A stretch of 64,000 bases of DNA, taken from positions 310,001-374,000 of the forward strand of contig JAQZBR010000001.1 in the NCBI GenBank assembly GCA_029237775.1. Direction: 5' to 3'. The notes below the pieces were generated by a model. It saw only the letters and a program-made list of their open reading frames with translations, had not been told where the DNA came from and ran no database searches. Each line of letters opens with the position of its first letter. Positions within the stretch are counted from its first letter, which is position 1. Made by a program: the position numbers and the translations under genes. Positions 1 through 64,000 of the stretch are shown one piece after another. Origin of the DNA: Bacteroidota bacterium. Its GTDB lineage: Bacteria > Bacteroidota > Bacteroidia > 2-12-FULL-35-15.

Positions 1-2153
1 TAATTCTTTTGATTTGCGCTGAACGTCAGGCCCAGGCCTCACACATTATTGGCGGTGAGATCTATTATGATTGCATTGGTGGAAATTTCTACAAGATCAC
101 ATTGAAAGTTTACCGGAATTGTTTCGATAGTGATTCAGAAATGGATGACCCTGCGTACATTTTTATTTTTAACTCTTCAGGAAACTTCATTGACAGTCTG
201 GCAATGCCGCTACCGGGAACAACAATCCTTCCTTCACTTATTAATAATCCATGCTTTACTCCTCCAAACAATGTTTGTGTGGAGCAGGCGATTTACCAGC
301 GGATCATTTTTCTCCCGCCTATTCCCGGAGGTTATGATATCAGCTATCAGCGTTGCTGCCGCGATAATTCCCTTGTAAATCTTGATAATCCCGGGCTTAC
401 AGGCTCAGCTTATGTCACGCATATTCCGGATCCTTCTATTGGAATTTGCAATAGCAGTCCGCGATTCAACAGTCACCCGCCAATATTTATCTGTAACACA
501 CTACCGCTTAACTATGATCATTCAGCAACTGATCCCGATAATGATTCTCTGTACTACGAATTCTGTTCACCACTGAATGGCGCAGAACCACTTTGTCCTT
601 TCTACGGCCCACAAGGATCTTTCTCACCCTGCTCTGAGATCGGACCGCCACCTCCATATTCACCGGTTACATGGGCAGCGGGATACAGTGCCACCTATCC
701 GATAAGCTCTTCTCCTGCATTAACGATCAATCACCAGACCGGACAAATTACGGGGACACCAATTTCAATCGGACAGTTTGTTGCCACGATCTGCGTAAGC
801 GAATACAGAAACGGAATATTGATCGGAACAAGCAGACGCGATTTTTTATTAAATGTGATCCCCTGTCAGGGCTTACCGCTTGCTTCAATTCCACAACAAA
901 CAACTTATTGTTTCGGTTACCAGGCGCACTTCACTCAAACGAGCTATTACGCCTCCACCCTTTATTGGGATTTTGGTGATCCATCAACTACTTCTGATTA
1001 TTCATACGCTTCATCACCGGGTTACACCTATCCGGGACCGGGAACATACACCGTTACACTGATCATCAACAAAGGAACTCCCTGCGCGGATACCGCAACT
1101 ACAACAGTTGATATCCGACACAACCTTGCTCCGGATTTTACAGATCCCGCAGGAAAATGTTTCTTTAACAACAGCTTCAATTTTTCTGCCGGTGGGGACT
1201 TTCAGGGTAACGGCACTTTTACATGGAACTTCGGAGCACATGCATCACCGTCATCTTCAAACACACAAAATGTAAATGGAGTTGTGTTCGACACTACCGG
1301 AAACTTTCCCGTTACACTTACAATTGCGGAGAACGGATGCACTGAAGATCATACAGGCACTGTTCATGTTTACGAAAAGCCTGTTGCCAATTACGGCATC
1401 ATTTCACCATTTGCATGTATCTCCCAACCGCTTCATTTTATTGACAGCTCGCAGGCTGATGCTCCTTTAAATTATCAGTGGAGCTTTGGTGACGGGCATA
1501 CATCAACAGATGCAAATCCGTATCATCCATATAATTCACTTGGTTCTTATTTAACAGGATTGATCATTCAAACATCTCACGGATGTGCGGATACATTTGA
1601 GCTTCCCGCAGCAATCAATGTTTATCCTGTGCCCACAGCAGGCTTTGATGTAACACCCAAAGACACATCCATATTTTATCCGGAGATCAGTTTTACTGAC
1701 CATAGTGTTGGAGCTGAGCAATGCTTTGTTTACTGGGGTGATGAAGTCGTGTATAATCATTGTGATTCGCTTCACAGCTACAGAAAGCCGGGCACTTACC
1801 GGATCATGCAGGTGGTGATAAACACGTCAGGCTGCAGAGATACCGCTTACGCAGATGTTATTATCCGTCCCGAATTCATGTTCTGGATCCCGAATGCATT
1901 CACTCCCGGAGATGAGAATGGGATGAATGATGTGTTTCAACCGAAGATCATTGGAGTACATGAATATAATTTTATGATCTTCAACCGCTGGGGAGAAAAG
2001 GTGTTTGAAACGAAAGATCCCTATGAAGGCTGGAACGGCTATTCACACGGACAATTGAGTGACAGTGAAGTGTACGTTTACAAAATTGTTTTCAGGGACG
2101 ATGTGCGCAATGATCCTCATGAATATGTAGGCCATTTTACCCTGGTGAAATAA
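1..2153 (+). CDS. PKD-domain surface protein with gliding-motility-type C-terminal domain (5' end cut by window)
   Basis: Secreted, probably T9SS-exported surface protein or adhesin. The frame is open to base 1 and reads through a hydrophobic stretch ending near AERQAQASHIIGGE, so the signal peptide begins outside the window and the TTG at base 9 is not the true start. The mature N-terminus (SHIIGGEIYYDCIGG) resembles large Bacteroidota surface proteins. PKD-like repeats are seen from about residue 318 (YWDFGDP), 405 (WNFGAHA) and 490 (WSFGDGHTS), with another degenerate repeat after them. The last ~80 residues, from FWIPNAFTPGDENGMNDVF through IFNRWGEKVFE to the C-terminal FTLVK, match the gliding-motility-associated C-terminal domain (TIGR04131 type), a T9SS sorting signal. 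Family assignment is firm; the ligand is unknown. Confidence 0.9.
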   Translation, partial: ILLICAERQAQASHIIGGEIYYDCIGGNFYKITLKVYRNCFDSDSEMDDPAYIFIFNSSGNFIDSLAMPLPGTTILPSLINNPCFTPPNNVCVEQAIYQRIIFLPPIPGGYDISYQRCCRDNSLVNLDNPGLTGSAYVTHIPDPSIGICNSSPRFNSHPPIFICNTLPLNYDHSATDPDNDSLYYEFCSPLNGAEPLCPFYGPQGSFSPCSEIGPPPPYSPVTWAAGYSATYPISSSPALTINHQTGQITGTPISIGQFVATICVSEYRNGILIGTSRRDFLLNVIPCQGLPLASIPQQTTYCFGYQAHFTQTSYYASTLYWDFGDPSTTSDYSYASSPGYTYPGPGTYTVTLIINKGTPCADTATTTVDIRHNLAPDFTDPAGKCFFNNSFNFSAGGDFQGNGTFTWNFGAHASPSSSNTQNVNGVVFDTTGNFPVTLTIAENGCTEDHTGTVHVYEKPVANYGIISPFACISQPLHFIDSSQADAPLNYQWSFGDGHTSTDANPYHPYNSLGSYLTGLIIQTSHGCADTFELPAAINVYPVPTAGFDVTPKDTSIFYPEISFTDHSVGAEQCFVYWGDEVVYNHCDSLHSYRKPGTYRIMQVVINTSGCRDTAYADVIIRPEFMFWIPNAFTPGDENGMNDVFQPKIIGVHEYNFMIFNRWGEKVFETKDPYEGWNGYSHGQLSDSEVYVYKIVFRDDVRNDPHEYVGHFTLVK

Positions 2154-2166
2154 AACGGCCCCCGAT

Positions 2167-2808
2167 TTATTTTTTGAATTTCAATCCCGCTTTCTTTAAC
2201 GCTTTGCGAAGTACCGGCAGCGCAGCCGGTCCAAAACCATGCAATGCCAGGAGCTCCGATTCAGAATGAGCAGCCACTTTTTTTAATGTAAGCCAACCTT
2301 TATTTTCCAATGCCCTTCTTGCAGGTGCTGACAGATCAACCATAAAACCTTCAGTTGGTTTCCGATTTTTTTCGCAGACAGGACAAACCGGACAATCGCT
2401 GCTTTTCACATATTGGTGGCCTTGAGGACAGATTTTGGTGTTTTTTGCGTTAAACTTTTCAATGTTTTCTTTCACGCGGAATTTTACAATCCTGGAGATC
2501 AGCGCAAGCGGTAAAGGTTTTTCGAGAGAAAATTGCACAGAACCTTTTGCGCCTTTGTAAACAGACAATTCCTTTTTGAATGCAGCAATACCGGAAGGAG
2601 CCGGATAAAAACCGATATGCTGCCTGTAACCCGCGAAATGCACAAGATTGCCATGAAGTTGGAAAGTCGGGATCCCATAGCTCATCACTTCTTCAGCATT
2701 AGGCGCTGCAGCGCGAATGCTGGTTCTGATCTTTTCCAAAAGGATTTGAGTCTCGCGCGGGAACCCCGCAATATACCTGTCGATATCAGAGTTGTTTAAC
2801 GTATTCAT
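2167..2808 (-). CDS. DUF1801 (YdhG-like) protein with zinc ribbon and RNAP alpha-CTD-like tail
   Basis: Residues 1-115 match the DUF1801/YdhG-like fold (MSYGIPTFQLHG, YRQHIGFYPAPSG). They are followed by a short zinc-ribbon-like segment with four cysteines (CPQGHQY..CPVCPVCEKN). The C-terminal ~55 residues (LSAPARRALENKGWLTLKK, then a GFGPAALPVLRKAL turn) resemble the helix-hairpin-helix domain of RNA polymerase alpha-CTD. The start is placed at ATG 2808: the longer frame begins with a non-conserved leader that would overlap the next gene upstream. The function is unknown. DUF1801 is loosely linked to iron handling in some annotations, and the tail suggests nucleic-acid or protein contact. 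It converges on the PKD gene with only 13 bases between the stops. Confidence 0.8.
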   Translation of the reverse strand: MNTLNNSDIDRYIAGFPRETQILLEKIRTSIRAAAPNAEEVMSYGIPTFQLHGNLVHFAGYRQHIGFYPAPSGIAAFKKELSVYKGAKGSVQFSLEKPLPLALISRIVKFRVKENIEKFNAKNTKICPQGHQYVKSSDCPVCPVCEKNRKPTEGFMVDLSAPARRALENKGWLTLKKVAAHSESELLALHGFGPAALPVLRKALKKAGLKFKK

Positions 2809-2827
2809 AGAGAAATCTAAATTAAAA

Positions 2828-3580
2828 CTAATGCGATTCAAACCATCTAAGCATTTCTTCAAGTAAGAACTCTTCTTTAGAATTATACTTTAACAGATCT
2901 GCATAAGACATGGATTTTATCTCCAGACAATATTGAACCAAGAGCCGATACCTGAAATATTCTTTCGGAGCAACTGTCCCATCCGGGAAAGTGACGGCCC
3001 AAACGCTGCCTGATTGTTTTGATGCATTGAGGTACAATTCAATGTTTTGTTTAAGATCAAGATGCCTTCCTTTACGCGAAACATATTCAGCATACCCTTC
3101 CCATTTCCATTCGGGAATGTCTGCAACAGGTTTCGAATTCCAGAATCCTAAATGATCGAATTGAATGCAATGGATCATTTCATGTGCTAGCAGCTCCGAC
3201 ATGTTCCATCTATAATTATTGAGCTCTACGAAATTATTTTTACAATCAGCTGTTCCCTGCCAAACCACCTTGTTATAAAAGCCCCATGCAAAAGCATTCC
3301 CTCTTATCATCTGAATCAGACCTGGATAAAATGAACCATCATTCAGGCAGATCTCTATTCCAAGATCTTTATTGTGGAATTCAGATCTCTCAACAAGGTT
3401 TTCAGCATCTTTTATCCTGTCGCTTAACATAGGATCAAGAGCCTGCGAATGAAAGACGAAGACATTAGAGAATTCAGTACGATTTGGATATAAAACTCCG
3501 GGAAAAAGAATAAGTAAAAAGGTAGTTCCACCAAGCAAAAAGATCAGTAAAGCTAACCGAAGAATAATTTTTCTTAGCAT
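2828..3580 (-). CDS. Membrane-anchored protein with HExxHxxQ metallopeptidase-like motif
   Basis: 250 residues with one N-terminal hydrophobic segment (about residues 8-30), so probably an inner-membrane anchor with the rest in the periplasm. Centrally, AHEMIHCIQFDH contains HExxH followed by Q, the zinc-binding motif of gluzincin-like peptidases. A possible third ligand lies about 25 residues on, in WKWEGYAEY. No named peptidase family is recognised. Upstream (minus-strand sense) is the strong terminator at 3637-3662, so the gene is probably transcribed separately from the ABM cluster. Downstream, the DUF1801 gene starts 19 bases after its stop and could be co-transcribed. Proteolytic activity is inference from the motif only. 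Confidence 0.7.
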   Translation of the reverse strand: MLRKIILRLALLIFLLGGTTFLLILFPGVLYPNRTEFSNVFVFHSQALDPMLSDRIKDAENLVERSEFHNKDLGIEICLNDGSFYPGLIQMIRGNAFAWGFYNKVVWQGTADCKNNFVELNNYRWNMSELLAHEMIHCIQFDHLGFWNSKPVADIPEWKWEGYAEYVSRKGRHLDLKQNIELYLNASKQSGSVWAVTFPDGTVAPKEYFRYRLLVQYCLEIKSMSYADLLKYNSKEEFLLEEMLRWFESH

Positions 3581-3636
3581 GAACTGTTTTTTAATATCAT
3601 TTGAAACATGATAAATGTAATGAAAAAGGCATAAAA

Positions 3637-3662
3637 AAAGGTAAGCTTTTAAGCTTACCTTT
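3637..3662 (-). terminator. Intrinsic terminator after the ABM-like cluster
   Basis: A perfect 12-bp stem (AAAGGTAAGCTT paired with AAGCTTACCTTT) with a two-base loop. On the minus strand it is followed by a run of seven T, as expected for Rho-independent termination just after the stop of the gene at 3682-3951. Confidence 0.9.
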
Positions 3663-3681
3663 CTTATAGAAACGAGACCGC

Positions 3682-3951
3682 TTAGATCTTGTTAAGAATC
3701 TTCACTTCAGGAGCTCCAACAACACCAGCTTTTTCCATGTCTGCTTTCAGATTTGGATTACTCATGAATCCCTGAACCGCTTCTTTGCTTGGAAATTCTG
3801 TGATCACTGTTACGCGATTTTGGTTATCAACTGAATTATAAACTCCATGAGTTTTAACTCCATTTTGCTGACGCAGGGTCTCACCTGAATCAAAACCTTT
3901 TTTCCACTCTTCAAAATTTGCCACATCGTGAGATAAAACTACTGTTACCAT
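3682..3951 (-). CDS. ABM-like (dimeric alpha-beta barrel) small protein, copy 3 of 3
   Basis: 89 residues, no signal peptide, so cytoplasmic. The pattern MVTVVLSHDVANFEEWKKGF, then GVKTHGVYNSVDNQNRVTVI and a C-terminal strand EVKILNKI fits the ferredoxin-like dimeric alpha-beta barrel (ABM/EthD/DUF1330-like) fold. It is clearly paralogous to the gene at 4468-4743 and more distantly to 4118-4456; the shared words are FxxWxxxFxxxxxxRxxxGIKxxGVYxSVDxQNxVTVI. Last gene of the tandem set, followed by a strong terminator. The reaction is unknown: folds of this type include monooxygenases, heme-degrading enzymes and non-catalytic proteins. Confidence 0.8.
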   Translation of the reverse strand: MVTVVLSHDVANFEEWKKGFDSGETLRQQNGVKTHGVYNSVDNQNRVTVITEFPSKEAVQGFMSNPNLKADMEKAGVVGAPEVKILNKI

Positions 3952-4117
3952 TTTTATATTTGTTTTAGATTATTTCCTACTCGTATGGCTTTTCAGTAAC
4001 GCCCGTTTATTGGTTGCAGCTCCATGCAGATCTTCTGCAGAATTTTAAAGGTATTGTTCTTTATGTATCGTTCACTTTAATAATTCATTATTTCTTACTT
4101 AACGATATTAATAACAA

Positions 4118-4456
4118 TTACTCAGCCTTATCGTACATCTTAATATCCAGCTTTGAGACATCACCATCTTTTTGCTTTGATTGCAGCTTGAGGATAAAGT
4201 TGTGAGCCGTTTGCGCGTCTTCTGCCTCTTCGATCACCACCACCTGATTTTCATTTTGTGCTGAAGAGCACACGCTCAATACTTTGATTCCCGCTTTTTC
4301 GCGAATGGGAGCAGCTGCATCAAAATTCTTTTTCCAGACGCTGAAATCCTTTACTTCTATTGATATGATCATGATAACCTTACCATTCTTATAAGGTGTT
4401 AATGCTAACGCGTTAAGCGATATAATTGTCAAAATTGCGATGAATATATTTTTCAT
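4118..4456 (-). CDS. ABM-like small protein with N-terminal export signal, copy 2 of 3
   Basis: 112 residues. Unlike its two neighbours it begins with a hydrophobic leader (MKNIFIAILTIISLNALAL), suggesting export or membrane attachment. The rest repeats the ABM-like pattern (IISIEVKDFSVWKKNF, REKAGIKVLSVCSSAQNEN, QVVVIEEAEDAQTA), including a cysteine where the paralogues carry tyrosine. It starts 11 bases after the stop of the 4468-4743 gene, so the two are almost certainly co-transcribed. Function unknown; it may act on the same compound in another compartment, which is inference. Confidence 0.75.
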   Translation of the reverse strand: MKNIFIAILTIISLNALALTPYKNGKVIMIISIEVKDFSVWKKNFDAAAPIREKAGIKVLSVCSSAQNENQVVVIEEAEDAQTAHNFILKLQSKQKDGDVSKLDIKMYDKAE

Positions 4457-4467
4457 ATTTTGGTGGA

Positions 4468-4743
4468 TTAAAAGGTTTGTTGTAAGATCTTAGTTTCAGG
4501 CTGATCAATGATTCCGCTATTTTTCATTGCTTCTTTCATTGCCGGACCGGATAGTATAGCTCTTGCCATATCTGCGTTCGGGACTTCAGAAATAACAGTC
4601 ACGTAGTTTTGATCATCCACGGACTGATAAACACCCTGAACCTTTATACCTGCCTCTTCGCGCATTGCTTTTCCTGCTTCAAAACCCTGAAGCCATTTTG
4701 AAAAATTTTCCACTTTGTGGGAATTGATAATTGTTGTTGCCAT
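4468..4743 (-). CDS. ABM-like small protein, copy 1 of 3
   Basis: 91 residues when started at ATG 4743 (MATTIINSHKVENFSKWLQG); the 12 extra codons of the longer frame look like leader. Strong similarity to the 3682-3951 protein across the whole length (EEAGIKVQGVYQSVDDQNYV, then DQPETKILQQ). First gene of the three-gene set and preceded by a -7 box at 4779-4786. Fold call is by pattern only; activity unknown. Confidence 0.8.
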   Translation of the reverse strand: MATTIINSHKVENFSKWLQGFEAGKAMREEAGIKVQGVYQSVDDQNYVTVISEVPNADMARAILSGPAMKEAMKNSGIIDQPETKILQQTF

Positions 4744-4778
4744 TTTCTTTGTTTTTAAGATTAATAATTTTGATGGCA

Positions 4779-4786
4779 CAAACGTA
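4779..4786 (-). promoter_or_regulatory. -7 box of the ABM-like cluster
   Basis: Minus-strand TACGTTTG matches the Bacteroidota -7 consensus TAnnTTTG, about 35 bases before the ATG at 4743. No convincing -33 TTTG is seen. Confidence 0.5.
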
Positions 4787-4915
4787 CGGCAGGCAGAAAT
4801 CAGAAAACGTTGACTAAAGTCAAGAAATGAAGGAGAGAGAAAAAAAGTAGGGTTTAAAGAAAGAAATTGGTACCGATCAGCTGGGATCCGTTCAATATAA
4901 AAAAATTACGATGTG

Positions 4916-5287
4916 TCAATGCTTTCCAATGATCAGATCGATTTCACTGGCCTGCTGTCCTAACGGTCCAAATCGTAAGTTGGCGGTTGCCCCGATCAAG
5001 AATTCTGTAGCTTCCAAAGTCGGTTTTATTGCCTTGAACAATGTCTCTGCATTCGGCCCGTAAAAATAAAGACTGCCATCAGTGTTATCCCAGGCCAGAT
5101 CATGTCCATCCCACTCTCCTACATCAAGCCCATCCAGGACAACCCGCAGCTTTTCTTCCAGATCATGAAGATAACAAATATCATCGAGCCCGTAATAAAA
5201 TGTAATTATCACTGATTGCTGAGGTTCTCTTTCAACAACCGGTGATTCCAGATCTATCTGCGCAAATAATTTATCAAGTATTCCCAT
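4916..5287 (-). CDS. Hypothetical cytoplasmic protein, 123 aa
   Basis: The start is placed at ATG 5287 (MGILDKLFAQIDLES); the frame is open 55 codons further upstream, but that part has no protein-like character. Acidic, no signal peptide or membrane segment. Distinctive words are WDGHDLAWDNTDGSLYFYG and ANLRFGPLGQQ, which suggest a small alpha/beta domain. Not recognised as a named family; the size and isolated position resemble immunity-type or housekeeping hypothetical proteins, but nothing here decides. No toxin-like neighbour is present. Confidence 0.65.
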   Translation of the reverse strand: MGILDKLFAQIDLESPVVEREPQQSVIITFYYGLDDICYLHDLEEKLRVVLDGLDVGEWDGHDLAWDNTDGSLYFYGPNAETLFKAIKPTLEATEFLIGATANLRFGPLGQQASEIDLIIGKH

Positions 5288-5604
5288 TTTACTCTGTTGT
5301 TGAATATCGTTCTTTGTTTGAATTTCAATATGCCAATAATCCAAGCACCGGACTATAGGAACTAATAAATAAACATACCTGCCAATGACGGCCTCCGAAT
5401 TAATATAGCGAACACTAATATGACACCAGTAGAATGCATCAATCAAATCCATATCAGGATTTTAATATTCTTATCATTGGACATTTCAACCGGCAGAGAA
5501 ACAAAATGCCAGCCACCGGGGACGGTATACAGCCATATTTTCGCATTGAAGGCATATTGTATTCCTTTAAATTGCATTGTCTGACATTGATCGTACTTCA
5601 ATCA
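5288..5604. other. Intergenic stretch, no gene identified
   Basis: About 317 bases between the FkbM stop and the start of the 123-aa hypothetical. Open frames exist on both strands but none has a plausible start plus protein-like sequence. No hairpin terminator or clear TAnnTTTG box was seen. Confidence 0.5.
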
Positions 5605-6396
5605 CTATTTAAGTTCCAGCAGATAATTCACCGTATCGAACACTTCCAGGTCCGTACTATATTCCTTCACTTCCCGTATTCCATCGGAAACTATCCTGTG
5701 AAAGCGATAGTGAGGCGAAAGCAGTTCATAAAAATCCCTAAAGAACGTTCTTGAATCAATGTGGCATTCTCCGAATTCGAACTGTATGAATTTAATCCTT
5801 TTCGCTTCGATCATTTTTATCGCGCCAAGCAGAGCCTGGTACTCATGCCCTTCAATATCAACCTTGAGATAATCGATATTTTGAATATCGTTTTCTGTGC
5901 AATAATCATCTATGGTGCGAAGCTCGATCTCCTCAATAAACTCCTTTTTAAATTCCACAGAAGATCTTTTAAGCTCGTATACCGAAGCGATCGTTGCACC
6001 TCTTCCTGAAGAATACAGATTCACTTTTGCACGAGAATCGCTATATCCGAAATTCTCTGCACGAATGTATTCAGAAGCTGAAGAATCCTGAATGCTTTTA
6101 TGAAGCGCCCTGAACGTAAAACCGGAAGGTTCGAAAGAGTAGATAACGCATTTCTTTCCAAAGATCTCCGCGGCAGCAAAAGCATACTCACCTACGTTAG
6201 CGCCTACATCAAATATCACAGGGTTAGATTTACCTGACAGTTTTTCCTTTGCATATTTCAAAGCGTAGATCTCGCCACTATGTGAAAATGTAGCCCCACC
6301 CCAGAAATTCATTCCAATTTTAGAAAAATGAAAAAGCTTTTCCCAGATGGGCTGGAAGGCTTTCATTCTCATGATCTTTAAGATGCTGCTTTTCAT
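5605..6396 (-). CDS. FkbM-family SAM-dependent methyltransferase
   Basis: 263 residues from ATG 6396 (MKSSILKIMRMKAF); a start 13 codons upstream is possible. The SAM-binding motif I is VIFDVGANVGEYAFAAAE, followed by YSFEPSGFTFRAL and the FkbM signature IDYLKVDIEGHEYQALLGA. Enzymes of this family O-methylate sugars, polyketides or lipids; in Bacteroidota they often sit in glycan loci, but no glycosyltransferase is nearby here, so the substrate is unknown. Cytoplasmic. Its stop is followed by the unassigned stretch 5288-5604. Confidence 0.88.
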   Translation of the reverse strand: MKSSILKIMRMKAFQPIWEKLFHFSKIGMNFWGGATFSHSGEIYALKYAKEKLSGKSNPVIFDVGANVGEYAFAAAEIFGKKCVIYSFEPSGFTFRALHKSIQDSSASEYIRAENFGYSDSRAKVNLYSSGRGATIASVYELKRSSVEFKKEFIEEIELRTIDDYCTENDIQNIDYLKVDIEGHEYQALLGAIKMIEAKRIKFIQFEFGECHIDSRTFFRDFYELLSPHYRFHRIVSDGIREVKEYSTDLEVFDTVNYLLELK

Positions 6397-6465
6397 GGAG
6401 CTAAGGTATGCTGCAAAGATATGTATTCCTAACAAGTACGTTTTGAGGAAGACGAGCTCAGGAAA

Positions 6466-7035
6466 TTATTTTTTCTGAGTCTTACGGTATTCTTCATAAG
6501 ATTGCACATATCGTTTGTTACCCGGAACGACCAAATGCTTTTTCGCATACGATCTCCCTCCGGCATGAATAAAACCGGTAACTGTTCTATCACCGTTAGT
6601 GTGTGAATTCGCGATCTTTTTTGTGTTTCCTTTTATTCGATCGGGTTGAACTTTCGCTTTCTGATACGCACTTTCCAGTTCTTTTTTGACTTCAGCATTA
6701 CCGAACCTGTAAAGATTAGCAATAGCCCATGAAGAATGCCAGATATTAAAATCGCTTTTCATACTGTCGATGTGAGACATGTAAAGCTCAGAGACAGTTT
6801 TGGCCTGCGCAGGCGTTACAACCTGATCGCGCAGTACCCAGATGCCCAGCGACTGGCTGATGCTTTCTTTTTGCATTTCGTCTTTTGCGATCTTTAATGT
6901 TTCATCAATGTCGGCATTCTTCACCAACGCAGCCTTTTGAGTTTTGTGCATTGATAAAAAGCAGGAGCTGAAAAGGAAGCAGAGTACGCTTATTGTTAAC
7001 AATGGGCGGGCCGGTATTCCAAATATCGTTTTCAT
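6466..7035 (-). CDS. Putative lipoprotein, 189 aa
   Basis: Starts with a lipoprotein signal: the hydrophobic stretch LLTISVLCFLFSSC ends in a lipobox-like FSSC at about residue 25, so the mature protein is probably lipidated. The body is basic and helical (DEMQKESISQSLGIWVLRDQ, VKKELESAYQKAKVQPDRIK). A C-terminal part rich in Gly, Lys and His (TVTGFIHAGGRSYAKKHLVV) has no domain I recognise. Stands alone between FkbM and the RibD-like gene. Confidence 0.7.
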   Translation of the reverse strand: MKTIFGIPARPLLTISVLCFLFSSCFLSMHKTQKAALVKNADIDETLKIAKDEMQKESISQSLGIWVLRDQVVTPAQAKTVSELYMSHIDSMKSDFNIWHSSWAIANLYRFGNAEVKKELESAYQKAKVQPDRIKGNTKKIANSHTNGDRTVTGFIHAGGRSYAKKHLVVPGNKRYVQSYEEYRKTQKK

Positions 7036-7169
7036 AAAATGAGTGATTTATTTTAACCTTGATGCAAATCATCAAAGTAGATCACTCAAGGTTGAAGCCA
7101 GCGTATGCAGGAAATAAAAACCACAGGTGTGCGTAGAAAACTGTCGCAAATTCATATAAACCGATACTA

Positions 7170-7724
7170 CTAATTCTTCACGGGTTGATAGTAAAGAATG
7201 ATCGCACCACTAGTGAATGTTTTGGTTTTTAAAAGCTCCAATTCTATTCGCTCCTGAATATCCTTAAACAAGACCAGGCCACTTCCAACCACCACCGGAT
7301 GAATACAGATCTGATATTCATCAAACATATCCAGCTGAGTTAAGGCTACTATCAAACCCGGACTGCCGGCATATAGATCGTTAGTCGAATGTTCCTTCAG
7401 CTCCAAGATCTCTCCTTTATTGATCTCGTTCTTCAATATCGAATTTCTCCAAGTCACATGCTTTAAGGTGCGGGAGAAAACGATCTTTGATGCTTTGTCC
7501 ATTACAATTGCAAAGTCATCCAACGACTTGTTTCCTGTAGGATTCTTCACAATCTCCGGCCATGCCTCTTCCATTAACTGATATGTTTTTCTTCCATACA
7601 GAATATGCCCTGCATTCCGCAAGAGTTCCGTATAATGGTCATGAATTTCTTCATCAGGATTTACTGCTGTGTGATCACAGAACCCGTCAAGTGTCATGTT
7701 GATTGCTGCTATTAGTTTGGCCAT
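7170..7724 (-). CDS. Dihydrofolate reductase / RibD C-terminal domain family protein
   Basis: 184 residues, cytoplasmic. The start MAKLIAAINMTLDGF, the central ILYGRKTYQLMEEAWPE and the late LVVALTQLD-like and HPVVVGSGLVLF segments are the hallmarks of the RibD_C/DHFR-like fold as found in the YyaP/YwjB group. These proteins bind a nicotinamide cofactor, but most members have no proven substrate. No riboflavin or folate genes are adjacent, so a role in those pathways is not supported. Monocistronic by context. Confidence 0.85.
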   Translation of the reverse strand: MAKLIAAINMTLDGFCDHTAVNPDEEIHDHYTELLRNAGHILYGRKTYQLMEEAWPEIVKNPTGNKSLDDFAIVMDKASKIVFSRTLKHVTWRNSILKNEINKGEILELKEHSTNDLYAGSPGLIVALTQLDMFDEYQICIHPVVVGSGLVLFKDIQERIELELLKTKTFTSGAIILYYQPVKN

Positions 7725-7835
7725 GATATTTGTCTACTAAAAAAAGGATTATTACTGAAAACAATTCGCGAAGCACCTAAATCCATTTTGCGAAGTGCAG
7801 AAAACTCCAACTTGCATAGCGGTATTATGTACCGC

Positions 7836-8402
7836 TTACTTTCTTTCGTCAATCTTCTGTCTTATCAAGTCAAGAATTCTGTGTTCAAATTTTGTAATTT
7901 CCCCTTTGTTGGCAAAGTATCCGTAGTCTCTATTAATTTGTTTTCGATCCATTTTCATTTCATTTATTGGCGTCAAAGAGTCTATATGAGTTGCAAGTGC
8001 GTCAAGTGCTAGAGTGGTAAATGAAGGGTCATCGGCAGGCCTGGTCCATGTATAAACATTTTCTTTAGTGTCGGCATAATAAAATGTTATATAATACCAA
8101 TATGAATACTGAGGTTGCATCGTGCTCCAATCAACCGGTTCGACCAATTCTGTCGAGTCCCAATTTTTACTACGTCCGTAAGTCAAACCTGTGTCTAAAG
8201 GCGGTTGCAACTCAGGATGTTCCCTTTTAATTTCTTTAATAATATCTATGACTTCGTTTTCAGGAGCATTCAATGTCCAAGTCTCAACGCATGGGTAACT
8301 TCCAGCAATTCCGCAACTAAACCATTTCCATAGATAACCTGTCCAAAGGAAAAATAGGCCGAACCCTACAACTAATAAAATGATAATAGTTTTTCGTTTC
8401 AT
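7836..8402 (-). CDS. Hypothetical membrane-anchored protein, 188 aa
   Basis: Start placed at ATG 8402, where the protein opens with KRKTIIILLVVGFGLFFLW, a single N-terminal membrane helix or uncleaved signal; the upstream 33 codons look untranslated. The body has tryptophan- and tyrosine-rich segments (MQPQYSYWYYITFYYADTKE) and no family I recognise. Possibly a phage- or toxin-defence-neutral housekeeping hypothetical; no context helps. It lies just downstream of the ppiD terminator region on the minus strand. Confidence 0.6.
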   Translation of the reverse strand: MKRKTIIILLVVGFGLFFLWTGYLWKWFSCGIAGSYPCVETWTLNAPENEVIDIIKEIKREHPELQPPLDTGLTYGRSKNWDSTELVEPVDWSTMQPQYSYWYYITFYYADTKENVYTWTRPADDPSFTTLALDALATHIDSLTPINEMKMDRKQINRDYGYFANKGEITKFEHRILDLIRQKIDERK

Positions 8403-8500
8403 TCGTATAGATGCCGTGTTCGTATAAAGTTTGTACATAACTAATGCGTAAGCCCTCCAATGCCTTCTTCTATTCTCAAATATAATCATTCCCCAAAACA

Positions 8501-8528
8501 AAAACGCCCCGCAAAAGCGAGGCGTTTT
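8501..8528 (-). terminator. Intrinsic terminator after the PpiD-like gene
   Basis: AAAACGCC and GGCGTTTT pair, with an inner CGC/GCG pairing and an AAAA loop. On the minus strand the stem is followed by TTTTTGTTTT. It lies 20 bases after the stop of the 8548-10755 gene. Confidence 0.85.
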
Positions 8529-8547
8529 TTATTTAATTCCGTTCCGA

Positions 8548-10755
8548 TTAAAAGAACTTCACAATGTGCTCAGAAATGTTTGCATTCTCTTTTAATGCAT
8601 CAAACACTTCATAATCTACACGTGGTTGCAGCTGCGACATTTCCATTGTCTGCTGCGCTTTGTAATCCTTTTGTGCAGGTGCAGGTGTTACTGCATCAAC
8701 ATAAACCAAAAACACACCTTCTCTGCCTTCAACAGGCTTGCTCATTGATTTTGCTTTCAGGGTAGAAACAACTCCCATTACCGCAGGCTCATTTGATGAT
8801 CCAGGGATTGCTGCTGAGTTAAAGTTAATATTTGGCGCCTGCTCAAGTGCAAGTTTCATTTTTGCTGCAACTGCCTCGATAGTCGCTCCGCCTGCCATTG
8901 CATCGTTGAACTCTTTTGTGAACATCTCTGCTTTTTTCTTGCGGATCACTTTTTCAGTCAATGCATCTTTCACATCTTCCAAAGGAGCAATTCCTTTTTC
9001 TTTTACATCAGTCAAAACAGCAACAATGTATTTAGAACCGAATTCCAATGGCTCCGATACAGTTCCTTTTTTGTTCTCATATGCCCAACGGATCAATGCT
9101 TTCGGATTCTCTAATCCTGCGATTGTTCTGTCGCTTTCTTTGATGTTATCAGCAATACGCTTGTTCAGCTTCTGATCGATCACTGCTTTCTGGAAAGCTT
9201 CGTTCGTAGTGTTAGCTGCTGCAAATTTGTTTGCCTCTGAATATACCATGTTGATGGTCTTAGCGCTAGGCTCCACTTTTTTATCAATGGTTGCAACCAT
9301 CACTTTTCTTTGTGATCCTTTTGTATCCAACACTTCAATGATGTGGTAACCGAAATTTGATTCAGCGATCACTATATCCCCCTTTTTATTGTCAAGACCC
9401 GCATTTTTGAATGGCTCAACAAATCCGCTTTTCGCGTTGATCCAACCATAATCTCCACCTTTACCAGGATAATCTTCTCCGTCTTTTTTATCAGCCGGTT
9501 TTGTTTTACCACGGTCATCGGAAAATTTCTCCACTGCTTCAGCAAATTTTGCTTTTCCACCTTTAAGTGCAGTCATTAAGCTGTCTGCAAATTTTTTCGC
9601 CTCATCCTTTGTACGCTTTGTATCAGATGCTCCTGAACCTTCGTATGCGATAAGAATGTGACGGAATTTTGCAGAATCCGCAGAAGTTTTTGAACCTGTT
9701 AATTTCGCTACCAGGTAAGTTCCGTTCTCTAAGTACGGACCGTAAACTGTCCCTACTTCCGATTTAAACATCGTTGTATCGATCTGCGGTGACAATGTTC
9801 CCGGTGCATGGTAAGTCATGTCGTAGAAACGGCTGTCAGATTCAGAAACAACAAAAGTAGAATCGTCTTCTTTCTTTTGCTCTTTGAAATCAGCAGCTAC
9901 TTTTTCCATGTCTTTCTTTGCGTTATCAAAATCTTCCTGCGAAGGTGCAATGTCGAACGCTACATACTCCACCTTACGTGAAGCAGTTTGCTTGAACTCC
10001 GGTTGGTGTGAATTGTAGTATTCGCTTAGTTCAGCGTCAGTAGGTTTAATAGTGCTATCCGGAACAAGCTTGTAATTTTTGATGACGTATTTAATGTTTG
10101 CGTTTGTGTTCTGTGCAGTAAAATTTCTCTTCGTAACAGCTGTAGTTACATACAAACCTTTTTTGATCAGGTTGTTATATTTTTCAATGATGCGCACCTG
10201 ACGAACATAATTCTCAAGCTGTGCCCATTGTGCTTCTTCTTCATCTGTCATTGCCTGTGTGAACTCTCTCAATTTAGCAGGGCTCAACATTCCTGTCTGA
10301 GGATCAGCAAAACGCTGAACTGCTTTTCCTGTTTGCGGGTCGCTTAACTGACGAACAAGAGAAGAGTGAGGATGCTCCACCATCAGGTCGTATAATTCTT
10401 CGTCAGATACAGCAATACCAAGTCTTTCGTATTCTTTGGTCATTACATGTTCATTGATCTGCTGATTCCATACCTGCTGGATCACGCCATCAGTTTCGCT
10501 TTCAGTAAGAGTTGTCTTTCCTGAATTACGTTTCTGATTTTCAACAGCCTCGTCAACCTTAGCCTTGAACACTTCATATTTGATCTTCTTTCCAGCGATC
10601 TCACCAACTTCCTGTCCGCCCCCGCCAAACATAGAGTTCGGTGAGCTGAACAATCCTGTTAATACAAACGCCATAAGCGCTATACCTACAATTGCTACCA
10701 GTAAACCCGAACGTTTACGTAAACTTTCTAAAATACTTGTGTTCTCGCTACTCAT
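8548..10755 (-). CDS. PpiD/SurA-type periplasmic peptidyl-prolyl isomerase
   Basis: 735 residues. One N-terminal membrane helix (residues ~15-35, LLVAIVGIALMAFVLTGLF) anchors it in the inner membrane, followed by a SurA_N-like helical chaperone region. A parvulin (PpiC) domain follows at about residues 360-480 (FRHILIAYEG, then GGDYGWINAKSGFVEPFKNA and FGYHIIEVLD). A second, degenerate repeat is likely C-terminal to it. Expected role: folding of secreted and outer-membrane proteins. Length is longer than E. coli PpiD (~620) but usual for Bacteroidota. It has its own -7 box upstream and terminator downstream, so it is probably monocistronic. Confidence 0.9.
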   Translation of the reverse strand: MSSENTSILESLRKRSGLLVAIVGIALMAFVLTGLFSSPNSMFGGGGQEVGEIAGKKIKYEVFKAKVDEAVENQKRNSGKTTLTESETDGVIQQVWNQQINEHVMTKEYERLGIAVSDEELYDLMVEHPHSSLVRQLSDPQTGKAVQRFADPQTGMLSPAKLREFTQAMTDEEEAQWAQLENYVRQVRIIEKYNNLIKKGLYVTTAVTKRNFTAQNTNANIKYVIKNYKLVPDSTIKPTDAELSEYYNSHQPEFKQTASRKVEYVAFDIAPSQEDFDNAKKDMEKVAADFKEQKKEDDSTFVVSESDSRFYDMTYHAPGTLSPQIDTTMFKSEVGTVYGPYLENGTYLVAKLTGSKTSADSAKFRHILIAYEGSGASDTKRTKDEAKKFADSLMTALKGGKAKFAEAVEKFSDDRGKTKPADKKDGEDYPGKGGDYGWINAKSGFVEPFKNAGLDNKKGDIVIAESNFGYHIIEVLDTKGSQRKVMVATIDKKVEPSAKTINMVYSEANKFAAANTTNEAFQKAVIDQKLNKRIADNIKESDRTIAGLENPKALIRWAYENKKGTVSEPLEFGSKYIVAVLTDVKEKGIAPLEDVKDALTEKVIRKKKAEMFTKEFNDAMAGGATIEAVAAKMKLALEQAPNINFNSAAIPGSSNEPAVMGVVSTLKAKSMSKPVEGREGVFLVYVDAVTPAPAQKDYKAQQTMEMSQLQPRVDYEVFDALKENANISEHIVKFF

Positions 10756-10822
10756 CTTATTTTTATTTTCTGATTATATGATTCTGTATAAAACTCTGTG
10801 GTACTCGCCTTGTTAAGGGTTG

Positions 10823-10830
10823 CAAATATA
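10823..10830 (-). promoter_or_regulatory. -7 box of the PpiD-like gene
   Basis: Minus-strand TATATTTG fits TAnnTTTG and gives a leader of roughly 60 bases before the ATG at 10755. Confidence 0.5.
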
Positions 10831-10903
10831 AGATTCTTAAGCAAACTAAGAAAATTTTATTCGGGAAAATAATGGGGATGTTTAAGAATTAACGCATTGA
10901 TTA

Positions 10904-12166
10904 TCAATCAACTGATTCCTGAACCTTTAAATTTACCACCTCAATGCGTGTGCGCGAAACACCTGTAATGGTAAAGAGGAAGTTTTCTATCCTGATCTCT
11001 TCATTGATCCGCGGGATACTTTCATGATAATGCATGATCAAACCGCCCAGTGTTTCAACATTATCAAGGATCGGAAGAGACAGATGATATTTATCGTTGA
11101 TATAATCGGTTTCAAGTCGTGAGGAAAACACAAACTCCCTTTCGGAGATCTGCCTTTCAATAGTTTCTTCCTTATCGTGCTCGTCTTCTATCTCGCCAAA
11201 AATCTCTTCCATTACATCTTCCATTGATAGAATTCCTGCCGTGCCGCCAAACTCATCCACCACCACCACAATGCTCTTGTGCTGCTGAATAAATACCGTA
11301 AGCACTTCACTCGCTGCCATCGATTCAGGCACCACACTTACCGGAAGAAGGATACTCCGTATGTTTTCCGGCTTATTGAATAGCTCTTTTGAATATACGT
11401 AACCGATAATATTATCAATGGTTTCGTGATAGATAAGGATCTTCGACAACCTTGTCTGAATGAATTTTTGCTTCAGCTCTTCTATGCTTCTGTTCACTTC
11501 CATCGCTACGATCTCCGTACGCGGGATCATGCATTCCCTTGCTTTTACGCTGGAGAAATCGAGTGCATTCTGAAAGATCTGGATCTCATGGTCCATCTCC
11601 ACTTTCTGCTCCACGGCTGAAGTTCCTTCCCTGACGTAATTATCAAGGTCGATCATGGTGAAGGCTTCATCTTCATTTTCGATCTTAACGCGGAAGATCT
11701 TTTTCAGAATGAATTCCGACAGCCCGATAGTTACCATTACAAAAGGATAAAGGATCCCGTAAACAATGGTCAGTGGAAGCGCAAACAGGTTAAGCGTTTT
11801 ATTCGGATTGATGCGGAATATACTTTTTGGTAAAAACTCGGCAGTGACAAGTATCAGCATTGTCGAGAGAAATGTGGAGATCAGTAAGGTTAAAAGCTTT
11901 GAGCTGATATAATGTCCGAAGAATTCCTTCAGCTCTTCATCCATGTAGATCCCGAACATAACGAGCGCGATGTTATTTCCTAGAAGCATTGTGCCCAGGT
12001 ACCGTGAAGGATATTTGCTGAAATAAGCGAGGATCTTCGCATAGAAATTCCCCTGCTTGCTTTCCAGCTCTATACGAAGCTTGTTGGAAGTGATGAATGC
12101 AATTTCGAGTCCCGAGAAAAAAGCGGAAGCGATAAGCGTAATTAGAATAATGACGGAACTATGCAA
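10904..12166 (-). CDS. CNNM/CBS-domain membrane protein (HlyC/CorC family)
   Basis: 420 residues. N-terminal CNNM-type transmembrane domain (residues 1-~180, three to four helices, opening IILITLIASAFFSGLEIAFI). Paired CBS domains follow (~190-330, RECMIPRTEIVAMEV and VVVVDEFGGTAGILSMEDVM) and a C-terminal CorC_HlyC domain. Members are linked to magnesium or other cation efflux; the Bacteroidota paralogue GldE belongs here, but I cannot assign that name. The only in-frame start near the N-terminus is TTG 12166, four bases after the stop of the 12170 gene, so it is translationally close to it. Last gene of the coaX-OMP-lptC run. Confidence 0.88.
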   Translation of the reverse strand: MHSSVIILITLIASAFFSGLEIAFITSNKLRIELESKQGNFYAKILAYFSKYPSRYLGTMLLGNNIALVMFGIYMDEELKEFFGHYISSKLLTLLISTFLSTMLILVTAEFLPKSIFRINPNKTLNLFALPLTIVYGILYPFVMVTIGLSEFILKKIFRVKIENEDEAFTMIDLDNYVREGTSAVEQKVEMDHEIQIFQNALDFSSVKARECMIPRTEIVAMEVNRSIEELKQKFIQTRLSKILIYHETIDNIIGYVYSKELFNKPENIRSILLPVSVVPESMAASEVLTVFIQQHKSIVVVVDEFGGTAGILSMEDVMEEIFGEIEDEHDKEETIERQISEREFVFSSRLETDYINDKYHLSLPILDNVETLGGLIMHYHESIPRINEEIRIENFLFTITGVSRTRIEVVNLKVQESVD

Positions 12167-12169
12167 AGT

Positions 12170-12385
12170 CTATTTTTTTTGCTCTTTTTGTTTTTCCTGC
12201 GCAGCTTCCCACTTGATCCGCTGCCTTCTGCGAACAGCGTACATCATACCACAGGCAAAAGTAAAAATAAGAAAAAATATAGAAGTGCGGTTATCTTTCG
12301 CCATGATATTGAAGGCGCACAACAACACCCCGATACAGCCCATTACAAGCCACAGGATCTCGAGCACCCTGAAAGTTTTGTTCAT
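12170..12385 (-). CDS. Small two-helix membrane protein, 71 aa
   Basis: Two hydrophobic segments (VLEILWLVMGCIGVLLCAF and SIFFLIFTFACGMMYAV) and a highly basic, Gln/Lys-rich tail. The ATG follows the lptC stop directly (TAAATG), a layout that implies translational coupling. A small inner-membrane protein between lptC and the CNNM protein is a common Bacteroidota arrangement; its role is unknown. Confidence 0.7.
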   Translation of the reverse strand: MNKTFRVLEILWLVMGCIGVLLCAFNIMAKDNRTSIFFLIFTFACGMMYAVRRRQRIKWEAAQEKQKEQKK

Positions 12386-12994
12386 TTATTTTTGTGTTTT
12401 TGATTGTTCATTGAATTGTTTGTCTTCCACCTGAATGATTCCCTGCACATTGGTGATCTCATATTTTGAAAAATCTTCTTCAGCTTTAAGCCCTGTTCCC
12501 CAGATCACCTGTTCCGTAGTCGTGATCTTCACAAACTGATCGGTGTATATTTTTTTTGTGGCCGCATCCCAGGTCAAATGCTCCGTCTCCAGCTTGTCAC
12601 CCTTTTCATTGATCACCTGCACATGGCGTTTTGCCTCCATCTTATCAACTCCTTTTCCATTATCGTATCCGATGCCATAATCTGCTTTCAGCCTGTTCGC
12701 CTCTTTACGCTCTTCATTGAAAAAAATAATGAGCATACCTTTTGGCATTTCGGTATAATTTTTTTTGCCTTCACCTCCCACATATTGATCCATTATAGGT
12801 GCAGTCAGCTTTGCCCTCACGATTGCCGAATCGCTGTAAAGCATCTCTACATTCTTACCCGATTGAGTTGGGAGCTGCTGTTCCGTTGCAGCAGTTACCG
12901 TATTCACTTCCGCGATATCATTCTCGCATGAAGCCAGCATAAGCAATGCAGACAAAAAAATGATACGGATATAAACGAAAGGGTTCATTTGCAT
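12386..12994 (-). CDS. lptC: LPS export protein LptC-like lipoprotein
   Basis: 202 residues with a signal ending in a lipobox (LLMLASC), so anchored by lipid in the periplasmic face. Body features typical of the Bacteroidota LptC family: VEMLYSDSAIVRAKLTAPIM, then PKGMLIIFFNEE, ADYGIGYD, LETEHLTWD and IYTDQFVKI. It would form part of the periplasmic bridge that takes lipopolysaccharide from the inner-membrane LptBFG to the LptA/LptD side. E. coli LptC is a single-span membrane protein; lipid anchoring is usual in this phylum. It follows the outer membrane protein gene by 21 bases. Confidence 0.85.
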   Translation of the reverse strand: MQMNPFVYIRIIFLSALLMLASCENDIAEVNTVTAATEQQLPTQSGKNVEMLYSDSAIVRAKLTAPIMDQYVGGEGKKNYTEMPKGMLIIFFNEERKEANRLKADYGIGYDNGKGVDKMEAKRHVQVINEKGDKLETEHLTWDAATKKIYTDQFVKITTTEQVIWGTGLKAEEDFSKYEITNVQGIIQVEDKQFNEQSKTQK

Positions 12995-13015
12995 TTAATT
13001 CAGAGAAGATAGAGC

Positions 13016-14566
13016 TTAATCGATCTTCGGCTTCTGGAACCAACGATCGTTGATGGTGAAGCTTAAGGTTGTTTTTAAATACTGCTCTCGGATCAGGCCG
13101 TTGGCGGTTGTTCCGTGCTGACCTACTTCAACACTCATGTTGACCATTGAAAAGCTTCGCAGAATATAATTTCCTCCGACCGGGAAACCTAGTCCGGCAC
13201 TCACACCAAGTTCGGTCAAACGTGTATTCTTAAGCTCCAGCGCAGTTTGCGAATAATGCCCGCCTATACGGTAATGGATCCTACGGAAGTATTTTTTCAT
13301 CCCGACAGCTCTTGCATCCGGCACATATTGAATTCCCAAAGATGCACGCATGCTGTTTTTAAGATCGTTATTGGTATTAAAAGCCCTGTATGCGCTCCAG
13401 TTCTGCATTGCAAAGTCGGCAGCGACCATCCAGCGGTAACCTTTCTTGAACGCGAATCCTACTCCGAAAGAAAGAGGAAGCGTGATCGTTCCTTTGTGCC
13501 CTTCCACTAATTCCACAGTGTCTTTGGTGATATCGAATCCCTGTGAGCTTGTAAAATAGTTTACAGAAAGGCTGTCGATCTTCGCTTTGATATCCTTCTG
13601 AGCAGCGAAATTTGCACCAAATAAGAACTGAACATTTTCTTTAAGATCGCGGTAATTATATTTCTTCACTGAATCGTATCGGTTATCCAATCTTGCAGAA
13701 TCACGGTTATAGAGCGGATTACGGGTTCTTACAGAATCGACTGTATAACCGATCTGAAAACCATAGTCCATATAGATATCTCCTACTCTGATGGCTGTTC
13801 CGGTTTCGGTACTGAAAGTGTTTGCTCCTGTAAAAATTGAATAACGCTTATGCTCAACAGAGCCAAAAAGGTAGGACACATTTCCTCCGAACGCAGCCGA
13901 GCGCAGGAATTTACGTGTGTTCATCTTGTGCTTGGCTTTCAGATAATCATCGTATTTTTCTTCCCTTGATTTTAGTGTATTATCTGCATGTTTCCATGAT
14001 AACAAACGCTGATATTTTGAAGAGGCCTGAAGCATACGGGGCAAGCCATAGAAAGGCTTTAAGCCTGTCCCGAAATACGCCTGGCTTAATCCACCCGTTC
14101 CTTCGTATTTAAAACTCACCTTACCAATATTGGCAAGCTCCTGTTGATCCACCAGGTTGTAGCCGACAGAGCTGTACGGCAAAAGGCCAAAGCTGCCGCC
14201 CCACCATTTTTTGAAAGGAAAAGCAATAGAAACATAACCAAAAGAAGCATTGTTCAGGTTCTTTTTTGTGTCGGTGGACTCCAGCCGCACACGATTGTAT
14301 TTCATTCCAAGTTCCGCTGTTGTCATCTGAACTCCTGCATAAGAAGCAGGATTGGTAGTATTGATAAAGAACATCGGGATGGTATCGTTCTGTAACGCAA
14401 TAGTAGTACCGCCCATCGCGAAACCTTGTCCAAATGTTTTGTTATTGATCTCACCTAAACCATAACGTGAATAAGGAGAGCTTGTAGCCTGTGAAAAAGA
14501 AAGCAGAGTGGAAAATAATAGAATTACTGTTATTAAGAAATTAAGCCTGATGCTTGTGATGATCAT
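13016..14566 (-). CDS. Outer membrane beta-barrel protein (FadL-like architecture)
   Basis: 516 residues with a signal peptide (FLITVILLFSTLLSFSQA). Then SSPYSRYGLGEINN and FAMGGTTIALQND, the opening typical of FadL/PorV-like barrels of Bacteroidota, where an early Gly-rich segment plugs the pore. The rest alternates amphipathic strands and ends in an aromatic-rich strand (TLSFTINDRWFQKPKID). Located between coaX and lptC, so it may help in lipid or LPS traffic, which is inference. It is not PorV by sequence that I can see. Confidence 0.75.
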   Translation of the reverse strand: MIITSIRLNFLITVILLFSTLLSFSQATSSPYSRYGLGEINNKTFGQGFAMGGTTIALQNDTIPMFFINTTNPASYAGVQMTTAELGMKYNRVRLESTDTKKNLNNASFGYVSIAFPFKKWWGGSFGLLPYSSVGYNLVDQQELANIGKVSFKYEGTGGLSQAYFGTGLKPFYGLPRMLQASSKYQRLLSWKHADNTLKSREEKYDDYLKAKHKMNTRKFLRSAAFGGNVSYLFGSVEHKRYSIFTGANTFSTETGTAIRVGDIYMDYGFQIGYTVDSVRTRNPLYNRDSARLDNRYDSVKKYNYRDLKENVQFLFGANFAAQKDIKAKIDSLSVNYFTSSQGFDITKDTVELVEGHKGTITLPLSFGVGFAFKKGYRWMVAADFAMQNWSAYRAFNTNNDLKNSMRASLGIQYVPDARAVGMKKYFRRIHYRIGGHYSQTALELKNTRLTELGVSAGLGFPVGGNYILRSFSMVNMSVEVGQHGTTANGLIREQYLKTTLSFTINDRWFQKPKID

Positions 14567-14583
14567 ATTGATGTGTGTAAACT

Positions 14584-15306
14584 CTATTTGTTGTGCTCTA
14601 AAATTTCATTTAATCCTTTCAGGATCAGAAATTGGTCTGCAAAGATGGGCTTTTTTAACCGTTTAGCAAAAAAATCGCTGTCCCCGCCTGTTAAAAATAC
14701 TTTTAAATTGTTAAAACGCTGAGTGTACTGAGCTATCACACCTTCAACTTCAGCAACCGCGCCTATTTGAACGCCAGAAAGCATGCTGCCGGCAGTGTCT
14801 GTTCCTACAAGCTCATCAAAACCGGGATCTTTTTCTATTAATGGTAAACGGGAGGTGAAGGTGTTCATTGCCTTGAATCTCATTTGCAAGCCCGGGGAGA
14901 TGCCTCCGCCAATGTATTCGTTGTCGGCATTAACGAAATTATATTTGATACATGTCCCGGCATCTATAACAAGAATGTTCTCACCTTTCGCAAGAGCGTT
15001 CGCACCAATAGCTGCTGCAAGGCGGTCGCTGCCGAGTGTGGCCGCAGAGTGATAGAGATTTTTAATAGGAAGCGGTGTGTTGTGATCAAAAAGAAGGACT
15101 TGGGTGCGGGTTCGCAATTCTTTGACAAGAAGCTCGATCTCATTGACAACCGAACCGATAATGCAGTTTTTGATATCATACTGCTTTATGAGGTCTGCTT
15201 TCAGAAGATCTTCTATGGCTGGGTACACAAAAAAGTCCTTTAATGCCTTTCCTTCGAACACTGCAGCCTTGACACGAGTATTACCGATATCGATAACTAA
15301 TTGCAT
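14584..15306 (-). CDS. coaX: Type III pantothenate kinase
   Basis: 240 residues, cytoplasmic; phosphorylates pantothenate in the first step of coenzyme A synthesis. Diagnostic motifs: the N-terminal phosphate loop MQLVIDIGNTRVKAAVF, GSDRLAAAIGANAL (DRxxA), and the VIDAGTCIKYNFV and GGGISPGLQMRFKAM segments. CoaX belongs to the ASKHA fold, needs a monovalent cation and is not inhibited by CoA. It heads a run of five minus-strand genes. The -7 box at 15311-15318 lies only four bases before the ATG. Confidence 0.95.
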   Translation of the reverse strand: MQLVIDIGNTRVKAAVFEGKALKDFFVYPAIEDLLKADLIKQYDIKNCIIGSVVNEIELLVKELRTRTQVLLFDHNTPLPIKNLYHSAATLGSDRLAAAIGANALAKGENILVIDAGTCIKYNFVNADNEYIGGGISPGLQMRFKAMNTFTSRLPLIEKDPGFDELVGTDTAGSMLSGVQIGAVAEVEGVIAQYTQRFNNLKVFLTGGDSDFFAKRLKKPIFADQFLILKGLNEILEHNK

Positions 15307-15310
15307 ATCA

Positions 15311-15318
15311 CAAAACTA
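15311..15318 (-). promoter_or_regulatory. -7 box immediately before coaX
   Basis: Minus-strand TAGTTTTG (TAnnTTTG) ends four bases before the coaX ATG, so transcription would begin at or next to the start codon. The -33 region is not convincing. Confidence 0.45.
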
Positions 15319-15350
15319 CGAAATAAGCAGTGCTAAGGAGAAAATATTTT

Positions 15351-15380
15351 TTTGCCGAATAAAAATATTGTTTACATTTG
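15351..15380 (+). promoter_or_regulatory. Promoter of tRNA-Phe
   Basis: TTTG at 15351-15354 and TACATTTG at 15373-15380 are separated by 18 bases, matching the Bacteroidota sigma consensus (TTTG ... TAnnTTTG). The tRNA begins 32 bases after the -7 box. Confidence 0.75.
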
Positions 15381-15411
15381 CCCTCCGATTCCAATAGGTT
15401 TCGATTGAGCT

Positions 15412-15484
15412 GGTGCCTTAGCTCAGATGGTAGAGCAAAGGACTGAAAATCCTTGTGTCCCTGGTTCGATCCCTGGAGGCACCA
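15412..15484 (+). tRNA. tRNA-Phe (GAA)
   Basis: 73 bases fold into a full cloverleaf. The acceptor stem pairs GGTGCCT with AGGCACC and the D arm is GCTC..GAGC. The anticodon arm is AAGGA/TCCTT with loop CTGAAAA and anticodon GAA at 15445-15447. The T arm is CCTGG/CCAGG-type pairing around TTCGATC. The discriminator base is A; CCA is not encoded. It has a matching promoter and a terminator, so it is transcribed as a single-tRNA unit. Confidence 0.97.
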
Positions 15485-15492
15485 CAGTTCAG

Positions 15493-15528
15493 AGAAGCAC
15501 GTCAGAAATGATGTGCTTCTTTTTTTTT
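15493..15528 (+). terminator. Terminator of tRNA-Phe
   Basis: AGAAGCAC pairs with GTGCTTCT across a 12-base loop and is followed by nine T. Confidence 0.88.
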
Positions 15529-15644
15529 ACTGCCTTTTAAAGACTTATCCTGCATCCTTAATAATGACATCGCAGATTGATTCGGGAGGTTCGATATTAT
15601 TCACTTTGCGTGTTTACCAAAAATTAAGATCAACAAGAATACCC

Positions 15645-17108
15645 TTATTCCGCTATCACCACTTTTTGTGTGCTTATTCTCTTATCCGATTGCATCGTGA
15701 CAAAATATGTTCCTGCCGGAAAAGCTTTGACATCAATAGAAATGAGCTCATTGCCCTTCAGCTCTTCCTTAGTCATTAACTGTTCACCTAAAATATTTCT
15801 AATTGTCAGTATGTATGATTCCTCCAGCATGTACGATCTCAGATTGATAGATCCCTTAGCCGGGTTAGGAAACACTTCAAATAAAGACGGTTTTGATTTG
15901 TGGCTTAGTCCCAAAGCCGGTGTTAATGTGCCTTCCATATATTGAACCTGAGTGCCCACCGAATTACTAAAAACAAGATGGAACTTACCATTCTTAAACT
16001 CCAGATCCGGGCGAGACTGATGTCCGGTAAACGCTTTTGTAATTGTATCGACTGTAATTCCTAACCCTGCAGCGCCTGTCACCGACCATGTGAAAAATAC
16101 ATCCTGGAAAGAACCATTGTAACCTAACCACACCAAACCTAATGTATCGCCTCTACCCGCAATAATTGGATTATTCTGTGTACTCGTTCCGTACGGATAT
16201 ATTTTCCGGTGTTGCCCGATCATGTTATCATGGATGTTGACAGTTCCAAGATACACCTTCGCTCCACCTGCTGCCGAGCTCATCCAGGAGTATATCAAAG
16301 TATCACCGATAATAATCCCTGTGGGCCCGCTTGAAGGGCAGGATGTAAGAAGCCAGTGAGTTGTATCGATCTCAGATGAAGAAGCGAAAGTTGTCCCCTG
16401 GTCAGTCGAAAATGAAGCCCACATATCACGCACATTACTGATATTATTTCTGTAAAGCAGGGCAAAATCATTTCCTGAAACTGCCATGCTTGCAGGACAG
16501 CATTCACAGACCTCACCCGGATTTGATGGAAGCACTGAAGGTAAAAAAGTTTCACCCCCATCTAATGATCTTGAGGTTACATATTCAGTGTTAGCCATTG
16601 TACCATCATCAGCGATCATGTAGCTGACAACAGGATTGCCTCCCGGCAAAACGACAACCGTAGGAAAATTAGGGATCTTTGCTGAATCGTGATCTACCCG
16701 CAAAGTATCGGACCAGCTTGCTCCCCCATCAATTGACCGGACAGCATAAGCATTACCAGACATCATTGGCATAGAAGTAAAAACGACAAAGGCTGTGTCA
16801 CCGGAAGAGCTCACTTCCGCTCCCGCATAATTTGCCACGAAAGGACTTACGCCTGAAGGGTTAACAGTAACTGGCGTTGAAAAAGCACCACCAAGCTTAC
16901 GTGAAGAGTATATTGCTGCCGGGCTCATATCTTGCCAGACAACCAATGGTACATCTCCGTTGCTGAGTGTAATCCTTGGATAAACATTGCTTTGTGTGCT
17001 TCCTGAACCAACATTCAATGGAGCGCTCCAGAAAACATGCAGGCCTTGTGAAAAAGAATTTGTTACCACAAAATTTAAAAACAGTAAAAAGGAAATTACT
17101 CTTAGCAT
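15645..17108 (-). CDS. Secreted sialidase-like (BNR/Asp-box) protein with T9SS type A sorting domain
   Basis: 487 residues: signal peptide (VISFLLFLNFVVTNSFSQG), a six-bladed-propeller-like body, and a C-terminal ~75-residue type A sorting domain (LFEVFPNPAKGSINLRSY to FPAGTYFVTMQSDKR). Asp-box motifs of the form S-x-D-x-G-x-T/S-W/F are visible (RSIDGGASW, RSLDGGETF, FSTDQGTTF). The sialidase catalytic Arg triad and FRIP motif are not evident, so enzymatic activity is doubtful; a binding propeller is as likely. An unusual CECCP cluster sits mid-protein and could form disulphides. Confidence 0.8.
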   Translation of the reverse strand: MLRVISFLLFLNFVVTNSFSQGLHVFWSAPLNVGSGSTQSNVYPRITLSNGDVPLVVWQDMSPAAIYSSRKLGGAFSTPVTVNPSGVSPFVANYAGAEVSSSGDTAFVVFTSMPMMSGNAYAVRSIDGGASWSDTLRVDHDSAKIPNFPTVVVLPGGNPVVSYMIADDGTMANTEYVTSRSLDGGETFLPSVLPSNPGEVCECCPASMAVSGNDFALLYRNNISNVRDMWASFSTDQGTTFASSSEIDTTHWLLTSCPSSGPTGIIIGDTLIYSWMSSAAGGAKVYLGTVNIHDNMIGQHRKIYPYGTSTQNNPIIAGRGDTLGLVWLGYNGSFQDVFFTWSVTGAAGLGITVDTITKAFTGHQSRPDLEFKNGKFHLVFSNSVGTQVQYMEGTLTPALGLSHKSKPSLFEVFPNPAKGSINLRSYMLEESYILTIRNILGEQLMTKEELKGNELISIDVKAFPAGTYFVTMQSDKRISTQKVVIAE

Positions 17109-17443
17109 TGATATTTTCTTTTAATAATTATTTTTTAAGCTTATGGTTCGCTGCGAACATATGAACCGGTGCATTAAGTTCGGTAAAAAAATTTAACCGG
17201 CAAGAAATGACTCGGGATTCATTAGACGCGAAGTACATTAATAAGAAGCTAAACAACTTTAACAAGTCAATAACAAGTTCCTGTCTAAATTGAACCTACA
17301 TTCGCGCAGTAGAAAATAGTCAAAGCTTAAAGAAACCACTGTATCTTTTCAAAGTTCCTACGTTATTGGGATGAAAGTAACAGAGTAACAGAATCAATTC
17401 CATATTTAAGATCTGCTTATCATGTGTTATCAATAAACTTCTT
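17109..17443. other. Divergent intergenic region
   Basis: 335 bases between the propeller gene and the TonB-type receptor, which point away from each other. It must hold both promoters, but no clear TAnnTTTG box was found on either strand, and no gene or strong hairpin was seen. Confidence 0.5.
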
Positions 17444-19858
17444 ATGCGAAAAAATTATTTTGCAGTTATCCTTTTATGTTTTGGTCTGACCTCTTTTTCC
17501 TATTCGCAAAACTCTTTGAAAGGCAGTGTAACAGATAGCACAGGTCACCCTGTACCATATTGTCCGATGGCTCTTTTAAATGTTTCCGACAGCACTCAGG
17601 CAAAAGGCAACCTTAGCGATAGCGCAGGACAATTCTTATTTGAAAACATTAAGCCGGGATCTTATTTTATTAAATTCAATGCAGTTGGCTACCGGCCGCG
17701 AATGAGCAATACTTTCATTCTTGATTCTGCCACTCACATTTCCTTACCTGCTCAAGTCTTAGGAAGTTCGTCTGTTAATCTTAAAGAGATTTCAATAGCA
17801 GAGTACAAACCGGTGATCGAGTTTAAAAAGGGAACAGTGGTGATGAACGTGGAAAATGACATTCTCACAAGAGGCAACACGGTGCTCGATCTTCTCAAGA
17901 GACTTCCGGGAGTGCAGATTGATGCGCAGAATAATATTACGATCAATGGCGCGAGCGGAGCGCGCTTTTTAATTGATGATCGCATGCAGCAAATGCCCTC
18001 ACCGCAAGTCATGGATATGCTTGCGGCAATGAGCGCGGATGCGGTCTCAAAAATTGAACTGATAAAAAATCCGCCCGCCCGATACGATGCTGCTGGCACA
18101 GGCGGCCTGATCAACATAGTTACAAAAAAAGCAAAAGTAAAAGGATATAACGGCAGCGTAGGTTTCGGAATAAGCATGGGAAAGAGATTGCGTGTGGGAC
18201 CAAACGGGACGTTCAATTATAAGGGAAAAAAGATCAGCGTATTTAGTAATCTCTCGTACGGATACTGGAACGGAATAAGTGAGAAGACGATGGAAAGAAA
18301 TATTATGACCGGAGGGAACACTGAAACAATCAATTCATATGCGACTGAACAAAGTTTCCAAAGAGTGTTTTCCGCTGGAGGTGGAATTGAATATGATGTA
18401 ACAAAGACAATGTTGCTAGGCCTTTACCTGAACGGCAGCTTCAATAACGATCACTACACAAACGTCACAGGAACTGTGGTTGAAAACAGCACCTTCCTTA
18501 ACTACAACAGATCAAACTCAAAAACAAACGAAAAGTTCAACACTTCATCTCCCAATATTAATCTTAGCCTTCTGCAGAAAATAGATACTACCGGAGGACA
18601 AATAAAACTTAGTCTTGGTTACAACAACTATTCTGAAAGAGAGATAACGAATTTCAATAATCAGTTTTATGACGCAAGCGATCTTCATGTAGCACCTGAT
18701 GCAACTTACGACCATCACGGCAAACGAAGCTTTAATGTTTTCACCGGTAAGCTTGACCTTAACAAAACATTTAAAAATAAGTTTTCAGTCGAAAGTGGGC
18801 TCAGTGCTAATATTGAGAACGACTATGAAAACACACGGCTCGTTTTCACGAATCAGTCTACCGGCTTCTTCACAGGTGACACAACATTCTACAACATTTA
18901 TGATTTCCGGCAGAATTTGTTGGCTGGATACACCACCCTCTCCCGCAATTGGGAAAAGATCGGGTTTAGTTTAGGGCTAAGAGCGGAAAACACTGATGTA
19001 ACTATTAAGTACATCAGTAACCAGTACATTTATAAACGTAATTATCTTACACTGTTTCCAAGTGCCAGCCTTGACTTTAAACTAAATAAAAAAAATTCGG
19101 TGACGTTCGCTTACAGTTACCGCATCCGCAGGCCACACTACGGAATGCTTAATCCGGTGAGACAATTCAACGACCAATTGAGCCTAACGGAAGGAAACCC
19201 GGAGATCAGGCCTCAATTCTCCCACAATTTTACTGTCGACTACAACTTCAATGAATTTATCACCTTAAGTGCGGGACATGACGAGACGAAAGATTTCACT
19301 TTCTGGTACATGTACACACCTGATTCTTCGCGCGTGAATGTCGAAACATTCACTAATCTTCCGCGTTTTACGAACTCATACATAAGCCTCTCAGCACAAA
19401 AGCGGATCAAATGGTACCGCTTCCAAACGTATATGGTTGTCACGCGGCAGGCATTTGAAGGTAAACTGATCGGACAGGATGTAAGCTCGCAGACCACTCA
19501 GTTTTATTTTAACCTGAATCAGGAATTTTATCTGCCGAAAGATTTCAAGCTGCAAATTTGGGCAGGACGCGGTACTGCATTCAGGCATGGACCTCAGCTC
19601 TATCATCCGCAGGGAGCTATCCACATCAGTGTAAACAAGACCTTTCTGAATCAGAAACTTGATCTTACATTTGGACTGTACGATGTGCTTTACAGTGATT
19701 ATTTTTCTCAGACCACGACTTACTCCAACCAGAATTTTTTTATGCGTGACCGCTGGGATTCGAGACGAATAAGATTTGTTATCAATTACCGCTTCGGAAA
19801 GATGCAGATCCAGCAAAGGCTTAACACAGAACGAGCTGCGGAAATAAAAACGCGCTAA
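17444..19858 (+). CDS. TonB-dependent-receptor-like outer membrane protein (beta-barrel family 3)
   Basis: 804 residues. The signal peptide (FAVILLCFGLTSFSYSQ) is followed by a carboxypeptidase-regulatory-like domain (~20-100, LKGSVTDSTGHPVPYCPMAL). A plug domain (~125-225) contains TRGNTVLDLLKRLPGVQID, SGARFLIDDR and YDAAGTGGLINIVTKKAK. A large 3-type outer-membrane barrel runs to the C-terminus. It would import a ligand or act as a surface transporter using TonB. There is no SusD partner next door, so it is not a classical polysaccharide-utilisation pair. The ligand is unknown. Confidence 0.9.
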   Translation: MRKNYFAVILLCFGLTSFSYSQNSLKGSVTDSTGHPVPYCPMALLNVSDSTQAKGNLSDSAGQFLFENIKPGSYFIKFNAVGYRPRMSNTFILDSATHISLPAQVLGSSSVNLKEISIAEYKPVIEFKKGTVVMNVENDILTRGNTVLDLLKRLPGVQIDAQNNITINGASGARFLIDDRMQQMPSPQVMDMLAAMSADAVSKIELIKNPPARYDAAGTGGLINIVTKKAKVKGYNGSVGFGISMGKRLRVGPNGTFNYKGKKISVFSNLSYGYWNGISEKTMERNIMTGGNTETINSYATEQSFQRVFSAGGGIEYDVTKTMLLGLYLNGSFNNDHYTNVTGTVVENSTFLNYNRSNSKTNEKFNTSSPNINLSLLQKIDTTGGQIKLSLGYNNYSEREITNFNNQFYDASDLHVAPDATYDHHGKRSFNVFTGKLDLNKTFKNKFSVESGLSANIENDYENTRLVFTNQSTGFFTGDTTFYNIYDFRQNLLAGYTTLSRNWEKIGFSLGLRAENTDVTIKYISNQYIYKRNYLTLFPSASLDFKLNKKNSVTFAYSYRIRRPHYGMLNPVRQFNDQLSLTEGNPEIRPQFSHNFTVDYNFNEFITLSAGHDETKDFTFWYMYTPDSSRVNVETFTNLPRFTNSYISLSAQKRIKWYRFQTYMVVTRQAFEGKLIGQDVSSQTTQFYFNLNQEFYLPKDFKLQIWAGRGTAFRHGPQLYHPQGAIHISVNKTFLNQKLDLTFGLYDVLYSDYFSQTTTYSNQNFFMRDRWDSRRIRFVINYRFGKMQIQQRLNTERAAEIKTR

Positions 19859-19990
19859 GTAACCAGATATTAAAAGGTTGAACTGAATCAAGTTTAATCT
19901 TCAGCGGATCGTTGTTCGCTTACTCCTGACATCTCATCTCGATAAGAAGACGATGGCATAAATCTTTTCATATGCTTTCAAAAAATCGTC

Positions 19991-21595
19991 ATGAAAGGAA
20001 AATTACTTCTAATTACAGCTTTGGCTACCCAATTGCTTAACGCTCAGCACCAGATAAACTGGGCAAAACAAATGGATCCGGGAACAGCTGCGTCAGGAAT
20101 CCAAAGCTTTCAAATCGGCACAGATGCTTCCGGTAACGTATATACTGCCGGCCAGTTTACCGGCACTGTTGATTTTGATCCGGGTCCAGGGGTAGTAAAT
20201 ATGAGTACTCCCACAGGACAAGGTGGCGGATACATTTACATATCCAAACTTTCCCCAACAGGTGATTTTTTGTGGGCAAAACAATTCACCGGTTCCACCA
20301 ATATGTATCCGAAAGCCATGGCCGTTTCAGCTACAGGAGATGTATATGTGTCGGGAACATTTGGTAATACAGTTGACTTTGATCCGGGATCCGGCACAGC
20401 TCAGTTAACCGCGATGAGTCCCGATGATATTTTTATTTGCAGGCTCGATGCCGCAGGTGATTTTGTATGGGTCAAACATGTCGGATCGGCTGGTTATGAA
20501 AGTGTTTCTTCAATGGAGTTCGCGCAGGATGGCGGTTTGTTGCTATCGGGTTTCGGGGATGCGGTAACTGATTATGATCCGGGAGCGCCTGTGCTATACC
20601 TCGGTGACGGTGGCTTTATAATTAAGCTGACAACATCAGGAAACCTCGTTTGGGCAACACCACTTAATGGAATTGCAACAGCTGTTGACGTGACTGCCGA
20701 TGGAACGATTTATCAAACAGGCAGCGATATGAGTTATATGACTCTTAATAAGCTTGACGCTTCAGGAACACTTCTCTGGACGAAAATGTTTACGGGCGGG
20801 TATATGACATCCGGAGATGTTACGCATGATGATGCAGGAAACATATACATGTCCGGCAATTTCGACTACATAGCTACGTGGGGAACGGGCACTGGGGAAA
20901 CACTGAATTCAACCGGTTCAAGGGATGCATTTATTATTAAGTTTGACCAGGCGGGGACTACACTCGATGCATGGACAATTGAAGGGCCGGGCTATTCAGC
21001 AATCGATCTCTTACAATTTGACAACGGAAGATTAACAGCAGCCGGATACTTTTCAGGTCCAACGGATCTTGACCCCGGCACCGGTGTTTCCACTGTTAAT
21101 ACAAACCCGACATCCTGGAGCGACATTGCCATTCTTACGCTCAGCCCCGCAGGAATGCTTCAGTGCCTTTCAGCAATCGGTAGCGGACAACCCGATTATC
21201 CAACAGCACTTACATTCACATCGGATGGAAAACTGCTTATTACAGGCCAGATCGGGGACACAACAGATATGGATCCGGGTTCAGGAACCTCAATGCTTTA
21301 TCAGCCCTCAAATTTTATAGCGAAATATGAGCTTTGCCAAATGATAGCAGGAGTTGAAGATGTAAAGTCACCGACAGTGTCATGTTACCCTAATCCGGCT
21401 TCAGATATTATCAACATAACAGCCAATGGAAATTGGATACTAAACATCTATAGTGTTGAAGGAAAGCTGGTGAAGCAACTGCGTTCATCAGATACAAAAG
21501 AGGTTGATATCAGTGACCTGATGAATGGCATTTATACCATTTCAATTGTACAGAACAAAACAACATCTTATCAAAAATTGATCATCAGCAAGTGA
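19991..21595 (+). CDS. T9SS-exported beta-propeller protein with SBBP-like D-x-DPG repeats
   Basis: 534 residues with a signal peptide (LLLITALATQLLNAQ). The body has at least five repeat units. Each carries a strand pair such as ISKLSPTGDFLWAKQF or ICRLDAAGDFVWVKHVG, then a loop with D-x-DPG-x-G (DFDPGPG, DFDPGSG, DYDPGAP, DLDPGTG, DMDPGSG). The acidic DPG loops may bind calcium, which is inference. The last ~75 residues (SCYPNPASDIINITAN to MNGIYTISIVQNK) are a type A T9SS sorting domain. Probably a surface-attached or secreted protein of unknown ligand. Confidence 0.85.
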   Translation: MKGKLLLITALATQLLNAQHQINWAKQMDPGTAASGIQSFQIGTDASGNVYTAGQFTGTVDFDPGPGVVNMSTPTGQGGGYIYISKLSPTGDFLWAKQFTGSTNMYPKAMAVSATGDVYVSGTFGNTVDFDPGSGTAQLTAMSPDDIFICRLDAAGDFVWVKHVGSAGYESVSSMEFAQDGGLLLSGFGDAVTDYDPGAPVLYLGDGGFIIKLTTSGNLVWATPLNGIATAVDVTADGTIYQTGSDMSYMTLNKLDASGTLLWTKMFTGGYMTSGDVTHDDAGNIYMSGNFDYIATWGTGTGETLNSTGSRDAFIIKFDQAGTTLDAWTIEGPGYSAIDLLQFDNGRLTAAGYFSGPTDLDPGTGVSTVNTNPTSWSDIAILTLSPAGMLQCLSAIGSGQPDYPTALTFTSDGKLLITGQIGDTTDMDPGSGTSMLYQPSNFIAKYELCQMIAGVEDVKSPTVSCYPNPASDIINITANGNWILNIYSVEGKLVKQLRSSDTKEVDISDLMNGIYTISIVQNKTTSYQKLIISK

Positions 21596-21700
21596 TGAAA
21601 CCTTTATTTAAAGTCCGTGGGCAAGCTGTAAAGTTTGTTTAATCATATCGGTATAAGGCAACAGGTACACTGTTTATATCACTCAAAACAAAACACATAC

Positions 21701-22123
21701 ATGATTTCAGAAGGTACATTAATACTGATAGAAGACCAAGATTCCGATATTCAGTTGTTTAAAGAGGCAGCCAAAGAGCTTGGCTTTGATAACAAGGTGA
21801 AGATCTGCAGTTCAGGTGAACAGGCCCTCGAATATCTGAAGGAGCTTGGCCCTAAAACCTTTCTAATTCTTTGCGATATGAATATGCCCAAAATGACCGG
21901 CATGGAATTAAAAAGAGAACTGGAGAACACGTCAAAAATGGTAAGCAAGACCATCCCTTTTGTTTTCTTCAGTACCGCTCAGGATGAAGCCTTACTGAAA
22001 GAAGCGTACGAATTAGGGGCCCATGGGTATTTCCTGAAGGGTGACTCGTATGAAGAATACCGTGATACTTTAGAAGTTATGATCAACTATTGGGATAGAT
22101 CTTTTCATCCTAAAGAAGACTGA
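21701..22123 (+). CDS. Single-domain response regulator (CheY/Rcp1-like)
   Basis: 140 residues from ATG 21701 (MISEGTLILIEDQDSDIQ); the ORF upstream of this is leader. The receiver fold is complete: acidic pocket IEDQDSD, phospho-acceptor Asp in LILCDMNMPKMTGMELK, Thr/Ser in FVFFSTAQDEA, and Lys in GYFLKGDS. No output domain, so it acts by protein contact. No kinase is adjacent; several stand-alone kinases and receivers occur elsewhere in the window. Confidence 0.9.
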   Translation: MISEGTLILIEDQDSDIQLFKEAAKELGFDNKVKICSSGEQALEYLKELGPKTFLILCDMNMPKMTGMELKRELENTSKMVSKTIPFVFFSTAQDEALLKEAYELGAHGYFLKGDSYEEYRDTLEVMINYWDRSFHPKED

Positions 22124-22183
22124 TCATATAGATCAACGGAATATTATTATTCGCTGATACGAAAGTCCGGGATGTGGCATTAA

Positions 22184-22528
22184 TTATTGCGCAAACGTAA
22201 ACATCAACAAGAAGGCAAATCCTGCAACAGCAATTAATCCGTGTCCAACGGCTAACCACTTTGGAAGCTTCTTTCCGGTAAGATCCCGGAAGATCAGCAC
22301 GAGTCCGCCAACCGCTGCAAGTATGAAGAGCACTAAGCTTTCCACAGGGCTTGGAGTGTGTTTCGTTACATAAACTATAAGCATTATCACCGCAGCAACA
22401 ACAAAAAGCCCGTGAACAAAAGCTGCAGCTTTAGGAGTTTCTTTGTTTTGCAAAACCAGTGAGAGCAGATAGATTCCAACAATCGCTCCCAATGAGAAAA
22501 GTCCAATAATGATGTATAATGTATTCAT
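22184..22528 (-). CDS. Small four-helix membrane protein, 114 aa
   Basis: Four hydrophobic segments: YIIIGLFSLGAIVGIYLLSL, AFVHGLFVVAAVIMLIVYV, LVLFILAAVGGLVLIF and VGHGLIAVAGFAFLLMFTF. Two halves each contain an H-G pair before a helix (FVHGLFVVA and VGHGLIAVA), suggesting an internal duplication. Family not identified. It lies 30 bases after the FAD/Rieske gene on the same strand and may share its transcript. Confidence 0.7.
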   Translation of the reverse strand: MNTLYIIIGLFSLGAIVGIYLLSLVLQNKETPKAAAFVHGLFVVAAVIMLIVYVTKHTPSPVESLVLFILAAVGGLVLIFRDLTGKKLPKWLAVGHGLIAVAGFAFLLMFTFAQ

Positions 22529-22558
22529 GTGTTTGGGTTTTGGTTTATACTAGGTTAA

Positions 22559-24052
22559 TTATAATTTTTTTGCAGGCAGATTTACCAATGCAGGTCCTTC
22601 AATCACAACTCCATCAAAATTAAAGCGGCTGCCATGACAAGGACAATCCCAGCTCTTTTCAGCAGAATTCCAGTTAACGACACATTTCATGTGCGTGCAC
22701 ACTGCGGAGCAAACATGTTTTGTTCCCAGCTCGTCTTTATAGACAGCCAGTTTCTCACCATGCGCTTCGATCACTTTTCCTTCACCCGGACGGATATCGC
22801 TTAACTCTTCACCTGTCCATGGAACATCCTTCAGATACTGCATCATGTTATCAGTATTCTCTTTAAAGAATTCCTTGAAAGATTTTATCGGGGTTACCCT
22901 GCTTAGCTTATAAGTATCTTCGTAAATATTCTCTTTCCCCAGGATCAGATCCGTAACTATCATAGATGCAAGCGTTCCATACACTAAACCATCAGTTGCA
23001 AAACCTGTAAGAAAATAAAGTGACTCACCATGTTTACCTATGTACGGCAAGCCGTCAGCCGGAGTGTATTGCTGCCCACCCCAGGTATGAGTAGTAGGCC
23101 CAACGTTAAAATGCGTGCGTAAGTAATCTTCAAGCTTTCTTACATATTCATTTGTATCATCACCCTGGCCGGTTTTATATTTATCACCAATTACCATAAC
23201 ATACTTTTTCCCTTCGCTTTTATACACACGAACAGAATGTTTTGGTTTGTTCATGCTCCAGAAAATCCCTTCAGGCATTTCACCTGATAATAACTCAGCG
23301 GCCACACCATGTTCCCGATAAGGTCCTAAAACAGTTTGCACCATGTACACACCCTTTGGAGTATGTGTAGCCATGATAATATGTTTTGCTTTAACAGTGC
23401 CATGAGCGGTATGTACAAGTCCATTCTTATCGTCTATGTCCACCACCATGCTCTTTTCGAAGATCTCGCATTTTCCCGAAAGGTTTTTTGCAAGTCCTCT
23501 TACATACTTCAACGGATTAAATTGCGCCTGGCCTTCCACCTTTATAGCGCCATGCACTTCGAACGGCAAACCAATATGTGTGTTTTCCGAAACGGTCAGA
23601 CCAGCCTCTGTCAAAGCATCCGTTTCGGCCTTGATGAAATCCTTTATATCATCATCTAAACCTTCCGCGAAATAGTTAAACGATGTACGATAGAAATCAC
23701 AGTCGATATTATACTTTTTAACATTTATCTCGATCATATCAATGGCACGGAAACGGGAATTAACAACTGTCTTCATAACATCGGCACCCCATTTCTTTTT
23801 GATCACCGACAAATGTTCGTCTACCGTACAGTAAAGATTCCCCGTGGAATTGCCTGTTGTTCCCAGTCCGATACGGTGAGCTTCAAGCACTATTACTGTT
23901 TTGCCCGCATCACTCAATTGCAAAGCTGCGGTAAGTCCCGTGATTCCTCCTCCGATCACAACTACATCTGCTTCCCTGTTCCCTTGAAGCTCCGGAAAGA
24001 AAATATCATTAGCTGCGGTAGACTCCCAAATAGAAAGTGATTTGTTTTCCAT
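22559..24052 (-). CDS. FAD-dependent oxidoreductase with C-terminal Rieske domain
   Basis: 497 residues. The N-terminal dinucleotide fold has VVVIGGGITGLTAALQL (residues ~30-46), with the DAO-type body following (FATDGLVYGTLAS near the FAD C-terminal part). The last ~90 residues form a Rieske [2Fe-2S] domain with C-x-H at about residue 451 (CTHMKC) and C-x-x-H at about 469 (CPCHGSRF). Such fusions (YhfW-like) are known in many bacteria; the substrate is not established. Cytoplasmic. The small membrane protein 30 bases downstream may be co-transcribed. Confidence 0.9.
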   Translation of the reverse strand: MENKSLSIWESTAANDIFFPELQGNREADVVVIGGGITGLTAALQLSDAGKTVIVLEAHRIGLGTTGNSTGNLYCTVDEHLSVIKKKWGADVMKTVVNSRFRAIDMIEINVKKYNIDCDFYRTSFNYFAEGLDDDIKDFIKAETDALTEAGLTVSENTHIGLPFEVHGAIKVEGQAQFNPLKYVRGLAKNLSGKCEIFEKSMVVDIDDKNGLVHTAHGTVKAKHIIMATHTPKGVYMVQTVLGPYREHGVAAELLSGEMPEGIFWSMNKPKHSVRVYKSEGKKYVMVIGDKYKTGQGDDTNEYVRKLEDYLRTHFNVGPTTHTWGGQQYTPADGLPYIGKHGESLYFLTGFATDGLVYGTLASMIVTDLILGKENIYEDTYKLSRVTPIKSFKEFFKENTDNMMQYLKDVPWTGEELSDIRPGEGKVIEAHGEKLAVYKDELGTKHVCSAVCTHMKCVVNWNSAEKSWDCPCHGSRFNFDGVVIEGPALVNLPAKKL

Positions 24053-24267
24053 ATTATATCGTTTTATAAAATTCTTGTAAGCGACCTATTCCGACAAATT
24101 AAATACCATCCGAAACGAAAATTGAGAGGCCTGACAGCAGCGGCTTCCAATGTTATCAAAACGTACCTGCAAAAAATCCGGGAAAGGGATTCCACAATTT
24201 CAAGCCTCTTTAAAATACTTACGATTACATTTTGTTATCAAAAGTCGGCAGGAACATTTCTCTAAAT

Positions 24268-24302
24268 AAAAAAAGGAAGGCATCCACATGCGCTTCCTTT
24301 TT
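24268..24302 (-). terminator. Terminator of the disordered secreted protein gene
   Basis: AAAAAGGAA pairs with TTCCTTTTT, with an inner GCAT/ATGC pairing around CCAC; seven T follow on the minus strand. Confidence 0.8.
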
Positions 24303-24322
24303 CACTTAAAAAAACTTGAAAA

Positions 24323-24766
24323 CTATCTTGGTGTTGCACCTACCTTATTTGAATCCTTCCCGCTGGCATCTTTTGGTTGTTCACCGGAGTTGTCACCATG
24401 ATCTTTCGGGTTGGTATTCTTATTCGGGTCATTCGGATCAATGGGCTGGCTCGTTTTAGGGTTTTTTGTCCCGTTGTCTGTACCTTTGCCACCTTTACCC
24501 TGACCGTTATTTCCCTGCGTGTTGGTCCCGGAGGTCCCGGTTCCTGTCTGGCTTCCGGATGTACTTCCATTTTGTCCGGAAGAGGAATTATTTTTATTCA
24601 CTTTTTTATCAGACTTCTGCTGAGCGTTCTTACCCGAATTCTGATTCGTGTTTTGATTACTTGTACCTGTTTGTTGATTACCCTGGCTTCCACCTGATGT
24701 AGTGGTTTGTGCTTCTGCTGCAAAGAACGCAAGCGACAAAGCACAACTTAAAATTATCTTTTTCAT
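24323..24766 (-). CDS. Secreted low-complexity (Asn/Gly/Ser/Thr/Gln-rich) protein
   Basis: 147 residues from ATG 24766 (MKKIILSCALSLAFFAAEAQ), which gives a classic signal peptide; the longer frame is leader. After cleavage the chain is almost free of hydrophobic residues: repeats of Gly, Ser, Thr, Asn and Gln, then a Pro/Asp/Lys-rich tail (DPNDPNKNTNPKDHG). It is expected to be disordered and periplasmic or secreted. Function unknown. Own terminator downstream. Confidence 0.7.
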   Translation of the reverse strand: MKKIILSCALSLAFFAAEAQTTTSGGSQGNQQTGTSNQNTNQNSGKNAQQKSDKKVNKNNSSSGQNGSTSGSQTGTGTSGTNTQGNNGQGKGGKGTDNGTKNPKTSQPIDPNDPNKNTNPKDHGDNSGEQPKDASGKDSNKVGATPR

Positions 24767-25051
24767 GATCGTGTCTTTTTTAATTATAGTCAAAACAATA
24801 TGCCATTTGAACAGTGGTATTTCTGGTGATTTCCTTTCTGGCCCTCGCATTCCGGCTCAGTATATTTACCCGAATTATTCATTACATATTTAGTTGCAAA
24901 ACGTTCCGAAGAGTGAACGAAGCCTTTTAACCCGCTCCGGCATTTGATCCTGGCTCCTAATGAGAATTATTTAAACATTTTCACACCAGATATCCTGTGT
25001 AAACAGGCACACTTTTTTTCTGTTAAAGACAAAAATTTAACCCCGATAAAT

Positions 25052-25606
25052 ATGAAAAAAACAGCCAAAAAACAACAAGCATCAGAAGAGTACGGAATCG
25101 AAGAATCGAAATTAATGAAGTTATTTGAGGACGGACTAAAAGACATTTACTGGGCAGAAAAAGCCTTGACTAAAGCATTACCTAAAATGGCAAAAAAGGC
25201 GACATCTGAAGAATTGATCGCAGCGCTTGAAGATCATTTAAAAGAAACAGAAGCGCAGGTTGAAAAGCTTGAGCAGGTATTTGAAGTGATCGGCAAAAAG
25301 GCGACAGGCAAAAAATGCGAAGCTATGGCGGGACTTGTCAAAGAAGCTGAGGAGATCATGAAAGAAAGTGATAAAGGCGGAATGCGTGACGCAGGAATTA
25401 TTTCTGCAAGTCAGAAAGTTGAACACTATGAAATTGCAACTTACGGTACTTTACGCACATTTGCGAGCACCTTAGGTTTAGAAGATGCTGCAACACTCCT
25501 TGATGAGATTCTGGAGGAAGAAAAAGCTGCTGACATGAAGCTCACGGAAATTGCTGAATCTACGATCAACATTCAGGCAGTTGAGGAAGTTGAAGACGAA
25601 GAATAA
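25052..25606 (+). CDS. YciE/YciF-like ferritin-fold protein (DUF892)
   Basis: 184 residues from ATG 25052 (MKKTAKKQQASEEYG), chosen because similarity begins here. The body fits the DUF892 four-helix bundle: LFEDGLKDIYWAEKALTKA, HLKETEAQVEKLEQVFE, then ISASQKVEHYEIATYGTLR and DEILEEEKAAD. The Glu/His residues are at the usual places for a di-iron site, though binding is not shown. DUF892 proteins are stress-induced in enteric bacteria. It converges with the cyanophycin operon and shares its terminator. Confidence 0.88.
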   Translation: MKKTAKKQQASEEYGIEESKLMKLFEDGLKDIYWAEKALTKALPKMAKKATSEELIAALEDHLKETEAQVEKLEQVFEVIGKKATGKKCEAMAGLVKEAEEIMKESDKGGMRDAGIISASQKVEHYEIATYGTLRTFASTLGLEDAATLLDEILEEEKAADMKLTEIAESTINIQAVEEVEDEE

Positions 25607-25628
25607 TTTTTTTATTCTTACAATCAAA

Positions 25629-25656
25629 AAAAGGGAGCAAAATGCTCCCTTTTTTT
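25629..25656. terminator. Bidirectional terminator between yciF-like gene and cyanophycinase
   Basis: AAGGGAGCA pairs with TGCTCCCTT across AAA. There is a T-run on the plus-strand side and an A-run on the other, so it can stop both converging transcripts. Confidence 0.88.
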
Positions 25657-25680
25657 TCAAACAATTAATTAACCCAAAAA

Positions 25681-26505
25681 TTATCTTGTTTGTTTTTCTT
25701 CAACACTCATAAGTAATTTCCTTTTCTCTATATCGAATCGCTTGCCTTCACTCAATACATGAAGTGTGAGGCCCTCGATTGTTATCGGTGATCCGTCAGT
25801 TATATCGATAAGATCACTGTATTTGATTGTTATCCCATCCACTATGGCAACCAATCCGGATCCGACCACTTCCATTTCATTGTTATAGATTATAATGGCA
25901 GTGTCCTCCCCCAATCCAACTCCTAACACTGATGGGTTAGCAGCTATTGTTTGTATCAGTCTGCCAAAACGCCCGCGTTGCGTAAAATGCGTATCTATAA
26001 AAAGTGTATTGATAAAATCGAGTCCGTTATTCAATTGCAGTTCACCTTTAATTAACGCATCCTGGCTGCTCCCCGAAACGATCATTGTGCTTGACATGGC
26101 AGCAGCACCCGCGCTTGTACCGGCAATAATAAAGTTCTTTTCTTTGAGATACCGTTCTTTAAGAACTTTAAGAAAACCTGTCCCTCCGAGAATTGTCGTT
26201 AGCTTTAGTTGATTACCACCGCTGAAATACACTATGTCACAATTCTTCAGATCGGTGAGAATTTCCTGATCGCTGGCCTTTTCGCGATTCTGAATATCCG
26301 CGATCTTAACAACGGCTCCAAGATCCCTGAATGCTGATCTGTAATCACCGGCAACCTCGTCCGATATATTTGAGGCCGTTGTAATCACCTGAACCACCGG
26401 TTTTTCTTTCCCACTAAGCTCAATAACCCTTTCAAGGATTATCTTACTGTCTTCTTTGTCTTCTCCACCACCTATCGCGACTAATATTCCCTTTGGATGC
26501 TCCAT
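25681..26505 (-). CDS. cphB: Cyanophycinase
   Basis: 274 residues from ATG 26505 (a TTG two codons upstream is the alternative). Serine peptidase of family S51, cytoplasmic. The nucleophile serine lies in IIAGTSAGAAAM (about residue 130), with GILVAIGGGEDKEDS at the N-terminus and DTHFTQRGRFGRL and GVGLGEDTA further on, all canonical for cyanophycinases. It cleaves cyanophycin to beta-Asp-Arg dipeptides. No export signal, so it acts on internal granules. Last gene of the cyanophycin operon, six bases after the DUF3606 gene. Confidence 0.93.
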   Translation of the reverse strand: MEHPKGILVAIGGGEDKEDSKIILERVIELSGKEKPVVQVITTASNISDEVAGDYRSAFRDLGAVVKIADIQNREKASDQEILTDLKNCDIVYFSGGNQLKLTTILGGTGFLKVLKERYLKEKNFIIAGTSAGAAAMSSTMIVSGSSQDALIKGELQLNNGLDFINTLFIDTHFTQRGRFGRLIQTIAANPSVLGVGLGEDTAIIIYNNEMEVVGSGLVAIVDGITIKYSDLIDITDGSPITIEGLTLHVLSEGKRFDIEKRKLLMSVEEKQTR

Positions 26506-26511
26506 ATGCAA

Positions 26512-26691
26512 TTATTTTCGTTTCAGGAACTCTTCCACTTTCTCAGAAGAGGTTCCCACTTTATTTACTGCTTCTGCTAACTGCTCTTTAGAACAATTAA
26601 ATTTTTTTGTCCAATACTGCACTTCATAATCTTCATGAATATTGACTCTCCCTGAATCCTGCGGATTACGTTTTTCTTTGCTGTCTGACAT
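26512..26691 (-). CDS. DUF3606-family small protein inside the cyanophycin operon
   Basis: 59 residues, read by hand between cphA and cphB. The start ATG 26691 opens MSDSKEKRNPQDSGRVN, followed by IHEDYEVQYWTKKFNCSKEQ and a helical tail with EKVEEFLKRK. The pattern D-x-x-R-V-N ... E-V-x-Y-W-(T/C)-K-x-x-x-(C/V)-(S/T) matches the small DUF3606 family. Function unknown; such proteins are common as short cytoplasmic stress-type ORFs. Spacing to cphA (32 bases) and cphB (6 bases) makes co-transcription very likely. Confidence 0.85.
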   Translation of the reverse strand: MSDSKEKRNPQDSGRVNIHEDYEVQYWTKKFNCSKEQLAEAVNKVGTSSEKVEEFLKRK

Positions 26692-26723
26692 AGTTTATTG
26701 TTTTTTTAAGGTTTATACTATTA

Positions 26724-29312
26724 TTAACTTAGAGTAAATTCTTCTTTGATCTCATTCACCATTTTCAATGTATCTTTTACCGAATCTGCGTTGAGAATTA
26801 TATACCCTCCGGGTTTTGAATTCTCAAGCGCAAACACAAGCGCTTCTCTCATATCGGGTACTACATTCACCTTAAGATCCTGATTGATCTTAGAGATGCC
26901 TTTTTTGATGAGGTTAACAATACTTTCTGCTTCGCGTCCGCGTGTATCTTTGTCAACCCTGATCACTACCTCATCGTAGATCTCAGCAGCGAGCCTTCCG
27001 ACTTCCTCAATATCTTCATCACGCCTGTCGCCAACACCCGTGATAATTCCGGTTTTATATTCCTTGATATTATTCATCAGCTCAGAGAAAGCTTTAATGC
27101 TGTGTGGATTGTGAGCATAGTCAACCATCACTTTTTTATCAGCAACGTCAATGATATTTAATCGTCCCGGTGCCTGCTTCTCATTCATCTCGAATGAGCG
27201 CAATGACTCTTTTATCTTATCGACCGGGAACTTCAGGATATATGCAGCAAGAGCCACCGGCAATACATTCTCGATCATGAAACCGGCTTTGCCTTCCATT
27301 GTCACGGGAATATTCTTCACCTGATCAATGATGATCTCTTTGCTGCCATCACGAATCACAATATTTTCACCATCCTGCACTGCAGCGATGCCCCCCTTTT
27401 TACAGTGATCAGATATACAGATATTTTTAGGGTCCCGGCTGAACAGTGCAATGTTGCACTGAATATGTTCCGCCATATTATACACAAGATCGATAGAGGC
27501 ATTCAGTATTGCATAACCATCTTTCTTTACCGAGCGAGGGATAACTTCCTTCACTCTCGCCATATCTTCTACCGTATAAATATCCTGCATTCCAAGATGG
27601 TCGGCAGCAACATTTGTCACGATCCCTATATCGCACTGGTCAAAGGCAAGACCTGAGCGTAAAATACCACCCCTGGCACATTCCAGCACTGCAAAATCAA
27701 CACAAGGATCATGAAGCACAACCTCCGTGCTCTTCGGCCCGGAGCAATCTCCACTCACCACTTGCTTACCGTCAATGTAAATCCCATCCGTTGTTGTAAA
27801 ACCTGTTTTAAATCCCTGTTGCTGCACTAAATGAGCCATGAGCCTGCTGGTAGTTGTTTTTCCGTTCGTGCCGGTAATTGCAACGATGGGAATCCTTCCT
27901 TCTTTATTTTCAGGAAACATCATGTCGACAATTGCTTTCCCAACATTTCTCGGAGTTCCGGAAGAAGGTGCAATGTGCATCCGTAAACCGGGAGCGGCAT
28001 TCACTTCAATTATAGAACCTCCGTTCTCGCTGAATGATGTTGAGACATCAGGAGCCATGATGTCGAGCCCGCAGATATCCAGCCCGATAACACGTGCTGC
28101 ACGCTCTGCAAACAATACGTTATCAGGATGAACTTCATCTGTGACATCTTCTGCTGTTCCACCTGTGCTCAGATTTGCTGTGTCTTTTAATATCTGGATC
28201 TCTCCTTTTTCAAGTACAGAATCTAGCGTACGGTTTGCGATCTTCAGGAGATTTAAAGTGATCTCATCCACTTCAATTCTTGTAAGAATACTTCCGTGTC
28301 CTTTGCCTCGTGCAGGGTCCGTATTCACATTGCGGATCAGTTCGTCTATGGTTGAAACGCCATCTCCGACCACCAGAGCCGGGGAACGCTTTGCAGCGGC
28401 AACCAGCTTGTAGTTGATCACAAGAAACCTGTAGTCGTATCCTTTAATGTGTTTTTCGACAATCACTTTGCGCGAATACTCCCTTGCAGTTTGAAAACCT
28501 GCAACAAGCGTTTCAAATTTTGTAATATCGGTGGTGATGCATTTTCCCTGATGGCCGTTCAATGGCTTTGTAACCAAAGGATAGCCGATCTTTCGAACAG
28601 CTTCTTCCAGCTCTTCCTCTTTGGTGATCACAACTCCGCGCGGCACCGGAAGCATTGCATCCGCGAGAAGCTCTTTTGTAAGGTTTTTATTCCCGGCAAT
28701 GTCGACTCCTATCATACTCGTTGCATCGGTTAATGCAGCTTCGATCTTCCGCTGATATTTGCCATATCCAAAGAGGATGTATCTTCCATCTGCAATTCTT
28801 TTGACAGGAATATTTCTGCTTACCGCTTCATCGATGATAGATGATGTACTTGGACCGTCATCATTCCGTTCGCTTATATCTTTTAAGAGCTTTAAACCTT
28901 CGGGAATAAAATCTGTTTCTTCGTTATATATCAAAGCGTTGATTATGTCTGCTGCGAGATAAGCGGCTTCAACACCATGCTCTTCATCCTTGTATTCAAA
29001 CACAGAATAAAACGAAGACTCTCCAAGCAAGTGTCCGTGATAGTATGAAACACCTGAAGTGCTGATCGTCTGAAGCTCAGTCCCTGTAAGTGCGAGCAGT
29101 CTTGCAACCGAGAGCAGAACCGGATGGCCGGCTGCATAGGTCTTGATCTCATTGATATCTTTATGTATCGGGGGAAAAATATTTACCAGTCCGATACAAA
29201 GCTTATCAAGATCAATATTTTTTGATTCAGCGATATCTATCTTTAAAACGATCAGCTTGTGATTGTCCGACCAGATATTCGGGCCGCGCATTACTTTCAA
29301 TTCTTTAATCAT
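26724..29312 (-). CDS. cphA: Cyanophycin synthetase
   Basis: 862 residues from ATG 29312 (MIKELKVMRGPNIWSDNHKL), which matches the family N-terminus; an upstream start at 29345 would overlap the previous gene by 8 bases. Domains in order: N-terminal domain to ~160; ATP-grasp (~200-470) with GYPLVTKPLNGHQGK; and a Mur-ligase-like half with P-loop ITGTNGKTTTSRLM at about residue 480, VLECARGGILRSGLAFDQCD and VDYAHNPHS. It polymerises aspartate with arginine side chains (beta-Asp-Arg)n, using ATP, without a ribosome. Length is as expected (~870). The first cyanophycin-specific gene after the isoaspartyl peptidase. Confidence 0.96.
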   Translation of the reverse strand: MIKELKVMRGPNIWSDNHKLIVLKIDIAESKNIDLDKLCIGLVNIFPPIHKDINEIKTYAAGHPVLLSVARLLALTGTELQTISTSGVSYYHGHLLGESSFYSVFEYKDEEHGVEAAYLAADIINALIYNEETDFIPEGLKLLKDISERNDDGPSTSSIIDEAVSRNIPVKRIADGRYILFGYGKYQRKIEAALTDATSMIGVDIAGNKNLTKELLADAMLPVPRGVVITKEEELEEAVRKIGYPLVTKPLNGHQGKCITTDITKFETLVAGFQTAREYSRKVIVEKHIKGYDYRFLVINYKLVAAAKRSPALVVGDGVSTIDELIRNVNTDPARGKGHGSILTRIEVDEITLNLLKIANRTLDSVLEKGEIQILKDTANLSTGGTAEDVTDEVHPDNVLFAERAARVIGLDICGLDIMAPDVSTSFSENGGSIIEVNAAPGLRMHIAPSSGTPRNVGKAIVDMMFPENKEGRIPIVAITGTNGKTTTSRLMAHLVQQQGFKTGFTTTDGIYIDGKQVVSGDCSGPKSTEVVLHDPCVDFAVLECARGGILRSGLAFDQCDIGIVTNVAADHLGMQDIYTVEDMARVKEVIPRSVKKDGYAILNASIDLVYNMAEHIQCNIALFSRDPKNICISDHCKKGGIAAVQDGENIVIRDGSKEIIIDQVKNIPVTMEGKAGFMIENVLPVALAAYILKFPVDKIKESLRSFEMNEKQAPGRLNIIDVADKKVMVDYAHNPHSIKAFSELMNNIKEYKTGIITGVGDRRDEDIEEVGRLAAEIYDEVVIRVDKDTRGREAESIVNLIKKGISKINQDLKVNVVPDMREALVFALENSKPGGYIILNADSVKDTLKMVNEIKEEFTLS

Positions 29313-29337
29313 ATTGTTTCTGATTACTGGCTTATTA

Positions 29338-30270
29338 TTATTCATAAATCTTCACAAATGGCTTTCTGCCTTCCATTCTGTAGCCGCGGTGCATTCTTTT
29401 ACAATTGAATACAATTCCGACATTGCCTTCAGGGTCTAAAGCGATCACGCCTATATCTCCCTTTTCATCACCATTTTCATCGGACACCACAAACTCACAG
29501 GCTTCCTGCACGTTCAATTTTTTATACTGCATTGCACATCGTATGGAAGAAGCAAGCACAGATTTTACAATGAACTCACCGTCACCGGTTGCTGATACTG
29601 CGCAAGCCCGGTTATTAGCATAGCAACCCGCACCTATCACAGAGCTATCACCTATCCTGCCTACCTTACAATTAGAGGTTCCTCCAGTAGAAGTTGCTGC
29701 CGCCAGATTTCCTTCCCGATCGAGCGCTACGGCCCCTACTGTCCCATGATATTTCTTGTTGATCTCGCTAAGGGCAATCTCTTTCGAATCCAGGAATTCC
29801 TCTTTACGTTTTTTCGCAAATGAATCGTATTGATGTTCAGTAATAAAATAAGCATCCGGCTTCAACGCTATATTGATTTTTTTGGCATAATCAAGAGCAC
29901 CGCCAGCACCCAGATAACGGTAATTTGTATTGAGCATAATCGCCTTTGAAAGTGAAACCGGATTCTTTACATTTTTTACGATAGCCACAGCACCGGAATT
30001 AAGATTCTTCCCATCCATGATTGAGGCACACATCTCCACCTCGCCATCCGCATTCAGAGCTGATCCTCTCCCTGCATTAAATAAAGGATTATCTTCTAAC
30101 GCCTTTACTGCTGTTTCAACAGCATCTACGGCTGAGCCATTCTCTTTAAGGATTTTGTATCCCGCTTCTAAAGCCCTTTCAATTCCTTCCTCATACTCTT
30201 TTTTATACTTGCGGATAAATTCAGAGTCTTCACCTGCACCTCCATGTACTGCAATAGCTATTTTACTCAT
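29338..30270 (-). CDS. Isoaspartyl peptidase / plant-type L-asparaginase (Ntn hydrolase)
   Basis: 310 residues from ATG 30270 (MSKIAIAVHGGAG). Ntn-hydrolase proenzyme that self-cleaves before the nucleophile Thr in KYHGTVGAVALDREGNLAAA (about residue 176), then TSTGGTSNCKVGRIGDS and GAGCYANN, the family signatures. No signal peptide, so cytoplasmic. The family splits beta-aspartyl dipeptides; next to cphA and cphB the obvious substrate is beta-Asp-Arg released by CphB, giving free Asp and Arg. Overlap is avoided with the ATG chosen for cphA (25-base gap). First gene of the operon. Confidence 0.93.
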   Translation of the reverse strand: MSKIAIAVHGGAGEDSEFIRKYKKEYEEGIERALEAGYKILKENGSAVDAVETAVKALEDNPLFNAGRGSALNADGEVEMCASIMDGKNLNSGAVAIVKNVKNPVSLSKAIMLNTNYRYLGAGGALDYAKKINIALKPDAYFITEHQYDSFAKKRKEEFLDSKEIALSEINKKYHGTVGAVALDREGNLAAATSTGGTSNCKVGRIGDSSVIGAGCYANNRACAVSATGDGEFIVKSVLASSIRCAMQYKKLNVQEACEFVVSDENGDEKGDIGVIALDPEGNVGIVFNCKRMHRGYRMEGRKPFVKIYE

Positions 30271-30363
30271 GCTGTTCAAGTTTAATCCTCAGCAAAAATT
30301 AAAGATTCGTACCAGGGAATCCCTTTAGCAGTGTGTATTTGAAGAATATTGGAAAATTAAGTA

Positions 30364-30395
30364 TTTGCCGAAGTCAGCCACAGTCAATACATTTG
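30364..30395 (+). promoter_or_regulatory. Orphan consensus promoter, antisense to the neighbouring gene
   Basis: Plus-strand TTTG (30364-30367), then 20 bases, then TACATTTG (30388-30395): a full match to the Bacteroidota consensus. Both flanking genes run on the minus strand, and no plus-strand gene lies downstream, so it would make RNA antisense to the gene at 30449-31126, or it is a chance match. Confidence 0.4.
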
Positions 30396-30448
30396 AAACA
30401 TCTCAAACTTCATTAAACTGATTTATAAGAGGATAGAAAGGTATTACA

Positions 30449-31126
30449 TCACCGGAACCCTGATACACTACGTATTAATAACCAAAAAATGAAAACCAGC
30501 AGATCGGCCAGCGGTTTGAGAAGCGCTATAAGCAAACAGAGCAGGAAACTTGCGAAAAGTGGAATAAAGCCCGCAGGCTGAGAAATTTCGGATTTATAAA
30601 AAACAAGTGATGGTTCTTTACCAATGACTTGCACTATGAATGGATCAATACCCGGCAGAATTCCATGCTGATGAAATTTATGGCAATAGGAAAGGAAGTT
30701 AAATTCCTGTTCATACGCTGGTATTTCAAAGGGATTATTGCGATATCCATGTTTGAAAAAAAGCGCGATGTAGCGCACAAGAAACCCACGCAGAAAACCG
30801 AAGCCATACCCTTTCATATATTGCATTGCCTGCATTACATGCATGCCCTCGTGCACTATATCTGCAATGCATTGCGCCCTGGTTTCATCGAATTTTTTGA
30901 GATAAATACGGTATCTGCCAAGCGAATAAAAATCGGGCAGTGCCTGAGCTGTTACATAAGGGGCGACTAAAGGAGTAAAATATGGAAGGCCTTCATAGAA
31001 GTCAACTCTTGACCAGTCTACACCCGGATACAGGTCTTTTAAAAGCTGTACGGTAACATCCGAAGGCTGATGTTTTCTTAAAAAAAAGTTATCTGAAAGA
31101 TTTTTAAGCCAATTGAGACTGCTCAT
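30449..31126 (-). CDS. DUF4157-like HExxHxxQ protein with C-terminal membrane helices
   Basis: 225 residues. A central zinc-binding-type motif IVHEGMHVMQAMQY (HExxHxxQ) is followed by NPFEIPAYEQEF, where a Glu could be the third ligand; DUF4157 proteins carry the same HExxHxxQ pattern. The C-terminal ~45 residues are hydrophobic (LFASFLLCLLIALLKPL, LLVFIFWLLIRS), so it is tail-anchored. There is no N-terminal signal, so the catalytic part is probably cytoplasmic. Activity unproven. It shares the motif, but little else, with the gene at 2828. Confidence 0.65.
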   Translation of the reverse strand: MSSLNWLKNLSDNFFLRKHQPSDVTVQLLKDLYPGVDWSRVDFYEGLPYFTPLVAPYVTAQALPDFYSLGRYRIYLKKFDETRAQCIADIVHEGMHVMQAMQYMKGYGFGFLRGFLVRYIALFFKHGYRNNPFEIPAYEQEFNFLSYCHKFHQHGILPGIDPFIVQVIGKEPSLVFYKSEISQPAGFIPLFASFLLCLLIALLKPLADLLVFIFWLLIRSVSGFR

Positions 31127-31249
31127 AATTTACATGGATGCTTTCAGTAAATACCCATGCATTTTTATGCCACTCCAGGAAACAAGTCAGCTATGTAAGT
31201 TTTTGAAAGCGGGGTTAAGAAATAAACAAAACCCCTCAAAAATGAACCG

Positions 31250-32107
31250 TTAATAAATGCTCCAGGAAACCTTAAATCCTAAAGTGTTTTCATTTTTATA
31301 CTTCCGGAGAAAGGAGGAAGAAACAAATTGACTAAAACGGATTTTTTGATCGGTGTCATTATCACTATAGTATAAGACAGCATCGGAGAAATTAGTCCGC
31401 TCATAATAGAAACTTACCATCCCTATGTGAGAGATCAAAGGAACATCGCCATTTTTTTTACTTAAGCGTTGTCTGAACCCGGGGAAAAGAGATAGCTCTA
31501 TGCCTGACATCTTTCTTCGTATTTCATAGTATGCTGCCGACTCCGCAGTAATACCCTTATCAATAGTTGCCCCGGAGCGTGTTGTTCCCCTGTAAAGCTT
31601 CAACGTTGTTGCGTAATGTTCAACAGGGAGGGAGAACACGACTCCATAATACCATGAATACGTGTGGAAGCTGTTGTTCCTGCATGAAGCCAACGATCCG
31701 GTTTGTCCTTCTTTCAATGATCTTTTAAAACCGGATACGATGGCAGAATCGCCAGACAATAATTCTTCTGCCGAATGCATTGACAGAAGATCATCGATAA
31801 ACTGTGCCTTAAACGCTGTGGCCCATAGTTTATCTTTCAAGGCCATTCCACCTATCACGGAAAAGAGTTTTTTTTCTTTGAGGAAATATCCTGCGTTAAT
31901 ACCGCTTTCTATATAAATCCCATGACCCGAATTAATGACCAAGCTCTGGTTTACAGGTAACCTGTACCCGGCATTAACATACAGAGGAACAAAATTCCGG
32001 GAATGGGTTAGTGTGGAATCAGCTCGCGCTACTGATACAAAACAAATTGACAGAAACAATACGTTTCTAATCACTTTGCTGCACGAACGAGATCCAGGAT
32101 GTACCAT
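31250..32107 (-). CDS. Exported hypothetical protein, 285 aa
   Basis: An N-terminal hydrophobic stretch (VLFLSICFVSVARA) preceded by basic residues acts as a signal peptide. The rest is strand-rich (FVPLYVNAGYRLPVNQSLVI, SGINAGYFLKEKKLFSVIGG) and ends in an aromatic strand (NTLGFKVSWSIY), as in small outer-membrane barrels. Family not recognised. Its ATG follows the response-regulator stop codon directly (TAAATG), so the two are translationally coupled and the protein may be a target or partner of that regulator. Confidence 0.65.
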   Translation of the reverse strand: MVHPGSRSCSKVIRNVLFLSICFVSVARADSTLTHSRNFVPLYVNAGYRLPVNQSLVINSGHGIYIESGINAGYFLKEKKLFSVIGGMALKDKLWATAFKAQFIDDLLSMHSAEELLSGDSAIVSGFKRSLKEGQTGSLASCRNNSFHTYSWYYGVVFSLPVEHYATTLKLYRGTTRSGATIDKGITAESAAYYEIRRKMSGIELSLFPGFRQRLSKKNGDVPLISHIGMVSFYYERTNFSDAVLYYSDNDTDQKIRFSQFVSSSFLRKYKNENTLGFKVSWSIY

Positions 32108-32758
32108 TTAAACATTATCAGCGAACTTCTCAATATTCACATTTTTCAGAATGCCATTGACGATAGCATATTTTATAAGAGCTGAAGTATTTTTACAATG
32201 TGTTTTGTCGATAAGATTTTTGCGGTGCGTTTCAACCGTACGCTTGCTTAAGAATATTTTTTCAGCGATCTCCTTGTTTGTTAACCCTTCAGCAAGAAGC
32301 TCAAGAACCTGAAGCTCTCGTTTGGTCAGCTTCACATCATCAGCGGGTTTTGTTTCTATAGCTTTTTTCTTAAGTTCAGCACTGATATAGACATTTCCTG
32401 CTGCCACTTCATGAATCGCATGGATCAATTCATCCTTCCCGGTATTTTTTAAGACGTAGCCATACGCTCCGGCACGGAGCAACTGATTCAGATAATTAAC
32501 ATTATCGAGCATCGAGAGGATCAGAACTTTTACATGCTTGTATTCTGCAGCGATTATCTTAGTGGCCTCGATGCCATTCATGACCGGCATGTTAATGTCC
32601 ATTAATACAACATCAACAGGTGTTGTTTCAAGATAATCCAATAATACTCTTCCATTTGGAGCATCTGCAACAACCTGGATGGATTCCTCGTGCTTCAATA
32701 GCGAACGTAATCCTTCTCTTAAAATATCATGATCTTCAGTAATAATTATTCGTAGCAT
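32108..32758 (-). CDS. LuxR/NarL-type response regulator
   Basis: 216 residues: receiver domain (1-~125) with ITEDHDILREG, phospho-acceptor Asp in DVVLMDINMPVMNGIEATK and KDELIHAIHEVAAG; and a LuxR-type helix-turn-helix (~145-205) in KLTKRELQVLELLAEGLTN and KIFLSKRTVETHRKNLI. It regulates transcription after phosphorylation, most likely by the HisKA_3-type kinase encoded just upstream at 32829. A -7 box at 32776-32783 may give it an extra promoter. Confidence 0.93.
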   Translation of the reverse strand: MLRIIITEDHDILREGLRSLLKHEESIQVVADAPNGRVLLDYLETTPVDVVLMDINMPVMNGIEATKIIAAEYKHVKVLILSMLDNVNYLNQLLRAGAYGYVLKNTGKDELIHAIHEVAAGNVYISAELKKKAIETKPADDVKLTKRELQVLELLAEGLTNKEIAEKIFLSKRTVETHRKNLIDKTHCKNTSALIKYAIVNGILKNVNIEKFADNV

Positions 32759-32775
32759 TTGTAATATTTAGCTTA

Positions 32776-32783
32776 CAAATATA
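32776..32783 (-). promoter_or_regulatory. -7 box before the LuxR-type regulator
   Basis: Minus-strand TATATTTG (TAnnTTTG), 17 bases before the ATG at 32758 and after the kinase stop, so the regulator could be expressed without the kinase. Confidence 0.4.
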
Positions 32784-32828
32784 AGAAACAGCACCGTTGG
32801 AGATTTGAGTATTAGTACGGGAAGATCC

Positions 32829-33995
32829 TTATACAGAGACTGTTACTGTGGTACCTTTTCCACACTTCGACTGTATTTTCATTGAACCGCCCATTAATTC
32901 AAGACGATTATAAATAGATTTCAAGCCGGAACCTTTCACTGATGCCTTATCAGTTTCAAAGCCGAAACCATTATCTTTCACCACGATTTCAATCTTATCT
33001 CTGCCTTTTTTCACAAGTATATGTGCTTTGCTTGCACCTGAATGCTTCAGCACATTATTTAAAAGCTCCTGAATGATTCTGAAAATGTCAGTTTCACGAT
33101 CATTAGACAGTCTTTTCTTTACACCAATAACATCGCATTCCAGTTTAAAAGTTTTTGTAGAGAACCTTCGTGCCACTTCATCAAGTATTACCTTCAGCCC
33201 AAAATCCTTTAACAAGGCAGGCATAAGCAGAAAGGAGAGATTCCGGGTCTCGGAAATCGCCTGATCAAGCAATCCAGCTATCTCTGTTTTAACACTCTTA
33301 TTTTCCTTAACATCCTCAAGCTTGAGCTTCGTGGCATACAGTAATTGCCCTAAACCGTTATGAAGTGCTTCCGCGATCCTGCTGCGTTCATCCTCCTGCG
33401 TCTGTAAGATCGTATTCAGAATTTGTTTCTGCTGAAGTAATTTTTGATGCGCGTACCTTTCCTCTTCCTCTTTCCTAAGAGTCACATCAATGATCGCCAG
33501 TTGAACAGTAAATGAATTATCATCCTTATCATTAAAAAGGACACCTTCCATCTGCACAAACCTGGAAGTATTTAAGAGTTGGATCTCGGACACATTCTTT
33601 CCAACATTGTTCCTGAGTCCTGAGAAAAAAGAATAAAATACCGGGATGTGCTCCGGAACCACAAACTCTGAAAAGCGTCTGTTTGTGGCTTTTCTTGCAG
33701 TGATACCCAAAAGGCCCAATCCCTTTTCATTTGCTTCGAGAATGATCCCCACGTTGTTAAGGGTAAAGAATCCAACCGGAGCCATGTCAAAAAGGGAAAG
33801 GTATTTATTCCTGGATTTTTCAAGTTCATGCTGTGCAGACTTAAGCTCTTCGTTCTGCATCTCCAGCTCGATCTTATGGACCTGCAATTGCTGAACAAGC
33901 TCTTTAACATCTGATGCATCGTTATACTCATCAATCGAGGATACCGATGTTTCCGGCACTCTTTTACGAATTATTTTTGGTTTGGACGTTTTCAT
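32829..33995 (-). CDS. PAS-domain sensor histidine kinase (HisKA_3/LuxR-partner type)
   Basis: 388 residues from ATG 33995; a GTG at 34001 that overlaps the upstream stop is the alternative. Coiled-coil/linker first (VQQLQVHKIELEMQNEELK), then a PAS domain (~80-190, KYLSLFDMAPVGFFTLNN). The phospho-acceptor helix ERSRIAEALHNGLGQLLYA with its HN-x-LGQ follows, and a C-terminal HATPase (RIIQELLNNVLKHSGASKAH and VKDNGFGFETDK, GSGLKSIYNRLELMGG). No membrane segment, so it senses an internal signal. Typical partner of NarL-type regulators, here the gene 71 bases downstream. Confidence 0.93.
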   Translation of the reverse strand: MKTSKPKIIRKRVPETSVSSIDEYNDASDVKELVQQLQVHKIELEMQNEELKSAQHELEKSRNKYLSLFDMAPVGFFTLNNVGIILEANEKGLGLLGITARKATNRRFSEFVVPEHIPVFYSFFSGLRNNVGKNVSEIQLLNTSRFVQMEGVLFNDKDDNSFTVQLAIIDVTLRKEEEERYAHQKLLQQKQILNTILQTQEDERSRIAEALHNGLGQLLYATKLKLEDVKENKSVKTEIAGLLDQAISETRNLSFLLMPALLKDFGLKVILDEVARRFSTKTFKLECDVIGVKKRLSNDRETDIFRIIQELLNNVLKHSGASKAHILVKKGRDKIEIVVKDNGFGFETDKASVKGSGLKSIYNRLELMGGSMKIQSKCGKGTTVTVSV

Positions 33996-33997
33996 TT

Positions 33998-36985
33998 TCA
34001 CTCCTTCCTGCCTTGCTTATCAATTCTAATTGTGACGACAATAAGCTTCTTTTCCTTCATTTTTGTTGGCATTTGTCTAACAGTAGCCATTAAGGTTTTG
34101 CTCCCCGCAACCTTGCTTTTTAATTCCAGTTCAGTTATATCTATTTTAGACTTTTTGCCCGCGTCAAGCTTCCTTTTCAATTCAGGGAAGTGTAAGCCTG
34201 CGGTTTTAAATAAATTAAAACCGACAACCTGTTCGGAGCTGATCTTAAAAAGTTTCCTGAACGATTGATTCACGGAAACAACCTTGTAATCATAATCCAG
34301 AACAATTATTGCATCAGGGAGGCTGTTAATAATCCCCTCTGAATATTCCACAGCATCACTCAGGCTGTTCTCCAATTGTTTCATTTTGGTGACATCAATA
34401 AAGGCAAGGACCACACCTGCAATAAAATTCTCGCTTGTACGGTATGGCGTGATCCTTAAGGAATACCACTTCCCCTTTCTTGAGGGGACTGTTATCTCCT
34501 TAGTGATGAGCTTCAGCAAGACTTCCTTCAGTTCTTTTTCAAGTGATTTGTAATTTACGATGAGTGAAAGGTTTGAAAGCGGACGCCCTACATCGGAAGG
34601 AATAAGCTTAACAATTTCCGCAGCTTTAGGAGTAAATTTTTTGATCAGTAAATTATTATCAAGGAAGATGGTTGCAATTTCCATACTGTCCATCAGGTTG
34701 CGCATGTCGTTGTTTGTCTGGCTCAACTCATCGGACTTAAGCTGGTATTGAACATTAATGGACATCAACTCCTCGTTCAGCGACTGCATTTCCTCCTTCG
34801 AAGTAATTGATTCTTCATTGGTACTTTGAAGCTCTTCATTGGTACTCTGCAATTCTTCGTTAGAGGATTTCAATTCTTCAAATGACGTTTCCATTTGCTG
34901 AATAGTACTTTCCAGTTGAAGGCGCGTTTTAGTCAATTCTTTTTCAAGCTCAAGAATTATATCCGATTCTTTGCTTCCTGTTTTTTTCAAACGCGTGCTC
35001 TTTACGTCTTCTTTAACACCAAGATCTTCAAAGATTATCATGATAAGGCCTTCAAGAGGGGATGGATCTTTAATATACGAACAGGTAAGTCTTAAAATAT
35101 GATCCGTTCCGTTAATATTCAGAACAACACCTTCCCTGATCTGCGTACTTTTATTCGTGGTGCTTTGTGTAATCAGCCTGCTCAACTCATAACGAATCCC
35201 CGTTTTCGCGATCTTGTAAATATTCATATTCGGTTCACCGGTGCCAATTTCCACAAAACGGCTCAACGAACCATTAACATACAGCACATCTCCTCTTTCA
35301 TTCATAATCAGTGAAGGAGGAGTGTATTTTTCCAGAAGAATATTTTGGAATACCTCCGGTAGATTATTCTTATTCATTTTTAGTAAGTCATTCACCGTAG
35401 TTAAGGTTTGTACCGGAGGTGTCTCATAACGTGGGAGCGTAAAGCTGTAATCCATAGATGAAAAGGAGACAACATCTTTTCGTTTGAATATTCTCAATCG
35501 GTTATTCACCGGATTAAACAGATCACTGTAAATGCCTACCGTTTCGGAGTTACCAAGAAAAAGCAAGCCTTCCTTATTCAAAGAATAATGGAACAACGGA
35601 ACCAGCTTCTTTTGCAATTCAGAATTCAGATAGATCATCAGGTTTCTGCACGACAATAAATCGACTTTCGTAAATGGTGAATCCTTAATGATATTATGCT
35701 GAGCAAAAATGATCATTTCACGAATCTCCTTTTTTATGATGTAATGATTGTTCTGATGAATAAAAAATCGGTTCAAACGTTCTTCAGTAACGTCACCTGA
35801 AAGGTTGTCAAAATAAATTCCTGTCCGTGCTTTCTCAATCGCTGCCGCATCAAGGTCCGTTGCAAAGATTTGGACCCTTTTTGAATTGGACATATTTAGC
35901 TTTTCCATACATTCCTTGAGGACGATTGCAAGAGAGTACGCTTCTTCACCCGTTGAACATGCAGCGACCCAGAAACGAACAGGCTCATTTTCCTGTTTTG
36001 ATTCAAGCAAACTCAATAAAGGCTTCTCCAACTCTTCAAACGCTTCCTTATCCCGAAAAAATTTTGTTACACCGATCAGAAGCTCTTTAAAAAGAACATC
36101 AATTTCATGACTGTTTTCCCGCAGATAATTTACATACTCGGTGATTCCCGAAAGCTGATGAACAGCAATCCTTCGTTCTACTCTCCGGTTGATGGTGCTG
36201 CGCTTATACATTGAAAAGTCGTGACCGGTTTGTGTACGGAGTAACATGAAGATCTTCAACAGCGCATTTTGAATTTTGACATCTACCACCTCTGAAGTGT
36301 CATCACTTTTTATAACCGGATGATGAAAATAATTTAAAAGCTTTTCAGCCATCTCTTCAGGTTGCAGCACATAATCAACAAATCCGGTACTGATCGAAGC
36401 AAGAGGCATGCTGTTAAATTCGGTTGAACCCGGATCCTGAACTATTGCTAATCCAAGAAATTCTTTAATTACTTTAATTCCAAGCTCCCCATCCGATCCC
36501 ATTCCGGAAAGTATGATTGCTGCGGACCGGTCTCGTTGATCCTGCCCGAGGCTTTGAAAGAAAAAGTCAATTGGCATCCTGAAACCTCTAGGCTTTGAGG
36601 GCTCAAGTAATAACAGGCGGCCGTTAAGTATACTGATATCTTTTGCCGGAGGAATAATATAAACACAATTCTTTTGAATCACTTCGCCATCCAATGCCTG
36701 ACGCACTTTCATTTTGGTATAACGCTGAAGTAATTCCGGCACCATACCCTTTTTTGTTGGATCCAGATGCATCACCACAATGAAGGCCATGCCGATTCCT
36801 GCGGGCACATTTGTAAAGAATTGCTCAAGAGCCTGAAAAGCCCCTGCAGAACCGCCAATCCCAACAACAGGAAAATCTATATTGTTGTTTTCCAAAGGAA
36901 CAATCGACTTTTTTTTAGTCAACCGGCTCCCTTTTTTAAGAGTGGTTTTATAAATAGGATTAACAGGTTCTTTCTTTTTTTTCAT
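33998..36985 (-). CDS. CheB-CheR fused PAS protein
   Basis: 995 residues from ATG 36985 (the TTG at 36994 is the alternative). Domains in order: CheB methylesterase (~35-225) with catalytic Ser in VGIGGSAGAFQALE, His in VVMHLDP and Asp in LSGMGSDGELG. Next is CheR methyltransferase (~250-490) with GVTKFFRDKEAFEEL and VAACSTGEEAYSLA. A coiled coil (~690-780) repeats EELQSTNEE, and two PAS domains follow. No receiver in front of CheB. Such hybrids occur in organisms lacking flagella; they are thought to methylate/demethylate signalling proteins, not chemoreceptors, but targets are unknown. The kinase gene begins two bases after its stop. Confidence 0.93.
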   Translation of the reverse strand: MKKKKEPVNPIYKTTLKKGSRLTKKKSIVPLENNNIDFPVVGIGGSAGAFQALEQFFTNVPAGIGMAFIVVMHLDPTKKGMVPELLQRYTKMKVRQALDGEVIQKNCVYIIPPAKDISILNGRLLLLEPSKPRGFRMPIDFFFQSLGQDQRDRSAAIILSGMGSDGELGIKVIKEFLGLAIVQDPGSTEFNSMPLASISTGFVDYVLQPEEMAEKLLNYFHHPVIKSDDTSEVVDVKIQNALLKIFMLLRTQTGHDFSMYKRSTINRRVERRIAVHQLSGITEYVNYLRENSHEIDVLFKELLIGVTKFFRDKEAFEELEKPLLSLLESKQENEPVRFWVAACSTGEEAYSLAIVLKECMEKLNMSNSKRVQIFATDLDAAAIEKARTGIYFDNLSGDVTEERLNRFFIHQNNHYIIKKEIREMIIFAQHNIIKDSPFTKVDLLSCRNLMIYLNSELQKKLVPLFHYSLNKEGLLFLGNSETVGIYSDLFNPVNNRLRIFKRKDVVSFSSMDYSFTLPRYETPPVQTLTTVNDLLKMNKNNLPEVFQNILLEKYTPPSLIMNERGDVLYVNGSLSRFVEIGTGEPNMNIYKIAKTGIRYELSRLITQSTTNKSTQIREGVVLNINGTDHILRLTCSYIKDPSPLEGLIMIIFEDLGVKEDVKSTRLKKTGSKESDIILELEKELTKTRLQLESTIQQMETSFEELKSSNEELQSTNEELQSTNEESITSKEEMQSLNEELMSINVQYQLKSDELSQTNNDMRNLMDSMEIATIFLDNNLLIKKFTPKAAEIVKLIPSDVGRPLSNLSLIVNYKSLEKELKEVLLKLITKEITVPSRKGKWYSLRITPYRTSENFIAGVVLAFIDVTKMKQLENSLSDAVEYSEGIINSLPDAIIVLDYDYKVVSVNQSFRKLFKISSEQVVGFNLFKTAGLHFPELKRKLDAGKKSKIDITELELKSKVAGSKTLMATVRQMPTKMKEKKLIVVTIRIDKQGRKE

Positions 36986-36991
36986 ATAAAT

Positions 36992-36999
36992 CAAATATA
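36992..36999 (-). promoter_or_regulatory. -7 box immediately before the CheB-CheR gene
   Basis: Minus-strand TATATTTG ends six bases before the ATG at 36985, which puts the transcription start at or beside the start codon. Confidence 0.45.
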
Positions 37000-37212
37000 A
37001 TTAAAATCAAGGTCTTTCAAATATGCCATGATATTGGTATACAAACGATCTAAAAAGCGGGGGGCACCATGCTTATTTTTATTCCATGAAACAGTTAAAT
37101 GAGAGATACAAAATTAATATTCCAAAAATAAAAACCTATGCAGCAGGGAGTTTTTCAACTTTTGGAAGCTGCGAAAAACTTTTTAATTATGAATACGGAC
37201 ATTTTATACATC

Positions 37213-37689
37213 TTAATTCAAACGAAGTTTAAGGTTACGGCTGACTTTTACCGGATCAGATATAAGGAAAGATTTGCGTGAGTTGGGTGATAAGTTTTCA
37301 TGGAGGTGCATCGACAGGATCAGCCGGATCAGTTTTGTTTGCTGTTCAAAAGAAACCTGCTTGACAATGTAGGCGTTTGCGCCATTGTTATATGTTTCGT
37401 CAACGTCTGAATCATCCATAGAGGTGGAGATCATCACTACGGGAATATTTTTGTACCTTTTATCTTTTCGTATTTCTATCAGACACTCCTTTCCACACTT
37501 TAAAGGCATATTGATATCTAAGAATATAATATCGGGTTTAAATTCTTTGATCTTATCGAGCGCCTCGTCACCATTCGATGCAAGCTCAAGATGATATTTG
37601 AAATCCGTCTGAGCTAGAGCATCCCTGAAAAGATCACGATCATCCTGATCATCATCCGTATATAAGATTTTAATTTTCTCTTCTTTCAA
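37213..37689 (-). CDS. Single-domain response regulator (Rcp1-like)
   Basis: 158 residues. Receiver fold: acidic pocket ILYTDDDQDDRDLF, phospho-acceptor Asp in DIIFLDINMPLKCGKECLI, Ser/Thr in VVMISTSMDDSDV and Lys in AYIVKQVS. The only in-frame start near the N-terminus is TTG 37689, as a stop codon lies three codons upstream and no ATG follows before the conserved part. It sits just upstream of the CheB-CheR gene on the same strand but 214 bases away; the pairing is likely functional, though unproven. Confidence 0.85.
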   Translation of the reverse strand: MKEEKIKILYTDDDQDDRDLFRDALAQTDFKYHLELASNGDEALDKIKEFKPDIIFLDINMPLKCGKECLIEIRKDKRYKNIPVVMISTSMDDSDVDETYNNGANAYIVKQVSFEQQTKLIRLILSMHLHENLSPNSRKSFLISDPVKVSRNLKLRLN

Positions 37690-38038
37690 AAGCTCTTAGG
37701 TTTAAACGGACAGTAAAAATAGCAAAGAATAAAAAGCTGAAGCTTAGTAAAAATACTTAATTAACGTTTTGCTAAATTGCATTAGTGGCAAGCACGCTTA
37801 GCCCTTAATCGATAATGAAGTATTCATCGAACCGAACCCTGAAACTATATCTACCTTAAACTATAAAATAAAACAGCGCAATCACCGGAGCAACCAAGCC
37901 GAATCGGTTTTGATTGCAGAGCTCTTTCCTAAAGACGATTTTAATCTTACAATAGTTGCACGTGATGAAAAATGGCCACGAAATACTATCACAGAGGTAG
38001 AAACAAAAAACAGAACTCAAAAGGTTCTGTTTTTTTTA
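37690..38038. other. Intergenic stretch with an unassigned open frame
   Basis: Contains a plus-strand open frame from about 37802 to 38107 whose composition is protein-like (TISTLNYKIKQRNHRSN, ELFPKDDFNLTIVARDEK), but it has no ATG, runs through a terminator and into the antisense of the lipoprotein gene. It may be a gene remnant or chance. Nothing else is seen. Confidence 0.4.
38005..38036 (-). terminator. Terminator of the small lipoprotein gene
   Basis: AAAAAACAGAAC pairs with GTTCTGTTTTTT around a 7-base loop, with further T on the plus side and A/T-rich flank on the minus side. It sits directly at the end of the 38039 gene. Confidence 0.75.
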
Positions 38039-38248
38039 TTATTTTTTCTCTTCTGCGCCTGGTTCATCTTTCACACCGGCCGAATCGGAAGCTCTGTCTC
38101 CGCTTAATTTGCCACCGGTATTTGCCGGATCACTGTATCCTTCGATTCGTTTATTTCCATCACTGTCGGCCTCTCCTCCGTTACATGCATTCAGGCTGAA
38201 AAGGGTAATGCATACCAAGGTACATTTAAATAGTATTTTAACTTTCAT
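38039..38248 (-). CDS. Small lipoprotein, 69 aa
   Basis: ATG 38248 gives MKVKILFKCTLVCITLFSLN, ending in a lipobox (SLNAC) with Cys at about residue 22. The mature part is short, charged and Gly/Asp-rich (GGEADSDGNKRIEGYSDP), expected to be disordered. Function unknown; typical small periplasmic lipoprotein of the phylum. Divergent from cinA with ~130 bases between starts. Confidence 0.65.
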   Translation of the reverse strand: MKVKILFKCTLVCITLFSLNACNGGEADSDGNKRIEGYSDPANTGGKLSGDRASDSAGVKDEPGAEEKK

Positions 38249-38380
38249 ACTGCATTTATTTTTTAGTTCTAAGGCAGTAAATAAAATATTATGCCTTGTA
38301 CCCTTTTGTCTACAGTGAACGAAATTCGCGCACAGGAAAGAACGTGGCATTTTTCTTTAACCGGTATAATAAAACGATTT

Positions 38381-38854
38381 ATGCATCCTACGGTAAACTC
38401 TCTTATAAAATTAATGCAGGAGAAAGAATTGACGCTGGCACTTGCGGAAAGCATCACTTGTGGAATGGCTGCAGAAAAGCTGGCAACGGCATTTGGCACT
38501 TCAGAGGTTTTCCAGGGATCGATTGTCTGCTATACACCTGAAGTTAAAAATAAATTAATGCGGGTTCCGAAAACAGTGATTGATAAGTACACCACTGAAT
38601 CAATGCAGGTAACCGAACTACTTGCCAGGCACCTCAACAGATTAATCAAAGCTGATGTTTATGCTGCCATAACAGGGCTCGCGTCACCGGGTGGGAGTGA
38701 AACAAAAAACAAACCTGTTGGAACTGTTTTCATTTGTATAGTTCACGGCTCAAAAACCCACAAAAAGAAATATCTCTTCAGGGGTACACCCTTAGAGATC
38801 AGAAAGAAATGCTGCTTTGCATTGTATGAGCTGATAATTGAAAAGCTAAAATAA
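38381..38854 (+). CDS. CinA C-terminal domain protein (nicotinamide-nucleotide amidase type)
   Basis: 157 residues from ATG 38381 (MHPTVNSLIKLMQEKELTLA). Only the CinA C-terminal domain is present: LALAESITCGMAAEKLA, FQGSIVCYTPEVKNKLMRV and ITGLASPGGSET, containing the catalytic-type Ser and the GxxSPGG loop. Enzymes of this kind deamidate NMN in the pyridine nucleotide cycle; stand-alone versions are common. No full-length CinA or competence gene is nearby. Cytoplasmic. Confidence 0.9.
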   Translation: MHPTVNSLIKLMQEKELTLALAESITCGMAAEKLATAFGTSEVFQGSIVCYTPEVKNKLMRVPKTVIDKYTTESMQVTELLARHLNRLIKADVYAAITGLASPGGSETKNKPVGTVFICIVHGSKTHKKKYLFRGTPLEIRKKCCFALYELIIEKLK

Positions 38855-38878
38855 AAAAACAGCATCTGAATGCTGTTC
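38853..38878 (-). terminator. Terminator of the 35-aa membrane peptide gene
   Basis: ACAGCAT pairs with ATGCTGT around CTGA; on the minus strand it is followed by TTTTTTTATTTT, a strong tract, whereas the plus-strand side is poor. This supports a real minus-strand transcript ending here, close to the stop at 38883. Confidence 0.7.
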
Positions 38879-38882
38879 CTGT

Positions 38883-38990
38883 TTAATTATTGTTCATTGG
38901 GCCGTTACTATCCTTGTTCTTCGCCCTTGCCTGAAAAACTGCCGCCACTATTACAATGCCGACAATCACTAGTATTACCGTTAGTACCAT
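38883..38990 (-). CDS. Single-helix membrane peptide, 35 aa
   Basis: Read by hand: ATG 38990 gives MVLTVILVIVGIVIVAAVFQ, one membrane helix, then ARAKNKDSNGPMNNN, a basic then polar tail. Too short for a family call, but the ORF is exactly bracketed by a start with an A-rich leader and by a minus-strand terminator 5 bases past its stop. Similar one-helix peptides are frequent in the phylum. Moderate support. Confidence 0.5.
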   Translation of the reverse strand: MVLTVILVIVGIVIVAAVFQARAKNKDSNGPMNNN

Positions 38991-39018
38991 TTTCAATTAA
39001 TTAAAGGTTAATAAAAGA

Positions 39019-39060
39019 ATACTAAAAAACCCTGTATGGCTATACAAGGTCTTTTAGTAT
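39019..39060 (-). terminator. Possible terminator after the DUF4142 gene
   Basis: ATACTAAAA pairs with TTTTAGTAT and a less perfect inner stem follows; it begins 11 bases after the stop at 39071. There is no long T-run, so confidence is moderate. Confidence 0.45.
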
Positions 39061-39070
39061 TATATGCTGA

Positions 39071-39634
39071 TTACTTAACTAGCTCGTGAGTAGTTTCTGA
39101 CATACTTAAATGATGCTTTAAAGTTGGGATCTTGCTTGCAGCCCATCCCTTTAATTCACCATCATGTCCTTTATCTGCTTGTTTCTGGAACATATCAATT
39201 GCGTCCTTATGATCCTTAACCATTAGTTTGGTATAGTCCTTATCGAACTCAGCGCCTTTTTTCTTAGTCAGGTCATCAAAATCTTTCTGACGCTTGTCGC
39301 TTAACTTTGCAGGAAGGGTAATATTTTTTTTAGCAGCAACAGATTTAAGTTCTTCGTTTGCTTTGCTGTGATCTGTGATCATGTGGTCCGCCAGTTCTTT
39401 CACTTTTGCAGAAGCTGCATTTGTTTTTGCAAGCTGAGCAACCTGAACCTCAAACATTCCGTCATCCGCTGCGTCCACTACGAATTCAGCATCATCTTCC
39501 ATTTTGTTATCATGTTTTTGCTCATTTTGCTTCTCAGCAGTTTTTTTAGCATCTTTTTGTGCGAAAGCACCTGTGCTCATTGATGCAACAAATACAAAGG
39601 CTGCTGCAATCACACTGATCTTGTTTGTTTTCAT
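39071..39634 (-). CDS. DUF4142 ferritin-like periplasmic protein
   Basis: 187 residues with a cleavable signal (VIAAAFVFVASMSTGAFAQ). The mature protein is a predicted helical bundle with the DUF4142 pattern: FVVDAADDGMFEVQVAQLA, HMITDHSKANEELKSVAA, then KLMVKDHKDAIDMFQKQA and HLSMSETTHEL. Known members are stress- or surface-associated and fold like ferritin, but metal binding is not certain. A perfect palindrome (TTGGTTTAAACCAA at 39648-39661) lies in its upstream region. Confidence 0.85.
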   Translation of the reverse strand: MKTNKISVIAAAFVFVASMSTGAFAQKDAKKTAEKQNEQKHDNKMEDDAEFVVDAADDGMFEVQVAQLAKTNAASAKVKELADHMITDHSKANEELKSVAAKKNITLPAKLSDKRQKDFDDLTKKKGAEFDKDYTKLMVKDHKDAIDMFQKQADKGHDGELKGWAASKIPTLKHHLSMSETTHELVK

Positions 39635-39647
39635 AAGTTGATTTTTA

Positions 39648-39661
39648 TTGGTTTAAACCAA
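39648..39661. promoter_or_regulatory. 14-bp perfect palindrome upstream of DUF4142 gene
   Basis: TTGGTTTAAACCAA reads the same on both strands and is 13 bases before the ATG at 39634, a likely operator position. The binding protein is unknown. Confidence 0.35.
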
Positions 39662-39757
39662 ACAAGGTAAAAAACATGCCAACCGAAAATCCCTTTATTA
39701 AACATTTTGGGCTGGCACGGGTTTTTCCCCGATCCATTAGTAAATAAGGCGTATCCG

Positions 39758-39883
39758 ATGAAAAACAATGACGGCATAAATCATAACAGACACCCGAACC
39801 ATGAAGGCATAGGGACAATCACAGCTTTGCTTACCATTATCACTTTATCACTCATTTTTGTAAGTATCTTCAGTGTAATTTAG
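39758..39883 (+). CDS. Single-helix membrane peptide, 41 aa
   Basis: Read by hand: ATG 39758 opens MKNNDGINHNRHPNHEGIGT, a His/Asn-rich head, then TALLTIITLSLIFVSIFSVI, one membrane helix at the C-terminus. It precedes the PepSY-like gene by 20 bases. Short and without family, but the polar head plus clean helix and codon-level reading make it plausible. Confidence 0.45.
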   Translation: MKNNDGINHNRHPNHEGIGTITALLTIITLSLIFVSIFSVI

Positions 39884-39903
39884 TCAACAAATAAATTAGC
39901 AAT

Positions 39904-40359
39904 ATGAAAAGTTTAATCATTATTTCCGCACTGGCTTTTTGCTCTTTCGGGTTGGCTGCCCAAACGGTTAAAGAAGCGGAAGTGCCCGCAGCGACAAAAT
40001 CAGCCCTGATCAAAATATATCCTTCCGCGAAAGTTGAAAAATGGGAAAAAGAGGAAGGGAATTATGAAGCAGAATTTCATAATAATAAAATTGAGACCTC
40101 GGTTTTAATCAGTGAAGGCGGAACTATCCTGGAGACAGAAACGGAGATGAAGCCTGATGATTTGCCAAAGAGCATTGCAGAATATGTGAACAAATACCTG
40201 AATGGCAAAAAGATCAAAGAAGCCTCGAAAATAGTTTACCAAAAAGGTAAGATAGGATATGAAGCAGAGGTAGACGATATAGATTACATCTTTGATGAGA
40301 ACGGAACTTTTGTCGAGAAGAAAGCAGAAACAGATAAGGACACTGACAATAATAAGTAA
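39904..40359 (+). CDS. PepSY-like (DUF2874) periplasmic protein
   Basis: 151 residues with a signal peptide (IISALAFCSFGLAAQ). Two repeats of the PepSY-like pattern: VPAATKSALIKIYPSAKVEK with YEAEFHNNKIETSVLI, and LPKSIAEYVNKYLNGKKIKE with GYEAEVDDIDYIFDENG. Members bind or inhibit other proteins in the periplasm in some species, but the role here is unknown. It ends in a strong terminator. The acidic Asp-rich tail (DTDNNK) is unusual but short. Confidence 0.85.
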   Translation: MKSLIIISALAFCSFGLAAQTVKEAEVPAATKSALIKIYPSAKVEKWEKEEGNYEAEFHNNKIETSVLISEGGTILETETEMKPDDLPKSIAEYVNKYLNGKKIKEASKIVYQKGKIGYEAEVDDIDYIFDENGTFVEKKAETDKDTDNNK

Positions 40360-40362
40360 TTG

Positions 40363-40389
40363 AAGCCCCCGATGTAAGGGGGCTTTTTT
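40363..40389 (+). terminator. Terminator of the PepSY-like gene
   Basis: AAGCCCCC pairs with GGGGGCTT around a 7-base loop and six T follow. Confidence 0.9.
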
Positions 40390-40412
40390 GTTCCGCATGT
40401 TGAATGCTTTTT

Positions 40413-40420
40413 TAACTTTG
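40413..40420 (+). promoter_or_regulatory. -7 box immediately before the histidine kinase at 40425
   Basis: TAACTTTG (TAnnTTTG) ends four bases before the ATG. The TTTTTTG of the preceding terminator, 22 bases upstream, could serve as the -33 element. Confidence 0.5.
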
Positions 40421-40424
40421 CTAA

Positions 40425-41408
40425 ATGGTCAACAGGACAAAACAATCGAGGCCACTCCTGGTTTTTTATCTTCTTGTTATATATGTGTTTCTCCAGTTTA
40501 CCTGGTGGACATATTCCATGTTCCAGCTTAATAACGAAATTTCCCGATTAAAAACAGAACTGAACCTTATTAAAGGGGAGTCCTCAGACCAGATCATATC
40601 AGAAGGAAACAGCATCAATGAAAAACTGCACAAGCGCTGGGTCATGATCTCCAGTGAAGGGGCTGTATTTATCGGTCTTTTAATGATCGGCTTTTTTCAG
40701 ATCCGTAAAACATTCAGGAAAGAAAAAGAGCTCGCTGACCGACAGACTAATTTTCTGCTTTCTGTAACCCATGAATTAAAATCACCGATAGCCTCGGCCA
40801 AGCTTCAACTCCAGACCCTTCAAAAACATGAGCTCGACAAAGAAAAAAAACAGGAAATAATTGCGAACGCGATTAGTGACACAGACCGCTTAAATAATCT
40901 GGTTGAAAACATATTGCTTGCCGCAAAAATAGATAACAGTAACTTTCAGCTTCATCTGCAAAACACGGATCTCTCTGATTACATCGAAGAGAACATGACT
41001 CAAATGATCAAGCTTTTCAATTACAGGCAAAAAGTAATTCTTGATATTGAACCAGGTATTAGTCTTCCAATCGACCGAACTAGCTTTCCTTCGATCATTA
41101 TCAATCTGTTTGAGAATGCCGTTAAATATTCTCCTCCTGATTCAACAATAACTATCGCCCTTAAGAAAAAAGATGGCAAAGTAAAGCTCAGCGTTATCAA
41201 TGAAGGGAAAAGCATTGCAGCTGAAGACAAGAAAAAGATCTTTGAAAAATTCTATCGTGTGGGCAATGAAGATACAAGACAAACGAAAGGCACGGGCCTT
41301 GGCTTGTATATTGTGAAACACATTGTGCAACAACACAATGCGACTATTATTCTAAAAGACAATATTCCAGAAGGTAGTATTTTTGAAGTATGTTTTAACC
41401 AAATTTAA
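40425..41408 (+). CDS. Membrane sensor histidine kinase
   Basis: 327 residues. Two membrane helices (~12-30, LLVFYLLVIYVFLQFTWW, and ~75-92, AVFIGLLMIGFFQI) frame a short periplasmic loop. HisKA follows with the phospho-acceptor in SVTHELKSPIASAKLQLQTL and a HATPase domain (IIINLFENAVKYSPPDSTI, FEKFYRVGNEDTRQ and GTGLGLYIVKHIV). It lacks HAMP and PAS domains. Its stop is only two bases from the gpmI start, and the pair looks co-transcribed; no receiver follows in the same unit. Signal unknown. Confidence 0.92.
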   Translation: MVNRTKQSRPLLVFYLLVIYVFLQFTWWTYSMFQLNNEISRLKTELNLIKGESSDQIISEGNSINEKLHKRWVMISSEGAVFIGLLMIGFFQIRKTFRKEKELADRQTNFLLSVTHELKSPIASAKLQLQTLQKHELDKEKKQEIIANAISDTDRLNNLVENILLAAKIDNSNFQLHLQNTDLSDYIEENMTQMIKLFNYRQKVILDIEPGISLPIDRTSFPSIIINLFENAVKYSPPDSTITIALKKKDGKVKLSVINEGKSIAAEDKKKIFEKFYRVGNEDTRQTKGTGLGLYIVKHIVQQHNATIILKDNIPEGSIFEVCFNQI

Positions 41409-41410
41409 AG

Positions 41411-42931
41411 ATGAAAAAAGCAGCGCTTATTATATTAGACGGGTGGGGAATTGGTGACGGTTCCTTATCGGATGCAATTACAAATGCGCATACTCCTTTT
41501 GTTGACAGTCTTTATGTTCAATATCCGAACAGTGTCCTCGCCACCTCCGGAGAAGATGTGGGTCTTCCTGCAGGACAAATGGGTAACAGCGAAGTCGGCC
41601 ACCTGAATATAGGTGCCGGAAGAGTCGTATATCAGGATCTCGCGCTCATCAATAAAGCTGTCCGAGAAAAAACCATTGACAATCACCCGGTACTTTTAAA
41701 TGCTCTTGAGCATGCAAGAATAAATAATAAGAATGTACATTTTATCGGACTTGTATCAGAAGGGGGCGTACATTCATCGCAGGCACATTTGCATCGTTTA
41801 TGCGACATGGCGAATGAAAAAGGGTTGAAGAATGTATTTATACACGCTTTCACCGATGGGCGCGATACAGATCCGAAAAGCGGACTTGCATGCATTACCA
41901 ACTTACAGGAGCATCTTAAAAACTCAACAGGTAAAATTGCCAGCGTCATCGGAAGGTATTATGCAATGGACCGGGATAACCGCTGGGAGCGTGTAAAGCT
42001 TGCCTACGATCTACTCGTGCGTGGTGAAGGAAAAGAATCAACCGACATTATCAATTCCATTCATGAATCTTATAATGAGAACATCACTGATGAATTTATA
42101 AAACCCATCGTGCATGTTGATAATACAGGGAAACCATTAGCCACAATTCAGGAAGGTGATGTGGTGATCTGTTTTAATTTCAGAACTGACCGTTGCCGCG
42201 AAATCACCGTTGCGCTGACACAGCATAATATTCCTGAGCAGGGCATGCATGCATTATCGCTACACTACGTAACGATGACTAATTATGATAGTACTTTTAA
42301 AAATGTGCATGTAGTGTATGACAAGAGTGATTTAAGAATGACGATCGGTGAAGTGCTTGAAAAAGCAGGAAAGACGCAGATCAGGATCGCGGAGACGGAG
42401 AAATACCCTCATGTTACATTTTTCTTCTCAGGAGGAAGGGAAACGGAATTTATCGGTGAACGCAGAATTATGGCAGCTTCTCCAAAGGTTCCTACTTATG
42501 ATCTGAAACCGGAAATGAGCGCTTATGAACTCACCGAATCCATAGTACCCGAATTAAAAAACGGAACCGCTGACTTTGTTTGCCTGAATTTTGCAAACGC
42601 TGACATGGTTGGCCACACCGGTGTGTACGAAGCAGTTGTAAAGGCTGTAGAAACGGTTGATCAATGCCTTCAGCAAGTTGTAGAAGCCGGATTGGAAGGA
42701 GGGTATTCATTTGTTATCATTGCTGATCATGGCAATTCAGACTATATGATCAACCCTGACGGCAGCCCGAACACAGCGCACACTGTTAATCCGGTACCAA
42801 TCATCCTGATCGATAAAGATTATAAAAAAATCAGAAAAGGGAAGCTCGCTGACATCGCACCCACAATACTGACACTGATGAATTTAAATATTCCGACTGA
42901 GATGACAGGTGAAGTTCTGGTAAATAATTAA
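41411..42931 (+). CDS. gpmI: 2,3-bisphosphoglycerate-independent phosphoglycerate mutase
   Basis: 506 residues. Glycolysis/gluconeogenesis enzyme interconverting 3- and 2-phosphoglycerate with Mn2+; alkaline-phosphatase superfamily. Signatures: ALIILDGWGIGDG at the N-terminus, catalytic Ser at about residue 60 in GQMGNSEVGHLNIGAGR, HAFTDGRDTDPKSG, GRYYAMDRDNRWERV, and the metal ligands in VIIADHGNSD with NTAHTVNPVP. Length is canonical (~510). It is transcribed two bases after the histidine kinase gene, an odd but tight pairing. Confidence 0.97.
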   Translation: MKKAALIILDGWGIGDGSLSDAITNAHTPFVDSLYVQYPNSVLATSGEDVGLPAGQMGNSEVGHLNIGAGRVVYQDLALINKAVREKTIDNHPVLLNALEHARINNKNVHFIGLVSEGGVHSSQAHLHRLCDMANEKGLKNVFIHAFTDGRDTDPKSGLACITNLQEHLKNSTGKIASVIGRYYAMDRDNRWERVKLAYDLLVRGEGKESTDIINSIHESYNENITDEFIKPIVHVDNTGKPLATIQEGDVVICFNFRTDRCREITVALTQHNIPEQGMHALSLHYVTMTNYDSTFKNVHVVYDKSDLRMTIGEVLEKAGKTQIRIAETEKYPHVTFFFSGGRETEFIGERRIMAASPKVPTYDLKPEMSAYELTESIVPELKNGTADFVCLNFANADMVGHTGVYEAVVKAVETVDQCLQQVVEAGLEGGYSFVIIADHGNSDYMINPDGSPNTAHTVNPVPIILIDKDYKKIRKGKLADIAPTILTLMNLNIPTEMTGEVLVNN

Positions 42932-43044
42932 TTATTCCTTTAGCACGGGGTTAATTTTCTGAATTTTAATTTTACCGAAATTCCAATCTGGCATGCAGCT
43001 GGAACCGTTTTTGAGGTATCCCGGTGAAATTAATTGATTTTATT

Positions 43045-43455
43045 ATGGTATACATTATTGATGATGACAGTGAAGATCTGGAATTAATAAAAACTGCATA
43101 TGATGAAACGAAAGCTTCCGAGGATATAATTGCCTTTGAAGATGGAAGAGATTTTCTTAACTATATCGAATTAAAAGAAAACAGTAAAAAATCTCCTGCA
43201 TATATCCTTACTGACCTGAAAATGCCGGCTTTGGACGGAATACAGATGATCGAGATCTTCCGTTCGAATAATAAGTATAATATCATTCCTGTTGTCATGC
43301 TTTCCACCTCCAATTTAAATTACGACATCGAACGCGCGTATAAATGCGGAGTGAATTGTTTCCTCACCAAACCGGATACCTATAACGGCTGGAAAGCCAC
43401 GGTAGACAAAATAGAGCTGTGGGTAAAACGTTGGTATGAAGCGCATCAGGTGTAA
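43045..43455 (+). CDS. Single-domain response regulator
   Basis: 136 residues from ATG 43045 (MVYIIDDDSEDLELI); GTG at 43024 is the alternative. Receiver fold: acidic pocket IIDDDSED, phospho-acceptor Asp in YILTDLKMPALDGIQ, Ser/Thr in VVMLSTSNLNYD and Lys in FLTKPDTYNG. No output domain. Lies between gpmI and a PAS kinase, likely a partner of one of the kinases here. Confidence 0.9.
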   Translation: MVYIIDDDSEDLELIKTAYDETKASEDIIAFEDGRDFLNYIELKENSKKSPAYILTDLKMPALDGIQMIEIFRSNNKYNIIPVVMLSTSNLNYDIERAYKCGVNCFLTKPDTYNGWKATVDKIELWVKRWYEAHQV

Positions 43456-43530
43456 AAATATTTCTCACTCTGAGGAATTAGGACCACACTTGCTTCAATC
43501 CCTTGATTCGGTCTAAAATTTTTTCAACAA

Positions 43531-43551
43531 TCTCAAAGTACATCTTTGAGA
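43531..43551. other. Inverted repeat downstream of the receiver gene
   Basis: TCTCAAAG and CTTTGAGA are perfect complements around TACAT. No T-run follows, so it may be an operator for the kinase gene downstream, or a weak terminator. Confidence 0.35.
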
Positions 43552-43737
43552 ATTTCCATTTTTCACGGCCCCTAGCAGAAGCTCAGCAAAATCAATACTT
43601 TTAGAGGGCCGGCAGCTTCTAAGGCTCTACCGACCAACGATCGTGGAACATTTGAAAGACGTAACGCATTGATTACGAATGATTATGGCATCATTATAGG
43701 CATTCAGCAGTGCCCCGTTATCAAAGTACCGTCTGCC

Positions 43738-45342
43738 ATGACTACCAAAAAGAAAAACAGTGACACCCTTACCGGAAAATCTAAATCTCTTCCCGGAATT
43801 GATCAGCTTCAGCTTCAGATGTTGCAGGGACTTCCTGCAGCCACATACACCTGCGATTCCAAGGGAAGGATAACATTCTATAACGAAGCCGCTGCTAAGT
43901 TATGGGGCCGTGAGCCTAAGCTTGGTGTGGATCAATGGTGCGGTTCATACAAATCTTACAGGACAGATGGTGCTCCCGTACCATCAGAAACATCTCTGAT
44001 GAGTGTTGTACTGAAAGAAGGACGGGCTGTTACAGGCGAAGAGATAGTTATGGAACGTCCTAACGGTGAACGTTTACATGTGCTTCCACACCCACGCCCA
44101 ATATTTGACAGCAAAGGAAATCTTGTAGCTGCCATCAACACTCTTATCGATATAACCGATCTTAAAAAGGTTGATAATGCTTTGCGTGAGAGCGAAGTTC
44201 GCTTTCGCACAGTTGCAAACACTGCCCCTGTTCTGATCTGGATGTCGGATAAAAACAAAAACTGCACTTTTTTTAACAAAGGCTGGATGGACTTTACCGG
44301 CCGCACTTTTGAAGAAGAGGCCGGAATTGGCTGGGTAAAAGGTTTACATCCAAATGATCTTGAAAAGTGCATGAATATGTACGTCACTTCATTTGAAGCA
44401 CGAAAGAATTTTTATCTTGAATACCGCCTTCGCAGACATGATGGAGAATATCGCTGGATCGCGAGCAGAGGAGAACCAAGATATTTGCCTGATGGGACAT
44501 TTGAAGGTTTCATTGGTTCCTGCACTGACATCAACGATTCAAAAATGAATGCTGCAATCCTTGAAGAAAGAATTGCTGAACGAACAAAAGCTTTGAACGA
44601 GGCAGTCATTCAACTTGAACGCTCCAACCTTGAGCTGGCACAATTCGCATATGTAGTTACACATGATCTGCAGGAGCCGCTTCGTAAAGTAAAAACGTTT
44701 ACCGACAGGCTCATGGTAAAGACCGCCCGTAAGCTTAATGAGGATGAGAACTTATATCTGATGAAGATCAAGAACTCTGCAGACCGCATGTCTGGGCTCA
44801 TCAAAGATGTTTTAAACTATTCGATCCTTACAAGATCTGCTGAACCTTATATACCTACAGACCTTAATTACATTGCGAAACATGTTCTTACGGATTTTGA
44901 ACTTTTGATCACTCAGAAGAAAGCTACAGTTGAACTTGGCGAACTTCCCGTGATTGAAGCTGTGCATCTTCAAATGAATCAGCTGTTCAACAACCTTATT
45001 GGAAACAGCCTGAAGTTCACCTCATCAGAAAAGAAACCGGTGATCAAGATCAGTTCATCGGATGTTTCCGAAGTGGAGAAAACTGCCTACCGTCTTGACC
45101 GCAACAAGCGATATGTAAAAATCAGCTTCGCGGATAACGGTATTGGATTCAACCAGGAATACGCAGAGCAGATCTTTGAGATCTTTCAGCGACTGAATGG
45201 CAATGATGAATATCCGGGAACAGGAATTGGCCTGGCACTTTGTAAAAAGATAATCTCAAATCATCAGGGAACGATCCATGCTGAATCTAGTCCGGGCGTG
45301 GGAGCTACGTTTCATGTTTTACTTCCTAAAAAACAATTCTGA
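43738..45342 (+). CDS. PAS-domain soluble sensor histidine kinase (phytochrome-type HisKA)
   Basis: 534 residues from ATG 43738 (MTTKKKNSDTL); the upstream 23 codons look like leader. Two PAS domains: ~28-145 (QGLPAATYTCDSKGRITFYN) and ~150-280 (RTVANTAPVLIWMSDKN, with the PAC motif YRLRRHDGEYRWIASRGEPR). A coiled-coil linker follows. The HisKA has its acceptor in FAYVVTHDLQEPLRKVKTF, as in phytochrome-like kinases. HATPase: QLFNNLIGNSLKFTSSEKKP and ADNGIGFNQEYAEQIFEIF. No membrane segment, so it senses an internal cue. The cognate receiver may be the one at 43045. Confidence 0.93.
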   Translation: MTTKKKNSDTLTGKSKSLPGIDQLQLQMLQGLPAATYTCDSKGRITFYNEAAAKLWGREPKLGVDQWCGSYKSYRTDGAPVPSETSLMSVVLKEGRAVTGEEIVMERPNGERLHVLPHPRPIFDSKGNLVAAINTLIDITDLKKVDNALRESEVRFRTVANTAPVLIWMSDKNKNCTFFNKGWMDFTGRTFEEEAGIGWVKGLHPNDLEKCMNMYVTSFEARKNFYLEYRLRRHDGEYRWIASRGEPRYLPDGTFEGFIGSCTDINDSKMNAAILEERIAERTKALNEAVIQLERSNLELAQFAYVVTHDLQEPLRKVKTFTDRLMVKTARKLNEDENLYLMKIKNSADRMSGLIKDVLNYSILTRSAEPYIPTDLNYIAKHVLTDFELLITQKKATVELGELPVIEAVHLQMNQLFNNLIGNSLKFTSSEKKPVIKISSSDVSEVEKTAYRLDRNKRYVKISFADNGIGFNQEYAEQIFEIFQRLNGNDEYPGTGIGLALCKKIISNHQGTIHAESSPGVGATFHVLLPKKQF

Positions 45343-46614
45343 TTACCTGAGAATTTGTAAGCGGTGAGAATCCAGCTTTATAAAAATAAAAAGCAGGACG
45401 GTGAATGACCATAACGATGATCCTCCATAGCTGAAAAATGGAAGTGGGATACCAATAACGGGTGCTAAACCTATTGTCATACCCACATTGATGGTTAGAT
45501 GAAAAAACAACACCGAGGCTACACCATATCCATAGATCCTGCTGAAAGGAGATCTTTGCCGCTCGGACATAAAAACAATCCTGATTATTAGAGTCAGCTG
45601 AAGAATTATTACAATGGAGCTCCCGACAAAACCCCACTCCTCTCCTACTGTACAAAAAATAAAGTCAGTGTCCTGCTCAGGGACGAAATCATATTTTGTT
45701 TGGGTGCCCTGCAAATAACCTTTTCCTAAAAAACCTCCGGAACCAATAGCGATCTTTGCCTGATTAACATTATATCCTTCTTTCTTCAGATCCACAGTTC
45801 CCCTTCCAAGCAATACATCAATACGGATCTTCTGATGCGGTTCAAGATGCTCATAAACACTGCTCGTTCCTTTTACCATTCCACAGGCAACAATACCAAT
45901 CAATGCCACGGCAAAAAGATTGGTGCGGCTTCTTTTTATGAATAAAAGTGAAACCGCACAAAGCACCCCGATGATCCCGAATAAAAAGATATTGTTTACA
46001 AGGAGTGCAAGTATGAAAAGAATAGCCGCAAGAAAGCCCAGCAATAAATAGTTTACAGACAATCCTTCACGGTACAACGTAAAAATAAAAGCAACAAACA
46101 CTATCGCGAGGCCTGTTTCATCCTGCAGCTTCATAATGATGATCATCGGAACGCCTAGCATCAAAAGGGTAACAAAGGTGTTTTTGTAATCCGCGATCTT
46201 GATATTCTGATTACTCAGAAATTTGGCTATTGCAAGATTGGTTGCAAACTTCATGAACTCGGCCGGCTGCAAGCCGAAATCACCGAAGCGAAACCATGAG
46301 CGGCTCCCTTTCACTTCGCGCCCTAAAAAAGGCACAGCTATGATGAGCACCATAAAAATCCCATAGACGACATACGCGAATGCGGTATAAAAACTTTCGT
46401 CAATTATCAGGATGATCAATGCAAGAATGAAGGATGTACCGATCCAGATCATTTGCTTACCATATTTCTGACTGATGTCGGTGATCACATAATGCTCTTC
46501 ATTATATACTGCCGCATAGATATTTGCCCAGCCCATGAAAACGAGAATGACATAGATCATTACCGTGATCCAGTCTACATTGTAAAATATGCTCTCGCTT
46601 TTATTCTCTCTCAA
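45343..46614 (-). CDS. rodA: Rod-shape peptidoglycan glycosyltransferase RodA
   Basis: 423 residues with about ten membrane helices, SEDS family. Works with PBP2 in sidewall peptidoglycan synthesis. Signatures: FRFGDFGLQPAEFMKFATNL (the SEDS loop), KEGYNVNQAKIAIGSGGFLG, TDFIFCTVGEEWGFVGS and GIPLPFFSYGGSSLW near the C-terminus. The N-terminus needs TTG 46614 (MRENKSESIFYNVDW); the next ATG lies within the first helix. It is the last gene of the purH-mre operon and converges with the PAS kinase; their stops touch. Confidence 0.96.
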   Translation of the reverse strand: MRENKSESIFYNVDWITVMIYVILVFMGWANIYAAVYNEEHYVITDISQKYGKQMIWIGTSFILALIILIIDESFYTAFAYVVYGIFMVLIIAVPFLGREVKGSRSWFRFGDFGLQPAEFMKFATNLAIAKFLSNQNIKIADYKNTFVTLLMLGVPMIIIMKLQDETGLAIVFVAFIFTLYREGLSVNYLLLGFLAAILFILALLVNNIFLFGIIGVLCAVSLLFIKRSRTNLFAVALIGIVACGMVKGTSSVYEHLEPHQKIRIDVLLGRGTVDLKKEGYNVNQAKIAIGSGGFLGKGYLQGTQTKYDFVPEQDTDFIFCTVGEEWGFVGSSIVIILQLTLIIRIVFMSERQRSPFSRIYGYGVASVLFFHLTINVGMTIGLAPVIGIPLPFFSYGGSSLWSFTVLLFIFIKLDSHRLQILR

Positions 46615-46647
46615 CTTTTAGAATTTTGAACTTTACTAAATTTTCTT

Positions 46648-48507
46648 CTAACGGTTTGTTGTTGGAACCAAATTAAGCTTACGGATCAGATCAGCCTCAA
46701 GCATACGCTTTTCAAGATCCGGACGCGTAATCTTTCCTTTTAAATATTTTTCCATCATAAGACGTGCTATCGGACCGGCATAGGTTGCGCCCCATCCTCC
46801 ATTTTCAATTAAGATGGCTATTGCGATCTTTGGATTATCCTTTGGTCCGAAACAAACGAATACAGAGTGATCTTTCCCCGGATTTTGTGCTGTTCCGGTT
46901 TTTGCACAGTATGGAATCCCTTCTATCTTTAGAGATGCTGCGGTTCCACCTTCAACAGCCTTGGCCATACCATCGATCACGGCATTATAAATTGCTGTGT
47001 CTTTGATCTCCGTATAATGTTTTACCTTGAAGCGGTCAAGGATCGTATCATTCGGATTTCCATCGATCGCTTTTACAATGTGTGGTGTATAGTACCAGCC
47101 TTTATTAGCAATGATAGCAACCACGTTCGCATTTTGCAAAGGAGTAATACCAAGCTCATTCTGACCGATCCCAAGTGAGATCACAGTACTTGCTTTCCAG
47201 GAGCCTTTTCCGAAAATTTTGTCATAATACTTTATACTCGGAACATTGCCGCGCAGCTCATTTGCAAGATCCGATCCGGTCTTAGTCCCAAGACAAAAGC
47301 TTGTTGCAAGACTCCGCCAGTTACCATATGCTTTATAAACATTATTATATTTTTTGTCTTCGATCACGCTCTTGAAGACATACGAAAAGTAGGAATTACA
47401 TGAAGTACCGATTGCTCCCACAAGGTCCATAGGCGAGGGATGAGGATGACATTTCGGTCGGCCTCCGAGTGGAGGAAAACCGCGCGCACAAGGGTAACGG
47501 GTGGTTGGTGTTAGTACATGTTCATTCATCCCGATCAATGCCATAACCAGCTTAAAGGTAGAACCGGGAGGGTAGGATGCCATGGTTGAACGGTTAAACA
47601 AGGGTTTACCTATACTATCCAATGAAAGCATTGCAAAATTTTTATTACGCGAGCGCCCGACCAATAGATTGGGATCATAAGTTGGACTTGTAACGATCGC
47701 CAAAATTTCACCCGTACTCGGATCCAATGCGACAACACTACCTATCTTATTCTGCATAAGTTGCTCCGCATACAGCTGAAGATCCGCATCCAGAGAGGTA
47801 GTCAAAGGTTTTCCCGGAACGGCAATTGAATCGTACATTCCGTTCATATAGCTTCCCTTTTCACGATTGTGAACATCCACCATCATGATGTGCATTCCTT
47901 TTTTTCCTCTCAACACTTTTTCGTAGGTCTTCTCGATTCCGCTAATGCCGAGGTAATCGCCTTCATTGTAATAAGGATTTTTCTCTGTGGTGGTTTTATC
48001 GGCCTCACCGATATAACCAAGCATGTGAGCAGCTATCTTATAAGGATATTTTCTAAGCGTTCTTGATTGCACCGTAAAACCTCTGTATCTGTAAAGCCTT
48101 TCCTGGATAGATGCATAATCTTTTGGCGACAGTTGCTTTTCAAACACCGATTCTTTCCTTGGGGAATTTGGCGCCTGCACAGCCTTCTTCATCTTTTTAA
48201 GAAACGTTTCCTTTGTGATTCCCATTAGCTCACAAAACCCGGCAGTATCAAAGTCGGTCTTACTGATATTTTTTGGAAGCACCATCAGATCGTATGCAGC
48301 TTCATTGTAAACCAAGAGCTTGTTGTTCCTGTCATAAATATAACCACGCACAGGAAATTCGGTCTTATATCTGAAGGCCTGGTTATTCGCATCGAGCTTA
48401 TAGCTGTCGTCAATCACCTGAATATAAAACAAACGGGCAATGAACATTAGTCCTACGAGAACAAACACACCAATGATCAGAAATTTTCTATCACCCAGCT
48501 GATTCAT
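46648..48507 (-). CDS. mrdA: Penicillin-binding protein 2
   Basis: 619 residues. One N-terminal helix (FLIIGVFVLVGLMFIARLFY), then the PBP dimerisation domain (~55-225), and a transpeptidase domain with the active-site tetrad S-T-F-K at about residue 316 (YPPGSTFKLVMA), SCN in GTSCNSYFS and KTG at about residue 535 (CAKTGTAQNPGKD). It cross-links sidewall peptidoglycan together with RodA. The start overlaps the mreD stop by one base (TAATG), so expression is coupled. Confidence 0.96.
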   Translation of the reverse strand: MNQLGDRKFLIIGVFVLVGLMFIARLFYIQVIDDSYKLDANNQAFRYKTEFPVRGYIYDRNNKLLVYNEAAYDLMVLPKNISKTDFDTAGFCELMGITKETFLKKMKKAVQAPNSPRKESVFEKQLSPKDYASIQERLYRYRGFTVQSRTLRKYPYKIAAHMLGYIGEADKTTTEKNPYYNEGDYLGISGIEKTYEKVLRGKKGMHIMMVDVHNREKGSYMNGMYDSIAVPGKPLTTSLDADLQLYAEQLMQNKIGSVVALDPSTGEILAIVTSPTYDPNLLVGRSRNKNFAMLSLDSIGKPLFNRSTMASYPPGSTFKLVMALIGMNEHVLTPTTRYPCARGFPPLGGRPKCHPHPSPMDLVGAIGTSCNSYFSYVFKSVIEDKKYNNVYKAYGNWRSLATSFCLGTKTGSDLANELRGNVPSIKYYDKIFGKGSWKASTVISLGIGQNELGITPLQNANVVAIIANKGWYYTPHIVKAIDGNPNDTILDRFKVKHYTEIKDTAIYNAVIDGMAKAVEGGTAASLKIEGIPYCAKTGTAQNPGKDHSVFVCFGPKDNPKIAIAILIENGGWGATYAGPIARLMMEKYLKGKITRPDLEKRMLEADLIRKLNLVPTTNR

Positions 48508-49025
48508 TATTCCTGCTCCTTCTTACGGTTAAATAAAAACTGAATCACTACAATAAGTAATAATGTTGCGAGCGAACTTATGATGACTCTTAATAAAGTA
48601 GAAAAGAACTCGGAGAAACGAAAGATCTCCAGATAGAATAGTACCAGATGATGCGATACTACAAGGATCGCAGAATATGAAAGAAACCACGGTATTCCGA
48701 GATACTGAATGGTTGGTTGAGTACCCGATTCATAACCATCACGCGGTGAAAACAATTTAAGAATCCCCGGACGCATATAAGCCATTACTACACAGGCAGC
48801 CGCATGAAGTCCGGCCGTATCATAAAACATATCGATGGTAAGACCCAGAATAAATCCGATGAAAAGAATAGCCCATTTTGGAGTTTCAAATGGAAGTATG
48901 ATAAGGAAGAGTGTGTAAATAAACGGATTAATAAATCTCCCCAGCTCAATATTTTTAATGATGAGCACCTGCACCAGAACAAGTGCAACAAATCGAAATA
49001 TATTTCTGAGTAATTCGGTGATCAC
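48507..49025 (-). CDS. mreD: Rod-shape-determining protein MreD
   Basis: 172 residues, mostly hydrophobic with about five to six helices (FVALVLVQVLIIKNI, FIYTLFLIILPFETPKWAIL, IGFILGLTIDMFYDTAGLH). Start is GTG 49025. MreD is weakly conserved at sequence level; identity rests on the helix pattern, the FxxGxxxDxxY-type segment and the position between mreC and mrdA. It forms part of the elongasome membrane complex. Confidence 0.9.
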   Translation of the reverse strand: MITELLRNIFRFVALVLVQVLIIKNIELGRFINPFIYTLFLIILPFETPKWAILFIGFILGLTIDMFYDTAGLHAAACVVMAYMRPGILKLFSPRDGYESGTQPTIQYLGIPWFLSYSAILVVSHHLVLFYLEIFRFSEFFSTLLRVIISSLATLLLIVVIQFLFNRKKEQE

Positions 49026-49043
49026 CTTATTGTATTTTTATGT

Positions 49044-49883
49044 TTATTCTTTAGAATCTGCTTCTGACTTTGTTTCGAGCTGTTCCTGCTCATTCTTCAT
49101 CATGTTATTCACAATGTAAACATGGGTAAGCTTTTTAAAATCTGTAAGAAGCCTCACCCTTACTGTATAAAAATATTCACCGGATTTACGTTCCCATGAA
49201 TCAACAACTCCGATCTTAATATTTTCCGGAAAAGTAAGGGAGTATGCACTTGTTACAATTGTATCGCCTTTTACAAGCCTAACGTGAGTAGGAATATCAC
49301 TTAATGTCACGTATTCAAAATTAGCACCGTCCCATGTTAAAGGCCCGTAGGAACCATCCTTCTTGATCTTCGCACTTACGATCGTACGGCTATGAAGCAT
49401 TGACATAACCGTACAAAAGTTTTCGGAAATATCCTTCACCTGTCCAACAATTCCTGTATTTGTTATCACCGCCATATCTTTAGTGATACCGTGCTTGGAA
49501 CCTTTATCAAGAGTAAGAAAGTTATTTCTTCTGTTAGTTGAATTGTTCACCACCTTAGCGCTGGTGTAGGTATATTTCTGGTGGAGGGAAGTGTCGTTCA
49601 TCACATGCTTGTCGTTAACAACCAATGAATACGACTCCAGTAATCTGGACCTGAGCTCAGCATTTTCCTGCGCCAGGCCTTCATTAACATCCTTCAGGTA
49701 AAAATAATCTTTTACGCCTCTTGATGTTTCAAGAACATTTGCAGAAAGCTTGTTTGAAGAATTAACGAAAGTAGCGTGCTGGTAATAATTATTCTGAACA
49801 ACGAGGTAAAGACAAAAACCTTCTAACAAAAGGAAAACAAAAAAGAAATAATGTTTCCAGATGAAGAGAAGTAAATTACGCAT
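49044..49883 (-). CDS. mreC: Rod-shape-determining protein MreC
   Basis: 279 residues: one N-terminal membrane helix (YFFFVFLLLEGFCLYLVV), a coiled-coil (~65-85, EGLAQENAELRSRLLES) and periplasmic beta-barrel domains with FLTLDKGSKHGITKDMAVI, GIVGQVKDISENFCTVM and TIVTSAYSLTFPENIKIGVV. It scaffolds PBP2/RodA in the elongasome. The tail is Glu/Lys/Asp-rich (EQLETKSEADSKE). Follows mreB after an 88-base gap holding a long hairpin. Confidence 0.94.
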   Translation of the reverse strand: MRNLLLFIWKHYFFFVFLLLEGFCLYLVVQNNYYQHATFVNSSNKLSANVLETSRGVKDYFYLKDVNEGLAQENAELRSRLLESYSLVVNDKHVMNDTSLHQKYTYTSAKVVNNSTNRRNNFLTLDKGSKHGITKDMAVITNTGIVGQVKDISENFCTVMSMLHSRTIVSAKIKKDGSYGPLTWDGANFEYVTLSDIPTHVRLVKGDTIVTSAYSLTFPENIKIGVVDSWERKSGEYFYTVRVRLLTDFKKLTHVYIVNNMMKNEQEQLETKSEADSKE

Positions 49884-49918
49884 CGATACAATTAGAGAAT
49901 TGGTGAGGGTTAAATTTA

Positions 49919-49966
49919 GAATTCCAAATTCCAGATTTCAAATTTGAAATTCGGAATCTGAAATTC
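49919..49966. repeat. Long imperfect hairpin between mreB and mreC
   Basis: Two 21-base arms pair at 17 of 21 positions around AAATTT; the centre ATTTCAAATTTGAAAT is a perfect 16-base palindrome. Just upstream is the repeat word ATTAGAGAATTGGTGAGGG. It lies inside the operon, so it could affect mRNA stability or attenuation. Confidence 0.7.
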
Positions 49967-49971
49967 AAAAA

Positions 49972-50994
49972 TTATTTCATCAGGAACGGGAACTTATCTA
50001 CATTCTTCAAAGCAATTCCGGTCCCACGGGCAACGGCACGAAGAGGATCTTCTGCGATATGCACCGGTAATTTTGTTTTTAATGAGATACGTTTGTCAAG
50101 TCCGCGAAGCATGGAACCACCGCCTGCTAAATAAATACCTGTTCTGAAGATATCGGCTGATAACTCAGGAGGTGTCATTTCAAGTGCATTCAGGATCGCT
50201 TCTTCAACTTTGGAAATTGATTTATCAAGTGCATGTGCGATCTCCACATAAGAAACATAGATCTCTTTCGGAATTCCTGTCATCAGATCTCGTCCGTGAA
50301 CCGCATAATCAGGCGGAGGATTATCAATCTCGGTCATTGCTGCACCAACTTCAATCTTTACACGCTCTGCTGAACGCTCACCGATCAGGATGTTATGCTG
50401 TCTGCGCATGTACTCTTCAATGTTCGAAGTGAATTCATCACCTGCAATACGAATAGATTTATCACAAACAATACCTCCAAGGGCAATTACCGCGATCTCG
50501 CTTGTACCACCACCAATGTCAATGATCATATTTCCCATTGGCTCCTCCACATCAATGCCGATACCGATCGCAGCAGCCATTGGCTCATGGATCAGGTACA
50601 CTTCTTTTCCACCTGCATGTTCAGCACTATCGCGAACCGCACGTTTCTCAACCTCCGTGATCCCTGAAGGAATACAGATAACCATTTTTAAAGATGGCTG
50701 AAATAATTTTCTTCCCGGGTTGATCATCTTGATCATACCGCGGATCATATGCTCTGCAGCATGGAAATCCGCAATAACTCCGTCTTTCAGTGGACGAATA
50801 GTCTTTATATTCTCGTGCGTTTTGCCGTGCATCTGCATCGCCTGCTTTCCAACCGCGATGACACGCCCGGTCATACGATCAACTGCAACGATACTTGGCT
50901 CGTCAACCACTACTTTATCGTTATGGATGATCAGCGTGTTTGCTGTCCCCAAATCGATCGCAATTTCCTGTGTCAAAAAGTTAAATAAACCCAT
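49972..50994 (-). CDS. mreB: Rod-shape-determining actin-like protein MreB
   Basis: 340 residues, cytoplasmic actin-fold ATPase that guides the elongasome. Signatures: EIAIDLGTANTLIIHNDKV (phosphate 1), MIDIGGGTSEIAVIALGGI (phosphate 2 region), MAAAIGIGIDVEEPMGNM and GIYLAGGGSMLRGLDKRIS (adenosine). The short N-terminus MGLFNFLTQ may form the amphipathic membrane-binding helix. It begins 110 bases after purH, in a gap carrying two hairpins made of the same short words as the mreB-mreC gap. Confidence 0.97.
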   Translation of the reverse strand: MGLFNFLTQEIAIDLGTANTLIIHNDKVVVDEPSIVAVDRMTGRVIAVGKQAMQMHGKTHENIKTIRPLKDGVIADFHAAEHMIRGMIKMINPGRKLFQPSLKMVICIPSGITEVEKRAVRDSAEHAGGKEVYLIHEPMAAAIGIGIDVEEPMGNMIIDIGGGTSEIAVIALGGIVCDKSIRIAGDEFTSNIEEYMRRQHNILIGERSAERVKIEVGAAMTEIDNPPPDYAVHGRDLMTGIPKEIYVSYVEIAHALDKSISKVEEAILNALEMTPPELSADIFRTGIYLAGGGSMLRGLDKRISLKTKLPVHIAEDPLRAVARGTGIALKNVDKFPFLMK

Positions 50995-51013
50995 ATTCGA
51001 TTTTTAGATTTAG

Positions 51014-51045
51014 GATTCGGAAATTTAGGATTTGAATTTCGAATC
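51014..51045. repeat. Hairpin between purH and mreB
   Basis: GATTCGGAAATT pairs with AATTTCGAATC with one bulge, around TAGGATTTG. It shares words (GATTC, AATTT, GGATTT) with the hairpin at 49919-49966. Confidence 0.55.
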
Positions 51046-51063
51046 ACAATTTATTTCTTGGTA

Positions 51064-51101
51064 TTAAGGAAATCCTCAATAATAAAATCCTCAATCCTTA
51101 A
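51064..51101. repeat. Second hairpin/direct repeat between purH and mreB
   Basis: TTAAGGA and TCCTTAA face each other and enclose two direct copies of AATCCTCAAT (51071-51080 and 51086-51095). It begins right after the purH stop. Confidence 0.5.
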
Positions 51102-51104
51102 TCA

Positions 51105-52631
51105 TTAATGTTTAAAATGTCTTGTGCCTGTCATAACCATGGACACACCATTTGCATCGCAATACGCAATTGAATCTTTATCCTTGATCGATCCTCCGGG
51201 CTGTATCACTGCTGTTATTCCGGCTTTATGAGCAATCTCCACGCAATCGGGAAAAGGAAAAAATGCATCTGATGCCATAACCGATCCCTTCAAATCAAAA
51301 CCAAAACTTCCCGCTTTTGCAATCGCCTGCTTTAATGCATCCACTCTGGATGTTTGTCCTACCCCACTTGCCAACAACTGATTATCTTTCGCAAGAACAA
51401 TGGTATTCGATTTAGTATGTTTTACAATTTTATTTGCAAAGGCAAGATCACGTAACTCATCGCTTGTTGGAGATGTCTTCGTAACCGTTTGCATATCCTC
51501 TTTCGTTTCAGTCTTATTATCCTTATCCTGCTCGATCACGCCATTTAACAAGGTACGAAACGATTTAGATGCCAGTTTTGTTTCCTTTTGCTGAAGAATA
51601 ATCCGGTTTGGTTTGCTTTTTAAAATCTCAAGCGCTTTCGCATCAAACCCAGGAGCTATGATCACTTCAAAGAAAAGCTTGTTGATCTCTTCTGCCGCAG
51701 CAGCATCCACATCCACATTCGTAATGAGCACACCACCAAAAGCGCTTGTAGGATCACCCGCTAATGCCGCTTTCCATGCGTCAACGAGATTATTACGTGA
51801 AGCGATTCCACATGCATTATTATGCTTTAAAATCGCAAAAGTAGTGTCAGTAAATTCAGCGATCAAACTAACTGCTGCATCAATATCGAGCAGGTTATTA
51901 TATGAAAGCTCCTTACCGCTGAACTGCGTGAACATCTCTTCTAGATTACCGTAGAACACGCCTTTCTGATGCGGATTCTCTCCATAACGAAGAACTTTTG
52001 CATTCTGAACACTCTGCTTGAAAGCAGAACTTTCTTCACCGTTAAAATAATTAAAGATCGCAGTGTCGTAATGAGAAGAAACGTTAAAAGCTTTACCGGC
52101 TAAGGATTTCCTGTCGGCAAGAGTTGATTCCCCTTTTTGCCCAACAAGAATTGTATCGTGTAAAAAAGTGTATTCGTTTTTGGAAGGAACAATGATCACA
52201 TCTTTGAAATTCTTAGCAGCTGCGCGGATAAGAGAAATACCACCAATATCGATCTTTTCGATGATCGCCTGTTCGGCAGCACCTGAAGCGACAGTTTCTT
52301 CAAAAGGATAAAGATCAACGATCACAAGATCGATCTCAGGAATTTCATATTCTTCAAGCTGAGCAACATCACTTTGCAATTCACGCCTGCTTAAGATCCC
52401 GCCAAATATTTTCGGGTGTAATGTCTTAACCCTTCCGCCAAGGATCGAAGGATAAGATGTAAGCGATTCAACAGGAGTAACTGCAACACCAAGCTTTTCT
52501 ATAAATTCCTGTGTTCCTCCTGTGCTGAAAATTTTTACGCCAAGCGAATTCAACTGATGAATGACCGGTTCGAGATTATCCTTGTAATAAACTGAAATCA
52601 GGGCATTTTTGATCTTTTTTAATCCGCTCAT
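51105..52631 (-). CDS. purH: Bifunctional AICAR transformylase / IMP cyclohydrolase
   Basis: 508 residues. It catalyses the last two steps of purine synthesis. N-terminal IMP cyclohydrolase (MGS-like) domain with IKNALISVYYKDNLEPVIHQ, STGGTQEFIEKLG and GGRVKTLHPKIFGGIL. C-terminal AICAR transformylase with LRYGENPHQKGVFYG, ILKHNNACGIA, SDAFFPFPDCVEIAHKAG and the terminal GTRHFKH. It heads the mre operon here; purH-mreB linkage is a conserved order in Bacteroidota. A -7 box lies 22 bases before the ATG. Confidence 0.97.
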   Translation of the reverse strand: MSGLKKIKNALISVYYKDNLEPVIHQLNSLGVKIFSTGGTQEFIEKLGVAVTPVESLTSYPSILGGRVKTLHPKIFGGILSRRELQSDVAQLEEYEIPEIDLVIVDLYPFEETVASGAAEQAIIEKIDIGGISLIRAAAKNFKDVIIVPSKNEYTFLHDTILVGQKGESTLADRKSLAGKAFNVSSHYDTAIFNYFNGEESSAFKQSVQNAKVLRYGENPHQKGVFYGNLEEMFTQFSGKELSYNNLLDIDAAVSLIAEFTDTTFAILKHNNACGIASRNNLVDAWKAALAGDPTSAFGGVLITNVDVDAAAAEEINKLFFEVIIAPGFDAKALEILKSKPNRIILQQKETKLASKSFRTLLNGVIEQDKDNKTETKEDMQTVTKTSPTSDELRDLAFANKIVKHTKSNTIVLAKDNQLLASGVGQTSRVDALKQAIAKAGSFGFDLKGSVMASDAFFPFPDCVEIAHKAGITAVIQPGGSIKDKDSIAYCDANGVSMVMTGTRHFKH

Positions 52632-52652
52632 AAGCTATATAAATTTCTGAAA

Positions 52653-52660
52653 CAAAAGTA
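52653..52660 (-). promoter_or_regulatory. -7 box of purH
   Basis: Minus-strand TACTTTTG (TAnnTTTG), about 22 bases upstream of the ATG at 52631. No good -33 element was seen. Confidence 0.5.
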
Positions 52661-52797
52661 TCATTTTTAAACGTGGGAAGGGTTGTAAAATCAATTTGTT
52701 GATAAATGTTTTTTTTGTTAATAAGCCCCATTTTTTCTGCAAAAAACGGGAGTGCTCTAAAGCCTGAAAAATAGAATTTTTATCCTCTTTTTTTTGA

Positions 52798-52805
52798 TAC
52801 ATTTG
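52798..52805 (+). promoter_or_regulatory. -7 box of the ABC permease gene
   Basis: TACATTTG on the plus strand lies 64 bases before the TTG start at 52869 and 45 before an out-of-frame ATG at 52850. The -33 position is T-rich without a clear TTTG. Confidence 0.5.
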
Positions 52806-52868
52806 CAGAACAAAAAACATCAATTCTTCATCGGGTTCCTTCTGAAGAAATGAGCATAAAAACAGCAA

Positions 52869-54113
52869 TTGGTTTTCTGGAGCTTGTTTAAAGAAAGTGT
52901 AATTTTCGCCCTTCAGGCTCTGATAGGGAATAAACTGCGTTCTATCCTTTCACTTCTGGGTATCACCATTGGGATCTTCGCGGTGATCATGGTCTTTACC
53001 ATTGTCGATTCACTCGAGCAAAACCTTCGAAAAAGCGTACAAAGCCTGGGAAATGACGTGGTATTTATTCAAAAATGGCCCTGGACCTTTGGACCAAATT
53101 ACCCGTGGTGGAAGTACATGAACAGGCCGGTTCCTGATTATAAAGAACTGAATTACATCCTTGACAATTGTGACGGTGCACAGGCTGCCGCTTTTATGGT
53201 TTATGCCAGCACTACCATCAAACATCAGAGCAGCAGTATTGAAAACGTAACAGTTATCTGCGCTTCTCATCAATACGACAGAGTTAAAAATTTTGAGATA
53301 GCGGATGGCCGCTATTTTACAGACGTTGAATCTGCTTCGGGCAGGCCCGTAGCGGTTATCGGAGATGTTCTTGCCAGAGTGCTTTTCCCTAATCAGAGCC
53401 CCCTCGGACAAACGATCAAAGTGCGCGGAGCTAAGGTGATGGTTATAGGAGTTTTTAAAAAAGAAGGTGAAAGCATTCTCGGTGGAAGCCCGGATACACA
53501 GGTCCTGCTTCCTGTCAACTATGCCAGAAGCTTAATTGATGTTAATGATGAAGATCTTGATCCGCAGATCATGGTGCGAGCAAAAGATGGGATCACAAAT
53601 GATGAGCTGATCTCTGAATTAACGGGTTTAATGCGCTCCAGAAGAAGATTAAATCCTCTCGAAGAAGAAGATTTCGCACTCAACCAAACCAGCCTGATCT
53701 CGAATCAGTTTGATAGCTTATTCGATGTAGTGGGGATTGCCGGCTGGATCATTGGAGGCTTTTCAATCCTTGTCGGGGGATTTGGGATCGCAAACATCAT
53801 GTTCGTATCCGTTAAAGAACGAACTAACATCATAGGAATTCAAAAGTCGCTTGGCGCGAAAAACTATTTCATTCTCATGCAATTCTTATTCGAATCTGTT
53901 TTTCTTTCAGTAATTGGCGGCTTCATCGGGCTCTTGATTGTCTACCTGCTCACATTGCTGGCAGGGGATTCCATGGGAATGGAGATTCAGCTTTCGAAAT
54001 CAAATATTATTCTCGGCTTCACTATTTCAATTCTTATTGGTGTTGTTTCGGGGTTCGTTCCGGCATATGGCGCATCTCAGCTGGATCCGGTGGAGGCAAT
54101 CAGAAGCAGCTAA
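52869..54113 (+). CDS. MacB-like ABC transporter permease
   Basis: 414 residues with the MacB/FtsX layout: N-terminal helix after LIGNKLRSILSLLGITIGIF, a periplasmic MacB_PCD-type domain (~50-270, with QSLGNDVVFIQKWPW), and three C-terminal helices (GGFSILVGGFGIANIMFVSV, RTNIIGIQKSLGAK, YGASQLDPVEAIRSS). The ATP-binding partner is not in this window. No ATG is available: a stop precedes the TTG at 52869 by three codons. The family N-terminus fits that TTG. An ATG at 52850 in another frame reads MSIKTAIGFLELV and would join this frame if one base were skipped. Confidence 0.88.
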   Translation: MVFWSLFKESVIFALQALIGNKLRSILSLLGITIGIFAVIMVFTIVDSLEQNLRKSVQSLGNDVVFIQKWPWTFGPNYPWWKYMNRPVPDYKELNYILDNCDGAQAAAFMVYASTTIKHQSSSIENVTVICASHQYDRVKNFEIADGRYFTDVESASGRPVAVIGDVLARVLFPNQSPLGQTIKVRGAKVMVIGVFKKEGESILGGSPDTQVLLPVNYARSLIDVNDEDLDPQIMVRAKDGITNDELISELTGLMRSRRRLNPLEEEDFALNQTSLISNQFDSLFDVVGIAGWIIGGFSILVGGFGIANIMFVSVKERTNIIGIQKSLGAKNYFILMQFLFESVFLSVIGGFIGLLIVYLLTLLAGDSMGMEIQLSKSNIILGFTISILIGVVSGFVPAYGASQLDPVEAIRSS

Positions 54114-54118
54114 ATCAA

Positions 54119-54316
54119 TTACAGAATTAGAGAAGGGATCCGACATTAGAGAATTAGAGAAGGGGAGAAATGGAGAAGGGTTAAAAATTGCTAAATTACA
54201 ATCGAAACTGCATTGGGATCTTGAATAGCGAAGGTAAACAATTGATTAACGTTAAGTATTTTTTTGGAATGCGATTTTAATTCTCTAAATCTCCATTTCA
54301 CCAATTCACCAATTAC
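54119..54316. repeat. Simple-repeat cluster between the permease and the next gene
   Basis: Repeats of the word GAATTAGAGAA(GG) on the left (54119-54180) and their reverse complement (TTCTCTAAATCTCCATTTCACC, then CACCAATTCACCAATT) on the right (54282-54315). The same word occurs as ATTAGAGAATTGGTGAGGG at about 49888 in the mre operon. Confidence 0.6.
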
Positions 54317-54317
54317 C

Positions 54318-54662
54318 ATGCAAAGCGCAGCAATTAAACGTCCGGTTCTCATCACAATAGTCTGTATACTGGGCTTTATATGGATTGTTTTCAGTTTTCC
54401 CGGGGTTTTTGCGCCTTCTTTAAAGAAAATGGGCGACTGGTACCCGGCCCTCTTCGGTATCCTTGTAGCCACAAGCTTTATTTCTTATATCGGACTGTGG
54501 CACATGAAACAATGGGGGGTGCGTTTATTCCTCCTATCTTTTTTCGTGAAAGAAAGCCTATTATTTCTCATAAATGATGTTAATTATGTCGGGATTTTCT
54601 TTTCTATCTTCTTCATTTGCAGCATTCTTCCTTACTATAAGAGGATGGATATTAATCTATAA
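54318..54662 (+). CDS. Small four-helix membrane protein, 114 aa
   Basis: From ATG 54318 (MQSAAIKRPVLITIVCILGF). Hydrophobic segments near residues 10-28, 42-60, 68-82 and 88-105 (VGIFFSIFFICSILPYY), consistent with an inner-membrane protein. Not recognised. The ATG lies at the right edge of the repeat cluster. Confidence 0.65.
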   Translation: MQSAAIKRPVLITIVCILGFIWIVFSFPGVFAPSLKKMGDWYPALFGILVATSFISYIGLWHMKQWGVRLFLLSFFVKESLLFLINDVNYVGIFFSIFFICSILPYYKRMDINL

Positions 54663-54676
54663 GCTGAATAAGTATC

Positions 54677-54707
54677 TTGGTCGAATAACTAAGATTTTAT
54701 AAATTTG
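54677..54707 (+). promoter_or_regulatory. Promoter of the fatty acid desaturase gene
   Basis: TTG at 54677-54679 and TAAATTTG at 54700-54707 are 20 bases apart, a good consensus match. A second TAAATTTG at 54724-54731, closer to the ATG at 54745, could give an alternative start. Confidence 0.7.
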
Positions 54708-54744
54708 TCTCACCCTTTTTGATTAAATTTGTTTTACACAGACA

Positions 54745-55863
54745 ATGAAGACAAAAATTAAATTTGCAAATAAGGACAAAACTCAGTTTTTTAATGTCCT
54801 TAAAGAGAGAGTCGATAATTATTTTATCGAAAGCAACATTTCACAACACGCCAACGGGACAATGGTTTTCAAGACCTTTGTTATGCTTTCCCTCTATTTC
54901 GTGCCTTTAGCCCTCATTTATACGCAGGGTTTCAGTCTTGCAGGATTATGGCTGTGCTCAGCAGTGATGGGCCTTGGCCTTGCTGGAATAGGCATGAGCG
55001 TTATGCACGATGCTAACCATGATGCTTATTCAGCTAATCCGAAGATCAACAAGCTGATAGCTTTATCGCTTACTTTCGTTGGTGGCGATAACAGGAACTG
55101 GAAGACACAGCACAACGTGTTGCATCATACTTACACTAATATTCATGGACATGACCGCGATATTGACAATAAAGTGATCATGCGTTTTTCTCCGGATGGG
55201 AAATACAAGAAGATTCAACGGTTTCAGGTCTTGTACGTATTCTTCTTTTACGCAATCATGTCACTGTACTGGACCACGGCAAAAGATATTGTTCAGTTCA
55301 TAGAATTCAGCAAAGGCGGCCAGCACCGTGACAGCAAAGCACAAAAAGCGATCTCTTTAATGAAGATCCTTTTCTGGAAAGCGATCTACTTTACTTACAT
55401 TATAGTGCTGCCGGTAACTCTGCTTCACATTCCTCTTGGATATGTTCTGCTTGGCTTTTTAACACTTCACGTTATAGCGGGATTGATTTTGAGCATTGTA
55501 TTCCAGCTGGCACACGTAGTTGAGAACACTGTTTTCCCAACACCGGATGCAAAAGGCAATATCGATTCAGAATGGGCAATTCACCAGCTTCAGACGACTG
55601 CGGATTTCGCAAGAAATAACTGGCTCATCACTTTTTATGTAGGCGGTTTGAATTACCAGGCGATCCATCACCTTTTCCCAAGGATATGTCATGTGCATTA
55701 CCCGAAAATTGCACCTATTGTGGCTGAAACCGCGAAGGAATTCGGTGTACCATATATTTACAATGAATCCTTTGGTTCAGCGTTTATGTCGCACATGCGA
55801 ATAATTCACCAGCTTGGGCGTGACGAATTAAAGCCTTCAGTGATCCTGAATAGTATGGGATAG
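54745..55863 (+). CDS. Membrane fatty acid desaturase (front-end/acyl-lipid type)
   Basis: 372 residues, four membrane helices in two pairs. The three histidine boxes are present: HDANHDAY (~97), HNVLHHTY (~128) and NYQAIHHLFP (~310), so the di-iron centre is complete. Closest to the linoleoyl-CoA/delta-6-like desaturases of Bacteroidota; it adds double bonds to acyl chains and would adjust membrane fluidity, for example in the cold. Regiospecificity cannot be read from the sequence. Own promoter and terminator. Confidence 0.9.
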   Translation: MKTKIKFANKDKTQFFNVLKERVDNYFIESNISQHANGTMVFKTFVMLSLYFVPLALIYTQGFSLAGLWLCSAVMGLGLAGIGMSVMHDANHDAYSANPKINKLIALSLTFVGGDNRNWKTQHNVLHHTYTNIHGHDRDIDNKVIMRFSPDGKYKKIQRFQVLYVFFFYAIMSLYWTTAKDIVQFIEFSKGGQHRDSKAQKAISLMKILFWKAIYFTYIIVLPVTLLHIPLGYVLLGFLTLHVIAGLILSIVFQLAHVVENTVFPTPDAKGNIDSEWAIHQLQTTADFARNNWLITFYVGGLNYQAIHHLFPRICHVHYPKIAPIVAETAKEFGVPYIYNESFGSAFMSHMRIIHQLGRDELKPSVILNSMG

Positions 55864-55885
55864 TTCAGAAGCAAAAAAATGAATT

Positions 55886-55920
55886 AAAAGGAGTTGAGAT
55901 AATCAACTCCTTTTTCTTTT
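55886..55920 (+). terminator. Terminator of the desaturase gene
   Basis: AAAAGGAGTTGA pairs with TCAACTCCTTTT around GATAA, followed by a T-rich run. Confidence 0.9.
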
Positions 55921-55973
55921 TATACACTCCAGTGGTATGTTTTTTAAGCATTTAATGCAAACAAAAAGCTACT

Positions 55974-56480
55974 ATGGGAACCACAAAAGACTTACAAAAT
56001 GCAGAAGGCATTCAGAAATTAAAAGAGCTCGCAGAAGACATTAAAATATGTATGTTTTGCACCGAATTGGATAAATCGCCATTCGAAACGAGGCCAATGG
56101 CCACACAGGAAGTGGATAACGAAGGAGTGATCTGGTTTCTCAGCGATAAGGAGAGCCACAAGAATCACGAAATCAAAAATGATGATAAAGTGCAGCTGTT
56201 GTACTCAAAAATGAGTGATTCACATTATCTCAGTGTCTATGGAACTGCAACTGTCTTCAGGGATCAGAAGAAAATTGATGAGCTGTGGGATGATTTTGCA
56301 GGTGCGTGGTTCAAAAAGGGAAAGGAAGATCCGAACATTACACTGATCACCGTAAGGCCCGAAGATGTTTATTATTGGGATACCAAGAATGGTAAGATGG
56401 TTTCCTTAATAAAGATAGCAGTTGCAGCAATCACATCAAAGACAAATGATGATGGTGTTGAAGGTCAAATAAAAATTTAA
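55974..56480 (+). CDS. PNPOx-fold general stress protein (GSP26-like)
   Basis: 168 residues, cytoplasmic. FMN-binding split-barrel: DIKICMFCTELDKSPFETRP, then VDNEGVIWFLSDKESHKNHE, VQLLYSKMSDSHYLSVYGTA and VRPEDVYYWDTKNGKM. Similar to general stress protein 26 of the pyridoxamine-phosphate-oxidase superfamily; it probably binds a flavin and shields against stress. Catalytic role unknown. A GAAA-loop hairpin follows. Confidence 0.88.
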   Translation: MGTTKDLQNAEGIQKLKELAEDIKICMFCTELDKSPFETRPMATQEVDNEGVIWFLSDKESHKNHEIKNDDKVQLLYSKMSDSHYLSVYGTATVFRDQKKIDELWDDFAGAWFKKGKEDPNITLITVRPEDVYYWDTKNGKMVSLIKIAVAAITSKTNDDGVEGQIKI

Positions 56481-56484
56481 AAAA

Positions 56485-56504
56485 GAGGAGCAGAAATGCT
56501 CCTC
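56485..56504 (+). terminator. Possible weak terminator (GNRA-type loop hairpin)
   Basis: GAGGAGCA pairs with TGCTCCTC around GAAA, just after the stop of the stress-protein gene. No T-run follows, so termination is uncertain. Confidence 0.4.
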
Positions 56505-56570
56505 CTCCTCTCATCACCGGGTTACATTTTTATCTCTAATCAGGTCTTCCCGGAAACAATCCCGTAAATA

Positions 56571-57236
56571 CTATTTCTCTCTTTCCAGCATCGCCTGAGC
56601 AGGTGACTGCTTGAACCATGGGCGGTTCAGATCTATCAAAAGGCAAGTAGCAACAATACTTCCTATGATAATTGAGAAAAACGCTTTCCGTAAATAAATG
56701 GTCTTGGAATCGTTGTCAATCGACTTATCCAGCAGATACATCAAAAAATAGCCACAGAAAAGAAAGAGAACACTTAGACCCAGCATAACAGCAGCACCGG
56801 GCCAATGCATGATCTTGAATAATAATCCTAACGCAAATAGTGTGAGCCCGCTTGCACCAAGGGTATTCATCAACGTTTTTCTTTCGGAGCCTTCGTTATT
56901 AAGCTTATATTTTAAAAACAGAGGGATAAAGATCAGCGCGAAGCTCGTAAGGCCAAGCACAATCATCACACTTGCGCCAGGCCAGTGTTGAAACTTAAAG
57001 GTGATACCGAGGTTCAGCACCGAACCTGAAAGTGCCCCGATCTTGATTGATGAATTTACAGGTGTTTCAGATCCGTTCGGGTTATAAAGTAAAAAGAATG
57101 GAAGATAAACGCTGATAGCGAAGCCTGACAAAGCCATCACCATACCTGCTCCCGGCAGATGATTAGATTTCATGACAACAGTCATAAAAAGCAGCAGAGC
57201 GGTTACAAAGCCAATAATGTTGATTCCTTTTTTCAT
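56571..57236 (-). CDS. Membrane protein with repeated GldL-like H-(W/L)-P-G-A motifs
   Basis: 221 residues from ATG 57236 (MKKGINIIGFVTALLLFM); the longer frame upstream is leader. About six to seven helices. Three similar units carry MKSNHLPGAGMVMALSG, ITFKFQHWPGASVMIVLGL and LLFKIMHWPGAAVMLGLSV. The FKxxHWPGA word is the hallmark of GldL, the T9SS motor protein, which has it once or twice. Here it is tandemly repeated and the GldL tail is absent, so this is a relative of unknown role. Gliding or secretion linkage is inference. Confidence 0.75.
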   Translation of the reverse strand: MKKGINIIGFVTALLLFMTVVMKSNHLPGAGMVMALSGFAISVYLPFFLLYNPNGSETPVNSSIKIGALSGSVLNLGITFKFQHWPGASVMIVLGLTSFALIFIPLFLKYKLNNEGSERKTLMNTLGASGLTLFALGLLFKIMHWPGAAVMLGLSVLFLFCGYFLMYLLDKSIDNDSKTIYLRKAFFSIIIGSIVATCLLIDLNRPWFKQSPAQAMLEREK

Positions 57237-57384
57237 AGTGTTCGGTTTAGAGGTTAGTTTGAATTTTCTCTTAATGCTGTTTCCTAAAAAAGATACAGAA
57301 TAAAGTAAATAAAATGTTTGTAGAATCTTTTCCTTAAGGATCAAGGAAAGCTTGCGATGGAATAAATTTATCATCTCGCTAACT

Positions 57385-58809
57385 ATGAAGAAGCTTAACA
57401 TAACCGGCAAGGATCTTGTGAAAATAGGATTTCCTCAAAGCAAAGCAATTGGATTCGCAATGGAAGCAATTGAAAAGAATTTACTGAAAAAGACCCGAAG
57501 ACAGGTCTTAACCCAACTAAAAAAAGTTGTTACGTCTCCCGGTGAATTTATTCTTGATCCGGTATGGACACATGTCGCCAATGAGCTACAGCTGACACTT
57601 GAAATTAAAAATAAAAGATCAGCGCTTTTAGAAACACCTGATCAATATGCTATATATGGCGCAAACCAAATTGAGCAAGGTGCATTGACACAAATGGAAA
57701 CAGCCATGCGTTTACCTGTAACTGTTGGTGGTGCACTAATGCCTGATGCACACCAGGGATATGGCTTACCGATCGGAGGTGTGCTTGCTGTGCGAAATGC
57801 GGTGATACCATACGGTGTAGGCGTTGATATCGGATGCAGGATGTGTTTAACTATCTATGATCTTCCCGAAAGCGCCCTGGCCGGAAATGAAATTGCTTTT
57901 AAGCGTGAACTTGTCGCTGCCACGAAGTTCGGAGCAGGAAAAGGATTTCAGGGAAACGAGCGTGCTGATCATGCTGTCCTCGATAAAGCCGAATTCAACT
58001 TGATTCCATTTATCAGAAACTTAAAACAAAAAGCGTATGAACAACTGGGTTCCTCCGGTGGTGGAAATCACTTTGTTGAATGGGGAATCCTCGAAATGCT
58101 GGAGGATGATAAAGAGCTTAAGATCCCAAAAGGAAAATATGTTGCGTTGTTGTCCCACTCGGGATCGCGAGGATTAGGTGCAACCATTGCAGCCTATTAT
58201 ACTAAAGTTGCAAAAGAACTTTGTCAGTTACCTAAAGAAGCGGTTAACCTTGCTTACCTGAGTCTTGATACTTCGGAAGGTCAGGAATACTGGCTGGCAA
58301 TGAACCTTGCGGGCGATTACGCTTCTGCATGTCATCATGTAATTCATGACAAGATCTCAAAGGCCGTTGGTGGCAATGTACTTGCGCGAATAGAAAACCA
58401 TCACAATTTTGCATGGAAGGAAATATGGAACGGGGAGGAAGTGATCGTTCATCGTAAAGGTGCAACTCCGGCTTCGAAAGATGTCATGGGAATAATTCCG
58501 GGATCGATGACAGCACCCGGATTTCTGGTAAGAGGAAAAGGTGAAACAAAATCTATTAATTCAGCATCTCATGGCGCGGGCCGACAAATGAGCAGGACTC
58601 AGGCGATCAAAACCATCAAAAGAGAGCAAATGAAAGATGTTCTTAAAGAGCATGGAGTGACGCTTATTGGAGCGGGCTTAGATGAAGCGCCAATGGCATA
58701 TAAAGACATAAACATGGTTATGGATGCTCAGAAAGATCTCGTTGATGTGATCGCGAAATTTACTCCTAAGATCGTGAGGATGGCTGATGACGGCAGCAGG
58801 GAAGATTAA
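57385..58809 (+). CDS. rtcB: RtcB-family RNA ligase
   Basis: 474 residues from ATG 57385 (MKKLNITGKDLVKIGFPQ), 33 bases into the longer frame. Metal- and GMP-binding residues: MPDAHQGYGLPIGGVLA, GVGVDIGCRM, SSGGGNHFVEWG, SHSGSRGLG, ENHHNFAWKE and the guanylated-His region SHGAGRQMSR at about residue 394. It joins 2',3'-cyclic phosphate and 5'-OH RNA ends using GTP and Mn2+, as in tRNA and stress RNA repair. No archease or RtcR is adjacent. Confidence 0.95.
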   Translation: MKKLNITGKDLVKIGFPQSKAIGFAMEAIEKNLLKKTRRQVLTQLKKVVTSPGEFILDPVWTHVANELQLTLEIKNKRSALLETPDQYAIYGANQIEQGALTQMETAMRLPVTVGGALMPDAHQGYGLPIGGVLAVRNAVIPYGVGVDIGCRMCLTIYDLPESALAGNEIAFKRELVAATKFGAGKGFQGNERADHAVLDKAEFNLIPFIRNLKQKAYEQLGSSGGGNHFVEWGILEMLEDDKELKIPKGKYVALLSHSGSRGLGATIAAYYTKVAKELCQLPKEAVNLAYLSLDTSEGQEYWLAMNLAGDYASACHHVIHDKISKAVGGNVLARIENHHNFAWKEIWNGEEVIVHRKGATPASKDVMGIIPGSMTAPGFLVRGKGETKSINSASHGAGRQMSRTQAIKTIKREQMKDVLKEHGVTLIGAGLDEAPMAYKDINMVMDAQKDLVDVIAKFTPKIVRMADDGSRED

Positions 58810-58835
58810 AGGGAGCAAGAGCTCCCTTTAATTTT
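58808..58835. terminator. Bidirectional terminator between rtcB and the Cys-rich peptide gene
   Basis: AAAGGGAGC pairs with GCTCCCTTT around AAGA; the plus side runs into ATTTTTATTT. It starts within the rtcB stop codon and ends at the peptide stop. Confidence 0.75.
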
Positions 58836-58930
58836 TATTTGCAGCACCCGCACTGGCAGGATTCACATGTACAAACTTCACAGTTACATTGTCCGTTTGC
58901 GCAATTGCAATTTTCCATTTCTGTTTTCAT
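58835..58930 (-). CDS. Metallothionein-like cysteine-rich peptide, 31 aa
   Basis: Read by hand: ATG 58930 opens MKTEMENCNCANGQCNCEVC and ends TCESCQCGCCK. Ten of 31 residues are cysteine (positions 8, 10, 15, 17, 20, 22, 25, 27, 29, 30), arranged as CxC pairs plus a final CC, with no aromatic residue and no signal peptide. This is how small metallothioneins look, so binding of Cu, Zn or Cd ions in the cytoplasm is likely. ATG at residue 5 is an alternative start. A consensus -7 box lies 38 bases before the ATG and a terminator meets the stop. The upstream neighbour on the same strand is an HMA-AraC regulator. Confidence 0.75.
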   Translation of the reverse strand: MKTEMENCNCANGQCNCEVCTCESCQCGCCK

Positions 58931-58967
58931 AACTTTAAATTTTAAGTGAAACATTTAATTTACACTA

Positions 58968-58975
58968 CAAAGTTA
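58968..58975 (-). promoter_or_regulatory. -7 box of the metallothionein-like gene
   Basis: Minus-strand TAACTTTG (TAnnTTTG), about 38 bases before the ATG at 58930. Gives the peptide a promoter separate from the regulator upstream; the -33 element is poor, as expected for an activated promoter. Confidence 0.55.
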
Positions 58976-59035
58976 CGGCAAGGTAACAGTAGAGCCATTA
59001 CAGCTTTTTGTGAAGGATTTATATAATTTTGGGAT

Positions 59036-59599
59036 TTATAAATTATCGATTGCTTTTCGCTTTTCAAGGCCAATCTTTTTAAAATGGCTTGGTGTTAATC
59101 CGGTGACTTTTTTAAATTGAGATGAAATATGATGAATACTGCTGAACCCGGTCTTATCAGCTATCTCACTCAGAGACAATTCATCATACACAAGAAGCTC
59201 CTTTACCTTTTCAATTCGTTGATTAATATAGTAATGTTCAATTGTTGTTCCTTCCATAGAAGAAAACAATCCGCTGATGTACGTGTATTCATAATTCACT
59301 TCTGATGCAATGAATGCGGACAAATTCTCTTTCTTGCCTGCTTCGCTTGAAGAAATGAATTTCATGACGGCTTTCTTTATCTTTTCAATCAGCACAGAAG
59401 CGCGGTTGTCTATCAATTCAAAACCGAGCGACTTAAGTTCATCATTTAAAAATTCTTTTTCTTTTTCGCTTATATCATCTGCCAGTTCAACCTCACCGAG
59501 GATCACTTTTTTGTAGGATAAATTGACTCGCGAAAGCAGGCTCTCCACAGAAGAGATACAACGCGGGCAAACCATATTCTTTATGAATAATTTCGGCAT
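59036..59599 (-). CDS. AraC-family regulator with N-terminal HMA-like metal-binding domain
   Basis: 187 residues. Residues 1-~65 form an HMA-like ferredoxin fold with the metal-binding type motif IKNMVCPRCISSVESLL (CxxC). Residues ~95-180 are an AraC-type double helix-turn-helix (YYINQRIEKVKELLVYDELS, LSEIADKTGFSSIHHISSQF, KKVTGLTPSHFKK). The cysteines suggest direct sensing of Cu(I) or another soft metal and activation of target promoters. The -7 box lies four bases before the ATG. A metallothionein-like gene is just downstream. AraC proteins with this N-terminus occur in other Bacteroidota; their effectors are poorly known. Confidence 0.85.
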   Translation of the reverse strand: MPKLFIKNMVCPRCISSVESLLSRVNLSYKKVILGEVELADDISEKEKEFLNDELKSLGFELIDNRASVLIEKIKKAVMKFISSSEAGKKENLSAFIASEVNYEYTYISGLFSSMEGTTIEHYYINQRIEKVKELLVYDELSLSEIADKTGFSSIHHISSQFKKVTGLTPSHFKKIGLEKRKAIDNL

Positions 59600-59603
59600 G
59601 TAG

Positions 59604-59611
59604 CAAAGGTA
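59604..59611 (-). promoter_or_regulatory. -7 box immediately before the HMA-AraC gene
   Basis: Minus-strand TACCTTTG (TAnnTTTG) ends four bases before the ATG at 59599. Confidence 0.45.
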
Positions 59612-59628
59612 ATTAAATTGGAATCAGT

Positions 59629-62600
59629 TCAGACCGTTATCGGCTTCAAAGCCTCAATGGCGCCATCCACAGAACGAATGTTCTCAAAAGATAATGTAAG
59701 CTTGCCATTAGTTTCTTTCATCTTACACAAGCGCGGATTCTGTTGAACGTATTTCAGCACCTTTGTGAAATTCTCACTCTGATAATAAGGAGAGTCCTGC
59801 TTAGGAATAAAATAACCTACCATTCTGTTATTCTTCAGGAATAGTTTTTCAAAGCCAATTTCCATTGCAAGCCATCTCAAACGGATTGTATGAATAAGTT
59901 CTAAGGCTTGGGAAGGTACAGGCCCAAAGCGGTCAATCAGACGTGTTTCAAAACGTTTTAATTCTTCTTCATCTTTGGAATCATCCAGCTCACGGTACAA
60001 TGTTAAACGCTCGGTAATATTATTAACATAGTCATCCGGAATAAGGATCTCCATATCGGTATCGATGTTACAATCGTTCAGGTAACGGCTTCTTGGCACG
60101 CCACTGAATTTCTTTGAGCCGCCTACATCCATCAGAGCTAACTCTTCATGCTCATTCCGTAATTCGAGGATCGCTTCATCAAGGATCTTCTGATACATCT
60201 CAAAACCGATCTCATTAATGAAACCGCTTTGTTCTCCTCCCAATAAATTTCCTGCACCACGGATATCAAGATCGCGCATCGCAATATTGAAACCGCTTCC
60301 AAGCTCAGAAAACTCTTCAAGCGTTTTTAAGCGCTTGCGGGCTTCCGTTGTTAATAGAGATATAGGAGTTGTAAGTAAATAACAGAATGCTTTTTTATTC
60401 GAACGCCCTACCCTGCCGCGCATCTGATGCAGATCACTCATACCGAACATGTGCGCCTGGTTAATGATGATCGTGTTTGCATTCGAAATATCCAATCCTG
60501 CTTCAATGATAGTTGTTGCCACTAACACATCAAACTCTCCCTCGACAAATCCAAGCATAACTTCTTCGAGCTTGTCCCCTTCCATTTGTCCGTGTCCGAT
60601 CGCCACCTTCGCATCCGGACATAAACGCGAGATCATTCCTGCGATCTCCAGAATATTCTGAACCCTGTTATGTACGAAGAAAACCTGTCCGCCACGCGAG
60701 ATCTCGAAACTGATCGCATCGCGGATGATCTCTTCATTGAATGTATGCAACTCTGTTTGTACCGGATAACGATTTGGTGGTGGTGTGCTGATCACGGATA
60801 GATCCCGTGAGCCCATCATTGAAAACTGCAATGTTCTCGGGATCGGAGTAGCAGTAAGCGTTAGGGTATCAACATTTGCTTTAATAGTCTTGAGCTTATC
60901 CTTGACAGCAACCCCGAATTTTTGTTCCTCATCAATGATCATTAATCCAAGATCACGGAATTTCACTCCCTTGCCCACAATACCGTGTGTGCCGATGAGG
61001 ATATCAACTTGTCCTTTCTCAAGTGCTTCTAATGTTTCTTTTTGCTTTTTTGCGGATTTGAATCGATTGATGTAATCCACCTTCACAGGAAAATCTTTTA
61101 AGCGTTCAGAAAAGGTTTTGTAATGCTGCAGCGCGAGAATGGTTGTGGGTACCAAAACAGCAACCTGCTTACCATCTGATGCTGCTTTAAAAGCGGCACG
61201 TATCGCAACTTCCGTTTTACCGAAACCTACATCCCCACAGACAAGTCTGTCCATAGGCGCTTCCGCCTCCATATCTTTCTTTACGTCTGCAGTCGCCTTG
61301 ATCTGATCCGGAGTATCTTCGTAAATAAAGGAAGCCTCAAGTTCGGTTTGCATATATCCATCCTGGCTGAATTTAAAACCTTTTAATGCTTTACGCTTAG
61401 CATATAACTGAATAAGATCGTATGCGATCTCCTTTACTTTTTTCTTCGTTTTTTGTTTTAGGGTCGCCCAGGTGTTTGTACCCAGCTTATTGATCTTTGG
61501 CTCCGTCCCTTCCTTTCCGGAATATTTAGCGATGCGATGAAGTGAATGAATACTGATATTCACCACATCATAATCTTTATAAACTAGGCGAATAGTCTCC
61601 TGCATCTTTCCATTTACCTCAATCGTTTCCAGGCCACCGTAACGTCCGACACCGTAATCAATGTGTGTTACGTAATCACCGGGATTTAAACCCTTCAGCT
61701 CTTTTAATGTTAATGCTTCATTCTTTTTGTTGAATGAATTTTTCAAACGGAAGCGATGATAACGATCGAAGATCTGATGATCTGTATAACATACAAGCTT
61801 CAAATCATGGTCGATAAATCCTTCATGGAAGGAAGCACCTACGCCTCCAAAAGGAAGCTCCTTGCCTTCGCCTTTATCACTCGACTTAACAGGATTAATG
61901 TCTTCGAAGATCTTATAAAGCCTTTCAATCTGTTTATGAGTGTCGGCAAAAATTACGATCTCGAATTTTTGCCGTCTGAGGTTCTGAAGATTTTCATTCA
62001 GTAAATTAAAATTCTTGTTGAAGCTTGGCTGCGGAGTAATGCTATACGTAACAGTAGTACTCGCCTTGAATGAAACCTGATTGCTGTACTCAACAGTTGA
62101 AAATGAAATAGCCTGTCGTGAAAAATTATCTTTATCTATATAGAGTTCCGAAGGCGGTAACTGAGCTATAACACCATCAAGCTTGTTGTATGCTTCTTCT
62201 GCGATAGCATACGCTTTTTCAATTTTTTCGCTGCTGAGCTGAAAATTCTGAAACCAGATTATTGAATCCTCCGGAATGAATTCTAAAAAGGACTGCCGGC
62301 TTTCCTGTAACAGCCTCGTTTGTACATTCGGAATGATCGTACAGAAAGTTAATTTACTCATCGAAAGCTGTGATGTCGGATCGAAGCTCCTGATGGAATC
62401 GACATCATTTCCCAAAAATTCAACACGATAGGGATGATCATTGGAGAAAGAAAAAATATCGACAATACCACCACGGACAGAATATTGTCCGGGCTCAATA
62501 ACATAATCAACCCTTTCGAAATCATATTCATTAAGGACCTCAGTAATAAAATCAATGGAGATCTTTTCTCCTTGTTTTATCTGAAGAGTATTTTTTGTAA

Positions 62601-63018
62601 GATGTGCTTTTGTTACAACCTTTTCAGAAAGCGCTTCCGGATAAGACACGATACAGACATGTTTAGCACGGTCGCTGGAATTCAGTTTATTCAACACTTC
62701 AGCGCGGAGAAGAATATTTGCATTATCAATTTCCTCATGCTCATAAGGCATCCGGTATGATGCAGGGAAGAATAAAACCTGTTCTACACCTAGAAGGCTC
62801 TCAAGGTCATTCAATAAATAAGCTGCTTCTTCCTTATCATTGACAACAAAAAGATTGGTTTTGAAAATATTTTGGTAAAGGGCGGCCGCAATAAATGAAA
62901 GACTGGATCCAACCACATTTTTGAGATGAACGCGCACACCTCTCCCCTTTAATTCCTGTGTTAGCAGAGAATTATTATTGGCTTCATTGTACTTACGCAG
63001 AATCTCCTCTTTCGTCAC
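59629..63018 (-). CDS. mfd: Transcription-repair coupling factor Mfd
   Basis: 1129 residues. It displaces stalled RNA polymerase and recruits UvrA to lesions. Domains in order: UvrB-like N-terminal part, RNAP-interacting (CarD-like) domain (LNPGDYVTHIDYGVGRYGGL), superfamily 2 helicase motor with Walker A CGDVGFGKTEVAIRAAF at about residue 598 and DEEQ at about 694 (MIIDEEQKFG), TATPIPRTLQFSMMG, and the C-terminal TRCF domain. The start is GTG 63018, with a stop codon directly upstream, so no longer frame exists. A -7 box lies eight bases before it. Confidence 0.97.
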   Translation of the reverse strand: MTKEEILRKYNEANNNSLLTQELKGRGVRVHLKNVVGSSLSFIAAALYQNIFKTNLFVVNDKEEAAYLLNDLESLLGVEQVLFFPASYRMPYEHEEIDNANILLRAEVLNKLNSSDRAKHVCIVSYPEALSEKVVTKAHLTKNTLQIKQGEKISIDFITEVLNEYDFERVDYVIEPGQYSVRGGIVDIFSFSNDHPYRVEFLGNDVDSIRSFDPTSQLSMSKLTFCTIIPNVQTRLLQESRQSFLEFIPEDSIIWFQNFQLSSEKIEKAYAIAEEAYNKLDGVIAQLPPSELYIDKDNFSRQAISFSTVEYSNQVSFKASTTVTYSITPQPSFNKNFNLLNENLQNLRRQKFEIVIFADTHKQIERLYKIFEDINPVKSSDKGEGKELPFGGVGASFHEGFIDHDLKLVCYTDHQIFDRYHRFRLKNSFNKKNEALTLKELKGLNPGDYVTHIDYGVGRYGGLETIEVNGKMQETIRLVYKDYDVVNISIHSLHRIAKYSGKEGTEPKINKLGTNTWATLKQKTKKKVKEIAYDLIQLYAKRKALKGFKFSQDGYMQTELEASFIYEDTPDQIKATADVKKDMEAEAPMDRLVCGDVGFGKTEVAIRAAFKAASDGKQVAVLVPTTILALQHYKTFSERLKDFPVKVDYINRFKSAKKQKETLEALEKGQVDILIGTHGIVGKGVKFRDLGLMIIDEEQKFGVAVKDKLKTIKANVDTLTLTATPIPRTLQFSMMGSRDLSVISTPPPNRYPVQTELHTFNEEIIRDAISFEISRGGQVFFVHNRVQNILEIAGMISRLCPDAKVAIGHGQMEGDKLEEVMLGFVEGEFDVLVATTIIEAGLDISNANTIIINQAHMFGMSDLHQMRGRVGRSNKKAFCYLLTTPISLLTTEARKRLKTLEEFSELGSGFNIAMRDLDIRGAGNLLGGEQSGFINEIGFEMYQKILDEAILELRNEHEELALMDVGGSKKFSGVPRSRYLNDCNIDTDMEILIPDDYVNNITERLTLYRELDDSKDEEELKRFETRLIDRFGPVPSQALELIHTIRLRWLAMEIGFEKLFLKNNRMVGYFIPKQDSPYYQSENFTKVLKYVQQNPRLCKMKETNGKLTLSFENIRSVDGAIEALKPITV

Positions 63019-63026
63019 TTATGTCA

Positions 63027-63034
63027 CAAATTTA
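63027..63034 (-). promoter_or_regulatory. -7 box of mfd
   Basis: Minus-strand TAAATTTG (TAnnTTTG) eight bases before the GTG start, overlapping the trailing side of the fbp terminator. Confidence 0.5.
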
Positions 63035-63042
63035 CAAAAAAT

Positions 63043-63074
63043 AAACCCTCAATTGTTTTGCCAATTGAGGGTTT
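63043..63074 (-). terminator. Terminator of fbp
   Basis: AAACCCTCAATTG pairs perfectly with CAATTGAGGGTTT (13 bp) around a 6-base loop; on the minus strand TATTTTTTG follows. Confidence 0.92.
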
Positions 63075-63094
63075 AAATAGCTAATTTTTTTGAA

Positions 63095-64000
63095 TTACTT
63101 TATAGCAGCATCTACTCCTGAATATTTCTTCATGTAGTCGCAGGCCATATCAACCATGTCCGCAGAACCAATAAACAATGGCGTTCTTTGGTGAAGCTCT
63201 GTAAGATCAAGCTCCATGATCCGTTTAAAACCATTGGTAGCCTTTCCTCCTGCCTGCTCAATAATAAATGCCAGCGGATTACATTCGTATAACAAACGCA
63301 ATTTACCCTTGGGCGATTTGGATGTAGTAGGGTAAATGTAAACGCCTCCGGTGATCAGGTTACGGTGAATATCCGCAACTCCGGAACCAATGTATCTTGA
63401 TGAATAGGGGCGGCCGGTAGCAGCGTCTTCTTCCTGACAATATTTAATATATTTTTTAACTCCGTCAGGAAAGTGAACGTAATTACCTTCGTTGATAGAA
63501 TAGGTCTTAGCTGTTTTCGGAGTTTCCATGTTCGGGTGCGACAAACAAAATTCACCAATCGATGGGTCAAGTGTAAAACCATTAACGCCTTTGCCGGTAG
63601 TATATACCATCATACATGATGAGCCGTAGATCACATAACCTGCAGCCACCTGCTCTGTGCCATGTTGTAAAAAGTCTTCCAGTGTACCCGGACCAGAAAG
63701 TGAAGTTCTGCGGTAAATTGAAAAGATAGTTCCCACAGAAACATTCACATCAATATTCGATGAACCATCCAAAGGATCCATTGCCACCACATACTTTGCG
63801 TTTTTTGATTGCTTGTTATCTACGATGATTATATCCTCATTCTCTTCTGACGCGATTGCGCAGCACTCTCCACCGAGACTTAATGCTGCGATGAATTGCT
63901 CGTTGGCAAAAACATCCAGCTTTTTAACTGATTCACCCTGTACATTGATAGAACCAGCTTCACCCAGGATATCTGCTAAACCTGCTTTGTTCACTTCACG
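63095..64000 (-). CDS. fbp: Class I fructose-1,6-bisphosphatase (5' end cut by window)
   Basis: At least 301 residues visible; the frame is open through base 64000 (reading ..[16 protein letters not shown]), so the true start lies outside the window and the GTG at 63994 is an internal valine. Class I signatures: [34 protein letters not shown] (metal site), SIYRRTSL, and [20 protein letters not shown] with [10 protein letters not shown]. It catalyses the irreversible step of gluconeogenesis. Ends in a strong terminator before mfd. Confidence 0.95.

Follow-up and report, generated by a model that had tools for sequence, protein, structure and literature searches.

Four genes on the minus strand of a 64,000-nt stretch of a Bacteroidota genome (the window) most plausibly form an operon for the synthesis and recycling of cyanophycin, a nitrogen-storage polymer; its synthetase would belong to a rare, primer-dependent subfamily of Bacteroidota CphA1 and would elongate chains primed by its paralogues. 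We hold this reading, drawn from sequence comparison and predicted structure, with moderate confidence. The genes formed one compact run in the order iaaA, cphA, a DUF3606 gene and cphB, an arrangement that had been claimed in the sequence-only reading and was borne out by ORF positions and family matches. Their likely start codons, chosen because relatives share them, were the ATGs at 30270, 29312, 26691 and 26505, respectively (the mechanical cphA ORF begins at 29345). The intergenic gaps were 25, 32 and 6 nt, and the four genes are likely co-transcribed.

All four products scored above the cut-offs of their family models. CphA (862 aa; 26724–29312, minus strand) matched TIGR02068 with 1018.8 bits (cut-off 850) over positions 2–861 of 862, and was a full-length N-G-M protein, the architecture that defines the CphA1 family. 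Its fold, as predicted by AlphaFold2 (pLDDT 85), had as best solved match the substrate-bound structure of TeCphA1 (7wae; TM 0.92). CphB (274 aa; 25681–26505, minus strand; peptidase S51) matched TIGR02069 with 232.9 bits (cut-off 126.6), aligned to the cyanophycinase structures 7uqv (4.5e-58) and 3en0, and contained the Ser nucleophile in the GTSAGA elbow, which together identified it as a cyanophycinase. Both TIGR02068 and TIGR02069 are curated NCBIfam models at the equivalog level. IaaA (310 aa; 29338–30270, minus strand), an isoaspartyl peptidase/plant-type asparaginase of the Ntn hydrolase type, matched Asparaginase_2 with 329 bits (cut-off 27) and the L-asparaginase structure 2zak with 1.5e-61. 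Its Thr nucleophile region (HGTVGAVALD) was kept and ORF residue 180 aligned with residue 1 of the mature beta subunits in solved structures, the place of the Thr nucleophile in the IaaA family. The 59-aa DUF3606 protein (26512–26691, minus strand) matched PF12244 with 84.7 bits (cut-off 24.3).

Downstream of cphB, a hairpin with flanking A/T tracts was found at 25626–25656 (−21.9 kcal/mol for an 81-nt stretch, z = −4.05). It lay between cphB and a converging DUF892 (YciE/YciF-like) gene on the plus strand (24944–25606; PF05974, 197.3 bits), and by this position can in principle serve as the terminator of both; the earlier description of a shared terminator was therefore fair. A consensus scan missed this predicted terminator, probably since the T tract forms part of the paired stem, and the promoter-like matches of the consensus scan were no more numerous than in shuffled sequences. 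DUF892 genes, 72% identical where they align, adjoined two separate cyanophycin loci of the genome (the window and L007:8684–9274), a hint that these loci may be regulated together with stress genes. One flank of the operon region encoded an FAD oxidoreductase–Rieske fusion protein (22559–24052); on the opposite flank (32108–36994), inspection by eye suggested a LuxR-type response regulator, a PAS histidine kinase and a CheB-CheR-PAS hybrid.

The active sites of CphA were not all preserved. In alignments to SuCphA1 and Bacteroidota CphAs, the N domain (28857–29312) had lost its Cx19HxxEH metallopeptidase site, with C59, H79, E82 and H83 replaced by N, R, A and L; the protein thus lacked the motif that defines the primer-independent class of CphA1. 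This site cuts cyanophycin into primers, and its mutation reduces or abolishes primer-independent activity; CphA1s without it are primer dependent, and a primer-dependent CphA1 turns primer independent when an N domain is given in trans (PMC9262961). The window CphA is likely primer dependent, and from its lost site we infer that it would be unable to cut its own primers.

A second change was found in the G-domain ATP-grasp P-loop (TKPLNGHQG; 28546–28571), which read LNGHQGK compared with LDGNHGR in SuCphA1 and LDGNHGR or LDGNHGK in active enzymes. The His was displaced by one place (N266H, codon 28553–28551) and position 267 was occupied by Gln (H267Q, codon 28550–28548; SuCphA1 numbering); counted from the ATG at 29312, these are H254 and Q255. 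His267 has the gamma-phosphate of ATP on one side and the end of the chain on the other, and plays an important part in both of the characterised enzymes (PMC9427784). Since Ala at this position inactivated SuCphA1 and lowered the activity of TeCphA1 (PMC9262961, PMC9427784), the G domain of the window CphA could be inactive or altered. The nine other residues compared in the G domain, which adds Asp, were all kept (K220, K261, R309, R323, N394, S396, D431, E450 and R458), as were all residues checked in the M domain, which adds Arg (K499, T500, T522, E558, D585, H586, R731 and H748), and the M-domain P-loop GTNGKTTT (27849–27872) and the DH were present. Activity with the GHQG loop seems more probable than its absence; the shifted His266 or Gln267 might take over the role of His267, which is a guess. 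The sequence-only reading had all catalytic motifs of the operon intact. This held for GTNGKTTT, GTSAGA and the IaaA Thr, but not for the CphA N site, which was absent, or for the ATP-grasp loop, with GHQG in place of GNHG. Among 62 CphA sequences surveyed, SuCphA1 included, 55 had both the N site and His267. A single one of the 62 (L014; G057 C69) combined an intact N site with Gln267 (VDGNQGK), and its sister (L069) has His.

These losses bear on an alternative that follows the sequence-only reading: an ordinary CphA1 operon with a self-sufficient, fully working synthetase and two degrading enzymes, in which the altered residues make no difference to function. The equivalog-level NCBIfam matches, a predicted fold that fits active CphA1 structures and the retention of most catalytic residues all agree with it. 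However, all four residues of a site needed for full primer-independent activity were gone and a His important in both characterised enzymes was replaced, and we consider this alternative unlikely.

The altered loop was not confined to the window. GTDB genomes were scanned with the aligned CphA sequences of the window and of genome G009 and with patterns that included the peptide TKPL[ND]GHQ; this recovered four GHQG-type loci (L071, L072, L073 and L076, of which L072 is that of G009), all in Bacteroidota metagenome-assembled genomes (MAGs) and at 55–67% identity. The window CphA and these four relatives formed one clade with full support, and in all five the loop reads GHQG and the N site is dead. 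The GHQG type is rare, because the exact DNA pattern of the loop occurred in 1 of 395 phylum genomes. Every named relative that was found is a MAG, so the source lineage has apparently not been cultured.

Across the G and M domains of the GHQG CphAs, codon position 2 differed at 12–19% of sites and position 3 at 57–68%, a difference that indicates purifying selection on both domains. The N domain evolved approximately twofold faster than the rest of the protein. This faster evolution, the lost N site and the replaced catalytic His could be expected of a decaying or purely structural paralogue, which would not catalyse and would at most assemble with active CphAs. Such a role is very improbable: the frame was open in all members, the G and M domains are apparently under purifying selection, and all other catalytic residues were conserved across 55–67% identity. 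The pattern, as read from the sequences, is not that of a decaying gene.

Five substitutions, N266H, H267Q, A281L, A472G and F793Y, were fixed across the subfamily, the first and the last three at positions invariant in the canonical set compared; D620S/C was a further clade-specific change. Such fixation looks like selected change and, together with the presence of CphA paralogues with conventional loops in the same genomes, would fit a neofunctionalised ligase, in which the G loop and A472G, D620S/C and F793Y alter the substrate, for instance to beta-Asp-Arg dipeptides as in CphA2 or to other amino acids. We regard this as improbable, given that the M-domain catalytic residues and the Asp-binding residues N394, S396, R323 and R458 were kept, that CphA2 is smaller and matched the window CphA over only part of its length, and that the window copy is grouped with cyanophycinase and isoaspartyl peptidase genes.

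Besides the window operon, the genome (G000; 4.08 Mb in 12 contigs) has further cyanophycin loci: in total it contained four full-length cphA genes (C5, C7 and two on C1), four cphB genes above the cut-off (C5, C1, C7 and C4) and two iaaA genes. Two of the three cphA genes outside the window had all three active sites intact. The C1 locus (L007:5083–13142; G000 C1, about 41247–49105) comprised five genes in this order: an N-intact cphA, an iaaA in reverse orientation, a DUF892 gene, a cphA without the N site and cphB. Three further genomes of the genus had the same order (G009, L040; G018, L042; G028, L041). The downstream cphA genes of this locus type make up a second N-dead group, whose GNHG loop is normal and which has N-intact CphAs beside it. 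A single shared loss of the N site in both N-dead groups was rejected (AU p = 4.7e-6); the groups did not form one clade, and the site was therefore probably lost more than once. The fourth cphB (L099:978–1862, at the start of G000 C4) was approximately 1 kb from the contig end, and no adjacent cphA was found. Since the C7 cphB is divergent from a cphA and the C4 cphB is near a contig end, a further cphA may have been lost in an assembly gap there.

Each of the five genomes with a GHQG-type CphA also encoded one or more N-intact CphAs: G000 (C1, C7), G751 (L107), G752 (L104, L108), G753 (L106) and G754, identical to G009 (L105). This co-occurrence is consistent with primer supply in trans, but is weak evidence, because 29 of the 36 genomes in the genus, about four fifths, encode a full-length CphA anyway and such co-occurrence would often arise by chance. 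Priming of the window CphA by its paralogues may take place, the GHQG-type enzyme extending cyanophycin segments that primer-independent CphAs would supply in the same cell. CphB would then release beta-Asp-Arg dipeptides, and IaaA would split these into Asp and Arg, the reactions by which both enzymes are known at the family level. The family scores, the fold match at TM 0.92, the kept G and M residues, the clade-wide GHQG loop and N-site loss, the purifying selection and the N-intact paralogues all speak for an operon with a primer-dependent synthetase. More tentatively, synthesis might be divided among the paralogues, with an N-active CphA making and cutting primers and both N-dead clades (the window GHQG type and the one from the tandem C1 locus) confined to elongation, possibly to another chain length or composition.

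One point against the proposed reading is that GHQG-type cphA genes do not regularly have cphB and iaaA beside them, so that the gene arrangement of the window is no fixed module: among the four relatives, one had iaaA only, one had a DUF3606 gene only and two had neither. In G009, iaaA directly followed cphA and was 63% identical to the window iaaA, with neither cphB nor a DUF3606 gene in the stretch around it. A DUF3606 gene 71% identical to that of the window was divergent to the cphA of L076, and no cyanophycin gene neighboured the cphA of L071 or L073. DUF3606 as a standard part of cyanophycin operons was considered and rejected, as the strongest other DUF3606 genes checked (G009, G032 and G028) had no adjoining cph gene. 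None of the papers in the collection searched mentioned both DUF3606 and cyanophycin, and the association between the two is weak.

The sequence-only reading had presented the operon as surprising for Bacteroidota. It is ordinary in this respect: full-length CphA was detected in 154 of 395 class genomes, representing 78 of 196 genera (even draw, E below 1e-200), and the trait was already in print. In a published survey, CphA1 was listed for 86 Bacteroidota genomes; every one of them also encoded cyanophycinase, and an isoaspartyl dipeptidase was recognised in 22%. Of all genomes in which CphA1, cyanophycinase and IaaA occur together, about a third have their genes in a cluster (Sharon and Schmeing 2023, PMC10206079). 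The proposal that the gene set makes and recycles the polymer stood in part. From its gene content, the organism is very probably able both to synthesise cyanophycin and to break it down through several loci, a capacity that does not depend on the window locus alone, since three other cphA (two fully intact), three other cphB and another iaaA lie elsewhere in the genome; as a description of the window CphA, 'intact and complete' fails.

New here are the GHQG subfamily and the mixed sets of N-active and N-dead CphAs; the presence of cyanophycin genes itself was already known. As the primer source of primer-dependent CphA1 in cells, the discoverers of the N-domain site could propose only leftover strands or other small molecules (PMC9262961). 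Genomes that encode N-active together with N-dead CphAs offer a ready-made system in which to test whether primers are supplied in trans, and the GHQG loop provides naturally occurring variation at a residue regarded as essential. The two points are relevant to making cyanophycin in heterologous hosts.

Compared with SuCphA1 (7lg5) and TeCphA1 (7wae), the window CphA had the same full-length three-domain organisation, a predicted fold at TM 0.91–0.92, most of the G-domain residues and all M-domain residues checked. Unlike both, it had no N metallopeptidase site and contained GHQG instead of GNHG. The CphA1 enzymes of Tatumella morbirosei (7lgn; PMC9262961) and A. baylyi (7lgm) likewise miss the N motif, both by alignment, but keep LDGNHGR, whereas the window type forms a separate Bacteroidota clade beside N-active paralogues. 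CphA2 (7ta5, 8fxh) also has no N-domain metallopeptidase motif. However, it shared only 24–25% identity with the window protein, at TM 0.49–0.55 over part of its length, and CphA2 is shorter and has no working M domain, whereas the window CphA was full length with a predicted intact M active site. With the clustered cphA1-cphB-iaaA systems (PMC10206079), the window operon shares three enzymes in one cluster, to which it adds a DUF3606 gene and a non-canonical CphA.
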